From: Deltaproteobacteria bacterium
GTDB lineage: Bacteria > Desulfobacterota > Syntrophorhabdia > Syntrophorhabdales > JANXAF01
Assembly (NCBI GenBank): GCA_026417175.1
Contig: JAOADT010000016.1
Coordinates: forward strand, 1-52,490
Reading direction: 5' to 3'
Length of the DNA stretch: 52,490 bases
The translations under genes and the position numbers were made by a program. The notes below the pieces were generated by a model. It was not told the origin of the DNA. It saw only the letters and a program-made list of their open reading frames with translations, and did no database searches. Positions 1-52,490 of the stretch are shown here, piece by piece (positions within the stretch are counted from its first letter, which is position 1; the number at the start of each line of letters is the position of its first letter).

Positions 1-326
1 GGAGTTTATTATAGTCGCAGGAATTTCCACTCTTAGAACTTTGGGGTTGGTGTCAGTCACAATGTAATCGTTATGGGTTAGCTACGGTAACTTTTACGGT
101 AACCAAGAAAAAAGAGAGAGGCAAGTGCCCGTAATTAAAGGACTAATTGGTTTAATTCAAATCCCTCTCTCTCCGCCATTATTAGTTTTTTAAGTGTAAG
201 GCTACTGACGCTTAGCGGATAAAGTTTCTCAGAAGAATAAAAATAAAAAAGTCATAAAAGGTACTTACTTTCAATTTTTCTCGAGGAGCTAAAAACTGCC
301 TAAAAAAACTTTATTCAGTATTTTGG
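1..326. other. gene-free left edge
   Basis: I see no convincing gene in these bases. They hold a short direct repeat (ACGGTAAC twice, around 85-105) and a tRNA-Ser-like 3' fragment, listed separately. The stretch lies downstream of the stop codon of the minus-strand Mo-hydroxylase operon. No T-tailed terminator hairpin is obvious. Confidence 0.5.
156..178 (+). repeat. tRNA-Ser 3'-end-like fragment (possible att-site remnant)
   Basis: The 23 bases from TTCAAAT to GCCA read as the T-loop, the 3' half of the T-stem (CCCTC), the 3' acceptor strand (TCTCTCC), a discriminator G and CCA. This is the usual 3' end of bacterial tRNA-Ser of the GGAGAGA type. The expected 5' T-stem strand (GAGGG), anticodon arm and 5' acceptor strand are absent upstream, so it is not a working tRNA. 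Such 3' fragments are commonly left where integrative elements recombine at tRNA genes. No integrase lies nearby in this window, so the att interpretation is only inference. Confidence 0.4.
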
Positions 327-2705
327 CTACAAACCAGAAGTGGAAAGCAAGGCTTTCTTCACTAAAGATTTTATTATTTTCACCTTGTATTCATTCATGC
401 TTAGTGCAACTAAATGAGAAACAGCAGCTTGAGCGGCAGCTTCAGCTATGTCTTCGTTTATCACTTTCCCTTTTATCACCTCTTCCGAAGAAAATGCGCG
501 AATAGGTCTCGGTGATATTGACCCGAGTACTATCCTTGAATCCCAGCACACGTTGTCAGAAATCTCTAGAACTAGAGCCACGCTTGCTATAGCAAAGTCA
601 ATCGAGTCTCGAAGTCTGAATTTTAGGAAAGTCTGCCTTTTGTTATTTGACATTTGCGGAATAATTATCTCTGTCAATACAACACTATCCCCTACAGGAC
701 CTCGAGGCGATTCAAATAGATCCTCTACCGAAATTATTTTCTCTCCCTCCGGTCCTTGTATTTTCACCTGTGCGCCAAGGGCCATAAGTGCAACCGCCAT
801 ATCTGAAGGATTTACCGCGACACATCCGCAGTTTATACACCTCATCGCTTCAAACTTTACATCTTCAAAACTCAAATTTAGCACATCTTCTAAATCTAGC
901 ACTCTTTGATCCTTACCCCTCTTGGGTATTGTAACTCGTTTTGTCGGCTTAAGGTAAGCCACGTTCACCTTATCCCAAAGATGTTCCTTCTTTTTTTCTT
1001 CGCTTTTTAAGTCTTTTCCAGAAAGCAGACGATCTATAGCAAAAGCGGCTTTTCTTCCGGCAACTACTGCCTCGATTACAGTAGCCGGACCAGAAACGAA
1101 ATCTCCTCCTGCAAATAGGTTTTTACCAACAAAGCCCGTACTCATATCTACCTTTATTTTGCCCCTATCATCGAGAAACTCCCCTGGTATAAAACTACTA
1201 TCAGGCGTTTCTCCTATGGCTTTTATTACAGCGTCATACTCTACGGTAAACTCTGAACCTTTTATTGGTATTGGCTTGGGTCTGCCTGTCTCATCTTTCG
1301 GTCCCAATTCCATTCTTACGCACTTCAAGATAAGCTTTTCACCCTTCTTTTCTACACCAATAGGGAGAGTCAAGAAGTCAAATTCAATGCCTTCCTCTTT
1401 GGCCAGTTTTATCTCTTCTTCTAATGCGGGCATCTCTTTTTCAGTCCTTCTGTAAAGGATCCTAGGCTTGGCTCCCAGTCTCAAAAGAACCCTCGCTACG
1501 TCTATCGCAGAGTTTCCCCCACCTATTACCGCAGTTTTTATACCTGGTAGATCTTTTACGCCCGAATTAATCTTCTTTAGGAAATCTAAACCATTTATAA
1601 GTAGCTCTTCCCCTGGAATATCCATTTTTGCATCTTTGTAGGCCCCAGTTGCGACAAAAACAGCGTCAAACCTTTGCATAAGATCATAGATACTTATATC
1701 TCTTCCAATCTCCGTATTCATCTTAAAATCAACTTTAAAAACCCTTTTGAATACGGAAACTAGATTATCCACGACTTTCTTTGGAAGTCTAAACGAAGGT
1801 ATGGCATAATGGAGTAAGCCACCAGCAACTGGATCCCTCTCAAAGATAGTGACAGCATAGCCGAGTCGACGGAGGTAATATCCAGCCGAAAGCCCTGCAG
1901 GACCCGATCCTACCACTGCTACACTCTTTCCATTATTAATTAACTCATCCTTAAAAAGTATATCGGCCTTATCGAGTGCGTAATCTCCAAAGAATCTCTC
2001 TATGTCTCTTATGGCTACTGATTCATCCAAATAATTTCTCGTACATTCCTTTTCACAATAGTGGGGACATACCCGTCCGGTAATTGCTGATAAGGGATTA
2101 TTCTCAAAGAGAATTCTTGCCGCTTCATCTGGATTTCCCTCCCTCAAGCTTTTCAAATAGGAAGGTATGTTAACACCAGCAGGACATGAGGCGGCACATG
2201 CAGATGGTCTATTCCCCTCCTTGTAACATTCAAAAACTGAATGGTATCTATTGTCTCCTGTAAGCGCGTAACAGGTCTTACCACCCTTTAGGTAACAAAT
2301 AAGTTTTCCTCCAATCTGATGTGGGTATCTATAATACCAACAACGCACATCCTGGCAAAGATTCCCGCCAATTGTACCCATGTTACGGATCTGAGGAGAA
2401 GCCACTGATAAAGCTGCCTCTTTAAGAAGTCCATATTTTTCTTTAACCAGGGGTGATTTCGCAATATCGTCTAATTTGGTAAGTGCTCCTATCTTAAGAT
2501 TGCCGTTTTCTTCTTTTATGTATTGAAGATCTGGAATGTTTTTTATGTTTATTAGCATCTCAGGGTAAACTTTAAGGCAGTCCCTTTTAAGCAAGGGAAG
2601 TATATCCGTTCCGCCTGCAATTAGACGGGCCTTGCCCCGGTTCTTTACTAACAAATCTACTGCCTCAGCGATACTTCCCACAGCAATATACTCAAACGGC
2701 TTCAT
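327..2705 (-). CDS. Mo-hydroxylase FAD subunit with an inserted GltD-like NAD(P)H oxidoreductase module
   Basis: This 792-residue protein combines two flavoenzymes. Residues 1-150 are the FAD-binding domain of the CoxM/HcrB family (AGGTDILPLLK at 30-40, RNMGTIGGNLC at 107-117). Residues ~160-625 are a GltD-like unit: N-terminal Fe-S cysteines (C160, C170, C174, C213, C217, C221), a first dinucleotide fold (VVGSGPAGLSAG, 264-275), a second (AVIGGGNSAIDVA, 392-404) and AGGDFVSGPATVIEA (532-546). Residues 628-683 (CVAVNPSDMAVALMALGA onward) resume the FAD domain, and ~690-792 form the CO-dehydrogenase flavoprotein C-terminal domain. The insertion lies in the loop that binds an extra [4Fe-4S] cluster in 4-hydroxybenzoyl-CoA reductase beta subunits: C122, C137 and C145 precede it and C628 follows. 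It is the last gene of the trimer operon. The electron path NAD(P)H-FAD-FeS-Mo is inferred; the substrate is unknown. Confidence 0.88.
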   Translation of the reverse strand: MKPFEYIAVGSIAEAVDLLVKNRGKARLIAGGTDILPLLKRDCLKVYPEMLINIKNIPDLQYIKEENGNLKIGALTKLDDIAKSPLVKEKYGLLKEAALSVASPQIRNMGTIGGNLCQDVRCWYYRYPHQIGGKLICYLKGGKTCYALTGDNRYHSVFECYKEGNRPSACAASCPAGVNIPSYLKSLREGNPDEAARILFENNPLSAITGRVCPHYCEKECTRNYLDESVAIRDIERFFGDYALDKADILFKDELINNGKSVAVVGSGPAGLSAGYYLRRLGYAVTIFERDPVAGGLLHYAIPSFRLPKKVVDNLVSVFKRVFKVDFKMNTEIGRDISIYDLMQRFDAVFVATGAYKDAKMDIPGEELLINGLDFLKKINSGVKDLPGIKTAVIGGGNSAIDVARVLLRLGAKPRILYRRTEKEMPALEEEIKLAKEEGIEFDFLTLPIGVEKKGEKLILKCVRMELGPKDETGRPKPIPIKGSEFTVEYDAVIKAIGETPDSSFIPGEFLDDRGKIKVDMSTGFVGKNLFAGGDFVSGPATVIEAVVAGRKAAFAIDRLLSGKDLKSEEKKKEHLWDKVNVAYLKPTKRVTIPKRGKDQRVLDLEDVLNLSFEDVKFEAMRCINCGCVAVNPSDMAVALMALGAQVKIQGPEGEKIISVEDLFESPRGPVGDSVVLTEIIIPQMSNNKRQTFLKFRLRDSIDFAIASVALVLEISDNVCWDSRIVLGSISPRPIRAFSSEEVIKGKVINEDIAEAAAQAAVSHLVALSMNEYKVKIIKSLVKKALLSTSGL

Positions 2706-2708
2706 AAC

Positions 2709-4991
2709 TCAATTGCCTCCTTGTTTTTCTAAGGCTTTCAATATTTTATCAGGTGTGGCCGGATAGGAAAGTAACCATGTACCAATGGCGTTGGAAATGG
2801 CCATTACCACTGCAGCAGGACCAGGCGATGTTGCAATCTCCCCGACACCCACTGCACCAAATTCATGACTGGGAAAAGGGGTCTCTAGAACTATATTGTC
2901 TATAACCGGCAGGTTTGAAAAAGTACGCCATTTGTAATCTATCATGTCCGTAGTTATTATTCTTCCCAAATTTGGGTCAAAGACGGTCTCTTCAAACAAC
3001 GCAGTATCAATTCCTGCGGATCCCAGACACCCGTTGAGCTGGTTTTCTAGACAGTTCTGATCGATTATTTGACCAACATCAGTGGCATTTACAACGCGGG
3101 TTACCTCTGCCTTTCCCGTTTCAGTGTCCACCTCGACCTCCACAAAGGAAATCATAAAATTACAAAGGGAGTAATCAGGCTCAAATCGACCATAACCAAT
3201 TATGGTTCTCATAGTCCCCATGGCCTTTCTCCATGTGGTCTTCCTATTAGGGTCATCTTTCACATATATAAATCCATCTTCGGTCTCAAGGTCTTGCGGG
3301 TTTGCTTTCAGTTCCTTTGCAGCTAATTCGAAGAGTTTCTGTTTAGCATCTTTAGCGGCGTTTATTACGGCACTCCCTATAGCGTACGTTCCTCTTGAGC
3401 CAACAAGTCCAAATTCATAAGGATTAATGTCCGATTCTGGAGGAGACACAAAAACCTGTTCCAGGGGTATTTGCATAACCTCTGCAGCTATTTTGCAAAG
3501 GTTACTCCTCTGGCCGCCGCCCTGCTCCGGCACCGCCACATACAACGTTACAGTATGATCTGGGTCGATCCGCACATATGCCTCAGCAACGTCTTCGCCA
3601 ACATCAGCATTACCATGCACACCAACTCCTATGCCTACCCTTTTTGATCCGTTGACGAAAACTGGCTTAAGCCATCCTTTCCACTTTTCTTTCCATCTGA
3701 AAGCCTGGGCGCCTGCATCTATAGCTTTAGTAAAATCAATTACCCTTGATACCCACCACTCGCCATCTCTCCAGAAATACCCATCACCGGCTTTTATTGC
3801 GTTTTTCTTGAAGAAATCTACAGGATCTATATCGAGCTTGGCCATGGCAAGATAAAACAAAGGTAAAAGAGCCGACTTTAACTCCTGTCCGCCAAATCCC
3901 CTTATCCACCCGGAACTTGCCCTATTTGTACATACGATCTTTGGTCTTACGTTCCAGTTAGGACACCTTATCACAAGCTGGGCCTCTCCTAGTCCAACCA
4001 TTACTTGAGCCTGAGTCACAGCCGAGTAGTTACCAGTGTTCACCAACCAGTCGGCAGATACTGCAGTTACTGTGCCGTCCTTTTTCATACCCACTTTGCC
4101 TTTGATCCGGGAACCAAGTCTCAAAGTGAAGGTTGTGAGATGCTCCTCTTTTGTGTATGAAAGCTTCACAGGTTTACCTGCTGCCCTTGCAAGCAATATG
4201 GTATGTATCGCAATCGGCAATATGGTACCCTTCGATCCGTAACTTCCCCCGCATTGACAACCGTGGACCACTACTTTGAACTTCCTCTTCATAATGTAAT
4301 AGAGGCTTATCTTATCCATGTATATTCCCTGGGACGTGAGCCATACATGCACAGTGTCCGGATCTTCCCATGCTGCAATCACAGCTGGTGGTTCAGGGGG
4401 AAGAGGATTAGGAATATTTTCATATGCAAAAACCTCTTCCACAATTACGTCAGCTTCTTTAAAGCCTTTTTCCACATCACCGACAATAAGTTCCTTCAAA
4501 CCTTCTGGAACTCGTGGACTACCCATCCATGGGTTACCGAGCGGAAGGGTATTGTTGGGGAACTCTTCATAAAGCTGAGGCGCACCAGGTTTTATGGCTT
4601 CTTCTACATCGTAAACTGCAGCTAAGAGTTCATAATCGACTTTTATAAGATCTAGGGCTTCAAGCGCTATTTCTTCCGTCTCAGCAGCAACTAACGCAAC
4701 CGCATCTCCCACAAATCGTACTTTTTTATCGAGGACCCGCAGATGAGATGGCAAACCCATCTTCCAATCTGGTACGTCTTTATAAGTGAGAACTGCTTTA
4801 ACCCCTGGAACTTTCTTCGCCTTTTCCGTGTCGATCTCTTTGATTAAGGCATGAGGGTATGGGCTTCTTAGAACCTTTCCAACTAACATATCAGAGAGTT
4901 TTATGTCGTCTAAGTATTTAGCCCTTCCGGTCACTATATCCTGTGCATCTTTACGTGGAGTAGGTCTGCCTAAAAACTTATAACGACCCAT
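2709..4991 (-). CDS. xanthine oxidase family molybdopterin-binding subunit (HcrA/CoxL-like)
   Basis: At 760 residues this is the usual length for the large catalytic subunit of molybdenum hydroxylases. The N-terminal a/b hammerhead domain (GRYKFLGRPTPRKDAQDIVTG onward, ~1-125) precedes the molybdopterin-binding region, which contains WIRGFGGQELK, VPEQGGGQRSN and, near the C-terminus, GAVGVGEIATSPGPAA with the glutamate expected at the Mo centre. The cofactor-contact segment reads GGQELK rather than the common GNPQ form, so it is a divergent subfamily. The stop lies 3 bases before the FAD/GltD subunit start, and the start overlaps the upstream 2Fe-2S gene by 14 bases. Together they form an S-L-M trimer resembling 4-hydroxybenzoyl-CoA reductase or a related aldehyde/N-heterocycle hydroxylase. 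Substrate cannot be read from the sequence. Confidence 0.9.
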   Translation of the reverse strand: MGRYKFLGRPTPRKDAQDIVTGRAKYLDDIKLSDMLVGKVLRSPYPHALIKEIDTEKAKKVPGVKAVLTYKDVPDWKMGLPSHLRVLDKKVRFVGDAVALVAAETEEIALEALDLIKVDYELLAAVYDVEEAIKPGAPQLYEEFPNNTLPLGNPWMGSPRVPEGLKELIVGDVEKGFKEADVIVEEVFAYENIPNPLPPEPPAVIAAWEDPDTVHVWLTSQGIYMDKISLYYIMKRKFKVVVHGCQCGGSYGSKGTILPIAIHTILLARAAGKPVKLSYTKEEHLTTFTLRLGSRIKGKVGMKKDGTVTAVSADWLVNTGNYSAVTQAQVMVGLGEAQLVIRCPNWNVRPKIVCTNRASSGWIRGFGGQELKSALLPLFYLAMAKLDIDPVDFFKKNAIKAGDGYFWRDGEWWVSRVIDFTKAIDAGAQAFRWKEKWKGWLKPVFVNGSKRVGIGVGVHGNADVGEDVAEAYVRIDPDHTVTLYVAVPEQGGGQRSNLCKIAAEVMQIPLEQVFVSPPESDINPYEFGLVGSRGTYAIGSAVINAAKDAKQKLFELAAKELKANPQDLETEDGFIYVKDDPNRKTTWRKAMGTMRTIIGYGRFEPDYSLCNFMISFVEVEVDTETGKAEVTRVVNATDVGQIIDQNCLENQLNGCLGSAGIDTALFEETVFDPNLGRIITTDMIDYKWRTFSNLPVIDNIVLETPFPSHEFGAVGVGEIATSPGPAAVVMAISNAIGTWLLSYPATPDKILKALEKQGGN

Positions 4992-5508
4992 TTCTCCTCC
5001 TTTTCTCGATTACGTCTTTTACAGCCCTTAGCACGTGGTAATGACTTATACAGCGACAGTAATGTCCGGATAGAGCGTCCTTGATATCCTCTTCTGTGAC
5101 CGAAGGATTCCCATCAAGCAGTGCTTTGAGGCTCATAATAATCCCTGGTGTACAGAAGCCGCATTGGAAAGCGGTATGCTCTATAAAAGCCTCTTGTAAA
5201 GGATCCAACCTGCCACTAGTGGGGTCACCTATTCCTTCGATGGTGACTATGCTTTTACCATCACATTCTACTGTGAGGGTCAAGCAGGAAAGAACTGGCT
5301 TTTCCTCTATTAAAACCGTACATGCCCCACATGCCCCATGATCACATCCTACTTTAGTTCCTGTAAAACCCAACTTTTCCCTCAAAGTATGTGTCAAAGT
5401 ATGCCAAGGCTGAACATCTTTACCGACCGTTAAATCGTAAATCTTGCCGTTCACCTTTAGCCTAATTGAACTAGAAAGAGCACCTTTTGCCTGGACTTTA
5501 GTTTCCAT
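4978..5508 (-). CDS. 2Fe-2S subunit of Mo hydroxylase (HcrC/CoxS-like)
   Basis: This 176-residue protein carries both [2Fe-2S] motifs of the family: a plant-ferredoxin-type set (GCDHGACGACTV plus a following Cys at VLSC) and the C-terminal four-helix set (CGFCTPG and YCRCI). It passes electrons between the Mo subunit and the FAD/GltD subunit encoded downstream. It is the first gene of the three-gene operon. The N-terminus has a ~15-residue extension before the ferredoxin fold and no Tat signal, so the enzyme is probably cytoplasmic. A promoter candidate lies about 30 bases upstream of the start. Confidence 0.93.
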   Translation of the reverse strand: METKVQAKGALSSSIRLKVNGKIYDLTVGKDVQPWHTLTHTLREKLGFTGTKVGCDHGACGACTVLIEEKPVLSCLTLTVECDGKSIVTIEGIGDPTSGRLDPLQEAFIEHTAFQCGFCTPGIIMSLKALLDGNPSVTEEDIKDALSGHYCRCISHYHVLRAVKDVIEKRRRNGSL

Positions 5509-5538
5509 GACTTAGCCTCCTATGTGTCCTAAAGCCAT

Positions 5539-5567
5539 AACTTAAAAAAAAGATTTTTGCATGTCAA
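5539..5567 (-). promoter_or_regulatory. promoter candidate for the Mo-hydroxylase/GltD operon
   Basis: On the minus strand a perfect -35 TTGACA (5562-5567) is followed after 17 bases by TAAGTT (5539-5544), a weak -10. The same TTGACA-N17-TAAGTT arrangement occurs in front of the hydrogenase-metVF operon at 32527-32555. Confidence 0.45.
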
Positions 5568-5593
5568 GAAATATATTTTGGGGTGCAAAAGTG

Positions 5594-5606
5594 CTTGTGA
5601 TACAAG
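5594..5606. promoter_or_regulatory. palindrome CTTGT-GAT-ACAAG, candidate GntR-type operator
   Basis: A 5-bp inverted repeat with a 3-base centre lies about 27 bases upstream of the -35 box of the Mo-hydroxylase operon. It fits the TNGTNNNACNA pattern reported for FadR-type GntR operators and resembles the TTGTATACAA sites in front of the catabolic operon at 27849, though with a different centre. A single short palindrome could be chance. Confidence 0.25.
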
Positions 5607-5706
5607 AAATCATAAATAACACTCATTCCGAAGATTTTTTTAGGTCCTCTATAAAAAATCAAATCTTCTTCATTTCCGTTCTCTTTATGTGTTAAGATAA
5701 TTTAAA

Positions 5707-5801
5707 TGCCAGGCCCTGCGCAACAAGGAGGTTATGAACCCCGTCAGGTTCGGAAGAAAGCAGCGGTAGTAACCAACTTGTGTGCCGCAGCAAGCCTGGC
5801 A
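5707..5801 (+). ncRNA. ffs: signal recognition particle RNA, small bacterial (4.5S) type
   Basis: The conserved apical tetraloop and symmetric loop region (GTCAGGTTCGGAAGAAAGCAGC, split around 5743-5764) is flanked by strands that fold into one long hairpin. The terminal stem is TGCCAGGC (5707-5714) with GCCTGGCA (5794-5801), and CCTGCG pairs with CGCAG further in. The length, about 95 nt, fits the Alu-less bacterial form. It binds Ffh for co-translational membrane targeting. It lies 18 bases before dnaX, the same order as scr-dnaX-yaaK-recR in Bacillus and many other bacteria. Confidence 0.93.
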
Positions 5802-5819
5802 CTATAGATCCTTAGAAAA

Positions 5820-7310
5820 ATGGCATACAAGGTAATTGCAAGACGATGGAGACCGAAGAAATTCGAGGATATAATTGGTCAGCCCCATATTGTGACTACA
5901 ATTAAAAACTCATTAAAGTTTGGCAGGATCGGACATGCTTATCTTTTCACAGGTCCAAGAGGTGTGGGTAAAACATCTTTAGCTAGAATTTTTGCCAAGG
6001 CGGTAAACTGTGAGTTAGGACCAACTCCTGAGCCTTGCGATATTTGTGAAATATGTAACTCTATCAACAACGGAAGTTTTGTGGATGTAAATGAAATTGA
6101 TGCCGCCTCCGCAAGAAAAATAGATGATATAAGAGAACTTAGAGAGATTGTGAAGTACATGCCCTTAAGAGGGAGATACAAAGTCTACATTCTAGACGAA
6201 GCCCATATGCTAACAGGGGAAGCAAAAGATGCCTTTTTAAAAACACTGGAGGAGCCCCCAGGTCACAATATCTTCATATTAGCCACAACAGAGCCCCAAA
6301 AAATTCCTCAGACTATAATGTCCCGTTGTCAGAGGTTTGATTTTAGAAGGATATCAGCACAGGATATGATTGCCAAGCTTAGAAGAATATGCGAGGAAGA
6401 AAACATCTTTTATGAACAAGAAGCGCTTTATTATATAGTAGAAGAAGCAGACGGTAGTCTAAGAGATGCGGAATCTCTTCTCGATAAGGTGATAGCCTTC
6501 AGTGAAGGAACCATAAAAGAAAAAGATGTCATCTCTGTTTTAGGGCTGGTAGAGAAAAGACTTTTACTTGATCTGGTAAACTCATTCGTGAAGGAGGATC
6601 TTCTTTCCGGTTTAAGTATCATAGAAGATTGCGTAGAAAAAGGCTACGAGGCTATCCAGATTTACAAAGGACTCATTAAGCTACTAAGAAACATGTTAAT
6701 TGTGAAAATCTTTAACGGAAGACCTGATTTTCTGTCTATCGGAGAAGAGGAACTGGAAAAGATTGGCCTGATAGCACAGGATCTCGAATATTACGAAATT
6801 CAGAACATGCTCAACTACCTCCTCAGTAAGGAAGAACTTTTTAAGGGGTCATTTCCAAAGATAGCCCTTGAGGTCCTTTACATAAATCTTTATAATCTCT
6901 CAAAACTCAGAAATATACTCAAGACTGTACCTTCCCATACACACGAAATAGAAACTAGAGAAAATTTTGAAGAAAAACACGAATCTCAATCTGAAACCGG
7001 AACCGAAAAAGTGTTGACCAAGGAATGGTTTATAAAATCCATAAAAGAAAAGGATCAACTTTTAGGTAATTTACTTGATTCGCAAGATATTCGTGCCGAC
7101 AAAAATAAAGTTACTATATTTTATGATGAGGCTCTTAAGGTTTTTGCTTCTGAATCAGGTTTCGAAAGACATTTGGCAAGCCTTTTCAGGAAAGCTACAG
7201 GAAAAGAAATACACGTTGAGTTAATTGAGAAAAATGAATTGAAGAAAAATGTTTTAGAGGAATACCTGAGAGAGGCTGAAAGAATATTCAATGTAAAGGA
7301 GGAAACATGA
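5820..7310 (+). CDS. dnaX: DNA polymerase III subunit gamma/tau
   Basis: Clamp-loader ATPase of 496 residues. The N-terminus MAYKVIARRWRPKKFEDIIGQ is canonical. It is followed by Walker A GPRGVGKTS (~45-53), the zinc-module cysteines (CELGPTPEPCDICEIC), Walker B with DEAH (ILDEAHML) and the sensor-1 region ATTEPQKIPQTI. Domain III helices follow, and the C-terminal ~120 residues are charged and divergent, as in tau tails. I found no convincing A-run slippery heptamer with a following stem-loop, so production of a short gamma form is not predicted. The start has no clear Shine-Dalgarno sequence and is only 18 bases after the SRP RNA, so it may be read from the same transcript. The stop overlaps the ybaB start by 4 bases. 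Confidence 0.96.
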   Translation: MAYKVIARRWRPKKFEDIIGQPHIVTTIKNSLKFGRIGHAYLFTGPRGVGKTSLARIFAKAVNCELGPTPEPCDICEICNSINNGSFVDVNEIDAASARKIDDIRELREIVKYMPLRGRYKVYILDEAHMLTGEAKDAFLKTLEEPPGHNIFILATTEPQKIPQTIMSRCQRFDFRRISAQDMIAKLRRICEEENIFYEQEALYYIVEEADGSLRDAESLLDKVIAFSEGTIKEKDVISVLGLVEKRLLLDLVNSFVKEDLLSGLSIIEDCVEKGYEAIQIYKGLIKLLRNMLIVKIFNGRPDFLSIGEEELEKIGLIAQDLEYYEIQNMLNYLLSKEELFKGSFPKIALEVLYINLYNLSKLRNILKTVPSHTHEIETRENFEEKHESQSETGTEKVLTKEWFIKSIKEKDQLLGNLLDSQDIRADKNKVTIFYDEALKVFASESGFERHLASLFRKATGKEIHVELIEKNELKKNVLEEYLREAERIFNVKEET

Positions 7311-7630
7311 GTAGGGGTTTTGACCAGATACTGAAACAAGCAAGAAAAATTCAGGAACAATTTCAAAAACTCCAAGAGGAAGCGGCGCACAGGACCGTTG
7401 AGGCTCAAGCTGGAGGTGGAATGGTAACATGCATTGTTAACGGAAAACAGGAGATCCTGTCCATAAAAATATCGGATGAGGTATGGGAGGAAAAAGATAA
7501 AGAGCTTCTAGAGGATCTCATAGTGGCAGCTGTAAATGAAGGACTAAACAAATCAAGAGAGATGGTTCAGGAGGAGATTGCAAAAATAACAGGCATGGCA
7601 GGTTTAAATCTCCCTTTTTCTCCTTTCTAA
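7307..7630 (+). CDS. ybaB: YbaB/EbfC family nucleoid-associated protein
   Basis: A 107-residue protein of the YbaB/EbfC DNA-binding family: N-terminal helix rich in K/Q/E (QILKQARKIQEQFQKLQEEAA), central GGGMVTCIVNGKQEILSIKIS strand region and C-terminal helix ending in ITGMAGLNLPF. The family forms tweezer-shaped dimers on DNA and is almost always encoded between dnaX and recR, as here. The start is translationally coupled to dnaX (ATGA overlap) with an AAGGAGG-like site just upstream. Confidence 0.94.
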   Translation: MSRGFDQILKQARKIQEQFQKLQEEAAHRTVEAQAGGGMVTCIVNGKQEILSIKISDEVWEEKDKELLEDLIVAAVNEGLNKSREMVQEEIAKITGMAGLNLPFSPF

Positions 7631-7636
7631 ATAAAA

Positions 7637-8236
7637 ATGGGATACCCTGGACCTGTTGAAAGACTTATAGAGAATCTAAGCAAACTTCCAGGAATAGGAC
7701 GGAAGACTGCAACTAGACTCGCCTTTTTTCTTTTAAATTCCAGGGTGGATTATGTAAAAGAACTTTCTCAAAGCATTCAAGACATAAAAGAGAAGATAAA
7801 ACTCTGTTCTATCTGCTTCAATATAACGGATATAGATCCGTGCACAATTTGCAAGGACCAAAAGAGGGATAGTTCCGTAATCTGCGTGGTGGAGGAACCG
7901 TCACATCTTATGGTTTTGGAACAAGCCTATCCGGGTGTATTTAGGTATCACGTTTTGCACGGCGTTATAAACCCTTTGGAAGGGATAGGTCCTGAAGATC
8001 TAAAAATCGCGGAACTCGTGCAGAGGGTAAAAGACTCTGGGATTTCGGAGGTTCTTATTGCTACAAATCTTAATCTGGAGGGAAACAGTACGGCCTATTA
8101 CATTGCAGATCAACTTAAACCTCTAAATGTTAAGGTAACCAGAATAGCTTCTGGAATTCCCGCAGGAGGTGACATAATCTACACTGACCCACAAACAATA
8201 AAAAACTCTTTGGAAAACAGACGAGATATATTTTGA
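7637..8236 (+). CDS. recR: recombination mediator protein RecR
   Basis: The 199-residue length is typical. In order: helix-hairpin-helix (LSKLPGIGRKTATRLAFFLL), four-cysteine zinc finger (CSICFNITDIDPCTIC), Toprim domain (VICVVEEPSHLMVLEQ ... HVLHGVINPLEGIGPEDL) and a C-terminal Walker-B-like segment (VTRIASGIPAGGDIIYTDPQTI). It works with RecF/RecO to load RecA at gaps. It follows ybaB by 6 bases without a visible Shine-Dalgarno sequence, so coupling to upstream translation is likely. It converges on the transaldolase gene with only 4 bases between stop codons. Confidence 0.96.
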   Translation: MGYPGPVERLIENLSKLPGIGRKTATRLAFFLLNSRVDYVKELSQSIQDIKEKIKLCSICFNITDIDPCTICKDQKRDSSVICVVEEPSHLMVLEQAYPGVFRYHVLHGVINPLEGIGPEDLKIAELVQRVKDSGISEVLIATNLNLEGNSTAYYIADQLKPLNVKVTRIASGIPAGGDIIYTDPQTIKNSLENRRDIF

Positions 8237-8240
8237 GTTT

Positions 8241-8885
8241 CTACCTCTTTATAGACGCCCAGTCCTTTAAAAATCTCTGAATTCCAATATCTGTAAGTGG
8301 GTGTTTTACCAGCTGTGAGAGAACTGCGAACGGAATTGTAGCGATATGGGCACCAATTAAGGCCGCATCAAGGACGTGAACTGGATTTCGTATACTGGCA
8401 ACTATTATCTGTGTCTCAAAACCGTAATTCGAAAATATCGTACAAATATCCTCTACTATTCCCATGCCCCTGGAAGATATATCATCCAGTCTACCTATAA
8501 AGGGACTTACGTAAGTAGCTCCAGCTTTTGCTGCGATTAACGCTTGTAGAGGGTGAAATATGAGGGTGACATTCGTCTTTATACCCTTTTTTGAAAGGTA
8601 TCTTACCGCTTTTATGCCATCCTCTGTCATGGGGATTTTTACAACCACATTGGGCCCAAGAGAAGCAAGCTCTTCTGCTTCTTTACACATGCCATCTTTA
8701 TTTTCGGATATGACTTCTAAGCTAACTGGACCTTCCACGATAGAAAGGATCTCCTTGATTAAAGCATCTGGGTCCTTTTTTTCTTTTGCAATTAGCGTAG
8801 GATTGGTTGTAACTCCATCTACTAAACCCATTTCTATTCCTTTTTTGATCTCATCGATATTTGCCGTGTCAATAAAGAATTTCAT
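8241..8885 (-). CDS. tal: transaldolase / fructose-6-phosphate aldolase (TalC/MipB family)
   Basis: A 214-residue single-domain TIM-barrel aldolase of the short transaldolase family. Characteristic segments are [15 protein letters not shown] at the start, [12 protein letters not shown] (25-36), the Schiff-base lysine K83 in [41 protein letters not shown] and a C-terminal FLKDWA. The family interconverts sugar phosphates by transferring or cleaving dihydroxyacetone units; whether this one is a true transaldolase or an F6P aldolase cannot be told by eye. The start overlaps the upstream class II aldolase gene by 17 bases, and the two probably form one transcript with folK. Confidence 0.92.
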
Positions 8886-9489
8886 GACCTACCTCCTTTT
8901 TTAGAATTTCTAAATGGTAAATAAAGAAACATGAAGACTCAAGAGTTGTTGTGTACATGTAAGCTTCCTCTAAACTTTCTCCTATGGCAAAGCTTCCGTG
9001 TCCTCTTACAATTACTATCTGGCAATCTTTCAACACTTCCGATATTTTTTGTGCTCTTTTTTCTTTATCATCTTCTTCATGTACAATTGGAATTTCTTTT
9101 AGAAAAAGTTTACCTTCTGAGTCAATTGGCGCGATTTGGTGCTGCACTTTAAAAAAAGAAAGTAGCACTGCGTACGGTGGGTGAGCATGAATTACGGCTT
9201 TTGCGTCTGTTTCTTTATATATACGTATATGAACCGGTGTTTCTGATGAAGCCTTTCTGAGCGTCTTTTTAGGGAGTTCATCTAGTAAAGTCACTTTTAC
9301 TATGTCATCTCTTTTCAGTCTTCCGAGCATAGATCTTGTTCTTGTTATGTAAATATCATTATCCAATTTTACACTCATATTTCCTGAATGAGAATTTACC
9401 ATACCCCTAAGAAAGAGATCTCTACCTATCTGTTTCATTTGGGTTACCATCTTCATTAAATTTTCGGCCTTATTAATCACCAGGGACAT
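8869..9489 (-). CDS. class II aldolase/adducin family protein
   Basis: This 206-residue protein has the class II aldolase fold: [17 protein letters not shown] for phosphate binding, [15 protein letters not shown] with the HxH zinc ligands and a further metal histidine in [10 protein letters not shown]. Relatives include L-fuculose-1-phosphate aldolase, ribulose-phosphate epimerases/aldolases and methylthioribulose-phosphate dehydratase. The particular sugar phosphate cannot be read here. It overlaps both neighbours by 17 bases (folK upstream, tal downstream), so the three are tightly coupled. Pairing with a transaldolase suggests sugar-phosphate interconversion in a central pathway. Confidence 0.85.
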
Positions 9490-9988
9490 CAGAAATTCCT
9501 ATTTCATCGAAAGATATTTTGCCAAGAAATTTGATCTTCTGGGATTTTTCAATCTCTGGTAAAAATTCCCTGAGTTTCCTTCCAAACACAGGGTGCGTAA
9601 GGTCCCTATTCAGCTCTATAAGTGGAACTAGTGCAAACCTTCTCTTGTGGAGCTCAGGATGAGGAATCTTTAGATCCTCATCATTTATAACTTTGTTATC
9701 AAAAAGGAGTATATCCAGATCAATTATTCTAGGCCCCCATTTTATAGTATCGAATCTTCCCATTTCTTTTTCTATTTTTTTTAGCTCTTCGAGCAACATT
9801 CTAGGTGCTCCTAAATATTCTAGAAGAACCACGCAGTTTAAGAAATCGTTTTGTCTATCGAATCCGACAGGTGAGGTAAGGTAGAGGGAGGAGATTTTTT
9901 TTATCCGTAGATTTTCTACTTTTCTTAGTCTTTTTATGGCCTCAATACAGTTAGTACGAGAATCTCCTAGATTTGAACCTATACCCAA
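9473..9988 (-). CDS. folK: 2-amino-4-hydroxy-6-hydroxymethyldihydropteridine pyrophosphokinase (HPPK)
   Basis: HPPK transfers pyrophosphate from ATP to hydroxymethyl-dihydropterin in folate synthesis. Signature segments are GIGSNLGDS at the N-terminus, SSLYLTSPVGFDRQNDFLNCVV, GPRIIDLDILLFD with the Mg-binding aspartates and IPHPELHKRRFALVPLIEL. The first canonical start is a TTG at 9988, but the family-conserved residues V-Y-L just before G-I-G-S-N-L-G continue in frame upstream with no ATG or GTG before the tatA stop. Translation may therefore begin at this TTG or at a rarer codon upstream. The downstream aldolase start overlaps by 17 bases. Confidence 0.93.
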   Translation of the reverse strand: MGIGSNLGDSRTNCIEAIKRLRKVENLRIKKISSLYLTSPVGFDRQNDFLNCVVLLEYLGAPRMLLEELKKIEKEMGRFDTIKWGPRIIDLDILLFDNKVINDEDLKIPHPELHKRRFALVPLIELNRDLTHPVFGRKLREFLPEIEKSQKIKFLGKISFDEIGISDVPGD

Positions 9989-10008
9989 ATAGACGTTCTT
10001 CCCAGAGA

Positions 10009-10212
10009 TTACGATTTTATCTGTTCCTTCTCCTTGTCTTTTTCATCTTTGGGAGGAGTGATATCTATCTCGTCTAACCCCTTGGTGGCCTTTTTAAAAT
10101 TTTTTATACTTTTCCCAATTGCCGATCCGATTTCGGGTAGTTTCCCCGCCCCAAAGATTAAAAGGACTATAACAAGAATGACTATAAGTTCTGGAAGACC
10201 CAGTCCAAACAT
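10009..10212 (-). CDS. tatA: Sec-independent translocase subunit TatA/TatE
   Basis: A 67-residue protein with the TatA plan: a short N-terminal transmembrane helix ([20 protein letters not shown], residues ~7-26), the conserved G-x-GKLPE hinge, an amphipathic helix ([19 protein letters not shown]) and a charged tail. It forms the pore of the twin-arginine pathway that exports folded, often cofactor-containing proteins. No tatC is in this window. The ATG lies only 6 bases after a TAAAGT -10 box, suggesting a leaderless mRNA. folK begins about 20 bases downstream. Confidence 0.92.
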
Positions 10213-10247
10213 ATGTTCACTTTACCACTATTCTTTCTTTGAGTCAA
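10213..10247 (-). promoter_or_regulatory. promoter of tatA, apparently leaderless
   Basis: On the minus strand TTGACT (10242-10247) is followed by a 17-base spacer and TAAAGT (10219-10224). Six bases then separate the -10 from the tatA ATG, so transcription would begin at or next to the start codon. No Shine-Dalgarno sequence is present. Confidence 0.6.
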
Positions 10248-10301
10248 CACGATTATCTGATGCCTAATATCTCTGTTTTTTCCACCATTACGGTTAAAGA
10301 T

Positions 10302-11213
10302 TTAGGCTTTTCTAAACCTTATCTGGAGGTAAATTATATATATTATGCTCATAGTGGAAGCTACAGTTGCTGGCACCGCAGTTTCAGACGTGAAAAAAAC
10401 TAGGGCAAGACCACCAGCCAGGCCATAATTTTTATACGTTCCTAAAAGAATCAAGCCTTTCACAATGTCATTTTTCATTTTTGAAAGTTTTCCTATTAAC
10501 TCGATGATCCATCCGAAAACAAATGTCGAAAGAAAGGATAAAACAATCACGGGGATTAGTTCAGCAGTTCTAAATAGCATTACATCGCGATTTAAGCCAG
10601 TTATTATGTAGATGACAAGAAAGAAAGTCCAATTAATAAGGGTGCCCTTTACATGTTCAATTTTCTGGGAAACCCCTGTCCTTATTAAGACTCTTGATAA
10701 CACGATAGGAAGGATTATGAGTTCAACGAGAATCATGAGAACTTTCAATGGATTTATGAAAGCTGAACCCAGTAAAATTAGCATAATTAAAGGAGTCAAA
10801 AAGAGAGCGGTAATGTATGCCCCTATAGTTCCAAAAAGTACAAACTCTTTGTGGGCTTTGAGAAAAATTGAAAAGGGAATGACTGCAACCGCAGGTGGCA
10901 CTGCTGATATGATGACAAAGCCGACCCAGAAATCACGGTTGGCTATAATTAGATAGTTCAAAACTAGAAGGAGACCACCGTAAAACAGGTAGCTTGTGAG
11001 AGAACCGATTATTGCTTGCTTAATCATTGATCTGACCGACCGAAAGACAGTTGACGGAACAGCGGTCGTAGAAAACGTCATAATTATGGCCAGAAGGGGA
11101 ATTATAGCATCTTTGAGGAAATATGCCCCACCGTCCCATGCCATACCGAGGACAAGTGATATTGCTAGAATGAAGTTTCTGTCCCTGAATAGGCTTTGAA
11201 TCTTTTTCAACAT
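10302..11213 (-). CDS. bile acid:sodium symporter (BASS)/ArsB-like family membrane transporter
   Basis: This 303-residue polytopic protein has about nine hydrophobic segments spread over its length. The pattern of paired helices with polar breaks (TFSTTAVPSTVFRSV near the N-terminus, FVIISAVPPAVAVIPFS in the middle, YKNYGLAGGLALVFF and ETAVPATVASTMS near the C-terminus) resembles BASS-type transporters and related predicted permeases. These move organic anions with sodium. The substrate is unknown. A strong GGAGG-type ribosome binding site precedes the ATG. It stands alone between tatA and a 390-base gap. Family assignment is by motif resemblance only. Confidence 0.65.
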   Translation of the reverse strand: MLKKIQSLFRDRNFILAISLVLGMAWDGGAYFLKDAIIPLLAIIMTFSTTAVPSTVFRSVRSMIKQAIIGSLTSYLFYGGLLLVLNYLIIANRDFWVGFVIISAVPPAVAVIPFSIFLKAHKEFVLFGTIGAYITALFLTPLIMLILLGSAFINPLKVLMILVELIILPIVLSRVLIRTGVSQKIEHVKGTLINWTFFLVIYIITGLNRDVMLFRTAELIPVIVLSFLSTFVFGWIIELIGKLSKMKNDIVKGLILLGTYKNYGLAGGLALVFFTSETAVPATVASTMSIIYIIYLQIRFRKA

Positions 11214-11605
11214 CGAATCTCTCCTACCTCCTTAAATCTTCATTCGGGCTTAAAGATAAAGTAAACCAATTCTCATCAACCTTTCACTCCCTAAAAAACT
11301 ATTTCGGCATTAAAACATCCTCGGACATATCTGAAATTTCAATTATGCTAGGATGTTTGGAAAACATAAAAGATTTATCCTAAAAAGTGGCACAAATTGA
11401 ATCACGAATTTTCACGCCAAATAACTACTTTTAAGCTTGCTTATTGCTCCGTTACTTGCTCTCTAAATAAACTCACAATTCCAGATGCCTTATTTACCTA
11501 ATTCAATATTCAATTGTTTATGCATAAAACCAACCCAGAAAAATTTTTTCTACGCAATATTGACAAAATTGGCTAAGTATTTATTACTCGGTAACCTCAT
11601 TATTT
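11214..11605. other. intergenic region without recognised gene
   Basis: AT-rich stretch between the transporter start and the cytochrome stop. I see the transporter's ribosome binding site at its left end and nothing else I can name: no tRNA, no clear terminator and no convincing coding remnant. Confidence 0.5.
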
Positions 11606-12313
11606 TTAGAGCGTCTTCAGGTATGTTAATATATCTGCTATTTCAGAGTCCTTTAAATCTCCAAAGGAAGGCATAGATCTATAAGGGTTTCTTATCTGTT
11701 GAGCCACATTTTCTGCAGTTAAAGGTTTTTTACTGACCGGTAGAATCTTTTCTTTCAGTATTCCCTTCATACCTGGCGCTCCTCGCTTGTAATCTTTTTT
11801 GTCAGTATAGTGGCAGGAAACACAATATTTCTGAAAAAGCTTTTCTCCATTTTTTAGGTTCCCTTCTGATTTGAGTGTTTTTTGGGCGCCCGTTTTTTGA
11901 TCCGAGTATTCCTTTGATTCAGCTAAAACGAGACTATACCCAGCCGAAAAAGCAAACAAGCTAAATGAAAATAAAACCATAAGGAAACCCAGAAGTTTTG
12001 CATAGGAATAAAACTCCTTATATTTCCTTACAAAGAGAATCTTAAACCAAAATAAAAGAAATATAATCACAGCTGAAAAAGCGTGGAGGGTTGCTCTAGG
12101 GGAAAGTTCTACTTTGGATTCGGAAATGAAGTGAATACAGAAAGACATGCCCGCTATGAGGACCAAGAAAAATAGTCTCCCGTTAACCTTGTGAAGTTTT
12201 TTTAGTCTATCCATATTTGTCCCCTTCTGTTTTCTGAAGATTTCAAGCATTGAAAAAAGAGCCACAACAGACAAGCCTATAAGCGTAAAGGAAAGTAGAA
12301 TTTTTATTATCAC
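11606..12313 (-). CDS. membrane-anchored mono-haem cytochrome c
   Basis: 235 residues in two parts. Residues ~1-130 contain four hydrophobic helices (around 3-22, 46-64, 76-94 and 106-127) with several histidines, resembling small membrane domains that precede cytochromes. Residues ~150-235 form a cytochrome c domain with the haem motif CVSCH (164-168) and a likely distal methionine in SMPSF (M214). After four helices the haem domain would lie on the same side as the N-terminus, presumably the periplasm. It probably carries electrons at the membrane; the partner is not encoded beside it. Neighbouring genes are separated by more than 140 bases, so it is likely monocistronic. Confidence 0.8.
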   Translation of the reverse strand: MIIKILLSFTLIGLSVVALFSMLEIFRKQKGTNMDRLKKLHKVNGRLFFLVLIAGMSFCIHFISESKVELSPRATLHAFSAVIIFLLFWFKILFVRKYKEFYSYAKLLGFLMVLFSFSLFAFSAGYSLVLAESKEYSDQKTGAQKTLKSEGNLKNGEKLFQKYCVSCHYTDKKDYKRGAPGMKGILKEKILPVSKKPLTAENVAQQIRNPYRSMPSFGDLKDSEIADILTYLKTL

Positions 12314-12457
12314 GTAAGAATCCTAATTTCTTTTCAAGCAAAAATCAACTAAAATTCAGCTTAACCTAACCAAAATTTCCATTATTTCGTAAAGTCATAT
12401 GGACAATCAAGAAAAAAATCCGAAAGATGCAGGCTGCGTACCCTTCTCAGACTTTAT

Positions 12458-13267
12458 TTAGTTAAACGTTATCAATTCCCCGATCCTTGGTTTAATTAAC
12501 CTGGATTTTGGAGCCTTAATTTTTAGCTCTTTTTCAAATTCCTCCACTGAACCTGTAAGAATGGGAAATGTACCATAATGCATTGGAATTACCATTTTTG
12601 GATTTATCCATTTTGTCGCATAGGCTGCTCCTTTAGGTCCCATTGTGAATCTATCCCCTATACAGACCATCAAAACGTCAACTTTTTTTAGCTTTGAAAT
12701 AAGCTTCATATCTGAGAAAAGATCTGTGTCTCCAGTATGGTATATTACTGGACCGTTCTTTAAAGAGATTACAAACCCTCCAGGATTTCCAGCGTAAAAT
12801 AACCCTTTTTGGGCTCCTGGTATCTCTAATGCGGAACTGTGTTGAGCAGGGACAAAAAGCACGTTGATCTCGCCTCCCATAAGAGATATCTCACCCCCAA
12901 AGTTTCCGGTAGTTTCGTATCCAAACTGATTCTCTGGGAATCCTCCATAAATAACCATCGCTTTACCAAGATCGAAAGTAGCTACAAGCTTAGCCCCCGT
13001 TTTCTTGGCGATGTCAATGGTGTTCCCAATATGGTCGCCATGAGCATGGGTCAAAAGAATAAAATCGACTTTTGTCAACTCTTCTAAATGACGTGTTCCA
13101 TCCTTGTTTAATGGGTTAGTTATCCATGGGTCAATAAGTAAGACAGCCTGAGACTTGGTTCTAATTTTAAAGCTAGAGTGGCCGTACCAGGTTATCTCTG
13201 TGGCATACAAAAATACAGTGTGAGTAAAAAATGATACTATAAGGATTAAAAGTGCGACAATTTTCAT
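12458..13267 (-). CDS. exported metallo-beta-lactamase-fold hydrolase (UPF0173/UlaG-like)
   Basis: The 269-residue protein begins with a clear signal peptide (MKIVALLILIVSFFTHTVFLYA) and continues with TEITWYGHSSFKI and DPWITNPLN, typical of the UPF0173 metal-dependent hydrolase family. The metal-binding motif is LTHAHGDHIGN, with further ligands in AQHSSA, HTGDTDLF and MHYGTF. Most family members are cytoplasmic, so the signal peptide is notable and places this enzyme in the periplasm. Its substrate is not known. It is separated from neighbours by gaps and likely stands alone. Confidence 0.85.
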   Translation of the reverse strand: MKIVALLILIVSFFTHTVFLYATEITWYGHSSFKIRTKSQAVLLIDPWITNPLNKDGTRHLEELTKVDFILLTHAHGDHIGNTIDIAKKTGAKLVATFDLGKAMVIYGGFPENQFGYETTGNFGGEISLMGGEINVLFVPAQHSSALEIPGAQKGLFYAGNPGGFVISLKNGPVIYHTGDTDLFSDMKLISKLKKVDVLMVCIGDRFTMGPKGAAYATKWINPKMVIPMHYGTFPILTGSVEEFEKELKIKAPKSRLIKPRIGELITFN

Positions 13268-13430
13268 GCCGTCCTCCTGTAAATTACTTTCAAACCATAT
13301 AAGAGGATCTTCAATTTTTTATATAACTCTGCAACGGTGATGTCCAGCACAATTTAAGAAGGATACTCCACACCTTCTGAAGAAAGTGAGCACATTATGC
13401 ATTTAAGGTAATTCATTAAACGCTTACTCC

Positions 13431-13793
13431 TGCGATTGCGAATACTCAGTAGTTGAACAAGCTGAAATAGGTAAATTTGTTAATTTAGCGCGATCTGTAA
13501 AATATAGTTGCTCCGGACAACCCATTGGATACCCTATTAACGGACCATTTTACTTACGGCCTGAAAAATATGACATCCTCGAACCCAAAGAGGATGGGTT
13601 TTCCATTCGCGAAAACCTTAGAGGGTGAAGGCCATCACGATGTATGGACTGGAAACGGGAATACAATGTTAGTAGAATCGAGATCGCGACCCCATTGCAA
13701 TTGGGAGCTTGCCAGCTGTAATTAGTGATGTACTTCGTTTACACAATGGTTGTAGGAAACACTGCGGGAATTAGAAGCAAAAGATCCCTTTAA
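13431..13793 (+). pseudogene. decayed hexapeptide-repeat acetyltransferase (CatB/Vat-like)
   Basis: Three pieces in different frames line up with one xenobiotic acetyltransferase. Frame A (13431-13628) reads EYSVVEQAEIGKFVNLA, matching the YxxI-x-AEIGKFcsIA start, and ends at a stop. A second frame (from 13525) gives DHFTYGLKNM and GHHDVWTGNGNTML, matching the family's HHFTYR and IGHDVWIGHGA segments. A third (13725-13793) gives VYTMVVGNTAGIRSKRSL, matching PYTIVVGNPAKVIRKRF. At least two frameshifts and stops separate them, so the gene is dead. Intact relatives acetylate antibiotics or other small molecules. Sequence to 13981 shows nothing I can name. Confidence 0.6.
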
Positions 13794-13981
13794 GAAATAT
13801 AGAATACGATTAAAAAGACCAGATGTACATAGGTTTCACGACTTAATAAAGGAAAAATTGGAGGACTTCAACGAGTTAAGTGACCTCCTTTCTTAGTATT
13901 GTTATAGACCAATTCCACTTTAAATCCTAGCAAGCTTATAGTCTTCTTGCCTTTTTCGCTCTAAGCCTGCAAAGATCTCAT

Positions 13982-16264
13982 TCACCCTTTGTTTTTCTCT
14001 TTAAGCGCCTTGAGAACTTTTTCGGGAGTTATAGGGAGGTCTCTTATTCGGACTCCTACAGCATCGTATATTGCATTGGCAATTGCTGGTGCGGTCGGGA
14101 CAAGCCCAGGCTCTCCAATACCTTTTGCACCGAAAGGTCCTGCCTCCTCATTAGTCTCTATAATTACGATCTCTACTGGTGGAACGTCTCTTACCGTAAG
14201 GATTTTGTAATCTAAGAAATTTCCATTCTTCAAATAACCATTATCGTAAATCATCTTTTCAGAAAGAGCGTACCCTATTCCCTGTAAAACCCCACCGTAT
14301 ATCTGTCCCTCTAGCAACAATGGATTTATGGCACGTCCCACATCATGGGCCGCCACATACTTTAAAATCTTGACCTTGCCAGTTTCTGTGTCTACTTCTA
14401 CTTCCACTCCGTGGGTCCCGTAGGCATAAGCAGCCGAAAGATTCCCTCTAAACTCCTTATTCAAATTTTCATTTTGAGGGTCATAGAAATGTTCTGCCAT
14501 GAGCATTGAACCACCGGTTGTGAAATGGATTCTCCTTAATGCCCTTGCAAGTGGAATACTCTTCTGTGGGTCACTTTTAGAAAACGCTATTCCATTCTTT
14601 ATCGCTACGTCTTCAGGTGGAACTTCTAGCAACTTTGATAATATTTCCAAAAGCTTCTTTTTTATCTTTTTTGCCGCGAAAAGCGCAGAATTTCCAGCAA
14701 CAAACGTGGTTCTGCTTGCGTGCACGCCCACATCCCAAGGACAAATATCGGTATCGTTGTGTATAACATTTACGTCCTCTACGGGTACCCCCAGTTCTTC
14801 TGCCACAATCTGTGCAATGACTGTATCTGCACCTTGACCTATGTCGCTTGCTCCTGTGAAAACATCTACCTTACCAAAATCATCCATCTTTATAATAGTA
14901 CCGCAGCCATCAGACTTGTAAACTCTTGCTCCTCCACCTACATGTATGAGGGATGCAATTCCAACTCCTCTTTTTTTTAGCCCCCTTCCCCTCTTTTCTT
15001 TCCAATTTAGTCTTTTAGCAACCTCCTCTATACATTCCTTTAATCCACAAGTGGTTACCCTGAATCCTTGGGGCGTAATCTCTCCTGGCTCGTTTGCGTT
15101 TATGATCCTTAGATCATAAGGATCTATTCCGCTTTCTTCTGCAAGGTGATCCAAAGATGACTCGATTGCAAATGTTGCTTGGGGATTACCGTAACCTCTC
15201 ATTGCTTGACAGTACGTGTTGTTAGTGTAAACACATGTTGCCGTGTATTTTACGTTTGGGACTCTGTATAAAGAGGAAATAGGCATCATCATCACGGAAG
15301 GCGTTGTGGCACCCCACGATGTGTAAGCTCCGTTATCAAGTATCATTTCCACTTCCCTGAACGTTAGTCTTCCATCCCTGTCGCATCCCTGAGAGATCTT
15401 CGTTATGGTACACTGCCTAGGAGAGGTTGCAAAAAATTCTTCATCTCTGGAAAAGACTATTTTTACGGGTTTTCTAGTTTTAAGAGCCAAAAGTATAGCT
15501 ATATATTCATAGGGATAAGTATCTAACTTACTTCCAAATCCGCCTCCGATTGTGACCTGGATAATCCTCACTCTCCTATTCCTGAGTCCTAATGCTGTCA
15601 GAGCTTCCAGAAATTCATTTTGGGCAAGTGATGGGATCTGTGTATTGCTGTACATAGTCAAGTTGTTGTTTACATCGAAATAGGCCACACATCCACTAGT
15701 TGCTAAGCAACAGTGGGTCACCCATTGGGTCGTAAACGTATCTTCAACCACATATGCTGACTCCTTTTTAGCTTTTTCGACGTCCCCGCACACAAGTCTC
15801 CAAGGTAGCTTAAGTATATTTGAACCTACCTCTTCATGAAGAATGGGCGCATCTTCCCTCATGGCTACCAGTGGATCAAAAATTCCTTGTAGAACTTCGT
15901 ATTCTACAGAAATGAGGTCTAAAGCCTCTTCGGCTATTTCAGGGCTTATGGCACAGACTGCGGCTATTTCATCTCTTGTGGACAGAACTTTTGTGCCTTT
16001 AAGTGGAGGGTTGTCCTTCATAAACCCGATTCTAAAGTGTGGAGGAAAGTCCTTTGCAGTTATGACAGCTTTAACTCCTGGTAGTTTTTCTGCCTTCGAT
16101 GTGTCTATGTGTAAGATTCTGGCATGGGGGTATTTGCTGTAAAGGATCTTTCCGTAAAGCATGCCGGGTAGTTCCACATCGTCTATATAAAGTGCCTGGC
16201 CTGTAACTTTAAAGGGTGCGTCCTTCTTTGGTATCTTTTTACCTATTATATTAAAGCTCATCAT
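13982..16264 (-). CDS. Mo hydroxylase molybdopterin-binding subunit of the iaa-like operon
   Basis: Catalytic subunit (760 residues) of a xanthine-oxidase-family enzyme. The hammerhead domain (~1-125; IGKKIPKKDAPFKVTGQALYIDD) is followed by molybdopterin-binding domains with GGGFGSKLDTYPYE, MRGYGNPQATFAIES, FTGASDIGQGADT and, near the C-terminus, GAKGIGEPGLVPTAPAI containing the catalytic glutamate. The motifs are textbook, unlike those of the divergent homologue at 2709-4991. It is the last gene of the eleven-gene operon and starts 4 bases inside the 2Fe-2S gene. In the indoleacetate scheme this trimer would hydroxylate C2 of the indole ring to give the oxindole; that role is inferred from operon content. 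Confidence 0.93.
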   Translation of the reverse strand: MMSFNIIGKKIPKKDAPFKVTGQALYIDDVELPGMLYGKILYSKYPHARILHIDTSKAEKLPGVKAVITAKDFPPHFRIGFMKDNPPLKGTKVLSTRDEIAAVCAISPEIAEEALDLISVEYEVLQGIFDPLVAMREDAPILHEEVGSNILKLPWRLVCGDVEKAKKESAYVVEDTFTTQWVTHCCLATSGCVAYFDVNNNLTMYSNTQIPSLAQNEFLEALTALGLRNRRVRIIQVTIGGGFGSKLDTYPYEYIAILLALKTRKPVKIVFSRDEEFFATSPRQCTITKISQGCDRDGRLTFREVEMILDNGAYTSWGATTPSVMMMPISSLYRVPNVKYTATCVYTNNTYCQAMRGYGNPQATFAIESSLDHLAEESGIDPYDLRIINANEPGEITPQGFRVTTCGLKECIEEVAKRLNWKEKRGRGLKKRGVGIASLIHVGGGARVYKSDGCGTIIKMDDFGKVDVFTGASDIGQGADTVIAQIVAEELGVPVEDVNVIHNDTDICPWDVGVHASRTTFVAGNSALFAAKKIKKKLLEILSKLLEVPPEDVAIKNGIAFSKSDPQKSIPLARALRRIHFTTGGSMLMAEHFYDPQNENLNKEFRGNLSAAYAYGTHGVEVEVDTETGKVKILKYVAAHDVGRAINPLLLEGQIYGGVLQGIGYALSEKMIYDNGYLKNGNFLDYKILTVRDVPPVEIVIIETNEEAGPFGAKGIGEPGLVPTAPAIANAIYDAVGVRIRDLPITPEKVLKALKEKNKG

Positions 16265-16728
16265 TTCCCCCTTTTTGCCGCATTTATTGCATCAATTATC
16301 TTTACATATCCAGTACATCTGCAAAGATTTCCTTCTATCGCCTCTTTTATATCCTCATCGTCTGGGTTTTTCTTTTCCTCAAAGAGCGCATAAGCAGACA
16401 TTATCATACCGGGCGTGCAGAATCCGCACTGGACGGCCCCTTCTTCTATGAAAGCTTTCTGAAGTGGATGGAGGGCTTCCCCTGGTCCGGATATCCCTTC
16501 TATGGTTAGCACATCTTTGCCATTTACCTCCATAACAGGAAAAAGACAGGAGTTTACAGCCATTTTATCAATAACGACTGTACATGCACCACATTCCCCA
16601 TAACCGCATCCCTCTTTGGTGCCTTTAAGTTTTAGAACTTCCCTTAAAAAGTAGAGGAGTGTCCAGTGGGACTCGACCTCTGCGGTCACTTCTTCACCAT
16701 TGAGTTTGAATTTTATTTCTCTCTTCAT
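16261..16728 (-). CDS. 2Fe-2S subunit of Mo hydroxylase of the iaa-like operon
   Basis: 155 residues with both family [2Fe-2S] motifs: GCGYGECGACTVV plus a following Cys in VNSC, and CGFCTPG with LCRCTGY. I place the start at the ATG at 16728 (MKREIKFKLNGEEV) because it has an AAGGAG ribosome binding site a few bases upstream. The reading frame stays open to 16899 but that part overlaps the FAD-subunit gene and has no family similarity. The protein wires the Mo centre to the FAD subunit. It lies 22 bases after the FAD gene and overlaps the Mo gene by 4 bases. Confidence 0.93.
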   Translation of the reverse strand: MKREIKFKLNGEEVTAEVESHWTLLYFLREVLKLKGTKEGCGYGECGACTVVIDKMAVNSCLFPVMEVNGKDVLTIEGISGPGEALHPLQKAFIEEGAVQCGFCTPGMIMSAYALFEEKKNPDDEDIKEAIEGNLCRCTGYVKIIDAINAAKRGK

Positions 16729-16750
16729 TGAGCGCTCCTTTTTATCCTCC

Positions 16751-17689
16751 TTAGTCAAAGGCCCTCTTTGCCGAAAGAAGAATAGCTCTTCTTGTAAGGA
16801 CCTTAACCATCTCTCTTCTATACCAAGCTTCACCCCGTAGTGTGTCTCTCGGTTTCGCGACTGATGAGGCAATTTCAGAAGCCTCTCTAATAGCCTCATC
16901 AGTCAATCTTTTACCGCATAAATAATCTTCAGCCTCCTTTGCCCGAAGAGGCCTAGGGGCTACCACGCCCATTGCTATTCTCGCCTCTTTAACAGTGATT
17001 CCATAAGATAGGAGCCTTGATTCGAATTCGGAATAAGTCTTTTCCCCAGCTTCTCTTTTTAAGAAATCTATATCTACCTCTGGAGACAACGTAAGTCGTG
17101 TCGCCACGCTCACAATAGCTAAATCCATAGCTTCTCGTCTCGAATGCTTTATGTACGCTGATCCCGAATACGGAGGAAGAAAAGTTATTTCAAAGCCCGT
17201 TACAATCTCTCCCTCATCTTTCGATACAGAGTAAGGGCCAAGAAAAAAATCGTGGAGAGGTATTTTTCTTTCTCCCTTTTCATTTCTGATCAGCACCTTT
17301 GTGTCAAAGACCAAAAGGGGACATGCAGTATCTGCCGAGGGTGCCGCATTACATATGTTTCCTCCGATTGTTGCAACATTTCTTATCTGTTTTGAACCGA
17401 GTTTTCTTACCGCATCATGAAGTGCGGTGTAGTATTTCTCGATATATTTATCCTTTAATAACTGCTCGTGGGTTACACAACTTCCTATTTTTAGCTCCTT
17501 TCCTTTCTCTATGACTTTTAGAGCAGTTATGTTTCGTAAAGAGATCAAGTTTTTTGGAGAGATTTTCTTTCGTTTTATGTTAACCATCACATCTGTCCCA
17601 CCGGCTATGTAGATGGCATCGCCCAAGCTCTTAAAAAGATTTAGTGCCTCTTCAATACTTTGTGGCACGTGATAGTCAAATCTTTTCAC
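16751..17689 (-). CDS. FAD-binding subunit of Mo hydroxylase of the iaa-like operon
   Basis: A 312-residue CoxM/XdhB-type flavoprotein. Residues ~1-170 form the FAD-binding domain, with YIAGGTDVMVNIKR and RNVATIGGNICNAAPSADTA contacting FAD; residues ~190-310 are the flavoprotein C-terminal domain (MGVVAPRPLRAKEAE, WYRREMVKVL). There is no extra cysteine loop and no GltD insertion, in contrast to its homologue at 327-2705. The start codon is GTG, preceded by a purine-rich GGGGGGAA stretch. It follows the CoA ligase gene by 10 bases and completes an M-S-L trimer with the two downstream genes. Confidence 0.92.
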   Translation of the reverse strand: MKRFDYHVPQSIEEALNLFKSLGDAIYIAGGTDVMVNIKRKKISPKNLISLRNITALKVIEKGKELKIGSCVTHEQLLKDKYIEKYYTALHDAVRKLGSKQIRNVATIGGNICNAAPSADTACPLLVFDTKVLIRNEKGERKIPLHDFFLGPYSVSKDEGEIVTGFEITFLPPYSGSAYIKHSRREAMDLAIVSVATRLTLSPEVDIDFLKREAGEKTYSEFESRLLSYGITVKEARIAMGVVAPRPLRAKEAEDYLCGKRLTDEAIREASEIASSVAKPRDTLRGEAWYRREMVKVLTRRAILLSAKRAFD

Positions 17690-17699
17690 AATTCCCCCC

Positions 17700-19007
17700 T
17701 TAATTTAGATCCCTTTTGTCAAAAACTCTCTTCGTTTTTCTCTCCGAGCGTGGAAGGCTTCCGTAATCTACAATTTCAATATCGCAACTTACCATTATCT
17801 GATTCTTTATATCTTCTCCAATTTTCTTTATTATTAGGCTATCCATCTCAGGGGAAGACCTCACATCTTGAGCCCTTTCAACCTTGATAGTCATGTAGTC
17901 CTTCCCATCCTCTTTCCTTTCGAGATGAATCTGGTATTCACTACCAACCTCTTTTATTTTTGAGAGTATCTCATCGATGTGACTGGGATAGATGTTAACT
18001 CCTCTAAATATGAACATATCATCAGACCTTCCTAAAATTCGATCGTGCATCGGCATAAGACTCCCGCAAGGACATTTCTCTGGAATTATTCTCGTAAGAT
18101 CCCGCGTTCTGTACCGAATAAGCGGAACGGCCTCCTTTCTTAACGTGGTAACGACCATTTCTCCCACTTCTCCAGGTTTTACCGGTTCTAGTGTTTCTGG
18201 ATCCAGGATCTCCAGTATGTAATAGTCAGCCCAGTAATGAATACCCCTGTGGTATTTACAATCGAGCCCTGTTCCTGGGCCGTAAAGTTCGGTCATTCCA
18301 GGTATGTCATAAAGCTCATCATATGGAACCCCTGAAAGTTCTGAAATTTTTTTTCTCATTGCATCACTGGATCTCTCTGAACCGAAAATGATCTTTTTAA
18401 GTTTGATTTTTCCACGAAGGCCCCTTTTATCTATCTCTTCAGCCATAAGTAGCCCCATCGATGCCGTACAGCAAAGAACGGTGCTTTCAAAATCTTGAAG
18501 GAACTGGCACTGCATGTCTATATTGCCCGGGCCTATTGGTATTGCCATCGCACCGAACCTCTCACATCCATTCTGAAATCCCCATCCTGCAGTCCAGACT
18601 CCGTATCCCACCGCTATCTGGATCCTGTCTTCTTTTGTGCATCCAGCATAAGCGTAACATCTCGCGAACATATCTGCCCAGTCTTCAACGTCCTTTCTGG
18701 TGTAGCAAATAACTTTCCTTTTCCCAGTGGTACCAGAAGATGCGTGTATCCTTATAACGTCTCTTAATGGTACAGAAAGAAGTGGAAAGGGATAACCCTC
18801 CTGCAGGTCCTTTGTAGTAGTAAATGGAAGCCTTTTTAAGTCATCTAGGGTCCTTATATCCTCAGGCTTGACTTTAGCCTCGTCCAACTTTTTCCTATAA
18901 GCCCAAGATCCCGAGTAGGCATGCTTTACCGTCCACTTGAGTCCTTCAAGCTGAAGGTTCAGAAGCTCGTCCTCGCTTTTGACTTTGCTATCAAAAGGTC
19001 TCTCCAT
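17700..19007 (-). CDS. phenylacetate-CoA ligase-like AMP-forming acyl-CoA ligase
   Basis: 435 residues, the usual size of the PaaK family. Motifs include the ATP loop SSGTTGKRKVICYT, GYGVWTAGWGFQNGCER, IPGMTELYGPG, YRTRDLTRIIPEKCPCGS and the C-terminal hinge RSDDMFIFRGVNIYPSHI. The enzyme activates an aryl-acetic or related carboxylic acid with ATP and CoA. The Aromatoleum indoleacetate cluster contains a PaaK-like ligase (IaaB) reported to form indoleacetyl-CoA, and this gene fills the same slot. It lies between the hydantoinase pair and the Mo hydroxylase. Phenylacetate itself remains possible as substrate, but no other phenylacetate genes are present. Confidence 0.92.
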   Translation of the reverse strand: MERPFDSKVKSEDELLNLQLEGLKWTVKHAYSGSWAYRKKLDEAKVKPEDIRTLDDLKRLPFTTTKDLQEGYPFPLLSVPLRDVIRIHASSGTTGKRKVICYTRKDVEDWADMFARCYAYAGCTKEDRIQIAVGYGVWTAGWGFQNGCERFGAMAIPIGPGNIDMQCQFLQDFESTVLCCTASMGLLMAEEIDKRGLRGKIKLKKIIFGSERSSDAMRKKISELSGVPYDELYDIPGMTELYGPGTGLDCKYHRGIHYWADYYILEILDPETLEPVKPGEVGEMVVTTLRKEAVPLIRYRTRDLTRIIPEKCPCGSLMPMHDRILGRSDDMFIFRGVNIYPSHIDEILSKIKEVGSEYQIHLERKEDGKDYMTIKVERAQDVRSSPEMDSLIIKKIGEDIKNQIMVSCDIEIVDYGSLPRSERKTKRVFDKRDLN

Positions 19008-19032
19008 GGATCCCCCCTAAATTTTAAAATTC

Positions 19033-20757
19033 CTACATTTTAAATTTTCTCTCCCTCAGGTCCCTCGTTTTTTCGAAATTGATTTCCATGGTATCCGGGT
19101 TGATATAAACCCCATAGTCCCTAAGCGCTCCTTCTATGCTTACATAGCCCTCTATAACATCATTTAACACGAGATCAGGATCCCTTTCGTAGGGATCGCC
19201 ATATCCTCCCCCACCTGGTGCATCTATTGTGACCACATCACCTGGCATAAGCTGGGTTAGACCATAGGGATTTCCTTCCTTCCCATTTACCAGAAAGACT
19301 CCCCTTCTTCCGGGTTTCCCTCCAAAAAGGCCCTCTGGAGGATACACATATCTTCCCGCTTGAATTCCAAGATTTACAGGAGGAAGTGGCGCATACTCAT
19401 CATCGGGGACTCTAAACACTTCCCTTTTGCCGAGACCACCTCTAGTCCTGCCTGGACCGCCAGAATCGGGGATTAGCTCCCTCTTCTCCACAATCAACGG
19501 AGTATCGTTCTCAAATATTTCGACAGGTGTATTAGCGCCATTTGCGGGAAATATAAACACGTAGTTTCCATCGTTTTTCAATCCCGCACCCATGCCCCCA
19601 CCTCTTATTATTACAGAATGCCATTGAGATCCATCTTTTCTTCGGCCATAGAACACATTCATAGCCGCGGGAGTTCCACCAGATCCGGCTATGACTCTGT
19701 CAGGTAAGACCGTTGACAAAGCTTTGTATATGATTTCTGTAAGAAAGTGGCCTATCTGCATCCTTGCCGCACACGCAGCTGGAAACTTACAGTTAACTAT
19801 TGACCCATAAGGTGCAATGAGCGTTATAGGTCTTGCGCATCCTTCATTGTTAGGAATGTCAGGTGCAAACATGCTTTTTATAGCCATAAAAACGTAGGCA
19901 TATGTGAAGTTATAAACGACATTCCCACCCCAGTCCACCTGTGGCGACGAACCAGTGAGATCGACAATCACATCTTTTCCTCTTATCTCAACTTTCGCTT
20001 TAATGACTATGTCATCTTTTCCCTTGGGCTGTTCAATTATACCTTCGGCATAATAAACGCCATCAGGTATTTTTTCTATCTCTTCCCTTATACTCTTTTC
20101 CGTTATCATGATTATCTGTTCTGCCAAGTCATCCAATGTCTCAAGTTCAGTCTCCTCCATCATTTGCTTTATCTTTTCTGAACACACATGGTTTGCCGCT
20201 ATCTGCGACCTTATGTCACCTATTACCTGCTCAGGGGTTCTCACATTCCAGCGGATGATGTCCATGATCGCCTGATTAAGAACGCCTTTTTCAAAAAGTT
20301 TAACGGGAGGAATAAAAAGTCCCTCCTCAAAAACATCGTGGTTGTCAGAAGCAACCCTTCCTCCAATGTCTGAATGATGGAAAACACATGCGGTATACGC
20401 GACAAGTTTGTCCTTATAAAATATGGGGCTTAAGACACATACATCATTTAAATGACCAGCCAATATCCACGGATCGTTCGTTATGAGAACATCGCCTGGC
20501 CGAAAGTATCCTTCTGGAAAGCTATTTATCAATTTCTTGATACCCAAAGCCATAGCCCCAGACTGGCCAGGAGTGGCGAATGTCCCTTGAGCGAGTTCTC
20601 TTCCAAATCTGTCAGTAAACATGCAGGTATAATCGTGGGCATCCCTAAGAAGACTGGAAAAAGCTGTTCTCGCCACAGATGAGTCGGCCTCATCGACTAT
20701 AGATATAAGTCTTCTCCATAAAATCTCTATTGTGATCGGGTCAAACAATGAGCCCAT
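19033..20757 (-). CDS. hydantoinase B/oxoprolinase family protein
   Basis: 574 residues with the HyuB signature: FDPITIEILWRRLISIVDEAD at the N-terminus, AQGTFATPGQSGAMALG, DVLITNDPWILAGHLNDV, FHHSDIGGRVAS and, towards the end, DSGGPGRTRGGLGKREV and GDVVTIDAPGGGGYGDPYER. HyuA/HyuB pairs use ATP to hydrolyse lactam or cyclic-imide bonds (5-oxoproline, N-methylhydantoin) or to carboxylate ketones. Beside a Mo hydroxylase, CoA ligase and mutase, the best reading is ATP-dependent opening of an oxindole-type lactam. It follows hydantoinase A with a 1-base gap. Confidence 0.92.
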   Translation of the reverse strand: MGSLFDPITIEILWRRLISIVDEADSSVARTAFSSLLRDAHDYTCMFTDRFGRELAQGTFATPGQSGAMALGIKKLINSFPEGYFRPGDVLITNDPWILAGHLNDVCVLSPIFYKDKLVAYTACVFHHSDIGGRVASDNHDVFEEGLFIPPVKLFEKGVLNQAIMDIIRWNVRTPEQVIGDIRSQIAANHVCSEKIKQMMEETELETLDDLAEQIIMITEKSIREEIEKIPDGVYYAEGIIEQPKGKDDIVIKAKVEIRGKDVIVDLTGSSPQVDWGGNVVYNFTYAYVFMAIKSMFAPDIPNNEGCARPITLIAPYGSIVNCKFPAACAARMQIGHFLTEIIYKALSTVLPDRVIAGSGGTPAAMNVFYGRRKDGSQWHSVIIRGGGMGAGLKNDGNYVFIFPANGANTPVEIFENDTPLIVEKRELIPDSGGPGRTRGGLGKREVFRVPDDEYAPLPPVNLGIQAGRYVYPPEGLFGGKPGRRGVFLVNGKEGNPYGLTQLMPGDVVTIDAPGGGGYGDPYERDPDLVLNDVIEGYVSIEGALRDYGVYINPDTMEINFEKTRDLRERKFKM

Positions 20758-20758
20758 C

Positions 20759-22855
20759 TCATCCTCCTTTGATCTCTATCCAAAGGAAACCGTAATCATC
20801 AACGCTTATTTCTGTATCCTCTCCTGCAACAACCGTCGATTCCCTCTCTTCTATAATAGCTGGTCCATAAAATTTGGCTCCAGGGAAAATCTTATATCTG
20901 TCATAAACAGTGAAGGGTATAAATTCTTTCTTTAACTGTGAAAAGGCAAGCCTTTTACCTTTCACGGCTTCTTGAAGGTTTTTGTTCGCTTTTTTCTCAA
21001 TCTTCGACAGCTTAAGGAGCTTCTCAGGTAACTGGGCCCTCACCTTGAAATTTATGAATTCCACTTCTGATTCCGGGTAGGTCCTTCCGTAAAGCTTTTC
21101 ATAACATTCATCAAAGATCCTTCTTATCTCTTCTTTTTTGAACTCATAGAAAGGCTTATAAGATACGGGTACAGAAATTTCAGACCCTTGTCCGACAAAT
21201 CTCATATCAACAGATCTGGTGAAAATAATCCCTTCCTTTGAATACTCAACAAAAAGTGTTGATGCCGCTTCTCTTTCAAGTTTTTTAAAGATATCTTCTA
21301 TTTCACTGAAATCTGCTTTAGAAAGTGAAACCTTATGGCTCACTAACGCATCGAATGCCCGAGGAGCTGTGAAAAAGCCCATTGCCGACCCAACCCCTGC
21401 ATTAGGTGGAACCATTATTTTTTTTGCTCCCAGTTTTTTTGCCAAGCCATATGCATGCACCGGACCCGCACCGCCAAATGCGGCAATGGTCACTATTTTT
21501 GGATTACCTCCTTTTTCAGCAATGTGGGTTTTTGCAGCAGCAGCCATTGTCTCATTGATCAGATCGTGTATACCCCAGATTGCTTGCGTAAGCGTTACTT
21601 TTAAGGGTTTTGCTATCTTTTCCTCTATCCCGTATCTTGCCTTGTCCTTATTTAGTTTCATTTCTCCACCCAGGAAGTAACTTTCATCCAGATAACCAAG
21701 AAGAAGGTCCGCATCAGTAACACAGGGATCTTCTCCTCCCCTGTCGTAGCAAATAGGACCTGGATCAGCACCTGCGCTTTCAGGTCCAACCTTAAGTGTC
21801 CCCATCTTGCTTATTTTTGCTATGCTTCCACCACCGGCTCCTATCTCCATAAGGTCAACAACAGGCACCTGGATTGTAAGGCCACTGCCTTTCATAAACC
21901 TTTGAACTCGGCCCACTTCAAAAGTGGGAACGACTCCAGCTTCTCCTTTTTGAATAAGACACGATTTCGCCGTCGTGCCACCCATATCAAAACAGAACAT
22001 TTCAGAAATGTTGAAGTGTTTCCCATAATATTGGGCAGCTATGACTGCCGCAGTTGGGCCCGATTCTATTATTCTTACAGGAAATTCTTTTGCGGTCTCA
22101 ACTGAGGTTATTCCGCCACTACTTAGCATTATGAAGAGCTTGCCTCTAAAACCAAGTCGTTGTAATCTTTCCTTGAGATTGGATAGATATTTTTCAGTAA
22201 GAGGCTTGACATAGGCATTTGTGACAGTTGTACTTGTTCTTTCGTATTCCCTTATCTGAGGAAGAACTTTGTAAGATATGGACGTAGATATCCAGGGTGC
22301 CTCTTCATTTATTATCTCCTCAATCATCCTCTCATGTGATGGATTTTCGAATGAATTTATGAGGCACACTGCTATAGATTCTACTCCCTTACTTACAAGC
22401 CTTTTTACCACACTTCTTACCTCATCTGGATTCAAAGGTCTGAGAACAGAACCATCGCTTCTTATTCTTTCATCAACTTCCATCCTTAGATGTCTCGGCA
22501 CAAGAGGTTTTGGAAACTCGGCGAATATATCATACGGGGCGTATCTTATCTCTCTCCCAATTTCTAAAACATCTCTGAAACCCTTTGTGGTTATAAGGCC
22601 AGTTTTTGCACCTTTCCTTTCTATGATGGAATTTATGACAAGGGTTGTGCCATGAATGAACTCTTTCAATTCCGAAATAAAACCCGGTACCTTTTTTGAG
22701 AGGATTTTTATCCCTTCTTCGACAGCATCTGAAGGATCCTTCGGTGTGGTCAAACACTTTGCGGTGTAAATCTCACCCGTATCATCGTTTAAAAGAACAA
22801 AATCTGTGAACGTGCCTCCTATGTCACACCCAAGCCTAAAGTTTCTATCTGCCAT
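20759..22855 (-). CDS. hydantoinase A/oxoprolinase family protein
   Basis: 698 residues with an ASKHA-type ATPase core. Segments seen are GCDIGGTFTDFVLL near the N-terminus, FIHGTTLVINSIIERKGAKTG, RIIESGPTAAVIAAQYYG, CFDMGGTTAKSCLI, GAGGGSIAKI and FGGAGPVHAYGLAKKLGAKK. I start at the ATG at 22855, which has GGAGGA 6 bases upstream; an in-frame ATG eight codons earlier lies directly on the mutase stop and lacks such a site. It is the ATP-using partner of HyuB. Acetophenone or acetone carboxylases share this fold, but their extra small subunits are missing here. Confidence 0.92.
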   Translation of the reverse strand: MADRNFRLGCDIGGTFTDFVLLNDDTGEIYTAKCLTTPKDPSDAVEEGIKILSKKVPGFISELKEFIHGTTLVINSIIERKGAKTGLITTKGFRDVLEIGREIRYAPYDIFAEFPKPLVPRHLRMEVDERIRSDGSVLRPLNPDEVRSVVKRLVSKGVESIAVCLINSFENPSHERMIEEIINEEAPWISTSISYKVLPQIREYERTSTTVTNAYVKPLTEKYLSNLKERLQRLGFRGKLFIMLSSGGITSVETAKEFPVRIIESGPTAAVIAAQYYGKHFNISEMFCFDMGGTTAKSCLIQKGEAGVVPTFEVGRVQRFMKGSGLTIQVPVVDLMEIGAGGGSIAKISKMGTLKVGPESAGADPGPICYDRGGEDPCVTDADLLLGYLDESYFLGGEMKLNKDKARYGIEEKIAKPLKVTLTQAIWGIHDLINETMAAAAKTHIAEKGGNPKIVTIAAFGGAGPVHAYGLAKKLGAKKIMVPPNAGVGSAMGFFTAPRAFDALVSHKVSLSKADFSEIEDIFKKLEREAASTLFVEYSKEGIIFTRSVDMRFVGQGSEISVPVSYKPFYEFKKEEIRRIFDECYEKLYGRTYPESEVEFINFKVRAQLPEKLLKLSKIEKKANKNLQEAVKGKRLAFSQLKKEFIPFTVYDRYKIFPGAKFYGPAIIEERESTVVAGEDTEISVDDYGFLWIEIKGG

Positions 22856-22879
22856 CCTTCCTCCAACTGCAAAGACCAT

Positions 22880-24523
22880 TTAGAAAAGCGAGGGTTCCTG
22901 AAATTCCCCAAAGATGTCTCGAAAGACATTCGTCATCTCTCCCAAAGTACAGTATACCTTGCAACAATCAAGTAAGTATGGCATCACATTTTTGCCATCT
23001 TTTGTGGCCTTCTCGAGATCCTTTAAGGCCCTTTTTACGTCACTTTGGGATCTTCTCCTTTTGATTTCTTTTAGACTCTCTATCTGCATTCTGGCAGATT
23101 CTTCATTATATTCGTGAAGTTCGACCTCTTTAGGCTCACCTTCCACATGAATATTAACCCCCACCTTGAGAAGCTCGCCCTTTTCGATGCCCCTTTCTAT
23201 CTCATAGGCTTGTCTTGCCAACATTCTCTGGATGTAACCGTCTGAGACAGCCTTTATTATGCCTCCATATCTTTCTACCTTTTCCATTTCTTCGATAATT
23301 TTCTCTTCCATTTGCTTTGTTAGAGTTTCAATGAAATAGCTACCAGCAAGAGGATCAACCGTGTCCCTTAAACCCATCTCATCCATCAGGATTTGTAGGG
23401 TTCTCAAGGATATAAGGGCAGAATGTGGGGTGGGGATTGTGTATGCTTCATCGTAACTGCATAATGCCGTAGTCTGAGCACCTGATAGTGCAGCCACCAG
23501 AGCGTAATATGCCCCTCTCACTATGTTATTTTCTGGTTGGGCCTTGGTAAGCCCGTAGCCGCCTCCTCCAAATATTCCTCTCAAAAATAGATTTCTATCT
23601 TTTTTCACATTGTATCTTTCCCTCAAAAGTTTTGCCCATAATTTACGGGCCGCTCTGAATTTGGCTACCTGCTCCCATATGTTACCAAACACGTTGAAAT
23701 TAAAAGTAATCCCGCCTACGAACTCATCAGGTTCATAACCCCTTTTTACCACCTCGTCTATATAGGCAAACGCTATGAGAAAAGCATATGCGATTTCTTG
23801 TGCAGGTGTTGCTCCTGATTCCCTTATGTGATACCCGCATACGCTCACTGGGTTAGTCTTCGGCATAACCTTCATGGAGTATTCCATAATGTCACCCGTT
23901 AGCCGGATAGCATGCTCAACGGGGAATATCCACGCTCCTCTTCCTATCATCTCTTTAAGTATATCGTTCTGTGGAGTTGCCGAGATCGATTTTGAGTCAT
24001 AACCGTACTTCTCTGCTACCGCCTGAAACATTGCAAGTATTATGGAAGCAACTGCATTTATTGTTAGACCAACGCCTATTTTGTCCAACTCAATCCCTTC
24101 GAAGGCAATCTCAAAATCCCTAACAGTGTCAACTGCCATGCCCACTCTTCCAACTTCTCCTTCTGACATCGGATCATCCGAGTCGTAACCCATCTGAGTT
24201 GGAAGATCAAAGGCCACATTTAATCCTGTCTGTCCGTGAGATATCATGAATTTAAAACGCTCGTTAGTTTCCTTTGGGGTTCCAAATCCAGTGTACTGTC
24301 TTGTGGTCCAAGCTCTTGATCTGTAACCTAGGGGATGAATTCCCCGAGTGAAAGGGTACTTACCCGGGTCATTTAGATCCTCCTCATATAAAAAGCCTAT
24401 TTCCTCTAGATCTTTCGGAGTGTACACAGGTTTTACATGGATACCTGATTCCAAAATCACATCCAGAATCTGATCTCTGTCATTTTTTATGTATCTTGCA
24501 GTAGACATCCTCATCCTCCTCAC
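22880..24523 (-). CDS. adenosylcobalamin-dependent acyl-CoA mutase, catalytic subunit (methylmalonyl-CoA mutase type)
   Basis: 547 residues forming the TIM-barrel substrate domain of a split B12 mutase; the cobalamin domain is encoded separately upstream. Against methylmalonyl-CoA mutase the active-site residues fall at a constant offset of 12: Y77 (RQYTGF), Q185 (PQNDILKE), R195 and H232 (GYHIRESGAT) correspond to Y89, Q197, R207 and H244. The Tyr/Arg pair that reads a substrate carboxylate is thus kept, unlike the Phe/Gln of isobutyryl-CoA or Ile/Gln of hydroxyisobutyryl-CoA mutases. A succinyl-CoA-like substrate is expected. In this operon phenylsuccinyl-type substrates (the IaaG role) are more likely than plain propionate metabolism. 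It overlaps the B12 subunit gene by 4 bases. Confidence 0.92.
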   Translation of the reverse strand: MRRMRMSTARYIKNDRDQILDVILESGIHVKPVYTPKDLEEIGFLYEEDLNDPGKYPFTRGIHPLGYRSRAWTTRQYTGFGTPKETNERFKFMISHGQTGLNVAFDLPTQMGYDSDDPMSEGEVGRVGMAVDTVRDFEIAFEGIELDKIGVGLTINAVASIILAMFQAVAEKYGYDSKSISATPQNDILKEMIGRGAWIFPVEHAIRLTGDIMEYSMKVMPKTNPVSVCGYHIRESGATPAQEIAYAFLIAFAYIDEVVKRGYEPDEFVGGITFNFNVFGNIWEQVAKFRAARKLWAKLLRERYNVKKDRNLFLRGIFGGGGYGLTKAQPENNIVRGAYYALVAALSGAQTTALCSYDEAYTIPTPHSALISLRTLQILMDEMGLRDTVDPLAGSYFIETLTKQMEEKIIEEMEKVERYGGIIKAVSDGYIQRMLARQAYEIERGIEKGELLKVGVNIHVEGEPKEVELHEYNEESARMQIESLKEIKRRRSQSDVKRALKDLEKATKDGKNVMPYLLDCCKVYCTLGEMTNVFRDIFGEFQEPSLF

Positions 24524-24918
24524 TTCTTCACAGAAGCCTTAATGGCAGAGATTATTTCTTCGATCGGGGTTCCTCCTGGAAAAACGCCCTCAACACCCAT
24601 TTCTTTTAGTTTGGGAATGTCCTTTGATGGAATGACCCCACCGACAAAGATCTTTTTATCTTGAATTCCAAGTTCTTTCAGTTTTTCCATAAGTTTTCTT
24701 GTAAGTGGGATGTGGGCTCCGCTCATAATTGAAAGTCCTATTACATCCACATCTTCCTGAATTGCTATGTTTACTATCTGATCTATTGTTTTATGGAGAC
24801 CAGTATATATTACTTCCATACCTGCTTCTTTTAGGGCTAGGGCGATAACCTTAGCCCCCCTATCATGTCCGTCGAGCCCTGGCTTAGCTACAAGGACTTT
24901 TATTCTTTTTTCAGCCAA
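24520..24918 (-). CDS. cobalamin-binding subunit of acyl-CoA mutase
   Basis: 132 residues with a Rossmann-like B12-binding domain. The lower-axial ligand motif DGHDRG (D16, H18, G20) is present, followed by LSIMSGAHIPLTRKL and GGVIPSKDIPKLKEMGVEGVFPGGTPIEEI, which hold the nucleotide tail. It pairs with the catalytic subunit encoded immediately downstream, as in split isobutyryl-CoA, archaeal methylmalonyl-CoA and IaaGH-type mutases. The start overlaps the MeaB gene by 8 bases, so mutase and chaperone are made together. Confidence 0.94.
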   Translation of the reverse strand: MAEKRIKVLVAKPGLDGHDRGAKVIALALKEAGMEVIYTGLHKTIDQIVNIAIQEDVDVIGLSIMSGAHIPLTRKLMEKLKELGIQDKKIFVGGVIPSKDIPKLKEMGVEGVFPGGTPIEEIISAIKASVKK

Positions 24919-25870
24919 GGGTTTCCTCCAGTTTTCCGTTTTTTAAAATATTGGAAACCACAAGCCTAGCCATGTAATATGGATCCAACTTTTTGCTTAT
25001 GACCTGAGCTAAGAGATCATTGAAAGTAATATTTTTTTCCATCATTTCTTCTATTCCTTTTTCCATTTCTTCCTTTATCAAAGCTATGACTAAGGTCTTG
25101 ATTTTCTCTTTATTTTCCTTTTCTTCTTTGAGTTTTTTTTCTCTTTCTTGTTCTAGTGTATCTATGAGGAGTTCAACCCCTTGTCCTTGCCTAGCAATGG
25201 TTTTAACTAAAGGGACCGAAATTTCTCCCTTTATACTTTCAAGGTAATGGATTATGTCCTTAGCTTTTTCTTCGGCATTAGGAATATCCATTTTGTTCAT
25301 CACGATTATATCTCCAATATCCAAGAGTCCAGCTTTCATAAGTTGGATTTCATCGCCAAAATCTGGCGTCAAGACAGTGATTACTACATCAGAGATAAGG
25401 GATATACTCAGTTCGGTCTGCCCTACCCCAACACTTTCCACGATGATAATTTCCTTACCTAATGCTTCAAGTATACACTCTGCGCCTAACGCCGCTTTCG
25501 ATATGCCCCCTGAAAATCCTCTGTGGGCCATGGATCTTATAAATATCCCTTCAATTTTTTCTGCGTTTTTTAATCGGAGTCTATCTCCGAAAAATGCGCC
25601 TTTTGTTTTTATACTAGTTGGATCTATAGCTATCACACCTATTTTTTTTCCTTTTTTTCCGTAACAGAAGGCCAACCTATCGATAATTGTGCTTTTGCCG
25701 GCTCCCGGAGAACCTGTTACACCAATTCTAAAAGAAGTACCGGTTTTGGGGTAAAGTTTAGATAAAACCTCAAAACCCGTTTCTTCTCCATTTTCTATCA
25801 TAGAGATTGCCCTAGAGGCTGCTTTCTCATCACCTGAGATTATTCTTTCCGCAAGATCATTCGGATTCAT
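24911..25870 (-). CDS. meaB: MeaB/ArgK-type GTPase chaperone of B12 mutase
   Basis: 319-residue G3E GTPase. The Walker A GSPGAGKST lies near residue 53, and Walker B/switch elements are in IGVIAIDPTS, IRSMAHRGFSGGISKAA and IIIVESVGVGQTE. The NKMD base-recognition motif is in IVMNKMDIPNAEEKAKD. MeaB proteins gate the loading of adenosylcobalamin into mutases and rescue inactivated enzyme. Overlap with the B12-subunit gene supports a dedicated role for this operon's mutase. The C-terminal helix region is longer and more charged than usual (REKKLKEEKENKEKIKTL). Confidence 0.94.
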   Translation of the reverse strand: MNPNDLAERIISGDEKAASRAISMIENGEETGFEVLSKLYPKTGTSFRIGVTGSPGAGKSTIIDRLAFCYGKKGKKIGVIAIDPTSIKTKGAFFGDRLRLKNAEKIEGIFIRSMAHRGFSGGISKAALGAECILEALGKEIIIVESVGVGQTELSISLISDVVITVLTPDFGDEIQLMKAGLLDIGDIIVMNKMDIPNAEEKAKDIIHYLESIKGEISVPLVKTIARQGQGVELLIDTLEQEREKKLKEEKENKEKIKTLVIALIKEEMEKGIEEMMEKNITFNDLLAQVISKKLDPYYMARLVVSNILKNGKLEETLG

Positions 25871-25879
25871 GATTTTTTC

Positions 25880-26566
25880 TCAGCCTTTTATCAGTTCTTC
25901 CTTAATTTTTTTCTTTATAAGCTTTTTCCCCCTGAGTATGTGCTTTTTAATCAATGATTCCACTTTTTTTGCATTTTTCGATTTCATAAGCTCTATCATA
26001 TCTTTATGGTCCCGGAGAGAAACCTCTGCGAGTGTTCTATGCCTGAAAATTATGATCCTGAACCTGTAAATGAAGTCCCTCAAATCGTTGATCATGGAGT
26101 AAAGAAGTTTGCTCTTTGAAGCTCTATACAGCTTGTCGTGAAACTCGGTGTTGAGCTTAACAAGGGCATCCATATCATTTTTTTCAACATATTCCTCGCC
26201 CTTCTTCACAATCTCTTCGAGATCACGGAGTTCCTCCTCTGTAATTTTAAAAGTCGCAAGATATCCTGCGTAACCCTCAAGAATGCTCCTTATACCAAAA
26301 ACTTCATCTATATCCTCATCTGTTATGGATCTCACGGCAAATCCACCTTTTGGAAGCTTGTATATGAGACCTTCTTTTTCAAGCTTCTGTATTGCCTCAC
26401 GCACTGGTGTTCGACTCGTTCCTAACTGGGATGCGATTTTTTCTTCAATGAGCCTCTTGTTTGCCTCCAGAACACCATTAAGGATGTGTTCTTTTAGTTT
26501 TCTGTATACCTGTTCTCTCAGTGATTTCCCTTTTCGTAGTTTCGGTCTAGATTCCTCTGCTCCCAT
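25880..26566 (-). CDS. GntR family transcriptional regulator (FadR/FCD subfamily)
   Basis: 228 residues. The winged helix-turn-helix (~15-85) includes LIEEKIASQLGTSRTPVREAIQKLEKEGLI; the C-terminal FCD effector domain is all-helical with the metal/ligand residues expected around NTEFHDKLYRAS and LRDHKDMI ... KKHI. Such regulators are usually repressors released by a pathway acid or CoA ester. The gene is second in the catabolic operon, between the CoA-transferase and meaB, and two GTATAC-centred palindromes flank the operon promoter. Autoregulation of the operon by this protein is therefore a direct prediction. A TAGGAG ribosome binding site precedes the ATG. Confidence 0.93.
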   Translation of the reverse strand: MGAEESRPKLRKGKSLREQVYRKLKEHILNGVLEANKRLIEEKIASQLGTSRTPVREAIQKLEKEGLIYKLPKGGFAVRSITDEDIDEVFGIRSILEGYAGYLATFKITEEELRDLEEIVKKGEEYVEKNDMDALVKLNTEFHDKLYRASKSKLLYSMINDLRDFIYRFRIIIFRHRTLAEVSLRDHKDMIELMKSKNAKKVESLIKKHILRGKKLIKKKIKEELIKG

Positions 26567-26575
26567 GTTTCACTC

Positions 26576-27775
26576 CTAGATTATTTTTCTAGATTTAAGT
26601 TCTTCTATATATGCTTTGGGATAACCCAGTGTATCACAGTAAATCTTTTCGTTGTCTTCTCCAAACCTTGGCGGAAATTTCACTTTTCTGTTTTTCGCCT
26701 TAACATAGTCGGTTGTGTAAGGAAGAGGAGCAAGATAAATGGTGAGTCCTGTCCGCTCGTCTACTGAGATAAGCATCTCATTTTTTACATAAGGATCCTC
26801 TATAACTTCATCTATGGTGTTAACTTTGGAAATTGGGATTGTAGCCTCTGAGAAAAGCTTGATAAGTTCCTCTGTCTTGTACCCCCTTGTGATCTCCTCT
26901 ATTCTAGCATTGAGGTTTTTTACGTCTTTTATTCTACCTTCGTTTCTTTCATACTCAGGCCTTGAAAGGACTTCAAAACCGGGAATTTTCAACATTCTTT
27001 CCCATTGTAGATCGTTCCCAACAGCGATATATACATAACCATCGAGGGTTTTATAAACGCTTACCGGCGCAAAAAACTCGTGGGTATTACCCTTGCGTGT
27101 TATACGTTTCTTGAAAGATTTCACCTGGTTTATGGGGACTGTAAGCCAAGAAACAGTACTCTGAAACATCGAAAGATCTATCCTTGTTCCCTCTTTGGTA
27201 ATTGCCCTTTTATAAAGGGCTTTCATTATTAAACCATAAGCGTGTTCACTTGCACCCATGTCTGGTAGGGGAATACCTAGCACAAAGGGAGGACCGTCTT
27301 TATCTCCGGTTAAATCCATAAGTCCTCCTCTTGCCTGAAGAATAGGATCGTAGGCTGGTTCGTTGCTTTCAGGACCGAAGCCTGTTAAACCTACCCAGAT
27401 TATGTCATCTTTTATAGCTCTCATAGATTCGTAATCTATGCCCAGTTTTTTGTAATTCCGAGGGAGTTGATTTGTTAAGAATATATCTACGTTTAACTTT
27501 TTTATAAGATTTTTAAATATCTCTTGTCCCTCCGGAGTGGCAAGATCGAGTGTTATACATTCTTTATTACAATTTATCGGCAAAAAATAAGAATACATTC
27601 GGTCCTCATTTAATATATTATCTCCAACCCTTCTGTTGGGATCTCCATAAACAGGATGTTCCATCCTTATGACCCGCATCCCATCCATAGCAAGCCTGTA
27701 TGTAAGATAAGGTAAAACAGTTGCCTGTTCTAATGAAAGAACGGTTGTGTTCTTGAATAATTCATAAAACTCCAT
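26576..27775 (-). CDS. class III (CaiB/BaiF) CoA-transferase
   Basis: 399 residues of the formyl-CoA transferase family. Typical segments are VLSLEQATVLPYLTYRLAMDG at the N-terminus, NCNKECITLDLATPEGQEIFKNLI, VGLTGFGPESNEPAYDPILQARGGLMDLTGD and LPDMGASEHAYGLIMKALY, whose aspartate is at the position of the catalytic Asp. It exchanges CoA between an acyl-CoA and a free acid. It is the first gene of the catabolic operon, next to the operator-flanked promoter. The Aromatoleum indoleacetate cluster has a family III phenylsuccinyl-CoA transferase (IaaL); this is its probable counterpart. Exact substrates are inferred, not seen. Confidence 0.9.
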   Translation of the reverse strand: MEFYELFKNTTVLSLEQATVLPYLTYRLAMDGMRVIRMEHPVYGDPNRRVGDNILNEDRMYSYFLPINCNKECITLDLATPEGQEIFKNLIKKLNVDIFLTNQLPRNYKKLGIDYESMRAIKDDIIWVGLTGFGPESNEPAYDPILQARGGLMDLTGDKDGPPFVLGIPLPDMGASEHAYGLIMKALYKRAITKEGTRIDLSMFQSTVSWLTVPINQVKSFKKRITRKGNTHEFFAPVSVYKTLDGYVYIAVGNDLQWERMLKIPGFEVLSRPEYERNEGRIKDVKNLNARIEEITRGYKTEELIKLFSEATIPISKVNTIDEVIEDPYVKNEMLISVDERTGLTIYLAPLPYTTDYVKAKNRKVKFPPRFGEDNEKIYCDTLGYPKAYIEELKSRKII

Positions 27776-27795
27776 AAGTTACCCCGTCTTCCTTC

Positions 27796-27803
27796 TGTAT
27801 ACA
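27796..27803. promoter_or_regulatory. downstream candidate GntR operator (TGTATACA)
   Basis: Perfect 8-bp palindrome, AATTGTATACAGA on the minus strand, covering about +5 to +12 of the predicted transcript. Its centre is 54 bp, roughly five helical turns, from the centre of the upstream copy. Confidence 0.6.
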
Positions 27804-27814
27804 ATTTTTTCTTC

Positions 27815-27843
27815 ACTATATCTCTCGAATTCTCCCTTGTCAA
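27815..27843 (-). promoter_or_regulatory. main promoter of the iaa-like catabolic operon
   Basis: On the minus strand TTGACA (27838-27843) and TATAGT (27815-27820) are separated by exactly 17 bases, a near-consensus sigma-70 promoter. The predicted start of transcription is near 27808, about 33 bases before the CoA-transferase ATG. Candidate operators lie on both sides. Confidence 0.8.
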
Positions 27844-27848
27844 GAACT

Positions 27849-27858
27849 TTGTATACAA
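27849..27858. promoter_or_regulatory. upstream candidate GntR operator (TTGTATACAA)
   Basis: Perfect 10-bp palindrome placed 5 bases upstream of the -35 box. Sequences of the TTGTATACAA type are common targets of FCD-class GntR regulators, and such a regulator is encoded as the second gene of the operon. Confidence 0.65.
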
Positions 27859-28241
27859 TTACGGGAAAAAAATCCTTTGCTTCTTTGTGTGTGTATGTTG
27901 GCTTTAACAAGTAGTAAGATAAATGCCCTAATGAGATTGGTGATAAACTAATACCTATAAGAGTCCTGAGAAAGATTCAAAGGAGATGTTTGATCTTGAG
28001 ATAGAAAGACCTCGACATGAGGGAATAAATAAAAAAACACACCCATCTTTGATCTACTTTTCAAGAAGAGGAAAAAGGGTATCATTATCAACACTATGCA
28101 CGGTTTAAAGAGAATCGTACCTTACGTCATTTTTATCAAAGGATTAATCTCGTGAAATGCCTTTCCGTTTTTGATAAAGAAAAACAATTTAACCTAAAGC
28201 TAGATGAGTCCCAGACCAGGTACTTGAAGCAGACATTATGA
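27859..28241. other. intergenic region, no recognised gene
   Basis: AT-rich sequence between the operator region and the decayed LuxR fragment. All frames are interrupted by stops. It may be more of the decayed regulator gene, but I could not recognise a receiver domain in it. Confidence 0.4.
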
Positions 28242-28397
28242 GTCCAAGACTCGCTTGCTGAAAAGCCATCGTACGAGACTTTGACAACCCGAGAAATAGA
28301 AACACTTAAACCAATTGGCGAGGGTTACTCTTATATGGAAATTGCTGAGATGCTTTCTTGCCTTCCAGAACCGTTGAAACTTAGAAAAGCAAACTAA
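28242..28397 (+). pseudogene. decayed LuxR/NarL-type response regulator, C-terminal HTH remnant
   Basis: From 28266 the frame reads LTTREIETLKPIGEGYSYMEIA then EMLSCLPEPLKLRKAN and a stop. This matches the LuxR-type HTH pattern LTxREREVLxLIAEGxSNKEIAxxL-S-TVKxHRAN. The recognition helix is degraded (LPEPLKL instead of SPRTVKNH) and a stop falls just after it. Upstream of 28242 an in-frame stop separates it from any receiver domain. It appears to be a dead gene fragment on the opposite strand to the operons around it. Confidence 0.55.
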
Positions 28398-28402
28398 TGG
28401 TG

Positions 28403-28432
28403 AAGCTCCACCTTAAAAAGTAGGTGGAGCTT
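28403..28432. terminator. perfect 11-bp hairpin between metF and the decayed LuxR gene
   Basis: AAGCTCCACCT (28403-28413) pairs perfectly with AGGTGGAGCTT (28422-28432) around an 8-base loop. It lies 24 bases beyond the metF stop. Neither side has a long T tract, so an intrinsic terminator is only plausible; it may instead protect the 3' end of the hydrogenase-metVF mRNA. Confidence 0.45.
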
Positions 28433-28455
28433 ATATAATACACAAATAAAAAAGT

Positions 28456-29379
28456 CTAAAACTTGGGTCTTGGATAAAGACCAGCGGCTTCGACAATTTC
28501 AGGAACAGTTTCTTCCCACTCAATTGCCATTATGTGGACACCGGCCACACCTTTAATTTCCTTAAGTTGTCTTATAATATCCACACAGAGCCTTATCCCT
28601 TCTTTAGGTACCTGGTCTTTTGGCACGCTCTGTAGTCTTGTTATTACCTCATCCGGTACATCCATTCCAGGGATCTTAGTTTTCATATATTTTGCAGCAC
28701 CGATGGATTTTATGGGAGAAACGCCAGCTATAATCTTCACCTTTTGATCAAGACCTATATCACAAACTCTTTTCATCCATTCTTTAAATTTTTCTACGTT
28801 ATAAACTATCTGGGTTTGTATAAAGTCCGCACCAGCTTCAACTTTCTTCTTAAGTCTCAATACCCTAAAATCAAATGGATCCGCAAAGGGATTTTCCGCA
28901 GCACCTATAAAAAGCCTTGGTTCGTGAGATATCGATTCTCCGTTTTGGAATCTCTTTTCATCTCTCATGTCTTTGACAATCTTGATAAGTTGCACAGAGT
29001 CTACATCAAAAACACCTTTCGCCTGAGGGTGATTCCCAAATTTAGGATGATCGCCTGTAAGACAGAGGATATTGTTTATTCCTAAAGCCGCAATTCCTAG
29101 TATATCCATCTGAAGGGCAATCCTATTTCTGTCCCGGCAAGTCATTTGCACTATTGGATCAAGGCCATATTCTTTGCCGATGAGACAGGCTGCCCAGCTT
29201 GCCATTCTCACGACAGCGGTCTGACCGTCCGTAACGTTGAATCCGTCTACATATCCGGAAAGAAGTTTAGCTTTCTTCCTTACCTCTTCCGCGTCCGCAC
29301 TTTGAGGGGGGCCAACCTCAGCAGTAACAGCAAAATAACCTGCCTCTAATATCCTCTCTAGATTGCTTTTCGTCTTCAT
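28456..29379 (-). CDS. metF: methylenetetrahydrofolate reductase
   Basis: A 307-residue TIM-barrel flavoprotein of the MetF family. Segments seen are FAVTAEVGPPQSADAEEVRKKA at the N-terminus, VDGFNVTDGQ, PIVQMTCRDRNRIALQ, NILCLTGDHPKFG, EAGADFIQTQIVYN and IIAGVSPIKSIGAAKYM. It reduces methylene-H4folate to methyl-H4folate, the last methyl-branch step of the Wood-Ljungdahl pathway and the source of methyl groups for methionine. It is shorter than the E. coli regulatory types. It follows metV by 10 bases with a strong AGGAGG site, and together with metV and a [NiFe] hydrogenase it forms a four-gene operon. Confidence 0.95.
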   Translation of the reverse strand: MKTKSNLERILEAGYFAVTAEVGPPQSADAEEVRKKAKLLSGYVDGFNVTDGQTAVVRMASWAACLIGKEYGLDPIVQMTCRDRNRIALQMDILGIAALGINNILCLTGDHPKFGNHPQAKGVFDVDSVQLIKIVKDMRDEKRFQNGESISHEPRLFIGAAENPFADPFDFRVLRLKKKVEAGADFIQTQIVYNVEKFKEWMKRVCDIGLDQKVKIIAGVSPIKSIGAAKYMKTKIPGMDVPDEVITRLQSVPKDQVPKEGIRLCVDIIRQLKEIKGVAGVHIMAIEWEETVPEIVEAAGLYPRPKF

Positions 29380-29389
29380 CTTTTACCTC

Positions 29390-30037
29390 CTAAAACCTTT
29401 TTACAGGCGGACCGGATATCAAACTCACACTCCAGTCTTTGGGGGCTACCAAGAATTCCATCTTGTCAAGCCGGCCTATCTCTTTGAGTCTGTCATATAT
29501 AAGGTGCCAGACACATGGAATGGTAGCATCCACCTCACACTTTCCGTACTGGGAACCACCACAGGGACCGTTCAGTAAGTGCTTGGAACACCTGGAAATA
29601 GGACACAGTCCACCAGTATACTCAAGAACGCAATTTCCACATTCCATACACCGCTCTGCTCCCTTCCATTCCGCGTGTCCACCCCCTAAAGAGATGGTGT
29701 TACATCCAGGATGAACCATCTTTTTTACAAGCTCAGATACAACCTGAACACCTGCACCATCTGTAAAAACAATCAGTGAATCAGCTTCGTCTATTTTCTT
29801 TTTAAAGTTTTTCAACTTCAGGGCTGCAAGGGCTTTATCACATAGCATATCAACAAGTACATAACCAGTTATCACCTTACCATTTTCTTCGAGCTTCTTT
29901 TTCATTTCCAGAATCTCTTTCTCTCCCCCACTTTCCCATCCTTCCGCACATCCTCTACATCCCACAAGAAATACTTTATTTTCTCCGTTAAGATATCCTA
30001 TTATCTCTTCAAAAGGTTTCTGTTTAGAGATAAGCAT
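29390..30037 (-). CDS. metV: MetV-type zinc/iron-sulfur partner of MetF
   Basis: 215 residues. The N-terminal half has VGCRGCAEGWESGG and a Rossmann-like segment; the C-terminal half is the methylene-H4folate reductase C-terminal domain, with clustered cysteines in CMECGNCVLEYTGGLCPISRC and LNGPCGGSQYGKCEV. In acetogens MetV is the obligate partner of MetF and links it to electron carriers other than NADH. Here the upstream neighbours are hydrogenase subunits rather than hdrCBA-mvhD or rnfC2, so the electron source may be H2. It starts 12 bases after the hydrogenase large subunit gene. Confidence 0.9.
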   Translation of the reverse strand: MLISKQKPFEEIIGYLNGENKVFLVGCRGCAEGWESGGEKEILEMKKKLEENGKVITGYVLVDMLCDKALAALKLKNFKKKIDEADSLIVFTDGAGVQVVSELVKKMVHPGCNTISLGGGHAEWKGAERCMECGNCVLEYTGGLCPISRCSKHLLNGPCGGSQYGKCEVDATIPCVWHLIYDRLKEIGRLDKMEFLVAPKDWSVSLISGPPVKRF

Positions 30038-30049
30038 CTCGTTCCTCCT

Positions 30050-31609
30050 TTATATGATACGAAAGACCTTCCCTTCTTTTCCTCGCGCATCTATAATGTG
30101 TATGGAACATGCCAGACAAGGGTCGAAGGATCTCACGATTCTCACAAGCTCAAAGGGGTTCTTTTCATCTTTTATTCTTGTTCCTATGAGCGCTTGTTCA
30201 AGAGGACCAGGTTGATCCTTATCATCCTTAGGAGATACATTCCACGTCGATGGAGTTATTACCTGATAATTATCTATTCTTTTGCCCTTTATCCTTATTG
30301 CATGGCATAAAGCACCACGTGCGGCATCCACTAAACCTATTCCCTCGGACTCTTCTGGAATTTCATATGGGACGTAGCACGGTTCACCTACTTTCAGACT
30401 GAGCACCCATTCTTCCATTGCCTCAGCCAGTAACTTCGTCTCAAGTGCCCGTGCCAAATGTCTACCCATTGTGGAAAACATGTTTTCAATCTTCATTCCA
30501 ATTTCACTGAGAGCGCTGTCCATTAGCGCTTTCACTTTTTTATTGCCTTTGACATAATTTACCATCATTCTTGCTAAAGGACCTACTTCGTAAACCATGC
30601 CATCGTATCTTGGCGACTTAAGCCAAGAATAAGCCCCCTGTTTTCCTACAAAAGGAGCTGTCACCCCGTCTTTTGGATGTTTTCCAGAAGAGGAATCCTC
30701 GTAATACGAATACTTTACGTATTCTCTAATCTTTTGCGGATCAACTTCCTCATAGTCGAGATTAAGGGATGTTCTTCCTGAGGCATGGAATCTCGCTCGT
30801 TTCATCAAGTCTTTTTCCTTCCCATCAATGTCGTATACGCCGAACGATAAAAGTTTCCCACACCCCTTCCCTATCTCAAAATAATCTGAATATACTTTAG
30901 CAACAGCTATAACGTCAGGAATGTAAACATTATCTACAAACTCTTTTATCTCTTTAAGTCTCCAAAGAAAATTTGTAATACTGTCAACCGTCGGAGTAGA
31001 AGCCACTCCTCCAGGTAATATTCCGACATTATGGGGCATTTTCCCGCCAAAAATAGCTCCCATCTCCTGCCCTTTTCTTCTCATATGGAGTGCTTTCACG
31101 TAATGACTTATGGCAGCCTCATTTACTTTGTCTGGAAGTCGATAATCTCCTTCGTACCTTGGCACAAATGGTCCAAGCTCTCCCCTCTTGATAAAATTTT
31201 TAATGGAGATCAAATCCTGGTCATCTCCTTGATAATCTCTTATTTTTGCCACATCCACATAGTCCAAAGCGGAAAGGTGGTAGAAATGGAGAATGTGGTC
31301 AGAAAGTTCTGCAGCTCCAACGATAAGGTTTCTCATAATGCGGCCGTTATCAGGTATTTTATCATCTATACCGAAGGCTGCATCAAGGTTCAGAGCCGAT
31401 GCCATCGCGTGAGGAGTGGGACAGACACCGCAAACCCTCTGTGTAATCATTTGTGCATCTCTAGGATCTCTCCCTTTCAGTATTATCTCCAAGCCTCTAA
31501 AAAGCATCCCAGAGCTTCTTGCCTGAGTAACAATGCCTTTTTCCACTTCCACTTCTACCTTTAAATGTCCTTCGATTCTTGTTAATGGGTCAATGACTAT
31601 TCGTCCCAT
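30050..31609 (-). CDS. [NiFe] hydrogenase large subunit, group 1-like
   Basis: 519 residues carrying both nickel-binding motifs: RVCGVCPTPHA (C60, C63) and DPCLACSIH (C498, C501) near the C-terminus. A 15-residue tail after H504 (IIDARGKEGKVFRII) is the peptide normally cut off by a maturation protease, so maturation genes must exist elsewhere. Sequence features (IDPLTRIEGHLKVEVEV, MLFRGLEIILKGRDPRDA) resemble group 1 uptake enzymes. It is directly followed by metV. The catalytic role is H2 oxidation or evolution; the partner is the small subunit encoded one base upstream. Confidence 0.95.
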   Translation of the reverse strand: MGRIVIDPLTRIEGHLKVEVEVEKGIVTQARSSGMLFRGLEIILKGRDPRDAQMITQRVCGVCPTPHAMASALNLDAAFGIDDKIPDNGRIMRNLIVGAAELSDHILHFYHLSALDYVDVAKIRDYQGDDQDLISIKNFIKRGELGPFVPRYEGDYRLPDKVNEAAISHYVKALHMRRKGQEMGAIFGGKMPHNVGILPGGVASTPTVDSITNFLWRLKEIKEFVDNVYIPDVIAVAKVYSDYFEIGKGCGKLLSFGVYDIDGKEKDLMKRARFHASGRTSLNLDYEEVDPQKIREYVKYSYYEDSSSGKHPKDGVTAPFVGKQGAYSWLKSPRYDGMVYEVGPLARMMVNYVKGNKKVKALMDSALSEIGMKIENMFSTMGRHLARALETKLLAEAMEEWVLSLKVGEPCYVPYEIPEESEGIGLVDAARGALCHAIRIKGKRIDNYQVITPSTWNVSPKDDKDQPGPLEQALIGTRIKDEKNPFELVRIVRSFDPCLACSIHIIDARGKEGKVFRII

Positions 31610-32479
31610 TTATACCTCCCTAGGAAATTCGGCTTCTTCTAATTTCACATAAAGGGGTGAAACCTCATCTAGAAAACCCTCAGAACAGCAGCCTATACAC
31701 GTGGATCCACTACCCACACACCAGTTCGCTTTACTGTTCCAGAGCCTTATCGGACAATCAGAGTAAGTAACAGGTCCTCTGCATCCAAGATCATAAAGGC
31801 ATCCAGGATCTCCGAACTTCTTAGCGAATTTTTTCTCATCATAATATGCTCTTCTTGGGCAATTTTCGTGGATTGTCTGAGAAAAAAACATTTTCGGTCG
31901 ACGAAGTTCGTCCAGGTCATCCAGTTTAGGTAACCCAAAAAGCAAAACGCTCGCTACTGTCCCCAAAAACCAGTCAGGGTGAGGCGGACAACCTGGGATG
32001 TTTATGTAGGGGGTTTCGATCCCTGATTCTTCCAGTACCTCTCCTACTGGTTTGCAACCTGTTGGGTTCGGCTTTCCTTTAGGTATACCTCCAAACGAAG
32101 CACATGATCCAAATGCAATAACTGCCAGTGCGGATTCTGAAAGGTCTCGAACCCAAGAGAGCATGGTTAGTGGATTTCCGTCTCTTTCTCCAATCACTCC
32201 ATAGAGACCGTTTTCGCTTGTGGGTATGGCTCCCTCGACAATAAGGATATAACCCTTTTTCTTTTCCCTCACTGTGTTACTTAAGACCTCAAGAACCGCT
32301 TCTCCCTGACCAGCCATAACGTTAGGGTGGAATCTCAAGTTCACATGCTTCTGAGGAAGAATCTCATCTATTAAGACATTTTTTATATTAGGGTGATCAG
32401 CATTTAAAATAGAGATGGAGCAACCCGTACATCCTGCAGCCTGAATCCATATTGCAGGGATTTCCATTACTTCTCCCAT
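31610..32479 (-). CDS. [NiFe] hydrogenase small subunit without Tat signal
   Basis: 289 residues from the ATG at 32479, chosen because AAAGGAGG lies just before it; an in-frame GTG five codons earlier sits inside that site. The proximal cluster ligands are in AAGCTGCSISIL; further Fe-S ligands are in GPVTYSDCPIRLWNSKANWCVG and CIGCCSEGF. It lacks the RRxFxK twin-arginine signal and the C-terminal membrane helix of typical group 1 enzymes, so the dimer should stay in the cytoplasm. That fits joint action with the cytoplasmic MetVF encoded downstream. Confidence 0.93.
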   Translation of the reverse strand: MGEVMEIPAIWIQAAGCTGCSISILNADHPNIKNVLIDEILPQKHVNLRFHPNVMAGQGEAVLEVLSNTVREKKKGYILIVEGAIPTSENGLYGVIGERDGNPLTMLSWVRDLSESALAVIAFGSCASFGGIPKGKPNPTGCKPVGEVLEESGIETPYINIPGCPPHPDWFLGTVASVLLFGLPKLDDLDELRRPKMFFSQTIHENCPRRAYYDEKKFAKKFGDPGCLYDLGCRGPVTYSDCPIRLWNSKANWCVGSGSTCIGCCSEGFLDEVSPLYVKLEEAEFPREV

Positions 32480-32526
32480 TTTTCCTCCTTTCACCTTAAT
32501 AAGGATTGACCTGTTACTTAAGAGAG

Positions 32527-32555
32527 AACTTATTTCATCTACAATTTGTTGTCAA
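32527..32555 (-). promoter_or_regulatory. promoter candidate of the hydrogenase-metVF operon
   Basis: Minus-strand TTGACA (32550-32555) is followed after 17 bases by TAAGTT (32527-32532), about 48 bases before the small-subunit ATG. The same box combination precedes the Mo-hydroxylase/GltD operon. Confidence 0.5.
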
Positions 32556-32576
32556 GAAAAACATTAAAAAATCGAA

Positions 32577-32582
32577 TATAAT
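32577..32582 (+). promoter_or_regulatory. -10 box directly before the radical SAM gene
   Basis: A perfect TATAAT ends 6 bases before the GTG start, which would give a leaderless mRNA. No well-spaced -35 is clear; TTGTCA at 32549-32554 is 22 bases away. Confidence 0.45.
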
Positions 32583-32588
32583 AAATTT

Positions 32589-33683
32589 GTGGGTTTATGC
32601 AATCTTTGTGGCAATGATTCGCGAAATATTTCCTCTTTCTTAGGTGTCTGTAAGAAATGTATCATCGAAAAGGAAAATGATTCTCTCTTCTATATAAGAA
32701 AGGCCCATCAAATCTCAAGAATAAGGTTTGATCTTCCCGAAAAACCTCCAAAATCAAAAGGAGGGGTGAAATGCACAGTTTGTGGAAATGAGTGTGTCAT
32801 TGGGCAAAATGAAAAAGGTTACTGCGGATTGAGAGAAAAAGTGGGACAGACACTTAGCTATGGACCTCAAATAGCTAGTCTAGAGTTTTATCATGATCCG
32901 CTTCCCACAAACTGTGTGGCGGACTGGGTGTGTGCCGGAGGAACAGGCTCAGGCTATCCGGAGTTTGCATATTTTTCTGGTCCAGAGTATGGATATAAAA
33001 ATCTGGCTGTCTTTTTTCGTGCCTGTTCTTTTAATTGTCTTTTCTGTCAAAACTGGCATTTTAGGTTGCCAACACCGAAAAAGGTGATAGTAACCACGGA
33101 TGAATTAAGTATGGCTATAGATGACAAAACTTCTTGTGTCTGCTTTTTTGGAGGAGATCCCTCTTGCCAACTTCCCTACGCAATATCTTTTTCCAATCTC
33201 GCGATAAAAAAGAAAAAAGGTAAGATTTTAAGAATATGTTTTGAAACAAATGGTTACATGAATCCAGGTCTTCTCGATTCTGCTTTCAATCTTTCGTTAA
33301 AGACAGGAGGATGCATAAAATTTGACCTTAAGGCTTACGACAGAAAAATTCACATGGCCCTAACTGGCCGGGAAAACCATCTAACTTTAAGGAATTTCGC
33401 ATTCGTAGCGGAAAAATTTAAATTACGTCCAGAACCACCCCCAGTTGTTGCCAGCACTCTTATAATTCCGGGATACGTGGAGGAGGATGAGATAGCGAAT
33501 ATTGCGAAATTTATAGCAAAAATAAACCCAGATATACCTTATGCAATACTTGCTTACTATCCTCATTTTTATATGAACGACCTCCCACTAGTCAGCACAA
33601 ATCTTGCTGAAAAATGCCTCCATGCGGCAAAAAACGAAGGTCTAAAAAGAGTGCGAATCGGAAACGTGCATCTTTTGTGTTAA
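32589..33683 (+). CDS. radical SAM protein with N-terminal zinc-ribbon-like motifs
   Basis: 364 residues from a GTG start. Two cysteine groups come first (C4, C7, C21, C24 and C62, C65, C69, C79), then the radical SAM cluster motif CSFNCLFC (C146, C150, C153), followed by CFFGGDPSCQLPYAI and FETNGYMNPGLLD typical of glycyl-radical-activase-like enzymes. The overall plan (pyruvate-formate-lyase-activase-like with N-terminal ribbons) matches a widespread, poorly characterised family often annotated as PflX/AmmeMemoRadiSam-like. No glycyl radical enzyme is nearby. The gene is divergent from the hydrogenase operon and precedes a BioF/Kbl-like enzyme by 48 bases. Function unknown. Confidence 0.85.
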   Translation: MGLCNLCGNDSRNISSFLGVCKKCIIEKENDSLFYIRKAHQISRIRFDLPEKPPKSKGGVKCTVCGNECVIGQNEKGYCGLREKVGQTLSYGPQIASLEFYHDPLPTNCVADWVCAGGTGSGYPEFAYFSGPEYGYKNLAVFFRACSFNCLFCQNWHFRLPTPKKVIVTTDELSMAIDDKTSCVCFFGGDPSCQLPYAISFSNLAIKKKKGKILRICFETNGYMNPGLLDSAFNLSLKTGGCIKFDLKAYDRKIHMALTGRENHLTLRNFAFVAEKFKLRPEPPPVVASTLIIPGYVEEDEIANIAKFIAKINPDIPYAILAYYPHFYMNDLPLVSTNLAEKCLHAAKNEGLKRVRIGNVHLLC

Positions 33684-33695
33684 TTACAACGTGGT

Positions 33696-33723
33696 TTGAC
33701 TTGGGATATTAAAGTTTAATAAT
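33696..33723 (+). promoter_or_regulatory. promoter of the BioF/Kbl-like gene, apparently leaderless
   Basis: TTGACT (33696-33701), a 16-base spacer and AATAAT (33718-33723) end 8 bases before the GTG start codon. No Shine-Dalgarno sequence is visible. Confidence 0.5.
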
Positions 33724-33731
33724 CTTTATCT

Positions 33732-34904
33732 GTGAAGGAAGAGATAAAGACAACATTATCAAACTTAAAAAAAGTTGGTAATTACAGGTTTTTAAGGTAC
33801 GTTAAACCTAAATCTACAACAAAAATTTTGTATAATGGGAAAGAATATTTAAATCTAAGCTCAAACAGTTATCTTTCCCTTCATTTTCATCCGGCGATTT
33901 TAGATGCGGCAAGAAGGGCTTTAGATGACTACGGGGCGGGAAATTGCTCTTCAAGGAGTCTATCTGGTAGTCTTGATCTTTATAGAACTCTGGAAAAGGA
34001 GTTTGCCACGTTTAAAGGCTATAAACGGTGCCTCGTGTTTTCAAATGGATTTATGGCAAATATTAGTATTTTAGCATCTATTACTGGTCCTGAAGATACA
34101 ATCTTCACAGACGAGCTCAACCATTCAAGCCTTATACATGGAATGAGACTTTCTAAAGCAAAAAAGGTTATTTTCAGACATAGAGATATAGATCATCTCC
34201 ACGATTGTATAAAAAGGGAGAAGAACAGAAACGGAAGAAGCTTCGTAGTAACGGAAACTATTTTCAGCATGGATGGGGATGTTGCTCCTCTTAAAGAGAT
34301 TCTTTGGTTAAAAGAAAAATACGGTCTATACACTATCATAGACGATGCACATGGCACAGGTGTATTTGGAGAAACTGGCTCTGGAATAGAAGAAGAGCTA
34401 GGAATAAAAGGGTCCGCAGACATTCATATGGCAACTTTCGGAAAAGCACTGGGATCTTATGGAGCAGCAGTACTTTCAGACCCATATACTATAAGGTTCC
34501 TAATAAACAAGGCAAAACCTTTTATGTACACCACAGCTCTTCCTCCCTCAGTGTTAGCCTCCTCAATAGCGGCACTTAACCTGATAAAAAATGATACAAG
34601 TCTCATAAAAGAGCTTTGGAGAAATATAAACTATGTGAGGCAACAACTTTCTTCCTTAGGGTTCGACTTAAGAGAGAGTAAAGGACCCATCGTTCCAATA
34701 ATAATTGGTAATGAGAAACTCACACTCAAGTTACAGAGACTGCTTATGGAAAAAGGCCTCTTTATCCAGGCAATAAGGCCCCCGACCGTACCCCCTAAAA
34801 CTTCGAGAATCAGGTTTACAGTTGTTAGGGCTTTTACAAAAGAAGAACTCGATTACATAATATACACTCTTTTTAACTCGGCTAAAAAACTTGGTATTTT
34901 ATAG
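33732..34904 (+). CDS. alpha-oxoamine synthase (8-amino-7-oxononanoate synthase or glycine C-acetyltransferase)
   Basis: 390-residue PLP-dependent class II aminotransferase-fold enzyme. Motifs are [74 protein letters not shown] and the PLP lysine K238 in [11 protein letters not shown]. The family condenses an amino acid with an acyl-CoA. BioF (alanine + pimeloyl-thioester) and Kbl (glycine + acetyl-CoA) cannot be separated reliably by eye; the DELNHSSLI form is common in BioF. No other biotin or threonine-catabolism gene is nearby. GTG start lies just after a -10 box. Confidence 0.88.
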
Positions 34905-34917
34905 TTTTGTACTCAAC

Positions 34918-34946
34918 TTGACATTTATCTGTCCAAAGTATAAAAT
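34918..34946 (+). promoter_or_regulatory. promoter of rpmB
   Basis: A perfect TTGACA (34918-34923) and TAAAAT (34941-34946) are 17 bases apart. The predicted start, near 34953, leaves a leader of about 30 bases that ends in GGAGGAGAC before the ATG. Confidence 0.7.
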
Positions 34947-34983
34947 AGGCAACTCTACCGACATTCCTGTTTGTGGAGGAGAC

Positions 34984-35175
34984 ATGGCGCGTATATGTGA
35001 GATTTGTGGAAAGGGTAGACAAGTAGGTTATAATGTAAGCCACGCGAATAACCGCACAAAGAGGGTGTGGCTTCCCAATTTACAACATATTACAATTGTT
35101 GAGGGAAACGTAAAAAAACGTGTAAGAATCTGTACGAAGTGTATAAAGAAGGGCAAGATTCAGAAGGCTATTTAA
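34984..35175 (+). CDS. rpmB: 50S ribosomal protein L28
   Basis: 63 residues starting at the ATG at 34984, chosen for the GGAGGAGAC site upstream and the canonical N-terminus [27 protein letters not shown]. The frame stays open further upstream but that part is not L28-like. Two CxxC pairs (CEIC and CTKC) show this is the zinc-binding form. L28 is a late-assembling protein of the large subunit near the exit site. The gene has its own strong promoter and converges on rel with almost no spacer. Confidence 0.96.
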
Positions 35176-35176
35176 A

Positions 35177-37306
35177 TTAGCTCCTCATTCTTTCTACCCC
35201 TTTGACACCTTTTACCTTCATAATTGATTTTATCATTCTATTCAGCTGAGATAGATTTTCAATCTCCACCTCGTATACTCCAACAGCGGTCTTATCTGGA
35301 TATGTAGTTGTCCATGCGTTGAGTATGTTCACTTTATTAGTACTTATAACCGTGCTTATATCTGAAAGAAGCCCTTTCCTATCCATTCCATAAACCCTTA
35401 ATTTCACAGGATAGGTTTTGCCCTCAGCAGAATCCCATACTACCTCAATACGTCTTTGTTCATCATAGGAATGTGTATTTGGACAATCCTCACTGTGGAT
35501 AGTGAGCCCTCTACCTCTCGTTATAAAACCGAATATTCTGTCTCCAGGTATGGGATTACAGCATCTCGCAAACCGAACTACCACGCCATCTATACCCTTC
35601 ACTTTAACTGGAGCTTCCCCTGCCTTTGTCATTCCTCTCACAAGGCCTTTCAAGCTGCTTGGTTTCTCAGATTCAGGGATAAACCTCCCAAGTACTTGTA
35701 AAGGCGTGTAGAGTCCATATCCAACAGCTGCAAAAAGTTCATCTATTGTTTCAAATCCAAATTCTCGTGCAATATCTTTTAGGTCTCCAATTTTTATTAT
35801 TTTTGAAAGACTTATTCCTCTCTTTGTGCATTCTTTTTCCAACAATTCTTTTCCCAGCTCCATACTCTGCTCTCTCTGTCTTGCCTTCAGAAATTGTCTG
35901 ATCTTCGTTTTGGCTCTAGAGGTTTTCACAAAATTGAGCCAGTCTTTACTCGGGGTCTGGGATGGAGATGTGATGATCTCCACGGTATCACCGCTTTTCA
36001 ATTTGTATTTCAAAGGTACAAGCCTTCCATTTACCTTTGCACCAATGCAGTGATGTCCCAACTCGGTATGAATCGAATAGGCAAAATCAATAGGCGTCGC
36101 ATCTTTAGGCAGTTCCTTTACATCACCCTTTGGCGTGAATACGTATATCTCATCTGGAAAAAGGTCAATCTTAAGTGCCTCCATTATCTCTTTTCCGTCT
36201 TTCAATTCGCTAATAGATTCAATCATTCTTCTCAGCCAAGAAAACACTTTTTCTTCCTTTGGATCAAAAACCTTCCCTTCTTTATATTTCCAATGAGCCG
36301 CGATGCCTTCCTCGGCTATTCTATGCATCTCCTTAGTTCTTATCTGGATCTCGATTTTCTCCCCATGAAGTCCTATAACTTTAGTGTGTAGAGATTGATA
36401 CATATTGGATTTTGGCATTGCTATGTAATCCGTAAACTTCCCAGGAATCGGTTTAAAAAAGGAGTGAATGAGTCCCAAGGCGAGATAACATTCTTTAACA
36501 CTTTTTACAATAACTCTAAAAGCCAAAAGGTCATAAATCTCATCTATGTCTTTATTTTCTTGCTGCATTTTTCGGTAAATACTATAGATGTGTTTTGCCC
36601 TTCCCTGAATTTCAGCCTCCAGTTTATACTGATCAAATTTTTCTTTTAATACTGTTACTACTTCATTTACGTACGCCTCTCTCTCCTTTCTTGTCTTTTG
36701 AAGTTTTGTTGCGATGTACCTATATTCTTTCGGATAAAGGTACTTAAATGCAAGGTCTTCCAATTCTGCCTTAAGCCACTCTATGCCAAGTCTATGGGCA
36801 ATTGGTGCATAAATTTCTAGGGTTTCTTTTGCTATCTCTACTTGTTTCTCCCAGGGCATGAAATTAAGTGTCCGCATATTATGATATCTATCCGCAAGCT
36901 TTATGAGCACTACCCTTAAGTCTTTTCCCATGGCCAGAATCATTTTTCTTAGTGTTTCTGCTCGTGTATCCTCATTGGGCTTTACGGAAATTTTGCTTAT
37001 CTTTGTAACACCGTCAACTAGGGAGGCAATTTCACTACCGAAGTGGCGTTCCAAATCTTCCTTTTTTGTGTCAGTATCCTCTAAAGTATCATGTAAAAGC
37101 CCAGCTATCACACTAGGTATATCCAGATTCATCTTTGCTAAAATGTATGCCACCTCCAATGGATGAATAAGGTACGGCTCTCCTGAAAGTCTCGTTTTTC
37201 CTCTATGAGCCTGGGCCGAAAAAATGTAAGCCTTTTTTAAAAGATCTGTGTCTGCCTGCGGATTATACTTTTGGACCTCTTCGAGAATGTCGTTTATTCT
37301 AACCAT
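35177..37306 (-). CDS. rel: bifunctional (p)ppGpp synthetase/hydrolase Rel
   Basis: 709 residues with the full long-RSH layout. The HD hydrolase domain (~25-150) has GEPYLIHPLEVAYIL and the intact HDTLEDT; the synthetase domain (~210-350) has RAKHIYSIYRKMQ, GKFTDYIAMPKSNMYQSLHT and EIQIRTKEMHRIAEEGIAAHWKYKEG. A TGS domain (~385-450; VFTPKGDVKELPKDATPIDFAY), the CARCCNPIPGD zinc-finger-like segment and a C-terminal ACT domain follow. Both catalytic centres look intact, so it should make and degrade the stringent alarmone. The start overlaps an upstream 98-residue ORF by 8 bases, with no separate ribosome binding site. Confidence 0.96.
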   Translation of the reverse strand: MVRINDILEEVQKYNPQADTDLLKKAYIFSAQAHRGKTRLSGEPYLIHPLEVAYILAKMNLDIPSVIAGLLHDTLEDTDTKKEDLERHFGSEIASLVDGVTKISKISVKPNEDTRAETLRKMILAMGKDLRVVLIKLADRYHNMRTLNFMPWEKQVEIAKETLEIYAPIAHRLGIEWLKAELEDLAFKYLYPKEYRYIATKLQKTRKEREAYVNEVVTVLKEKFDQYKLEAEIQGRAKHIYSIYRKMQQENKDIDEIYDLLAFRVIVKSVKECYLALGLIHSFFKPIPGKFTDYIAMPKSNMYQSLHTKVIGLHGEKIEIQIRTKEMHRIAEEGIAAHWKYKEGKVFDPKEEKVFSWLRRMIESISELKDGKEIMEALKIDLFPDEIYVFTPKGDVKELPKDATPIDFAYSIHTELGHHCIGAKVNGRLVPLKYKLKSGDTVEIITSPSQTPSKDWLNFVKTSRAKTKIRQFLKARQREQSMELGKELLEKECTKRGISLSKIIKIGDLKDIAREFGFETIDELFAAVGYGLYTPLQVLGRFIPESEKPSSLKGLVRGMTKAGEAPVKVKGIDGVVVRFARCCNPIPGDRIFGFITRGRGLTIHSEDCPNTHSYDEQRRIEVVWDSAEGKTYPVKLRVYGMDRKGLLSDISTVISTNKVNILNAWTTTYPDKTAVGVYEVEIENLSQLNRMIKSIMKVKGVKGVERMRS

Positions 37307-37595
37307 TAACCATCAATTCAAAACGGAAGGTAGGTAAAATGACGTCCCGAGCATAGATCGCGCTGGCTTCCTCTGCTTCTTTTTTTAGTGGAAGGCGACC
37401 TCCTTGATTATACTTGGGTTTTTCTGATATAACTAGCTCCCAAAGTTTTGGAGACCTTCTCAATCTTGTGGCTGAATTTGCTGGAATTTCATATCCGATA
37501 CACTCCCAATCTTTTATGAATCCAAAAATTCTTGCAATTGTGTCATCTTTTTGTATCTTAATCCCGACTCTTAATGTTTCACCTGAAATTCTCAT
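37299..37595 (-). CDS. hypothetical protein translationally coupled to rel
   Basis: 98 residues that I do not recognise. The sequence is mixed-charge and soluble (MRISGETLRVGIKIQKDDTI ... WECIGYEIPANSATRLRRSP), without membrane segments or cysteine pairs. Its last codons overlap the rel start by 8 bases, which argues that it is translated and co-expressed with rel. The upstream ribosome binding site is weak. The codon pattern looks coding, but function is unknown. Confidence 0.55.
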   Translation of the reverse strand: MRISGETLRVGIKIQKDDTIARIFGFIKDWECIGYEIPANSATRLRRSPKLWELVISEKPKYNQGGRLPLKKEAEEASAIYARDVILPTFRFELMVNG

Positions 37596-37900
37596 CTTTT
37601 TCGTTTTTATCTCACGGTAAAATATTTTTCACCTCTTTATTCTATCGACAGAGATTCAACATACATGCTATTTGCAGGTTTGTCGAGTTTATAAAGCTGA
37701 GTCTTTGAAATCGATTCGTTTAGTCTTTTTATTTCAGAAGAACGGAATGTTACCTCTAAAAGTTTTCTCATACAAAAATGTTTTCTTTTTTTAATATGCC
37801 TTTAAAATATATCCATTTTGAACGGGTATATTTACCTTTCTTATCCAACATCCCCTTAACCGACTTCAGGAGTCTGTTTCTTTAAGGCTTAGTAATAACG
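37596..37900. other. intergenic region without recognised gene
   Basis: About 300 AT-rich bases upstream of the 98-residue ORF. Frames are short and broken. It presumably holds the promoter for the rel operon, but I cannot place one with confidence. Confidence 0.4.
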
Positions 37901-38052
37901 TCATTTTGACAAACTTCTGTGAACTTTAATCAAATCCATAGTTCCGTCGCCTATTAGAACTATTTTCCCTATACTACAATAAGATTTTTTCATCCTTTCT
38001 GTCGTTTTTAATCCATCAACACCAGTCATGATAAATCGTAGATTTAAACACC
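37901..38052 (-). pseudogene. decayed CheY-like receiver domain fragment
   Basis: Minus-strand frame reading CLNLRFIMTGVDGLKTTERM, then KKSYCSIGKIVLIGDGTMDL and IKVHRSLSK before a stop. This resembles the receiver pattern DLVLLDIMMPGMDGLE-x-RIK-x-VIMLTGxGTxDLA-x-A. The phosphoacceptor aspartate position is lost (LRFI-M in place of LLDIMM), and no intact N-terminal half or output domain is visible. It lies directly upstream of, and divergent from, the PAS histidine kinase, so it may be the remains of a partner response regulator. Confidence 0.35.
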
Positions 38053-38253
38053 TATTGCTGGTTAGTTTTACCCGTGTGGGGGAATCCGTTCTTCCCCGGC
38101 CTTACGATATATCCTATAACCTTTTTTCTTAAGATCCTTTTTGAAATTCGTTTTATGCCTTTTCCTCTTTTATTAAGAAACTCACAATTCATATAATTGG
38201 TTTCATAAATATTAGCTCAAAGAAGAGAAAATGACAAGAAGCGGATTTATGCT

Positions 38254-38281
38254 TGAAAAATGATAAATGTATCTTATAATT
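38254..38281 (+). promoter_or_regulatory. promoter of the PAS histidine kinase, leaderless
   Basis: TTGAAA (38254-38259), a 16-base spacer and a perfect TATAAT (38276-38281). The ATG at 38289 begins 7 bases after the -10, so the mRNA would start at or next to the start codon. An in-frame ATG at 38267 lies inside the promoter and is therefore unlikely to be used. Confidence 0.65.
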
Positions 38282-38288
38282 AAACAAA

Positions 38289-40507
38289 TGGATAATATAG
38301 AACCCCATGGCCAAATGGACCCAAATAGTATAGAGCATATAAAGAAACGTATTGTAGAACTTGAGAAAACTGTCAAGGAACTTAAGCGAGTCGAAAAGGA
38401 ACTCAAAGAAATAGAAAATAAATATAAGGACATATTCGAAAATGCTACAGAGGGTATTTTTCAGACGACTCGTGAAGGTAAGATTTTAAACGCAAACCCT
38501 TCTTTCGCAAAAATTCACGGGTATTCTTCTCCAGAAGAGATCATACGGGAAATAAACGATATTGGTAATGAGCTTTACGTTAATCCAAAAGACAGGCAAA
38601 ACTTGATCGAACGCATAGAAAATGAGGGACGAGTGAGTAACTTCGAAGTCCAGATGTACAGAAAAGATGGAACAATCCATTGGGTATCTATAAATCTGAG
38701 GGCCATAAAGGATAAGGAAGGAAAAACCCTTTACTATGAAGGTACTATGCAGGATATAACCGAAAGGAAAATTGCCGAAGAGGCTTTAAAGGAGAGCGAG
38801 GAAAGGTACAGAGTAGCAATAGAACATTCAAATGATGGGGTTGCAATAATCGGAGACTTGACCCACCTTTACGTAAACCAAAGGTTCGTTGAAATTTTTG
38901 GATACGACAGTCCCGACGAGATAATAGGAAAACCTATAACTTACGTGGTTCATCCTGATGATCACGAGCTGGTGAAAAGTATAAGCTTAAGCAGAAAAAA
39001 GGGGGATTTGGTTCCAAAAAGATACGAATTCAAAGGTGTAACCAAAACAGGAAATGTAATATATTTGGAGGTATCAGGTGCAAGTATTACATATAAAGGT
39101 CAACCTGCATATCTTGTGTATTTAAGGGATATAACAAAGAGAAAAGAATCTGAAAAGCTTCTGATGGAAGAAAAAGAAAGATTAAACACCCTGCTCGAGA
39201 ACGCCCCTATTGGTATAGCTCTGATAAGCGAAAAGGGCTCCTTTAAGTATGTAAATCCCAAGTTTACAGAGATTTTTGGATATGATAGAAAGGATGTCCC
39301 TGACGGAAAAACATTTCTGAGGTATCTGTTTCCTGATCAGAAGTACAGGAGGAAAGTGATCTCCGGTTGGATTGAAAACATAAAGAACACGCAAGTTGGA
39401 CAGAAGTTCCCTAGAATATTTACAGTTCGCACGAGCGATGGCAAAGAAAAGGTAGTGAACTTTATTCCTGTGCGATTAGCAACTGGAGAACATATAATAG
39501 CCTTTGAGGACATAACAGAAAGAATTCAAGCTGAGGAAGCTCTAAGAAGATCCAAAGATGAGCTAGAAAGGCTGAACATTATTAAGTCCAAAGCCATAGA
39601 CCACATATCACATGAATTGAAGACCCCTGCCTCTGTGCTTCTGGGCAGCCTAAAAATAATTAAGAAAAAACTTGCGGAGATGAATCTTATTTACACTTTC
39701 GAAAAAATGATAGACGCAATGGAAAGAAACGTGTCCCGAATATTGGAAATATCAAAAGAAACGGATGAATTGTTCAGATCTCAAGTTGAGTTTGAAAGGG
39801 TTTCTTTGACTATGGAGATGGACGATTTTCTTAAAAGACTCGAGAGGATGACAGAGGTCCCACCCACAATCAGAGTTCACTGGGAAATGATCAAAGATTG
39901 GTTGCTTAAAAACTTCTTAAGTGAAAATGAAGACATAGAGGACGTGGAACTCTCTTCTTTCATAAAAGATTTAATCGAAAGTTTAAGAAAAAGAATCGAG
40001 CATAGACAGATAAATATTTCATTTAAGGATGGAAAAAAAATATTCATCAGGACTAATCCAAGAGTACTTGCCAACACTATAAATGCAATTGTAAAGAATG
40101 CCATTGAAAACACGCCCGATGGTGGTACTGTCGAGATAGAGTTAGAAAAACTTGAAGACAGAGTATTAACCCGTATTAGAGACACTGGGGTTGGAATTAC
40201 TCAAGAGAATCTTTCTTACATATTTGACGGTCTATTTCATACTCAAGCTACAGAACTATACAGATCAAGAAATCCATATGATTTTGGAGCAGGAGGAAAG
40301 GGTTTAGAGTTACTAATGATCAGAAGGTATGCAATAAAGTATGGTTTTGATGTTAAGGTAGAAAGCAAAAGGTGTGTTCATATTCCCACTGAGAAAGACG
40401 TATGTCCTGGAAATACAAAGCTATGTAAATACATATCTGAGCCTGAAGAATGTGCGACCACCGGGGGAACAGTTTTCACCTTATCCTTTGTACTCCCAAA
40501 TCCTTAG
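38289..40507 (+). CDS. soluble multi-PAS sensor histidine kinase with a C-terminal cysteine cluster
   Basis: 739 residues from the ATG at 38289, which follows a TATAAT box by 7 bases. A coiled coil (~14-48) leads into three PAS domains (~45-160, 170-285, 298-412), then HisKA with the phosphoacceptor H442 (ISHELKTP) and an ATPase domain with the N box (NTINAIVKNAIENTPDGG), G1 (DTGVGI) and G2 (GAGGKGLEL). No membrane segment is present, so it senses a cytoplasmic signal. Between the G2 region and the last strand are four cysteines (C696, C706, C713, C722), an unusual insertion that could bind a metal or Fe-S cluster. No intact response regulator adjoins it; a decayed receiver lies upstream. Its 3' end overlaps the convergent PP2C gene by 27 bases. 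Confidence 0.92.
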
Positions 40508-41311
40508 GACTTCCATGTATTCTCTTTTTATTTCTCTGGTGTAATCCCTTAAATCGACTACTATCACTGTAATATTATCAGTTGATCCTGAATACATGGC
40601 TTCCTTCATTATTCTGTTAGCAATATCTTGAGGGTCTAATACCGACCTGGCAATTCGTATTACATTTTCCGGCTCAAGCACGTCCCAAACTCCATCACAT
40701 GCAATTATAACGTAATCGTTTTCTTCAGAAAGAAATCCTCCAACTATTCTGGGATGAGGAATCACATAAGGCTTAAGACTTGGATCTCCAAGGGCTCTGG
40801 AAATTGCTAACACCCCTTGAACCCTAGGAATGTCATACGTGATTACTCGACCCCCCATTTTTTCTATCCTTGATCTCTCTTGAGGCAGGTACGGTTTGTG
40901 ATCTTGCGTTAAAACCCTAAAGCTCTCACGAGTACCTATGATTATCCTTGTATCACCGACGTTTGAAGCAATAAATCTTTCTCCCAGTATATAAAAAGTG
41001 GCAGCGGTTGTTCCGCTCGAAATCCCCTTCTCAATCAAATAAGTGTCCACTTTTAAGTATGCTTCTTCCACGAGTAAAAATAACTCATTTAAATCACTAG
41101 TTTTTTTGTTTTTAAAAAGATGTAAAAAATAAGGGGTTAGCATTTCGGCGGCAATCAACGCCGCCTGACTCCCGCCGTGTCCGTCATAAATCTCCGCACT
41201 GAAAAATGAAAGTTCGTTAACACGGTAAATAGCGTATTCGTCTTCGTAACTTTCTCTAAAACCTATTTCCTCTGCAACACCTGTTTTTATCACCTCTACA
41301 GAGAGGGCCAT
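40481..41311 (-). CDS. PP2C-type serine/threonine protein phosphatase
   Basis: 276 residues with all main PPM motifs: FFSAEIYDGHGGSQAALIAAE (metal-binding Asp and Gly), GTTAATFYILGERFIASNVGDTRIII, ALGDPSLKPYVIPHP, VIIACDGVWDVLEPE and GSTDNITVIVVDL. It dephosphorylates Ser/Thr proteins with Mn/Mg. No Ser/Thr kinase is encoded in the window. The start overlaps the end of the PBP1A gene by 16 bases, which suggests co-expression and perhaps a link to cell-wall control. The 3' end overlaps the convergent histidine kinase gene. Confidence 0.92.
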   Translation of the reverse strand: MALSVEVIKTGVAEEIGFRESYEDEYAIYRVNELSFFSAEIYDGHGGSQAALIAAEMLTPYFLHLFKNKKTSDLNELFLLVEEAYLKVDTYLIEKGISSGTTAATFYILGERFIASNVGDTRIIIGTRESFRVLTQDHKPYLPQERSRIEKMGGRVITYDIPRVQGVLAISRALGDPSLKPYVIPHPRIVGGFLSEENDYVIIACDGVWDVLEPENVIRIARSVLDPQDIANRIMKEAMYSGSTDNITVIVVDLRDYTREIKREYMEVLRIWEYKG

Positions 41312-43167
41312 ACTTCAGCTTGAAAATCTTCTAAATCTATGCCGAAATCCTTATTTTCGTACATTGGTAATGCCTTTGACATAAATTCTATCCAGATCGG
41401 AAGGGCTGCCTGGGCACCTGACTCCCCACTCCCCAATTTTCTATCCTTATCGTATCCAACCCACACAAGACATAGAAGATCAGAAGAGAATCCCACGAAC
41501 CAGGCATCTCTGAAATCATCTGTGGTACCTGTTTTCCCGGCTAGACTGTAAGGCATGCTCGAGGCTTTCTTTGCTGTTCCGTTCTTTATCACACCTTCCA
41601 TCATTTTTACAAGCTCGTAAGCTAATTTACTATCAACAACTCTTTCTCCCCCTTTCTTTTCACTTTTATATATAGTCTCTCCATTTACGTCTGTAACCTC
41701 GAGGATGGCTCTCAAAGGCAGACGGGATCCCATTCGGGCCACAGTCAGGTATGCCTCAGCAAGCTCAATTGGGCTAAGTTCACATGTACCAAGGGCTATG
41801 GACAAATTTGACTCTATGTCACTTTTTATACCTAACCTTTTGGCCATATCCAGAGTATTATCTATCCCAACCATTTCCAGTAGTCTTACTGTAGCGGTAT
41901 TTAATGAGAGTTCTAGTGCTTTTTTCATGGGTACGTAACCGTAATATTCATTTTTGTAGTTTTTTGGCTGCCATATCTTCCCTGTGTAAGGGTTCCTATA
42001 GCTTATAGGAGAATCCAAAAGAACATGATTGGGCGAAAAACCCTGTTCCAGAGCCGCAAGGTATATTATAGGTTTAAACGCGCTTCCCGGCTGTCTTTTT
42101 GCCTGAAAGACTCGATTAAATGGAGAAGAAAGGAAATCTTTCCCGCCTATCAATACTTTTATATCTCCGGTCTTTATCTCAACGGCAATCAGTGCAACCT
42201 CTGGTAGTTCTTTCACGTTTGGATGCCTATCCTTATATAACTTTAGTCCCTTTGAGATCGCCTCATATCCGTATTCTGTCATTTTAAGATTCAAAGTTGT
42301 CCGTATGTTCATACCAGAAGTGTATATACCATCTTTCTTATCCAACTGATCTTCAAGTAAGTACTTAACATAGTCTGTAAAGTATCCTGTTTTTTTTTCG
42401 TACATTCTCTGTGGAACTACATTAAGTGGTGCAAATATCGCTTTTTCAAATTGCTTTCTGTCAATAAAACCAGCTTCATACATTTTCTTCAACACAAAGT
42501 TTCTTCTGCTCAAAACCTTATCAGGGTTTTTAAAAGGCGAAAGCTTAGAGGGCGATTTAGTTAGTGCGGCAAGGGTTGCAGATTCCTCAAGGGTTAAATC
42601 TTTTGCTTTTTTCCCAAAATACGCGTAACTTGCTGCTTCAACCCCGTAACATCCCTCGCCTAGATATATTAGATTTAAATACATACCAAGAATCTCATCT
42701 TTAGAATATGTTCTCTCAATCTGAATTGCCAGAATAGCTTCTTCTATCTTCCGTTTTAACGTTTTTTTCGGCGAAAGATACAGATTCCTTGCGAGTTGCT
42801 GGGTTATGGTTGACGCCCCTTCAACTATTCTCCCTTTGGTTAAATTGTTATACGCAGCCCTTAAGATACCTCGTAGATCTATCCCGAAATGTCTATAGAA
42901 CCTTACATCCTCTACCGCTATGAAAGCATGTTTAAGGTGATTCGGCATTTCGCTTAAAGGAATGGGCACCCTTTTTTCCACAAACAATTCCGCAAACAAC
43001 GTCCCATCATCTGCGTAAAGTCTTGTGGTAGACTTGGGAGTAAACGTTTCTAATTGTTTTACATCTGGGATCTCCAAATAGTTTACAAGAGAATAGGCAA
43101 AACCTACCCCCAGTACTGCAGGTAAGAAAAAGACCAATATTGAAATTTTTAGATATCTTGAGTACAT
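41296..43167 (-). CDS. penicillin-binding protein 1A, bifunctional transglycosylase/transpeptidase
   Basis: 623 residues: an N-terminal membrane anchor (~7-27), glycosyltransferase GT51 domain with FIAVEDVRFYRHFGID and EGASTITQQLARNLYL, and a transpeptidase domain with SxxK (PGSAFKPII), SxN (SLNTATVR) and KTG (AGKTGTTDDFRDAWFVG). It polymerises and cross-links peptidoglycan on the periplasmic face. It is shorter than E. coli PBP1a and lacks its OB-like insertion. It is divergent from miaA with a 21-base gap, and the downstream PP2C start overlaps its end. Confidence 0.95.
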   Translation of the reverse strand: MYSRYLKISILVFFLPAVLGVGFAYSLVNYLEIPDVKQLETFTPKSTTRLYADDGTLFAELFVEKRVPIPLSEMPNHLKHAFIAVEDVRFYRHFGIDLRGILRAAYNNLTKGRIVEGASTITQQLARNLYLSPKKTLKRKIEEAILAIQIERTYSKDEILGMYLNLIYLGEGCYGVEAASYAYFGKKAKDLTLEESATLAALTKSPSKLSPFKNPDKVLSRRNFVLKKMYEAGFIDRKQFEKAIFAPLNVVPQRMYEKKTGYFTDYVKYLLEDQLDKKDGIYTSGMNIRTTLNLKMTEYGYEAISKGLKLYKDRHPNVKELPEVALIAVEIKTGDIKVLIGGKDFLSSPFNRVFQAKRQPGSAFKPIIYLAALEQGFSPNHVLLDSPISYRNPYTGKIWQPKNYKNEYYGYVPMKKALELSLNTATVRLLEMVGIDNTLDMAKRLGIKSDIESNLSIALGTCELSPIELAEAYLTVARMGSRLPLRAILEVTDVNGETIYKSEKKGGERVVDSKLAYELVKMMEGVIKNGTAKKASSMPYSLAGKTGTTDDFRDAWFVGFSSDLLCLVWVGYDKDRKLGSGESGAQAALPIWIEFMSKALPMYENKDFGIDLEDFQAEVWPSL

Positions 43168-43188
43168 TTCACTATAAATTATATTTCA

Positions 43189-44121
43189 ATGTCCCATGCC
43201 CATTCAAACTTTAAAAAGATTGTAGTAATAGGCGGTCCTACCTGTTCCGGAAAATCTGATCTCGCACTATATCTTGCAGAGAAGTTCGATGGTGAAATAG
43301 TAAACGCGGACTCTATGCAGGTCTACAGATATTTTGATATAGGTACGGCAAAACCTGAAGAAGAAGTGAGATTAAGGATCCCACATCATGTTCTGGATGT
43401 TGTAAATCCAAATGAAGAGTTTGACGCAAAAAGATTCTTAGAACTTGCGGACGAGGCTATAAGTTTAATTATTCAAAGAGGTAAACTCCCTATAGTTGTT
43501 GGGGGAACGGGTCTTTATATTAGAGCTTTAATCTATGGCCTTTTCGAGGCAAAAAAAGATGAAATGTTAAGAAGAAAACTCCAAGAAGAATTCAATAAAG
43601 ATCCTAAGTCCCTTTTTGAGAGATTAAGAAAAATAGATGAGGAATACGCAAAAAAAATAAGTCCAAATGACGGAATAAGGATCGTTAGGGCCCTAGAGAT
43701 CTACGAAACTACAGGAAAAAATATGTCTCAATGGGAAAGGATTCATGGGTTCAAATATCCTAGATACAATGCGCTTTTTTTAGGACTTAAAAGGGAAAGA
43801 AAGGATCTTTACTCAAGGATAGACAAAAGGGTGGAGAACATGATTAAGAATGGTTGGATTGACGAGGTGAGAAACATTCTTCTTCGAGGTTTTTCCAAGG
43901 ACATAAAGCCTTTAAAGGGCATAGGATACTCGGAAATACTCCGATATTTATGCGGTGAACTTACGTATCCAGATATGATAAGAATAATCAAGAAAAAAAC
44001 GCGTAATTATGCAAAAAGACAAATCATTTGGTTTTCAAAAGAAAAAAACATAAATTGGTTTGTTTTTCCAGAAGAAAAGGAAAGAATAGTAACCTTTGTA
44101 AAAAACTTTTTGGAGCTTTAA
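43189..44121 (+). CDS. miaA: tRNA dimethylallyltransferase
   Basis: 310 residues, the family norm. Motifs are the P-loop GPTCSGKSDLA, NADSMQVYRYFDIGTAKP, IPHHVLDV, VGGTGLYIRALIYGLFEA and the C-terminal KKKTRNYAKRQIIWF. It adds the dimethylallyl group to A37 of tRNAs reading UNN codons. The start follows an AT-rich TATAAAT stretch by about ten bases with no ribosome binding site, so it may be leaderless. scpB follows after 3 bases. Confidence 0.95.
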   Translation: MSHAHSNFKKIVVIGGPTCSGKSDLALYLAEKFDGEIVNADSMQVYRYFDIGTAKPEEEVRLRIPHHVLDVVNPNEEFDAKRFLELADEAISLIIQRGKLPIVVGGTGLYIRALIYGLFEAKKDEMLRRKLQEEFNKDPKSLFERLRKIDEEYAKKISPNDGIRIVRALEIYETTGKNMSQWERIHGFKYPRYNALFLGLKRERKDLYSRIDKRVENMIKNGWIDEVRNILLRGFSKDIKPLKGIGYSEILRYLCGELTYPDMIRIIKKKTRNYAKRQIIWFSKEKNINWFVFPEEKERIVTFVKNFLEL

Positions 44122-44124
44122 TGT

Positions 44125-44652
44125 ATGGATCTAAAATCTATTTTAGAAGCCGTTCTTTTTGTGAGTACAAAACCTGTATCTTTTCGCACCCTTGTAAAGA
44201 AACTCCCAGAGTTTAGCCCAGAACAAATTATGGAAACAGTGAGGATTTTAATTAAGGAGTACAATAATGAAGAGAGAGCCATTGAAATTGTTGAGGTTGC
44301 CAGGGGCTATCAGATGAGAACAAAGCCCAGATATAGTGAATATGTAAAAAGGTTTGTAAAGGTTAAGGAGCAGCATCTCACAAAATCCATGCTTGAAACT
44401 CTGGCCATAGTCGCATACAAACAACCCATAACAAAAAAAGAGATTGATCGGATAAGAGGGGTTGATTCTGCAAGGGCCATAAAGCAGTTACTTGAAAAAA
44501 AATTGATAAGGATAGCTGGAAGGGAAAGGGTTCTTTCGTCAGTTATATTTGAAACGACGGATTTTTTCCTAGAATGCTTTGGGTTAAAAAGCCTAAATGA
44601 ATTACCCAATTTTGCCGAATTAGAAGATGTAGGTATTGTTACAGGAAATTAA
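44125..44652 (+). CDS. scpB: segregation and condensation protein B
   Basis: 175 residues with the ScpB double winged-helix pattern: LKSILEAVLFVSTKPVSFRTL, EIVEVARGYQMRTKPRYSEYV, LTKSMLETLAIVAYKQPITKKEIDRIRGV and LLEKKLIRIAGRE. ScpB binds ScpA in the SMC complex that compacts and segregates chromosomes. scpA is usually adjacent but is not found here; the neighbours are miaA and pilT. It starts 3 bases after miaA. Confidence 0.94.
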   Translation: MDLKSILEAVLFVSTKPVSFRTLVKKLPEFSPEQIMETVRILIKEYNNEERAIEIVEVARGYQMRTKPRYSEYVKRFVKVKEQHLTKSMLETLAIVAYKQPITKKEIDRIRGVDSARAIKQLLEKKLIRIAGRERVLSSVIFETTDFFLECFGLKSLNELPNFAELEDVGIVTGN

Positions 44653-44665
44653 TGGGGGTGTATCT

Positions 44666-45697
44666 ATGGATATTGCGGAACTTTTGATATTCATGGTTGA
44701 AAATGATGGTTCAGACTTACACTTATCCGCGGGAGAGCCTCCCATGATAAGGATTCATGGTGACATACGTAAGGTAGACATGCCCCCATTAGATAAGGAT
44801 GAGGTTCATCGGATGATATATGACATAATGAGCGACCAACAGAGAAAGATATATGAGGAAAATCTGGAACTCGATTTTTCTTTTTCATTAGGAGACGTGG
44901 CTAGGTTTAGAGTGAATGTGTTCAAACAGTTAAGGGGGGAAGCCGCTGTATTCAGGACAATCCCAACAAAAATTCCTACTTTTGAAGAACTCAATTTGCC
45001 CAAAGTCTTTGTGGATATTGCGCGTCTGGAAAAGGGTTTAGTTTTGGTCACAGGACCCACAGGAAGTGGTAAATCTACTACTCTTGCCGCTATAATTGAT
45101 TTTATAAACACCGAACAGAAGGGGCACATCCTCACTATAGAAGACCCTATAGAATTCGTTCATAAATCCAAAAACTGTCTCATAAATCAGCGCGAACTGG
45201 GTCCCCATACTAAAAGTTTTGCAAATGCGCTAAGAAGCGCGCTTCGCGAAGACCCTGATGTGATCCTTGTAGGGGAAATGAGAGATTTAGAAACCATCTC
45301 TTTGGCTCTTACCGCTGCTGAGACAGGCCACTTGGTATTTGCCACGCTTCACACTAGTGGAGCACCTAAGACCGTGGACAGGATAATAGACGTATTTCCG
45401 CCAGCTCAGCAAGCACAAGTTCGGGCCATGTTTGCAGAGTCTATTCAGGCTGTTATATCTCAAGCCCTTTTCAAAAGGAAAGACGGAAAGGGTAGGGTTG
45501 CTGCATTTGAAATAATGCTGGGAACACCAGCTATAAGAAATCTCATAAGAGAAGCAAAAATAGCGCAGATCCCCTCAATAATGCAGACCAGTAGGGGTAT
45601 CGGTATGCAGACCATGGAGGCAGCCGTGCAGGAACTTCTTGCCAAAAATCTCGTAACGCGCGAGGAAGTGGCCTTTTATTTACCTCAGGGGAGGTAG
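44666..45697 (+). CDS. pilT: type IV pilus retraction ATPase PilT
   Basis: 343 residues from the ATG at 44666, which follows a GGGGGTG ribosome binding site; a TTG ten codons earlier overlaps the scpB end and is less likely. The N-terminal PAS-like domain (LLIFMVENDGSDLHLSAGEPP) is followed by the RecA-like core with Walker A GPTGSGKSTTLAAI, the Asp box ILTIEDPIEFVH, Walker B DVILVGEMRDLETI and the His box AAETGHLVFATLHTSGA, then the AIRNLIREAKIAQI retraction motif. It depolymerises type IV pili. pilU follows 3 bases later. Confidence 0.95.
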   Translation: MDIAELLIFMVENDGSDLHLSAGEPPMIRIHGDIRKVDMPPLDKDEVHRMIYDIMSDQQRKIYEENLELDFSFSLGDVARFRVNVFKQLRGEAAVFRTIPTKIPTFEELNLPKVFVDIARLEKGLVLVTGPTGSGKSTTLAAIIDFINTEQKGHILTIEDPIEFVHKSKNCLINQRELGPHTKSFANALRSALREDPDVILVGEMRDLETISLALTAAETGHLVFATLHTSGAPKTVDRIIDVFPPAQQAQVRAMFAESIQAVISQALFKRKDGKGRVAAFEIMLGTPAIRNLIREAKIAQIPSIMQTSRGIGMQTMEAAVQELLAKNLVTREEVAFYLPQGR

Positions 45698-45700
45698 TTT

Positions 45701-46840
45701 ATGGGGCGCGATCTAAAAAAATATTTAAGATATATGCTTGAAAAAGATGCGTCCGATATTTATCTCACTGTAGGGCTTCCACCTACCTTTAAGATAGAAG
45801 GGGTAACTTACCCATACGATGAAGAACCACTTAGTCCAGAAGAGACCGAATCATTAGCATTTTCCATAATGAACGAGAGACAAAAAAAAGAGTTTTTGTC
45901 AGAACTTGAGATGAATCTTGCCCTTTTCTATCAGGGACTAGGGAGATTTAGGGTTAACATTTTTAGACAGAAATCTTTTGTTGGATTAGTAATAAGGCAG
46001 ATAAAGACTTACATCAAGTCCATAGACGAGCTTGGTTTACCCCAGATTTTTAAAGACATAGCTATGAGTAAAAGGGGGCTTGTGCTTGTTGTGGGGGGGA
46101 CAGGTTCGGGAAAATCTACGACTCTCGCTGCAATGATAGATTATAGAAATTCCAACCAGAGGGGACATATAGTTACAATCGAAGATCCCATCGAATTCGT
46201 ACACGAACATAAGATGAGCGTCATAACACAAAGAGAGGTTGGCTTCGATACTCATTCTTTTTTCAATGCTCTAAAAAATACCCTAAGACAAGCGCCTGAT
46301 GTAATACTCATAGGTGAGATAAGAGATAGGGAAACCATGGAGCACGCCATAACGTTTGCTGAAACAGGTCATCTATGCATGGGTACACTACATGCAAACA
46401 ACGCAAATCAGGCCATTGAAAGAATTATTAATTTCTTTCCCGTAGAGCGACATCTTCAGATCTATATGCAACTATCTTTAAATCTCAGAGCGATTATATC
46501 GCAAAGGCTCATTCCAGGCGTTGACGGTAAGAGAGTGGCAGCCGTGGAGATTCTCCTTGACTCGCCAAGAGTCAAAGATCTAATACTGAAGGGAGAGATA
46601 GGTCTTATCAAAGAGACAATGGCCCAGTCTTATAATGAAGGTATGCAAACCTTTGACCAGCATATATTTGATTTGTATGTCCAGGGTAGGGTAGATCAGT
46701 ATAACGCCATCGCCTATGCTGATAGCCCGAATGACATGAGGTTAAGGATAAAAATGCTCCAAATTTCAAGGGAAGAGGTGGAAAAGAAAGATCAAGTACT
46801 CAAACTTAAGACGGATGATAAGTTAAAGACCGGCAATTAA
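45701..46840 (+). CDS. pilU: PilT-like retraction ATPase PilU
   Basis: 379 residues of the PilT family. It has KYLRYMLEKDASDIYLTVGLPP at the N-terminus, Walker A GGTGSGKSTTLAAM, Asp box IVTIEDPIEFVHEH, Walker B DVILIGEIRDRETM, and His box FAETGHLCMGTLHANNA. The longer C-terminal tail and tandem position after pilT match PilU, which supports PilT-driven retraction. The GAGG ribosome binding site overlaps the end of pilT. Its last 18 bases overlap the end of the convergent feoB gene. Confidence 0.9.
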   Translation: MGRDLKKYLRYMLEKDASDIYLTVGLPPTFKIEGVTYPYDEEPLSPEETESLAFSIMNERQKKEFLSELEMNLALFYQGLGRFRVNIFRQKSFVGLVIRQIKTYIKSIDELGLPQIFKDIAMSKRGLVLVVGGTGSGKSTTLAAMIDYRNSNQRGHIVTIEDPIEFVHEHKMSVITQREVGFDTHSFFNALKNTLRQAPDVILIGEIRDRETMEHAITFAETGHLCMGTLHANNANQAIERIINFFPVERHLQIYMQLSLNLRAIISQRLIPGVDGKRVAAVEILLDSPRVKDLILKGEIGLIKETMAQSYNEGMQTFDQHIFDLYVQGRVDQYNAIAYADSPNDMRLRIKMLQISREEVEKKDQVLKLKTDDKLKTGN

Positions 46841-49060
46841 CACAAGCCTGTATGCCACAAATCCAGCTGCCAAAGAGATAAAAAGCATGACAAATAAAAG
46901 GATAGTAAACCACTTAGCGCTTCCTATCTCTGATTTCAACACAGCAAAGGTCGGGACACAGGGAATAAAAAGCATTAAAATAACGAGAAAAGACATTAGG
47001 GAGGCAGAACTTATGTTCTGTATAAGTACATTTCTTAAACCCTCCTCCCCGGCACCAAAAAGAACCCCAAGAGTTGCTATGCTATTTTCTTTTGCAACTA
47101 TACTTGACAAAAGTGCCACACTCAGCTTCCAATCTAGACCAAAAAAAACCCCAAATCTTTCTAGGACCTTTCCAAACTTAGCAAGATAACTCTCCTCCAC
47201 GGTTCCTGAAGGAAAATTACTAAGTAACCAGAGAAGGATTGAAAAAACTAGAATAACAGTTCCAGCCCTCTTTATAAACGAATAAATCCTGTTAGCGACA
47301 ACTGAAATTATATTTTTTAAACTCGGCTTGTGATACAGTGGTAGTTCCATGATAAACGGAACAGCCTCCAATCTTAAAAATCTACTCATGACTGTACCCA
47401 CAAGCACGAGGATTATTAGATTTAAAGAAACTAGAAGCCCCATTACGATAGCAGCCCTTTCAAAAAAAAGGGCACCACTAAGAAAAGCAAGTACACCCAA
47501 CCTACCAACACACGGGACAAACGGACTCAAAAATACAGTAAGGAGCTGAGCTTTTCTTGACTCCACAATTCGAGAAGTAAGAACTGCCGGTACATTGCAT
47601 CCAAAACCGAGACATAAGGGTAAAAAGCTTTTACCATGTAAACCCAAAATGTGCATAAATCTATCCATGACAAAAGCCACCCGAGCAACGTACCCGGTAT
47701 CTTCTAAAAGAGCGAGGGTAGCAAAAAAGATACCGAGTATGGGCACAAACGAGACAACCGATCCTACACCAGCTATTATACCGTCCACTATAAGTCCACT
47801 GATCCATTCTGGATACGGTCTTAAAAACGGATTGAGAATTACCCCCAATTTCACGAAAGATCCTTCCAACAAATTCTGGAGAGGCAGTCCCACTCTGTAA
47901 GTTAAAAAAAAGATAAGCCCCAAGACCCCTATAAGGACTGGAATTCCAATGAATGGATTTGTGAGAAGACGATCAATTCTGTCAGTCAAAAGGACTTGGC
48001 CAGGCTTGAATCTTTTCACTGCTGACCTTGTTACCTTCTCTATCCAATCATATCTTCCCGCAACTACAGCTCTTAAAGCATCTTCGTGCTGTTTCAAAAT
48101 ACCGTTTATCTCGTTCCAGACTACATGAGGTATCTTTTTTTCCAGCTCATCAGTAACCTCTTTGTCACCTTCCATGAGTTTTACCACACACCAAATTTTT
48201 GGATAAATCTCGGGAACGTGGCCATTTATAAGCTTTAACAGATTTTCGAACATATTTATGTGATTGCTTGCTACCTCTGGGATTTTAGGTCTGTAAGTAA
48301 CTTTCTTCTCGGCAAGTCTTATGATCTCCCGGACCAGCTCCTTTATACCTTTATTCTTCGTGGCTACCATGGGAACTACTGGGATTCCCAATGATTCTTT
48401 AAGAGCTTCAATATCGATGTTTATCCCTTGCTCCTCTGCCACATCCAACATGTTTACACCTAAGACAATTGGCGGTCCGAGAAGTAAGAGCTCTGAGAGA
48501 AGATAGAGGCTTCTTTCAAGAGTGGAAGCGTTCACTATAACTGCAATTACATCGGGTTTCTCCCTTAGGATGAAATCCCTTGCGATTCGTTCCTCCTCTG
48601 AAAATGAGCTTAGACTGTAAGTTCCTGGGAGGTCTACTATTTTCATAATCGTTTCATCAGATGTGTATACACCTTCTTTTTTTTCAACAGTTTTTCCCGG
48701 CCAATTCCCCACATGTTGAGAAAGACCTGTAAGTACGTTAAATACAGTTGACTTACCCACATTGGGCTGACCAGCAAGAGCAACTAGTAAGTGTTTCTTT
48801 TCTTTTTTTTCTTCCCTTCTATTCTCCATCTTCTTTACGATTATCTTTTTGGCTTCGCCTCTTCCAAGCGCAATTCTGGTGTCTGAGGCAAGAACCATAA
48901 GAGGACCCTGAATGTTTCGCAACATTCTTACATGTACCCCTTCAGTTATTCCAAGCCCTGCGAGCCTTGAAATTAATCTTTCTCCACCCTGGATCTCTTC
49001 TACAATACCTTCTTCCCCTTCCTCCATAAGAAGAAGCGGTACTAATTTTTTATCTTCCAT
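46823..49060 (-). CDS. feoB: FeoA-FeoB fusion, ferrous iron transporter
   Basis: 745 residues. Residues ~1-80 form an FeoA SH3-like domain (LISRLAGLGITEGVHVRMLRN), joined by a charged linker to the FeoB G-domain with G1 GQPNVGKST, GNWPGKTVE, DLPGTYSL and the NMLD base motif. The membrane part includes GCNVPAVLTSR and SPFVPCVGRLGVLAFLSGA with the conserved gate cysteines, plus FIPCVPTFAVL. It imports Fe(II), the main iron form in anoxic settings, for the many Fe-S and haem proteins here. Fusion of FeoA to FeoB is known in some lineages but is less common than separate genes. It follows the flavodiiron gene by 11 bases on the same strand. Confidence 0.95.
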   Translation of the reverse strand: MEDKKLVPLLLMEEGEEGIVEEIQGGERLISRLAGLGITEGVHVRMLRNIQGPLMVLASDTRIALGRGEAKKIIVKKMENRREEKKEKKHLLVALAGQPNVGKSTVFNVLTGLSQHVGNWPGKTVEKKEGVYTSDETIMKIVDLPGTYSLSSFSEEERIARDFILREKPDVIAVIVNASTLERSLYLLSELLLLGPPIVLGVNMLDVAEEQGINIDIEALKESLGIPVVPMVATKNKGIKELVREIIRLAEKKVTYRPKIPEVASNHINMFENLLKLINGHVPEIYPKIWCVVKLMEGDKEVTDELEKKIPHVVWNEINGILKQHEDALRAVVAGRYDWIEKVTRSAVKRFKPGQVLLTDRIDRLLTNPFIGIPVLIGVLGLIFFLTYRVGLPLQNLLEGSFVKLGVILNPFLRPYPEWISGLIVDGIIAGVGSVVSFVPILGIFFATLALLEDTGYVARVAFVMDRFMHILGLHGKSFLPLCLGFGCNVPAVLTSRIVESRKAQLLTVFLSPFVPCVGRLGVLAFLSGALFFERAAIVMGLLVSLNLIILVLVGTVMSRFLRLEAVPFIMELPLYHKPSLKNIISVVANRIYSFIKRAGTVILVFSILLWLLSNFPSGTVEESYLAKFGKVLERFGVFFGLDWKLSVALLSSIVAKENSIATLGVLFGAGEEGLRNVLIQNISSASLMSFLVILMLFIPCVPTFAVLKSEIGSAKWFTILLFVMLFISLAAGFVAYRLVLIAGL

Positions 49061-49071
49061 CCTCTGCCGTC

Positions 49072-50286
49072 TTACAAGTTTTTATGAAACTCACTTACCC
49101 TTTTGGCAAAAGTTCTACCAAACTCATAGCATTTTTCCCGGTCTTCATCTTTTAAGCCGTAATTTATTTCTAACCCCGGCTCCACCACTTCCAAGCCCAT
49201 CTTTCTGAAAAACTCATACGCCTGTTTAACTCCCCCTGCGGACCACCCAAAACTGCCGAAGGCACCAGCTACCCTTAATCGTGGTTTAAGTCCTGAAAGA
49301 TGGTAAAGAAATTCTGCCACAGAAGGAAACATCGAGTTATTTATGGTGGGTGTACCCACAAGCACACCTCTTAATTTCCAAAACTCTTTCACAGCGTCGC
49401 TTAAAGGGGAAGACCTGAGTTTTATAACCTTTGCTTTTACTCCTTCATCCAGTATCCCTTTTACTATGGGATAAACCATCTGTTCCGTAGCATGCCACAT
49501 AGTATCATAAACAATTACTACGCCACACTCAGCCTTCCCGCTTGCCATATCGAGATACATGTTGATTACCTTTTTTGGATCCTTTCTCCAAATCACACCG
49601 TGATCAGGAGCTATAATCTCTATTTCTATACCTAACTTCACAATCTCCTCTATTTTTGACTTAATGAGACTTCCAAAAGGCATCAGTATATTTGCATAAT
49701 AATCGTAAATTGCATCTTCAAGTTCAAAGCTAGAATAAGTACTTATAAACTCATCATCGAAACGACAGGTGGAAGCAAAATGAAGCCCAAATGCGTCTTG
49801 GGAGATGAGTGTTTTTAGTTCTCTCACGTATGTAACCATCGAATCGGGCCAGTGTAACATCGGGGTCTCAAGAAAAAGAAGAGTATATTTCCCAGTACTT
49901 AGCGTTTCCCCATTTTTTACCGTTTTTACATTAACCCCTTCCATATTAAACATCCTTTCAAGTCCTTTCTTGCCCTTTTCTGTGGTGAACACAGTTACGT
50001 TAGGTAACTCTTTAAGGAAGGTGTAAAGCGCACCCGAATGGTCTGGTTCTATGTGGTTTATGACAAAGTTTTTTATAAGCTTTGGATCTATTAATTTCCT
50101 TATGTTCTCAAGACTCATAAGGGAAAAATCTTTGTGCACACAATCAAAAAGTGTGATATCCTTGTCTAGTAGTAGGTAGTTATTATAGGTTGTGCCATTT
50201 TTCGTGACATAGCCGTGAAAATCTCTAACTCCCCAATCTATAGCACCAACCCAGTATAGATCTTCTTTTACTATTATCGGTTCCAT
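49072..50286 (-). CDS. A-type flavodiiron protein (FprA-like O2/NO reductase)
   Basis: 404 residues from the ATG at 50286. The ATG four codons upstream is part of the GGAGG ribosome binding site, so I do not use it. The metallo-beta-lactamase-like domain holds the diiron ligands H78-x-E80-x-D82-H83 (HIEPDHSG) and a later DHGVIW; the flavodoxin domain (~255-400) has VIVYDTMWHATEQM for FMN and GSFGWSAGG. It reduces O2 to water or NO to N2O using rubredoxin-type electrons and protects anaerobes from oxidative stress. The ligand numbering matches the classical Desulfovibrio enzyme closely. Confidence 0.94.
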   Translation of the reverse strand: MEPIIVKEDLYWVGAIDWGVRDFHGYVTKNGTTYNNYLLLDKDITLFDCVHKDFSLMSLENIRKLIDPKLIKNFVINHIEPDHSGALYTFLKELPNVTVFTTEKGKKGLERMFNMEGVNVKTVKNGETLSTGKYTLLFLETPMLHWPDSMVTYVRELKTLISQDAFGLHFASTCRFDDEFISTYSSFELEDAIYDYYANILMPFGSLIKSKIEEIVKLGIEIEIIAPDHGVIWRKDPKKVINMYLDMASGKAECGVVIVYDTMWHATEQMVYPIVKGILDEGVKAKVIKLRSSPLSDAVKEFWKLRGVLVGTPTINNSMFPSVAEFLYHLSGLKPRLRVAGAFGSFGWSAGGVKQAYEFFRKMGLEVVEPGLEINYGLKDEDREKCYEFGRTFAKRVSEFHKNL

Positions 50287-50408
50287 ATTTACCTCCATTT
50301 TTTTACAAAAATAATAAGGTAACGCGGTTTAAATATCAAGTAATAGAAAATTTCTGGACATTTTTATTTTCCCATGGTACAGAAAAACTTACATAGGGGT
50401 TTAATTCG

Positions 50409-51260
50409 TTGGAAAGGTTGAGAAATATTTTAAAGAAGGCTATTACACCAATAACTATAATGGTTGTACCTCACGCAAGGACAAAACCTAGAAGGATAGA
50501 TGTGCCCTTTTTCATGATAATACTCGTATTTACATTTTTCGTAGTGGGTGTACTATATACTTTTTCTACGGCAGTGAAATCAGTAGAGTACAGAAGAATG
50601 AAAAGGATGGTCCAGTATTATAAGAACGAGTTCCAATCGTTAAGCTCCACTATTAAGTCCATAAAGAATACGGAAACGGAACTTGCAAAATTGCTCTCTC
50701 TCAAATCGAAGAGAAAAATTCTCGAAGAATTCGAAGAAAATAGCAATGATTCTGTAGATATTGAGGCTTTAAAAAAAGAGATCGAAAAAACAATCGAAAC
50801 AGTCTCAGAAATAAGAAATTACTTAAGGGAAGAAAAGGATAAGTATCTGTCTACTCCAATGGGATGGCCTGTTCTAGGAAGTATAAGCTCCAGATTTGGT
50901 AATAGGGAACATCCTTTGACAAAAGACAACGCTTTTCACTCAGGAATAGACATAAACGTTCCAGAAGGAACACCTATCAAGGCTACTGCTTGTGGTATAG
51001 TTGTGTACTCTGGATGGTCTTACGGTAACGGAAACGTAGTAGTTATTGAACATGGCCATTCATTCACGACCCTTTATGCTCATAATAAGAAGAATCTTGT
51101 AACTGTTGGCCAAAAAGTAAAACGGGGGGAAACAATAGCCCTTTCAGGTTCGACAGGCGATACAACTGGACCCCATGTTCATTATGAAGTGTGGAAAAAC
51201 GGAAAGCCAGTTAATCCTGAGAAATTCTTGGAGGGGGGACACGATGTTTCTAAGAAATAA
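50409..51260 (+). CDS. M23-family (LytM) peptidoglycan metallopeptidase, membrane-anchored
   Basis: 283 residues from a TTG start with AGGGG about ten bases upstream. A transmembrane helix (~37-56) is followed by a coiled coil (~65-145) and the LytM domain with zinc ligands in FHSGIDINVPEG and GPHVHYEVWKNGKPVNP. All metal ligands appear present, so it should be an active endopeptidase rather than an EnvC-like activator. Its 3' end overlaps the bactofilin start by 17 bases. M23 peptidase and bactofilin pairs are frequent and are linked to cell-shape control, as in Helicobacter CcmA-Csd1. Confidence 0.92.
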   Translation: MERLRNILKKAITPITIMVVPHARTKPRRIDVPFFMIILVFTFFVVGVLYTFSTAVKSVEYRRMKRMVQYYKNEFQSLSSTIKSIKNTETELAKLLSLKSKRKILEEFEENSNDSVDIEALKKEIEKTIETVSEIRNYLREEKDKYLSTPMGWPVLGSISSRFGNREHPLTKDNAFHSGIDINVPEGTPIKATACGIVVYSGWSYGNGNVVVIEHGHSFTTLYAHNKKNLVTVGQKVKRGETIALSGSTGDTTGPHVHYEVWKNGKPVNPEKFLEGGHDVSKK

Positions 51261-51621
51261 ACCACAGATGGAGGTTATTATAGGACCGGAGACTACGATA
51301 AAAGGAAATCTCATAACAAAAGGAGCGGCACGAATAGATGGTCAGATTGAAGGAAATGTGGATGCAGATTGGATAATAATAGGAGAGACAGGAGTTGTAA
51401 AAGGGGATATAAGCTCGAGGGGTGTTATAATTGACGGTAAAGTCCAAGGAAACATCACAACAACAGAAATTGTAGAGATAAAGTCAAAAGGAGAGGTTCA
51501 AGGAAACCTTAATACTCCGAAACTCGCTATATCAGAGGGAGCTTTTTTTGAAGGACACTCCCATATGACCAAACGTGAGCAAGATTCAAAAACGACAGTT
51601 CTTCCGCTTTCTCCAGCATGA
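51244..51621 (+). CDS. bactofilin (first copy)
   Basis: 125 residues from the ATG at 51244, preceded by GGAGGGG. The central beta-helix repeats (VIIGPETTIKGNLITKGAAR, IDGQIEGNVDADWIIIGETG, GVIIDGKVQGNITTTEIVEI) are the bactofilin/DUF583 fold, which polymerises without nucleotide into filaments. Termini are short and disordered, as usual. The gene overlaps the M23 peptidase by 17 bases and is followed by a second bactofilin after 20 bases. It may position the peptidase for shape or envelope remodelling. Confidence 0.93.
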   Translation: MFLRNKPQMEVIIGPETTIKGNLITKGAARIDGQIEGNVDADWIIIGETGVVKGDISSRGVIIDGKVQGNITTTEIVEIKSKGEVQGNLNTPKLAISEGAFFEGHSHMTKREQDSKTTVLPLSPA

Positions 51622-51640
51622 TACAATAAGGAGGTAAAGA

Positions 51641-51952
51641 TATGCAACACACTCAAGAAATCGATGAAAGCCAGATCACCACAGTTATTGCAGAGGACTT
51701 AGAGATAAAGGGGACTGTTAAGTTCAGAAGTTCTCTTATGATAAAGGGTATTCTTGAGGGAGAGATATTCTCTGAGGGCTTGCTAATAATAGGACCTACT
51801 GCCAAAGTTACAGCCACTATTACGACTAGGAATCTCATATCCCACGGTGAAGTTACTGGAAATGTTACAGCGAGTGAGCAAGTTATACTTAAGAGTACAT
51901 CAGTTCACCAGGGGGATATATCAACGCCGAATATAACTATAGAGAGTGGGGC
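51641..51952 (+). repeat. direct repeat, copy 1
   Basis: 312 bases identical to 52179-52490, beginning one base before the bactofilin start codon. The upstream sequences differ. Confidence 0.95.
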
Positions 51953-52091
51953 CCTTTTTAACGGTACATGTATAATGAAGAGGGAGCCAAAGAAAGAATT
52001 AGAACAAAAAGTCATAGAAGAATCTCTAGAGGATAAGTCTTCGGAGTATGAAAAAAGAGAGGAGCACGAAAGCGACAGCCAGTATTCTTAA
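51642..52091 (+). CDS. bactofilin (second copy)
   Basis: 149 residues: a short N-terminal tail, beta-helix repeats (TVIAEDLEIKGTVKFRSSLM, IKGILEGEIFSEGLLIIGPT, NLISHGEVTGNVTASEQVIL) and a long acidic C-terminal tail (EESLEDKSSEYEKREEHESD). It has an AAGGAGG site. It is clearly diverged from the first bactofilin in the cluster, yet its first 311 bases are repeated exactly from 52180 onward. Co-assembly with the neighbouring bactofilins is plausible. Confidence 0.93.
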   Translation: MQHTQEIDESQITTVIAEDLEIKGTVKFRSSLMIKGILEGEIFSEGLLIIGPTAKVTATITTRNLISHGEVTGNVTASEQVILKSTSVHQGDISTPNITIESGALFNGTCIMKREPKKELEQKVIEESLEDKSSEYEKREEHESDSQYS

Positions 52092-52178
52092 ATTCATTTT
52101 TCCCTTTTTCATTAAAACTACAGGGGTCCTTAATGCAAAAAATCTTAAAAAAAATAAAAATACTTTAGGGGAGGAGAC

Positions 52179-52490
52179 TATGCAACACACTCAAGAAATC
52201 GATGAAAGCCAGATCACCACAGTTATTGCAGAGGACTTAGAGATAAAGGGGACTGTTAAGTTCAGAAGTTCTCTTATGATAAAGGGTATTCTTGAGGGAG
52301 AGATATTCTCTGAGGGCTTGCTAATAATAGGACCTACTGCCAAAGTTACAGCCACTATTACGACTAGGAATCTCATATCCCACGGTGAAGTTACTGGAAA
52401 TGTTACAGCGAGTGAGCAAGTTATACTTAAGAGTACATCAGTTCACCAGGGGGATATATCAACGCCGAATATAACTATAGAGAGTGGGGC
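52179..52490 (+). repeat. direct repeat, copy 2, running to the window end
   Basis: Identical to 51641-51952 at every base I compared; the right boundary of the repeat is not visible because the window ends. Confidence 0.95.
52180..52490 (+). CDS. bactofilin (third copy, truncated by the window end)
   Basis: Partial gene with its own ribosome binding site (GGGGAGGAG) and an ATG at 52180. The 103 complete codons visible encode the same residues as the second bactofilin, with no nucleotide change. Either a very recent tandem duplication or gene conversion made it, or the sequence end is an assembly artefact. The 88-base gap from the previous gene contains A/T-rich runs and is unlike the sequence upstream of copy two. 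Confidence 0.8.
   Translation, partial: MQHTQEIDESQITTVIAEDLEIKGTVKFRSSLMIKGILEGEIFSEGLLIIGPTAKVTATITTRNLISHGEVTGNVTASEQVILKSTSVHQGDISTPNITIESG

What the first reader, a model, noticed from the sequence alone, without database searches (positions are those of the whole stretch)
327..2705. A complete GltD-like NAD(P)H module nested inside the [4Fe-4S] loop of a HcrB-type FAD subunit
4-Hydroxybenzoyl-CoA reductase beta subunits carry a ~40-residue loop with cysteines that bind an extra [4Fe-4S] cluster. Here C122, C137 and C145 occur with nearly the spacing I recall for that loop, but the fourth ligand equivalent (C628, in CVAVNPSD) comes after about 480 inserted residues forming a GltD-type flavoprotein with its own Fe-S cysteines. 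The result would be a Mo enzyme whose electron-input subunit includes an NAD(P)H dehydrogenase and possibly two flavins, raising the possibility of NAD(P)H-driven reduction or electron bifurcation.
Basis: partly seen in the sequence, partly recalled or inferred. Interest (0 to 1): 0.85.

Follow-up and report, generated by a model that had tools for sequence, protein, structure and literature searches.

The report
Molybdenum enzyme with nested NAD(P)H module
A bacterial molybdenum enzyme has a whole second electron-handling flavoprotein inserted inside the metal-binding loop of its electron-transfer subunit, which probably lets it trade electrons directly with NAD(P)H; the same nested protein occurs in more than a dozen other genomes, so it is real and not an assembly error.

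Summary
Confirmed. The 792-residue gene (minus strand, 2705→327) is the third gene of a tight operon: [2Fe-2S] subunit, molybdenum subunit, FAD subunit. Its PCMH-type FAD domain (1-158 + 628-792) is interrupted by a complete GltD/NfnB-type NAD(P)H flavoprotein (159-627). The insertion lies between the third and fourth cysteines of the [4Fe-4S] loop known from 4-hydroxybenzoyl-CoA reductase (HcrB). In 21 nested homologues, 11 cysteines plus Glu236 are invariant, exactly enough ligands for three [4Fe-4S] clusters. In six uninterrupted relatives, including one in the same genome, only C122, C137, C145 and C628 remain: the HcrB cluster. Nested and uninterrupted versions use closely related molybdenum subunits and can sit beside the same neighbouring genes, so the GltD module behaves as an optional plug-in. 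Most likely it gives an organic-acid (probably aromatic acyl-CoA) molybdenum enzyme a direct NAD(P)H connection; the window's copy carries an NADPH-type Arg-Arg motif. Substrate and electron direction are inferred. Bifurcation is not supported: no NfnA-like partner adjoins the operons. It is not a 4-hydroxybenzoyl-CoA reductase by family cut-offs. I found no description of this architecture in the papers searched. Verdict: a new variant of a known kind.

The parts
327..2705 (-). Nested FAD subunit gene (792 aa): PCMH FAD domain split by a GltD/NfnB-type module
2232..2705 (-). N-terminal PCMH part, residues 1-158: FAD motifs GGTD (31-34) and T111..G114-N115; first three [4Fe-4S] loop cysteines
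   Evidence: FAD_binding_5 3-118
825..2231 (-). Inserted GltD/NfnB-type NAD(P)H:FAD module, residues 159-627
   Evidence: Fer4_20, Pyr_redox_2; NF009410 159-639; Foldseek to NfnABC, StnC, NfnL
330..824 (-). C-terminal PCMH part, residues 628-792 (CO_deh_flav_C); begins at C628 of 'CVAVNPSD'
2271..2342 (-). Cluster I ligands C122, C137, C145 (HcrB-type [4Fe-4S]); the fourth is C628 (822-824)
   Evidence: invariant in 21 nested + 6 uninterrupted sequences; HcrB C122/C138/C146/C155 in the 1rm6_B alignment
822..839 (-). C623 and C626 (837-839, 828-830), proposed cluster II ligands; C628 (822-824), cluster I ligand
   Evidence: C623/C626 only in nested forms; GltD-like proteins L009 and L063 have RCxxC near the C-terminus and no third Cys
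2043..2198 (-). C170, C174, C213, C217, C221: proposed ligands of GltD clusters II (C170, C221 with C623, C626) and III (C174, C213, C217 with E236)
   Evidence: invariant in all 21 nested sequences; cluster pattern inferred from DPD/NfnB
1998..2000 (-). E236, the position of the NfnB Glu ligand / StnC K170
1788..1790 (-). R306, the position of NfnB R201 / StnC R239
1893..1910 (-). FAD-binding GSGPAG motif of the GltD module (266-271)
   Evidence: invariant positions
1446..1451 (-). R419-R420 of the YRRTxxEMPA motif, NADPH-type; replaced by CLE-type residues in 11 of 21 homologues
2709..4991 (-). Molybdenum subunit (760 aa, xanthine oxidase family; active-site Glu retained in GVGE, residue 718)
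4978..5508 (-). [2Fe-2S] subunit (176 aa); overlaps the Mo gene by 14 bp

Best explanation
This is an NAD(P)H-linked molybdenum hydroxylase-family enzyme. Its FAD subunit is an HcrB/PaoB-like flavoprotein into which a GltD/NfnB-type module was inserted just before the last ligand of the [4Fe-4S] loop. SHOWN by sequence comparison: the nesting, the split of the cysteines into a shared set (C122, C137, C145, C628) and a nested-only set (C170, C174, C213, C217, C221, C623, C626), conservation in 21 sequences from many genomes, and exchange of nested and uninterrupted FAD subunits in the same genomic context. INFERRED: three [4Fe-4S] clusters, I = C122/C137/C145/C628; II = C170/C221/C623/C626; III = C174/C213/C217/E236. 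Electrons run NAD(P)H - FAD(GltD) - III - II - I - FAD(PCMH) - two [2Fe-2S] - Mo, in one or both directions. Because C626 and C628 are two residues apart, clusters II and I must lie close together, which makes the insertion site an electron junction. The module replaces a soluble donor or acceptor (reduced ferredoxin in 4-hydroxybenzoyl-CoA reductase) with a built-in pyridine-nucleotide connection, much as NADPH-glutamate synthase relates to ferredoxin-glutamate synthase. The substrate is most likely the CoA thioester of an imported organic, probably aromatic, acid. The reductive direction is slightly favoured by analogy with 4-hydroxybenzoyl-CoA reductase. The stated confidence is for the NAD(P)H wiring; substrate and direction are well below it (about 0.45).
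For: Domain order. Position-by-position uninterrupted paralogues. C628 = HcrB C155. Invariant cysteines and E236 in 21 nested sequences, only four of them in 6 uninterrupted ones. Canonical GltA proteins carry EAxRCxxC at the N-terminus; many other GltD-like proteins carry it after the GltD core, and in L009 and L063 it sits near the C-terminal end with no third Cys, so C623/C626 are assigned to GltD and C628 to HcrB. Both flavin motifs and the NAD(P) motif are intact. One GltD-insert clade, SH-aLRT 99. Mo subunits of nested and uninterrupted systems are 54-64% identical to the window's in the main family and mixed on the tree. Context exchange: nested L049 and uninterrupted L109/L113 share a 73-74% identical downstream CoA ligase; nested L105 and uninterrupted L112, in one genus, share an 86% identical transporter binding protein. 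A CoA ligase is co-directional and overlapping or close in L046 and L106. GltD-like modules are described as making NAD(P)H electrons available to a partner domain via low-potential [4Fe-4S] clusters (PMC8097209).
Against: No biochemistry and no cofactor-bearing model. AlphaFold gives low confidence to the loop (119-152, 626-630) even with the deeper alignment (mean pLDDT 81.9), so cluster geometry is untested. The window's own genome and its sister G001 lack BamA above cut-off although 39 of 46 genomes of the order have it, so a feed into the benzoyl-CoA pathway is not shown for this member. Substrate and direction are unproven. PCMH halves of nested forms are not one clade in the best tree (single origin not rejected, AU p = 0.30).
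Confidence: 0.72

Rival explanations
1. Same wiring, run oxidatively: the Mo centre hydroxylates its substrate and electrons leave through the GltD FAD to NADP+ (or NAD+), so the module is an electron outlet.
For: Most xanthine oxidase-family enzymes hydroxylate and pass electrons to NAD+ or other acceptors (general knowledge); the PaoB-like 5y6q/5g5g relatives with the same loop are aldehyde oxidoreductases. The window genome lacks BamA above cut-off, so a reductive hydroxybenzoyl-CoA step would not obviously feed a known pathway there.
Against: Neighbouring CoA ligases and IclR/PcaR-type regulators fit acyl-CoA metabolism in a lineage of mostly aromatic degraders (BamA in 39 of 46), where the known loop-bearing enzyme, 4-hydroxybenzoyl-CoA reductase, works reductively.
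Confidence: 0.35
2. Electron bifurcation or confurcation: NAD(P)H electrons are split at the GltD FAD so that one drives low-potential chemistry at Mo and the other goes to a higher-potential acceptor.
For: E236 and R306 match the NfnB Glu ligand and R201 positions and are invariant; best Foldseek matches are bifurcating Nfn-type complexes.
Against: No NfnA-like partner or other high-potential branch next to the operons inspected; the Fe-S branch leads only to Mo. StnC, with the equivalent Arg, is a non-bifurcating electron conduit (PMC10482914).
Confidence: 0.08
3. The GltD module is structural or regulatory and the physiological partner is still ferredoxin acting at the HcrB cluster.
For: Uninterrupted relatives with closely related Mo subunits exist in the same genomes.
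Against: Complete conservation of FAD, NAD(P) glycine-rich and Fe-S ligand positions across 21 sequences points to a redox function.
Confidence: 0.06
4. Chimeric assembly joining two genes.
For: The gene lies near a contig end (position 327 of the contig).
Against: Same full-length architecture with the same junctions in many other genomes, up to 61% identity; uniform GC3.
Confidence: 0.01

Closest known systems
4-hydroxybenzoyl-CoA reductase HcrABC (PDB 1rm6)
   Same: Three-subunit Mo/[2Fe-2S]/FAD organisation; extra [4Fe-4S] loop with four cysteines (C122/C138/C146/C155 aligned to C122/C137/C145/C628)
   Different: HcrB has no GltD insert; the Mo subunit here is a separate subfamily (357 bits vs cut-off 994.55); substrate untested
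PaoABC aldehyde oxidoreductase FAD subunit (5g5g) and aldehyde oxidase medium subunit (5y6q)
   Same: Same loop, fourth Cys in a 'CIATHPSD'-type motif; 5y6q_B is the best PCMH match
   Different: No GltD insert; aldehyde oxidising
NfnB/NfnL (4ylf, 5jca) and StnC / NfnABC NfnA (8oh5, 9bov, 9n5u)
   Same: GltD fold with two [4Fe-4S], FAD and NAD(P)H; C-terminal RCxxCGC motif as in the NfnABC and StnC chains; Glu ligand position as in NfnB
   Different: Here nested in a PCMH flavoprotein and wired to a Mo hydroxylase; no NfnA/StnAB bifurcating partner seen
NADPH-glutamate synthase versus ferredoxin-glutamate synthase
   Same: Analogy only: the same catalytic enzyme exists with ferredoxin as donor or with a GltD module for NAD(P)H (PMC8097209)
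   Different: Unrelated catalytic subunit; GltD there is a separate subunit or end fusion, not a nested insertion

Membership tests
4-hydroxybenzoyl-CoA reductase (HcrABC) | Score above the equivalog cut-offs TIGR03194/TIGR03195/TIGR03193 | tested here: not met
   357.3 vs 994.55; 148.1 vs 404.55; 154.4 vs 257.8 bits
4-hydroxybenzoyl-CoA reductase (HcrABC) | Four-cysteine [4Fe-4S] loop in the FAD subunit | tested here: met
   C122, C137, C145, C628 invariant in 27 sequences and aligned to the HcrB cysteines
4-hydroxybenzoyl-CoA reductase (HcrABC) | Ferredoxin-dependent reductive dehydroxylation of 4-hydroxybenzoyl-CoA | not testable with these tools
   Needs an enzyme assay
Xanthine oxidase family (Mo hydroxylases) | Mo, [2Fe-2S] and PCMH-FAD subunits with Moco domains and active-site Glu | tested here: met
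   MoCoBD_1/2, Ald_Xan_dh_C, Fer2_2, FAD_binding_5, CO_deh_flav_C; GVGE Glu aligned
GltD-like NAD(P)H flavoproteins | Fer4_20 plus Pyr_redox_2 with FAD and NAD(P) motifs and ligands for two [4Fe-4S] | tested here: met
   invariant residues; EAxRCxxC motif at the C-terminal end of the module
Nfn-type electron-bifurcating enzymes | NfnA-like (FNR/[2Fe-2S]) partner forming the high-potential branch | tested here: inconclusive
   None adjoins the operons inspected; an FNR-like gene and a GltD fragment lie about 5 kb away in L046 only, beyond other genes; a distant partner cannot be excluded
Nfn-type electron-bifurcating enzymes | Glu ligand of the proximal cluster and Arg at FAD N5 | tested here: met
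   E236 and R306 positions invariant; not diagnostic, because StnC has the Arg and its FAD does not bifurcate

The most novel reading that the evidence does not exclude
A bifurcating molybdenum enzyme: the nested GltD FAD splits NAD(P)H electrons, using a partner encoded elsewhere, to push low-potential electrons through three [4Fe-4S] clusters into a reductive aryl-CoA (Birch-like) reaction at Mo, removing the need for reduced ferredoxin.
Probability: 0.07. Interest if true: 0.88.

Novelty: new variant of a known kind. Interest (0 to 1): 0.62.

Why it matters
It shows a whole redox module inserted between two ligands of another protein's metal cluster so that the insertion point becomes an electron junction, a way of joining electron chains that differs from end-to-end fusion. 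Nested and uninterrupted forms coexist in the same genomes with closely related Mo subunits, a natural comparison for asking how an enzyme changes redox partner (ferredoxin-type versus NAD(P)H-type). If the reductive role holds, it would offer an NAD(P)H-fed route into chemistry thought to need low-potential ferredoxin, relevant to anaerobic degradation of aromatic compounds.

Tried and rejected
The genome-contig scan returned no full-length nested hit, so distribution was measured with the genome search. A tie to the benzoyl-CoA pathway was tested through BamA and not found: 4 of 12 carriers in the order lack it above cut-off. A separate GltD gene beside uninterrupted operons was looked for and not seen. 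Literature searches for a PCMH-GltD fusion found none. Chimeric assembly rejected. C160, considered as a GltD ligand, is not conserved. Papers on the cluster ligands of DPD and HcrB were not found in the library.

Full report
OBSERVATION. The ORF at 327-2705 is on the minus strand and encodes 792 residues. It is the last gene of a compact operon: [2Fe-2S] subunit 5508→4978, Mo subunit 4991→2709 (14-bp overlap), FAD subunit 2705→327 (3-bp gap). Pfam places FAD_binding_5 at 3-118, Fer4_20 at 168-245, Pyr_redox_2 at 261-549 and CO_deh_flav_C at 699-788; NCBIfam places GltD family NF009410 at 159-639 and HcrB/XdhB families on the flanks. Solved-structure matches split the same way: Nfn/Stn/GltD chains on about 168-629, PCMH FAD subunits on about 1-118 and 627-789.

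THE INSERTION POINT. The same genome carries an uninterrupted paralogue (C44; L059:5648-6619, 323 aa) whose loop reads CQDIRCWYYRYPARLGGPLICLRKGGKTCLAIRGDNRYHALIGKRCYAVCPSD. The window protein reads CQDVRCWYYRYPHQIGGKLICYLKGGKTCYALTGDNRYHSVF-[GltD]-RCINCGCVAVNPSD. In the HcrB alignment the fourth loop cysteine, C155, pairs with the C of CYAVCPSD, which is window C628. A 27-sequence alignment of 21 nested and 6 uninterrupted proteins leaves exactly four invariant cysteines: C122, C137, C145, C628. The nested proteins add seven more, all invariant: C170, C174, C213, C217, C221, C623, C626, plus Glu236.

LIGAND BUDGET (inference). Canonical GltA proteins (L004, L010-L012) carry EAxRCxxC at the N-terminus, before the C-x3-CP motif. 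Many other GltD-like proteins carry EAxRCxxC after the GltD core, and in L009 and L063 it lies near the C-terminal end with no third Cys. So C623 and C626 take the place of the N-terminal pair in the distal GltD cluster with C170 and C221; C174, C213, C217 and E236 form the proximal cluster next to FAD (E236 aligns with the Glu of NfnB, not with the Lys of StnC); and C628 is left for the HcrB-type cluster. Eleven Cys plus one Glu are exactly twelve ligands. The DPD and HcrB ligand assignments used here rest on my own knowledge; papers giving them were not found in the library.

REALITY AND SPREAD. Full-length nested homologues occur in 12 of 46 genomes of the order, window included, 9 of 395 in an even sample of the phylum, 3 of 297 in the phylum of an 'Acidobacteria' genome, 1 of 344 in the phylum of a 'Bacillales' genome and 0 of 25 in that of a Hippea genome. 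GC3 is uniform across the junctions. The GltD inserts form one clade (SH-aLRT 99). In the PCMH tree the uninterrupted group falls inside the nested one, but a single nested clade is not rejected (AU p = 0.30), so one insertion with or without a later loss both remain possible.

A PLUG-IN. Mo subunits of nested and uninterrupted operons are 54-64% identical to the window's in the main family (83% in sister G001, 46% in the Bacillales-phylum case) and mixed on a weakly supported tree, whereas the genome's other Mo hydroxylases are about 30% identical. Nested L049 and uninterrupted L109 and L113 are followed by the same CoA ligase (73-74% identity); nested L105 and uninterrupted L112, from one genus, are followed by the same ABC-transporter genes (86% for the binding protein). 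In G542 (L116) the nested subunit instead accompanies Mo subunits only about 28% identical to the window's. This is the pattern expected if the catalytic enzyme stays the same while its redox partner is changed.

FUNCTION. Both flavin motifs, the NAD(P) glycine-rich motif and all ligands are conserved, and GltD modules are described as making NAD(P)H electrons available to a partner domain through low-potential [4Fe-4S] clusters (PMC8097209). Ten of 21 sequences, including the window, have Tyr-Arg-Arg after the second strand (NADPH-type in GltD proteins, inference); eleven have Cys-Leu-Glu-type residues, suggesting NADH. Context (CoA ligases, transporters, IclR/PcaR-type regulators) points to CoA thioesters of imported organic acids. 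The order is rich in anaerobic aromatic degraders (BamA above cut-off in 39 of 46), but the window genome, G001, G011 and G023, all carriers, lack it, so the benzoyl-CoA link is not shown for this member. Direction therefore stays open, with a slight preference for reduction by analogy with 4-hydroxybenzoyl-CoA reductase.

BIFURCATION. The NfnB-like Glu and Arg positions are present, but StnC, a non-bifurcating conduit, shares the Arg, and no NfnA-like gene adjoins the operons inspected. A linear converter of hydride to single electrons is the simpler reading.

STRUCTURE. AlphaFold (27 sequences) has mean pLDDT 81.9 with confident PCMH and GltD cores but low confidence at 119-152 and 626-630.

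VERDICT. It is a new variant: a known Mo-hydroxylase FAD subunit with a known NAD(P)H module nested in its Fe-S loop. I found no description of it in the papers searched; only openly licensed papers are held, and the Syntrophorhabdus aromaticivorans genome paper (doi 10.1111/1462-2920.12444), a place where such an enzyme might have been mentioned, was not read.

Noticed in passing
window 13982-17689 (-): Second Mo hydroxylase operon (Mo, [2Fe-2S], uninterrupted PCMH FAD subunit; Mo subunit 645 bits to the HcrA model, below cut-off), followed by genes that look like a PaaK-type CoA ligase, HyuA/HyuB, methylmalonyl-CoA mutase with MeaB, a GntR regulator and a CaiB-type CoA transferase up to 27775 (the latter read by eye, not searched).
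   Followed up: partly
window 51641-52478: Two identical 300-bp copies 538 bp apart at the very end of the window's last bases, inside bactofilin-like ORFs; a true tandem duplication or an assembly-end artefact.
   Followed up: partly
L059 (C44), L060 (C4), L061 (C97) of the own genome: With the two in the window, the genome has at least five Mo hydroxylase operons; C44 has the [2Fe-2S] and Mo subunits fused into one 928-aa chain.
   Followed up: partly
A2 alignment, window residues 418-420: The NAD(P) motif differs between nested subgroups (YRR versus CLE-type), suggesting a switch of pyridine nucleotide within the family.
   Followed up: partly
order-level search, G000 and G001: The window genome and sister G001 lack BamA above cut-off although almost the whole order has it; a loss of the benzoyl-CoA pathway in this small-genome family is possible.
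   Followed up: no
L116:2058-10068 (G542): The nested FAD subunit is encoded with two paralogous Mo subunits of a different subfamily (about 28% identity), so the module is not tied to one catalytic type.
   Followed up: no

Follow-up and report, generated by a model that had tools for sequence, protein, structure and literature searches.

A near-consensus promoter flanked by two palindromes

The DNA analysed here, a window of 52,490 bases from a genome of the order Syntrophorhabdales, carries a catabolic operon on its minus strand. Gene 1 (26576–27775) encodes a family III CoA-transferase of the CaiB/IaaL-like type (PF02515, E 1.9e-77), and gene 2 (25880–26566) a GntR regulator with an FCD domain (PF00392, PF07729), the putative binder of both palindromes described below. 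These are followed by a MeaB-like GTPase, a mutase chaperone (gene 3, 24911–25870; PF03308, TIGR00750), the B12-binding, IaaH-like mutase subunit (gene 4, 24520–24918; TIGR00640), the IaaG-like large subunit of the acyl-CoA mutase (gene 5, 22880–24523; TIGR00641), an A-type hydantoinase/oxoprolinase subunit (gene 6, 20759–22879; PF01968, PF05378), a B-type hydantoinase subunit (gene 7, 19033–20757; PF02538), a phenylacetate-CoA-ligase-like (PaaK-like) ligase (gene 8, 17700–19007; PF14535 and PF00501, with TIGR02155 below its cut-off) and the FAD, FeS and Mo subunits of a molybdenum hydroxylase (genes 9–11, 13982–17689).

Together with an IaaF-like dehydrogenase encoded outside the window, the CoA-transferase, B12 mutase, hydantoinase-like pair and CoA ligase correspond by family to the enzyme types of the iaa pathway, the specific NCBIfam models scoring below their cut-offs. 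The operon and the regulon described below probably serve anaerobic indoleacetate degradation in Syntrophorhabdales, the substrate being assigned by family only. As described for Aromatoleum aromaticum, the iaa cluster likewise brings the CoA-transferase IaaL, the mutase IaaGH, the acyl-CoA dehydrogenase IaaF and the ligase IaaB into one pathway (PMC8360864), whereas in the window's genome the acyl-CoA dehydrogenase sits in a separate operon. The regulator genes of A. aromaticum are iaaQ and iaaR (PMC8360864), while the operon in the window has a GntR gene.

The minus strand reads ATTGTATACAAAGTTCTTGACAAGGGAGAATTCGAGAGATATAGTGAAGAAAAAATTGTATACAGAAGG and then an ATG at 27775. Here a −35 hexamer TTGACA (27838–27843, first base 27843) and a −10 hexamer TATAGT (27815–27820, ending at 27815), separated by a 17-base spacer, match the consensus at 11 of 12 positions and rank top of six promoter-like sites in 3 kb; 39 bases lie between the end of the −10 and the ATG. 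The upstream putative operator, O1 (TTGTATACAA, 27849–27858), is a perfect 10-bp palindrome centred at 27853.5; this centre precedes the −35 hexamer's first base by 10 bp and lies at about −46 from the start inferred from the hexamers. The downstream one, O2 (TTGTATACAG on the minus strand, 27796–27805), has as its core the 8-bp perfect palindrome TGTATACA (27796–27803), centred at 27799.5, 15 bp past the −10 and at about +8 of the same inferred start. The coordinates thus confirmed the first-pass annotation in its description of a near-perfect TTGACA-N17-TATAGT promoter flanked by two palindromes whose centres lie 54 bp apart. Between this promoter and the upstream gene, nearly 600 bases (27861–28455) hold no listed open reading frame of at least 100 aa, with a terminator-like hairpin at 28399–28412; the region directly upstream of the operon (28456–32494) carries a methylenetetrahydrofolate-reductase-like gene beside genes for the large and small subunits of a nickel-iron hydrogenase.

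Conservation of the paired sites across Syntrophorhabdales

TGTATACA occurs three times in the 52,490-base window, where 0.44 copies are expected. When the 680-bp intergenic stretch was shuffled 20,000 times with dinucleotides preserved, no shuffle contained two copies and 136 contained at least one; a close pair is found once in the 2.146-Mb genome. To place these sites in context, we used a sample of 46 Syntrophorhabdales genomes, 38 of which encode the CoA-transferase; in 22, the window included, its gene stands directly before the GntR gene. All 22 of these promoters have the identical TTGACA, and 20 the TATAGT. GTATAC lies just downstream of the −10 in every one, with at most one mismatch to TTGTATACAA in 21. 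The upstream palindrome is retained with at most one mismatch in 20 of the 22 (window included) and at most two in 21, leaving locus L068 as the one CoA-transferase/GntR promoter that lacks it. Because the DNA further upstream of these promoters has diverged, the conserved sites amount to a footprint. In addition, a whole-genome scan with a pair pattern (GTATACA, 30–58 bases, TTGTATACA) gave matches in 20 of the 46 genomes, 19 of them at the CoA-transferase/GntR promoter and one (G041) with two matches, both elsewhere; with the reversed control, 3 of 46 genomes gave a match. At one locus (L092; genome G024, C78) the GntR gene lies in two reading frames, through a sequencing error or as a broken gene.

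These data bear on the reading that the palindromes arose by chance in AT-rich intergenic DNA. The genome-wide count of the 8-mer, which stands at background with 34 copies against 38 for the reversed control, is what chance would give, but both the conservation in relatives and the pairing of the sites argue otherwise, and we consider a chance origin extremely improbable.

The first-pass annotation had also drawn attention to the five-turn geometry of the two sites, as suited to dimers on one face of the DNA or to a loop. In the window itself, 54 bp corresponds to 5.1 turns. The distance between centres at 21 loci, however, runs through 45, 46, 53, 54 (two loci), 56, 57 (two), 58 (ten), 59 (two) and 60 bp, without helical periodicity and with its most frequent value, 58 bp, at 5.5 turns; the 54-bp spacing is confined to the window and one relative. 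Since the phase is not kept, the five-turn argument fails, and fixed five-turn phasing is ruled out by these spacings. A DNA loop of 54 bp would moreover demand severe bending. Across loci the O1 centre stays 10–13 bp before the −35 while O2 shifts in position; the upstream site is missing altogether at L068, and the acyl-CoA dehydrogenase promoters described below have a single site. Atu1419, an FCD regulator of Agrobacterium fabrum, is described as a tetramer that loops 190 bp (PMC7797058), and a similar tetramer might be imagined here; the lack of a conserved phase argues against an obligate loop of this type, and we regard a loop, or two dimers held on one face by helical phase, as improbable. 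What stays constant across loci is the close packing of the sites around the promoter.

The GntR-FCD protein encoded by gene 2

Gene 2 combines an N-terminal GntR winged helix (PF00392, E 2.3e-17) with a C-terminal all-helical FCD domain (PF07729, E 2.4e-24). Its structure model (mean pLDDT 86) matches the folds of PmiR, Atu1419, McbR and TM0439, with Atu1419 being both the best sequence match among solved structures and the second-ranked fold match after PmiR. Residues S51, R52, T53, P54, R56 and E57 do not vary among aligned relatives (13 of 13 in one alignment, 14 of 14 in another), and T53 is replaced by V or I in relatives from another lineage. A search of plasmids with the GntR protein returned matches that were all under 60% identity.

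The sites match the published NyGT-Nx-ACNy consensus for GntR regulators of the FadR/FCD type and are, as such, predicted binding sites. The operator of MdcY, the malonate decarboxylase regulator of the FadR subfamily, is ATTGTATACAAT; likened by description, it has GT and AC 2 nt apart as here, while the pathway differs. FadR-subfamily sites with this 2-nt separation are known, MdcY being one example (PMC4494728).

A closer parallel is found in Atu1419 itself, a VanR-group FCD GntR protein (PDB 6Z74, 6ZA3), which is described as using GTATAC-centred 10-bp palindromes, one of them over the −10, and as an autoregulated repressor of aromatic acid catabolism (PMC7797058), the role that we propose for gene 2. 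Atu1419 binds ATGTATACAT through R31, E34, R45, T46 and R49 (PMC7797058). These five contacts align to identical residues of gene 2 (R38, E41, R52, T53 and R56), as do its four metal ligands N137, H141, H192 and H214 (N139, H143, H187 and H209), and both sets are invariant in an alignment of 13 relatives. Gene 2 thus has the FCD metal-ligand set (D/N, H, H, H) and a putative metal site. The two proteins differ in overall sequence (about 25% identity), in the outer bases of their operators (ATGTATACAT versus TTGTATACAA), and in that the Atu1419 sites are 190 bp apart, looped and, by the same account, tied to a hydroxycinnamate pathway (PMC7797058).

The same palindrome precedes other operons of the pathway

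We next considered copies of TGTATACA in intergenic DNA, defined as having no mechanical open reading frame of at least 100 aa over the site (L016 was included, since its VOC homology begins at a GTG past the site). In the window's genome 9 of the 34 copies are intergenic. Two are the promoter pair; the acyl-CoA dehydrogenase, a TRAP DctP gene, a second Mo-hydroxylase and a VOC/methylmalonyl-CoA-epimerase-like gene each have one in front; two more precede TRAP permease genes that adjoin a TetR-type gene (identified by eye), and the ninth is 215 bp away from a gene for an MFS transporter. The copies beside the TetR-type gene form a second pair, 34 bp apart (L011/L012; G000 C11:19626 and 19660), and no intergenic copy was seen before such TRAP genes in the relatives G001 or G002. 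In G001, 5 of 13 copies are intergenic, all before pathway genes, and 8 lie within open reading frames; in G002, 7 of 16 are intergenic, 6 of them before pathway operons and the exception at a TAXI-type TRAP gene (by eye), with 9 within open reading frames. The first-pass annotation had named a palindrome scattered at random across the genome as a finding that would speak against its proposal. Such scatter is seen in the raw 8-mer count, which is at background, but not in the intergenic copies, which in these two relatives precede operons of the regulon with a single exception.

Across the wider sample, a site precedes the IaaF-like acyl-CoA dehydrogenase operon at 23 of 29 loci (30 were fetched, one ending at a contig end), and of the six loci lacking it, five belong to the other lineage while the sixth is a 77% paralogue. 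These promoters have a single site, and in all eight examined of the 23 the palindrome overlaps the −10, so that repression is implied. Sites were also found before TRAP DctP (18 of 30 loci), the VOC epimerase (11 of 30, some with the perfect 17-mer TTGTATACAGTATACAA) and the second Mo-hydroxylase (only 6 of 30). For the acyl-CoA dehydrogenase and DctP comparison the GTATAC background stood at 0.02–0.11 per 220 bp. In the window's genome the IaaF-like gene itself lies outside the window (L013:326-1474; G000 C11:54402-55547), with an EtfB-like gene next to it (by eye); in the sister lineage an acyl-CoA dehydrogenase homologue is near the CoA-transferase.

At the second Mo-hydroxylase of three genomes of family f1, the site is found only upstream of the likely promoter, an arrangement that fits activation as well as repression. 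This weak promoter, together with the steady 10–13 bp between O1 and the −35, is compatible with a dual regulator that would use O1, at about −46, for activation (with or without effector) and O2 for repression. The main promoter, however, with its 11 of 12 consensus positions, should need no activator, and the acyl-CoA dehydrogenase and VOC promoters have their sites only over or after the −10, making a dual role unlikely as an account of the system.

Probable assignment of the sites to gene 2

The window's genome has four GntR genes over the Pfam cut-off, and one paralogue (C11:143428) has the same contact residues as gene 2, judged by eye in translation, so gene 2 cannot be picked out by these residues alone. 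Given this paralogue, the assignment rests on linkage, on sites in self-promoters and on the pathway-specific regulon. A different regulator, for example another GntR protein of the genome, could bind the palindromes with gene 2 as a mere neighbour. Weighing against gene 2, the acyl-CoA dehydrogenase and the transporter are still preceded by the palindrome in two assemblies (G025 and G040) where neither a CoA-transferase nor a close GntR gene turned up; both assemblies are of MAG type and may be incomplete. Against a different regulator, the motif is linked with gene 2 in 22 of 22 loci, and its intergenic copies are nearly confined to the pathway. Moreover, of ten GntR homologues outside the operon (not counting eight more that sit within catabolic operons of the other lineage), six (L073, L074, L075, L076, L080 and L083) carry GTATAC no further than 250 bp from their start, one has ATATAC (L077) and three have neither (L078, L082 and L090), whereas the remaining three clear GntR genes in the window's genome have no GTATAC immediately before them. 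The four homologues without GTATAC count against the assignment to gene 2. A different regulator therefore seems a poor candidate, with little probability. Comparison strongly supports the earlier proposal that the palindromes are predicted sites of the operon's own GntR protein: the pair is conserved, and the motif recurs at other pathway operons and at the promoters of unlinked homologues.

Tandem boxes in the sister lineage

In the other 16 genomes with a CoA-transferase, every CoA-transferase promoter contains GTATAC at least once within 300 bp; 15 of the 16 carry GTATACnGTATAC, that is, GTATAC boxes at an exact 7-bp period; no matches with box offsets of 6 or 8 were found in these promoters. 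The arrays comprise two to four boxes, L130 reaching four, and in many cases a single site lies 76–92 bp further upstream. Among window-type promoters, 9 of 22 show a further GTAT(A/C)C box at a distance of 7 bp, which the window lacks. Tandem 7-bp boxes were seen at L123-L130 and L165-L172 (the sister-lineage CoA-transferase promoters), and at L083, L016 and L298-L310. We had considered that the motif might be limited to the close GntR clade and missing where the GntR is 45% identical; this is refuted by the GTATAC in the CoA-transferase promoter of those genomes, where some 8 kb separate the CoA-transferase from the GntR gene downstream of it.

Weaker extra boxes 7–12 nt from the centres of GntR sites have been reported (PMC4494728). 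NanR of E. coli, also an FCD GntR protein, has closely spaced repeated boxes reminiscent of the 7-bp arrays of these relatives, and is described as binding three close repeats cooperatively (PMC8012715). Its boxes, however, are direct repeats of GGTATA and its N-terminus is extended by 32 residues (PMC8012715), and the window is without a tandem array. It is conceivable, if rather doubtful, that a single FCD family governs the entire anaerobic auxin-degradation regulon and switched its operators from a promoter-bracketing pair to 7-bp tandem arrays between the sister lineages, its dimers assembling in the manner of NanR and perhaps activating the second Mo-hydroxylase from −46 while repressing the rest.

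A proposed pathway-specific, autoregulated repressor

Taken together, the paired conservation, the regulon, the sites at the self-promoters of homologues and the shared Atu1419 contacts make O1 and O2 most likely the operators of gene 2. We therefore propose, with good confidence in the explanation as a whole, that they are predicted operators for a dimer of this GntR protein, acting as an autoregulated and pathway-specific repressor. Without effector, GntR dimers would occupy both sides of the near-consensus promoter and block RNA polymerase, O2 covering the start region and O1 abutting the −35 and the upstream polymerase contacts. An acid of the pathway, or its CoA ester, would enter the FCD pocket and release the dimers. 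Because the regulator is the second gene of the operon, the protein would repress its own synthesis; very probably it would also repress the IaaF-like acyl-CoA dehydrogenase operon, the TRAP transporter and the VOC epimerase. Such a system would be ordinary in kind, an autoregulated FCD repressor that acts on about five operons through a defined predicted operator.

A literature search on both Syntrophorhabdus and GntR found no paper; among the matches listed, no title or abstract opening mentioned a GntR regulator for anaerobic indoleacetate degradation, and a search for TTGTATACAA listed only papers unrelated by title. The analysis provides a testable regulator, an operator sequence and a regulon of roughly five operons for the probable anaerobic degradation of indoleacetate, the plant hormone auxin, in organisms known here mostly from MAGs; through the regulon, this pathway is connected with three systems encoded outside the window: a TRAP transporter, an acyl-CoA dehydrogenase operon and a VOC epimerase.
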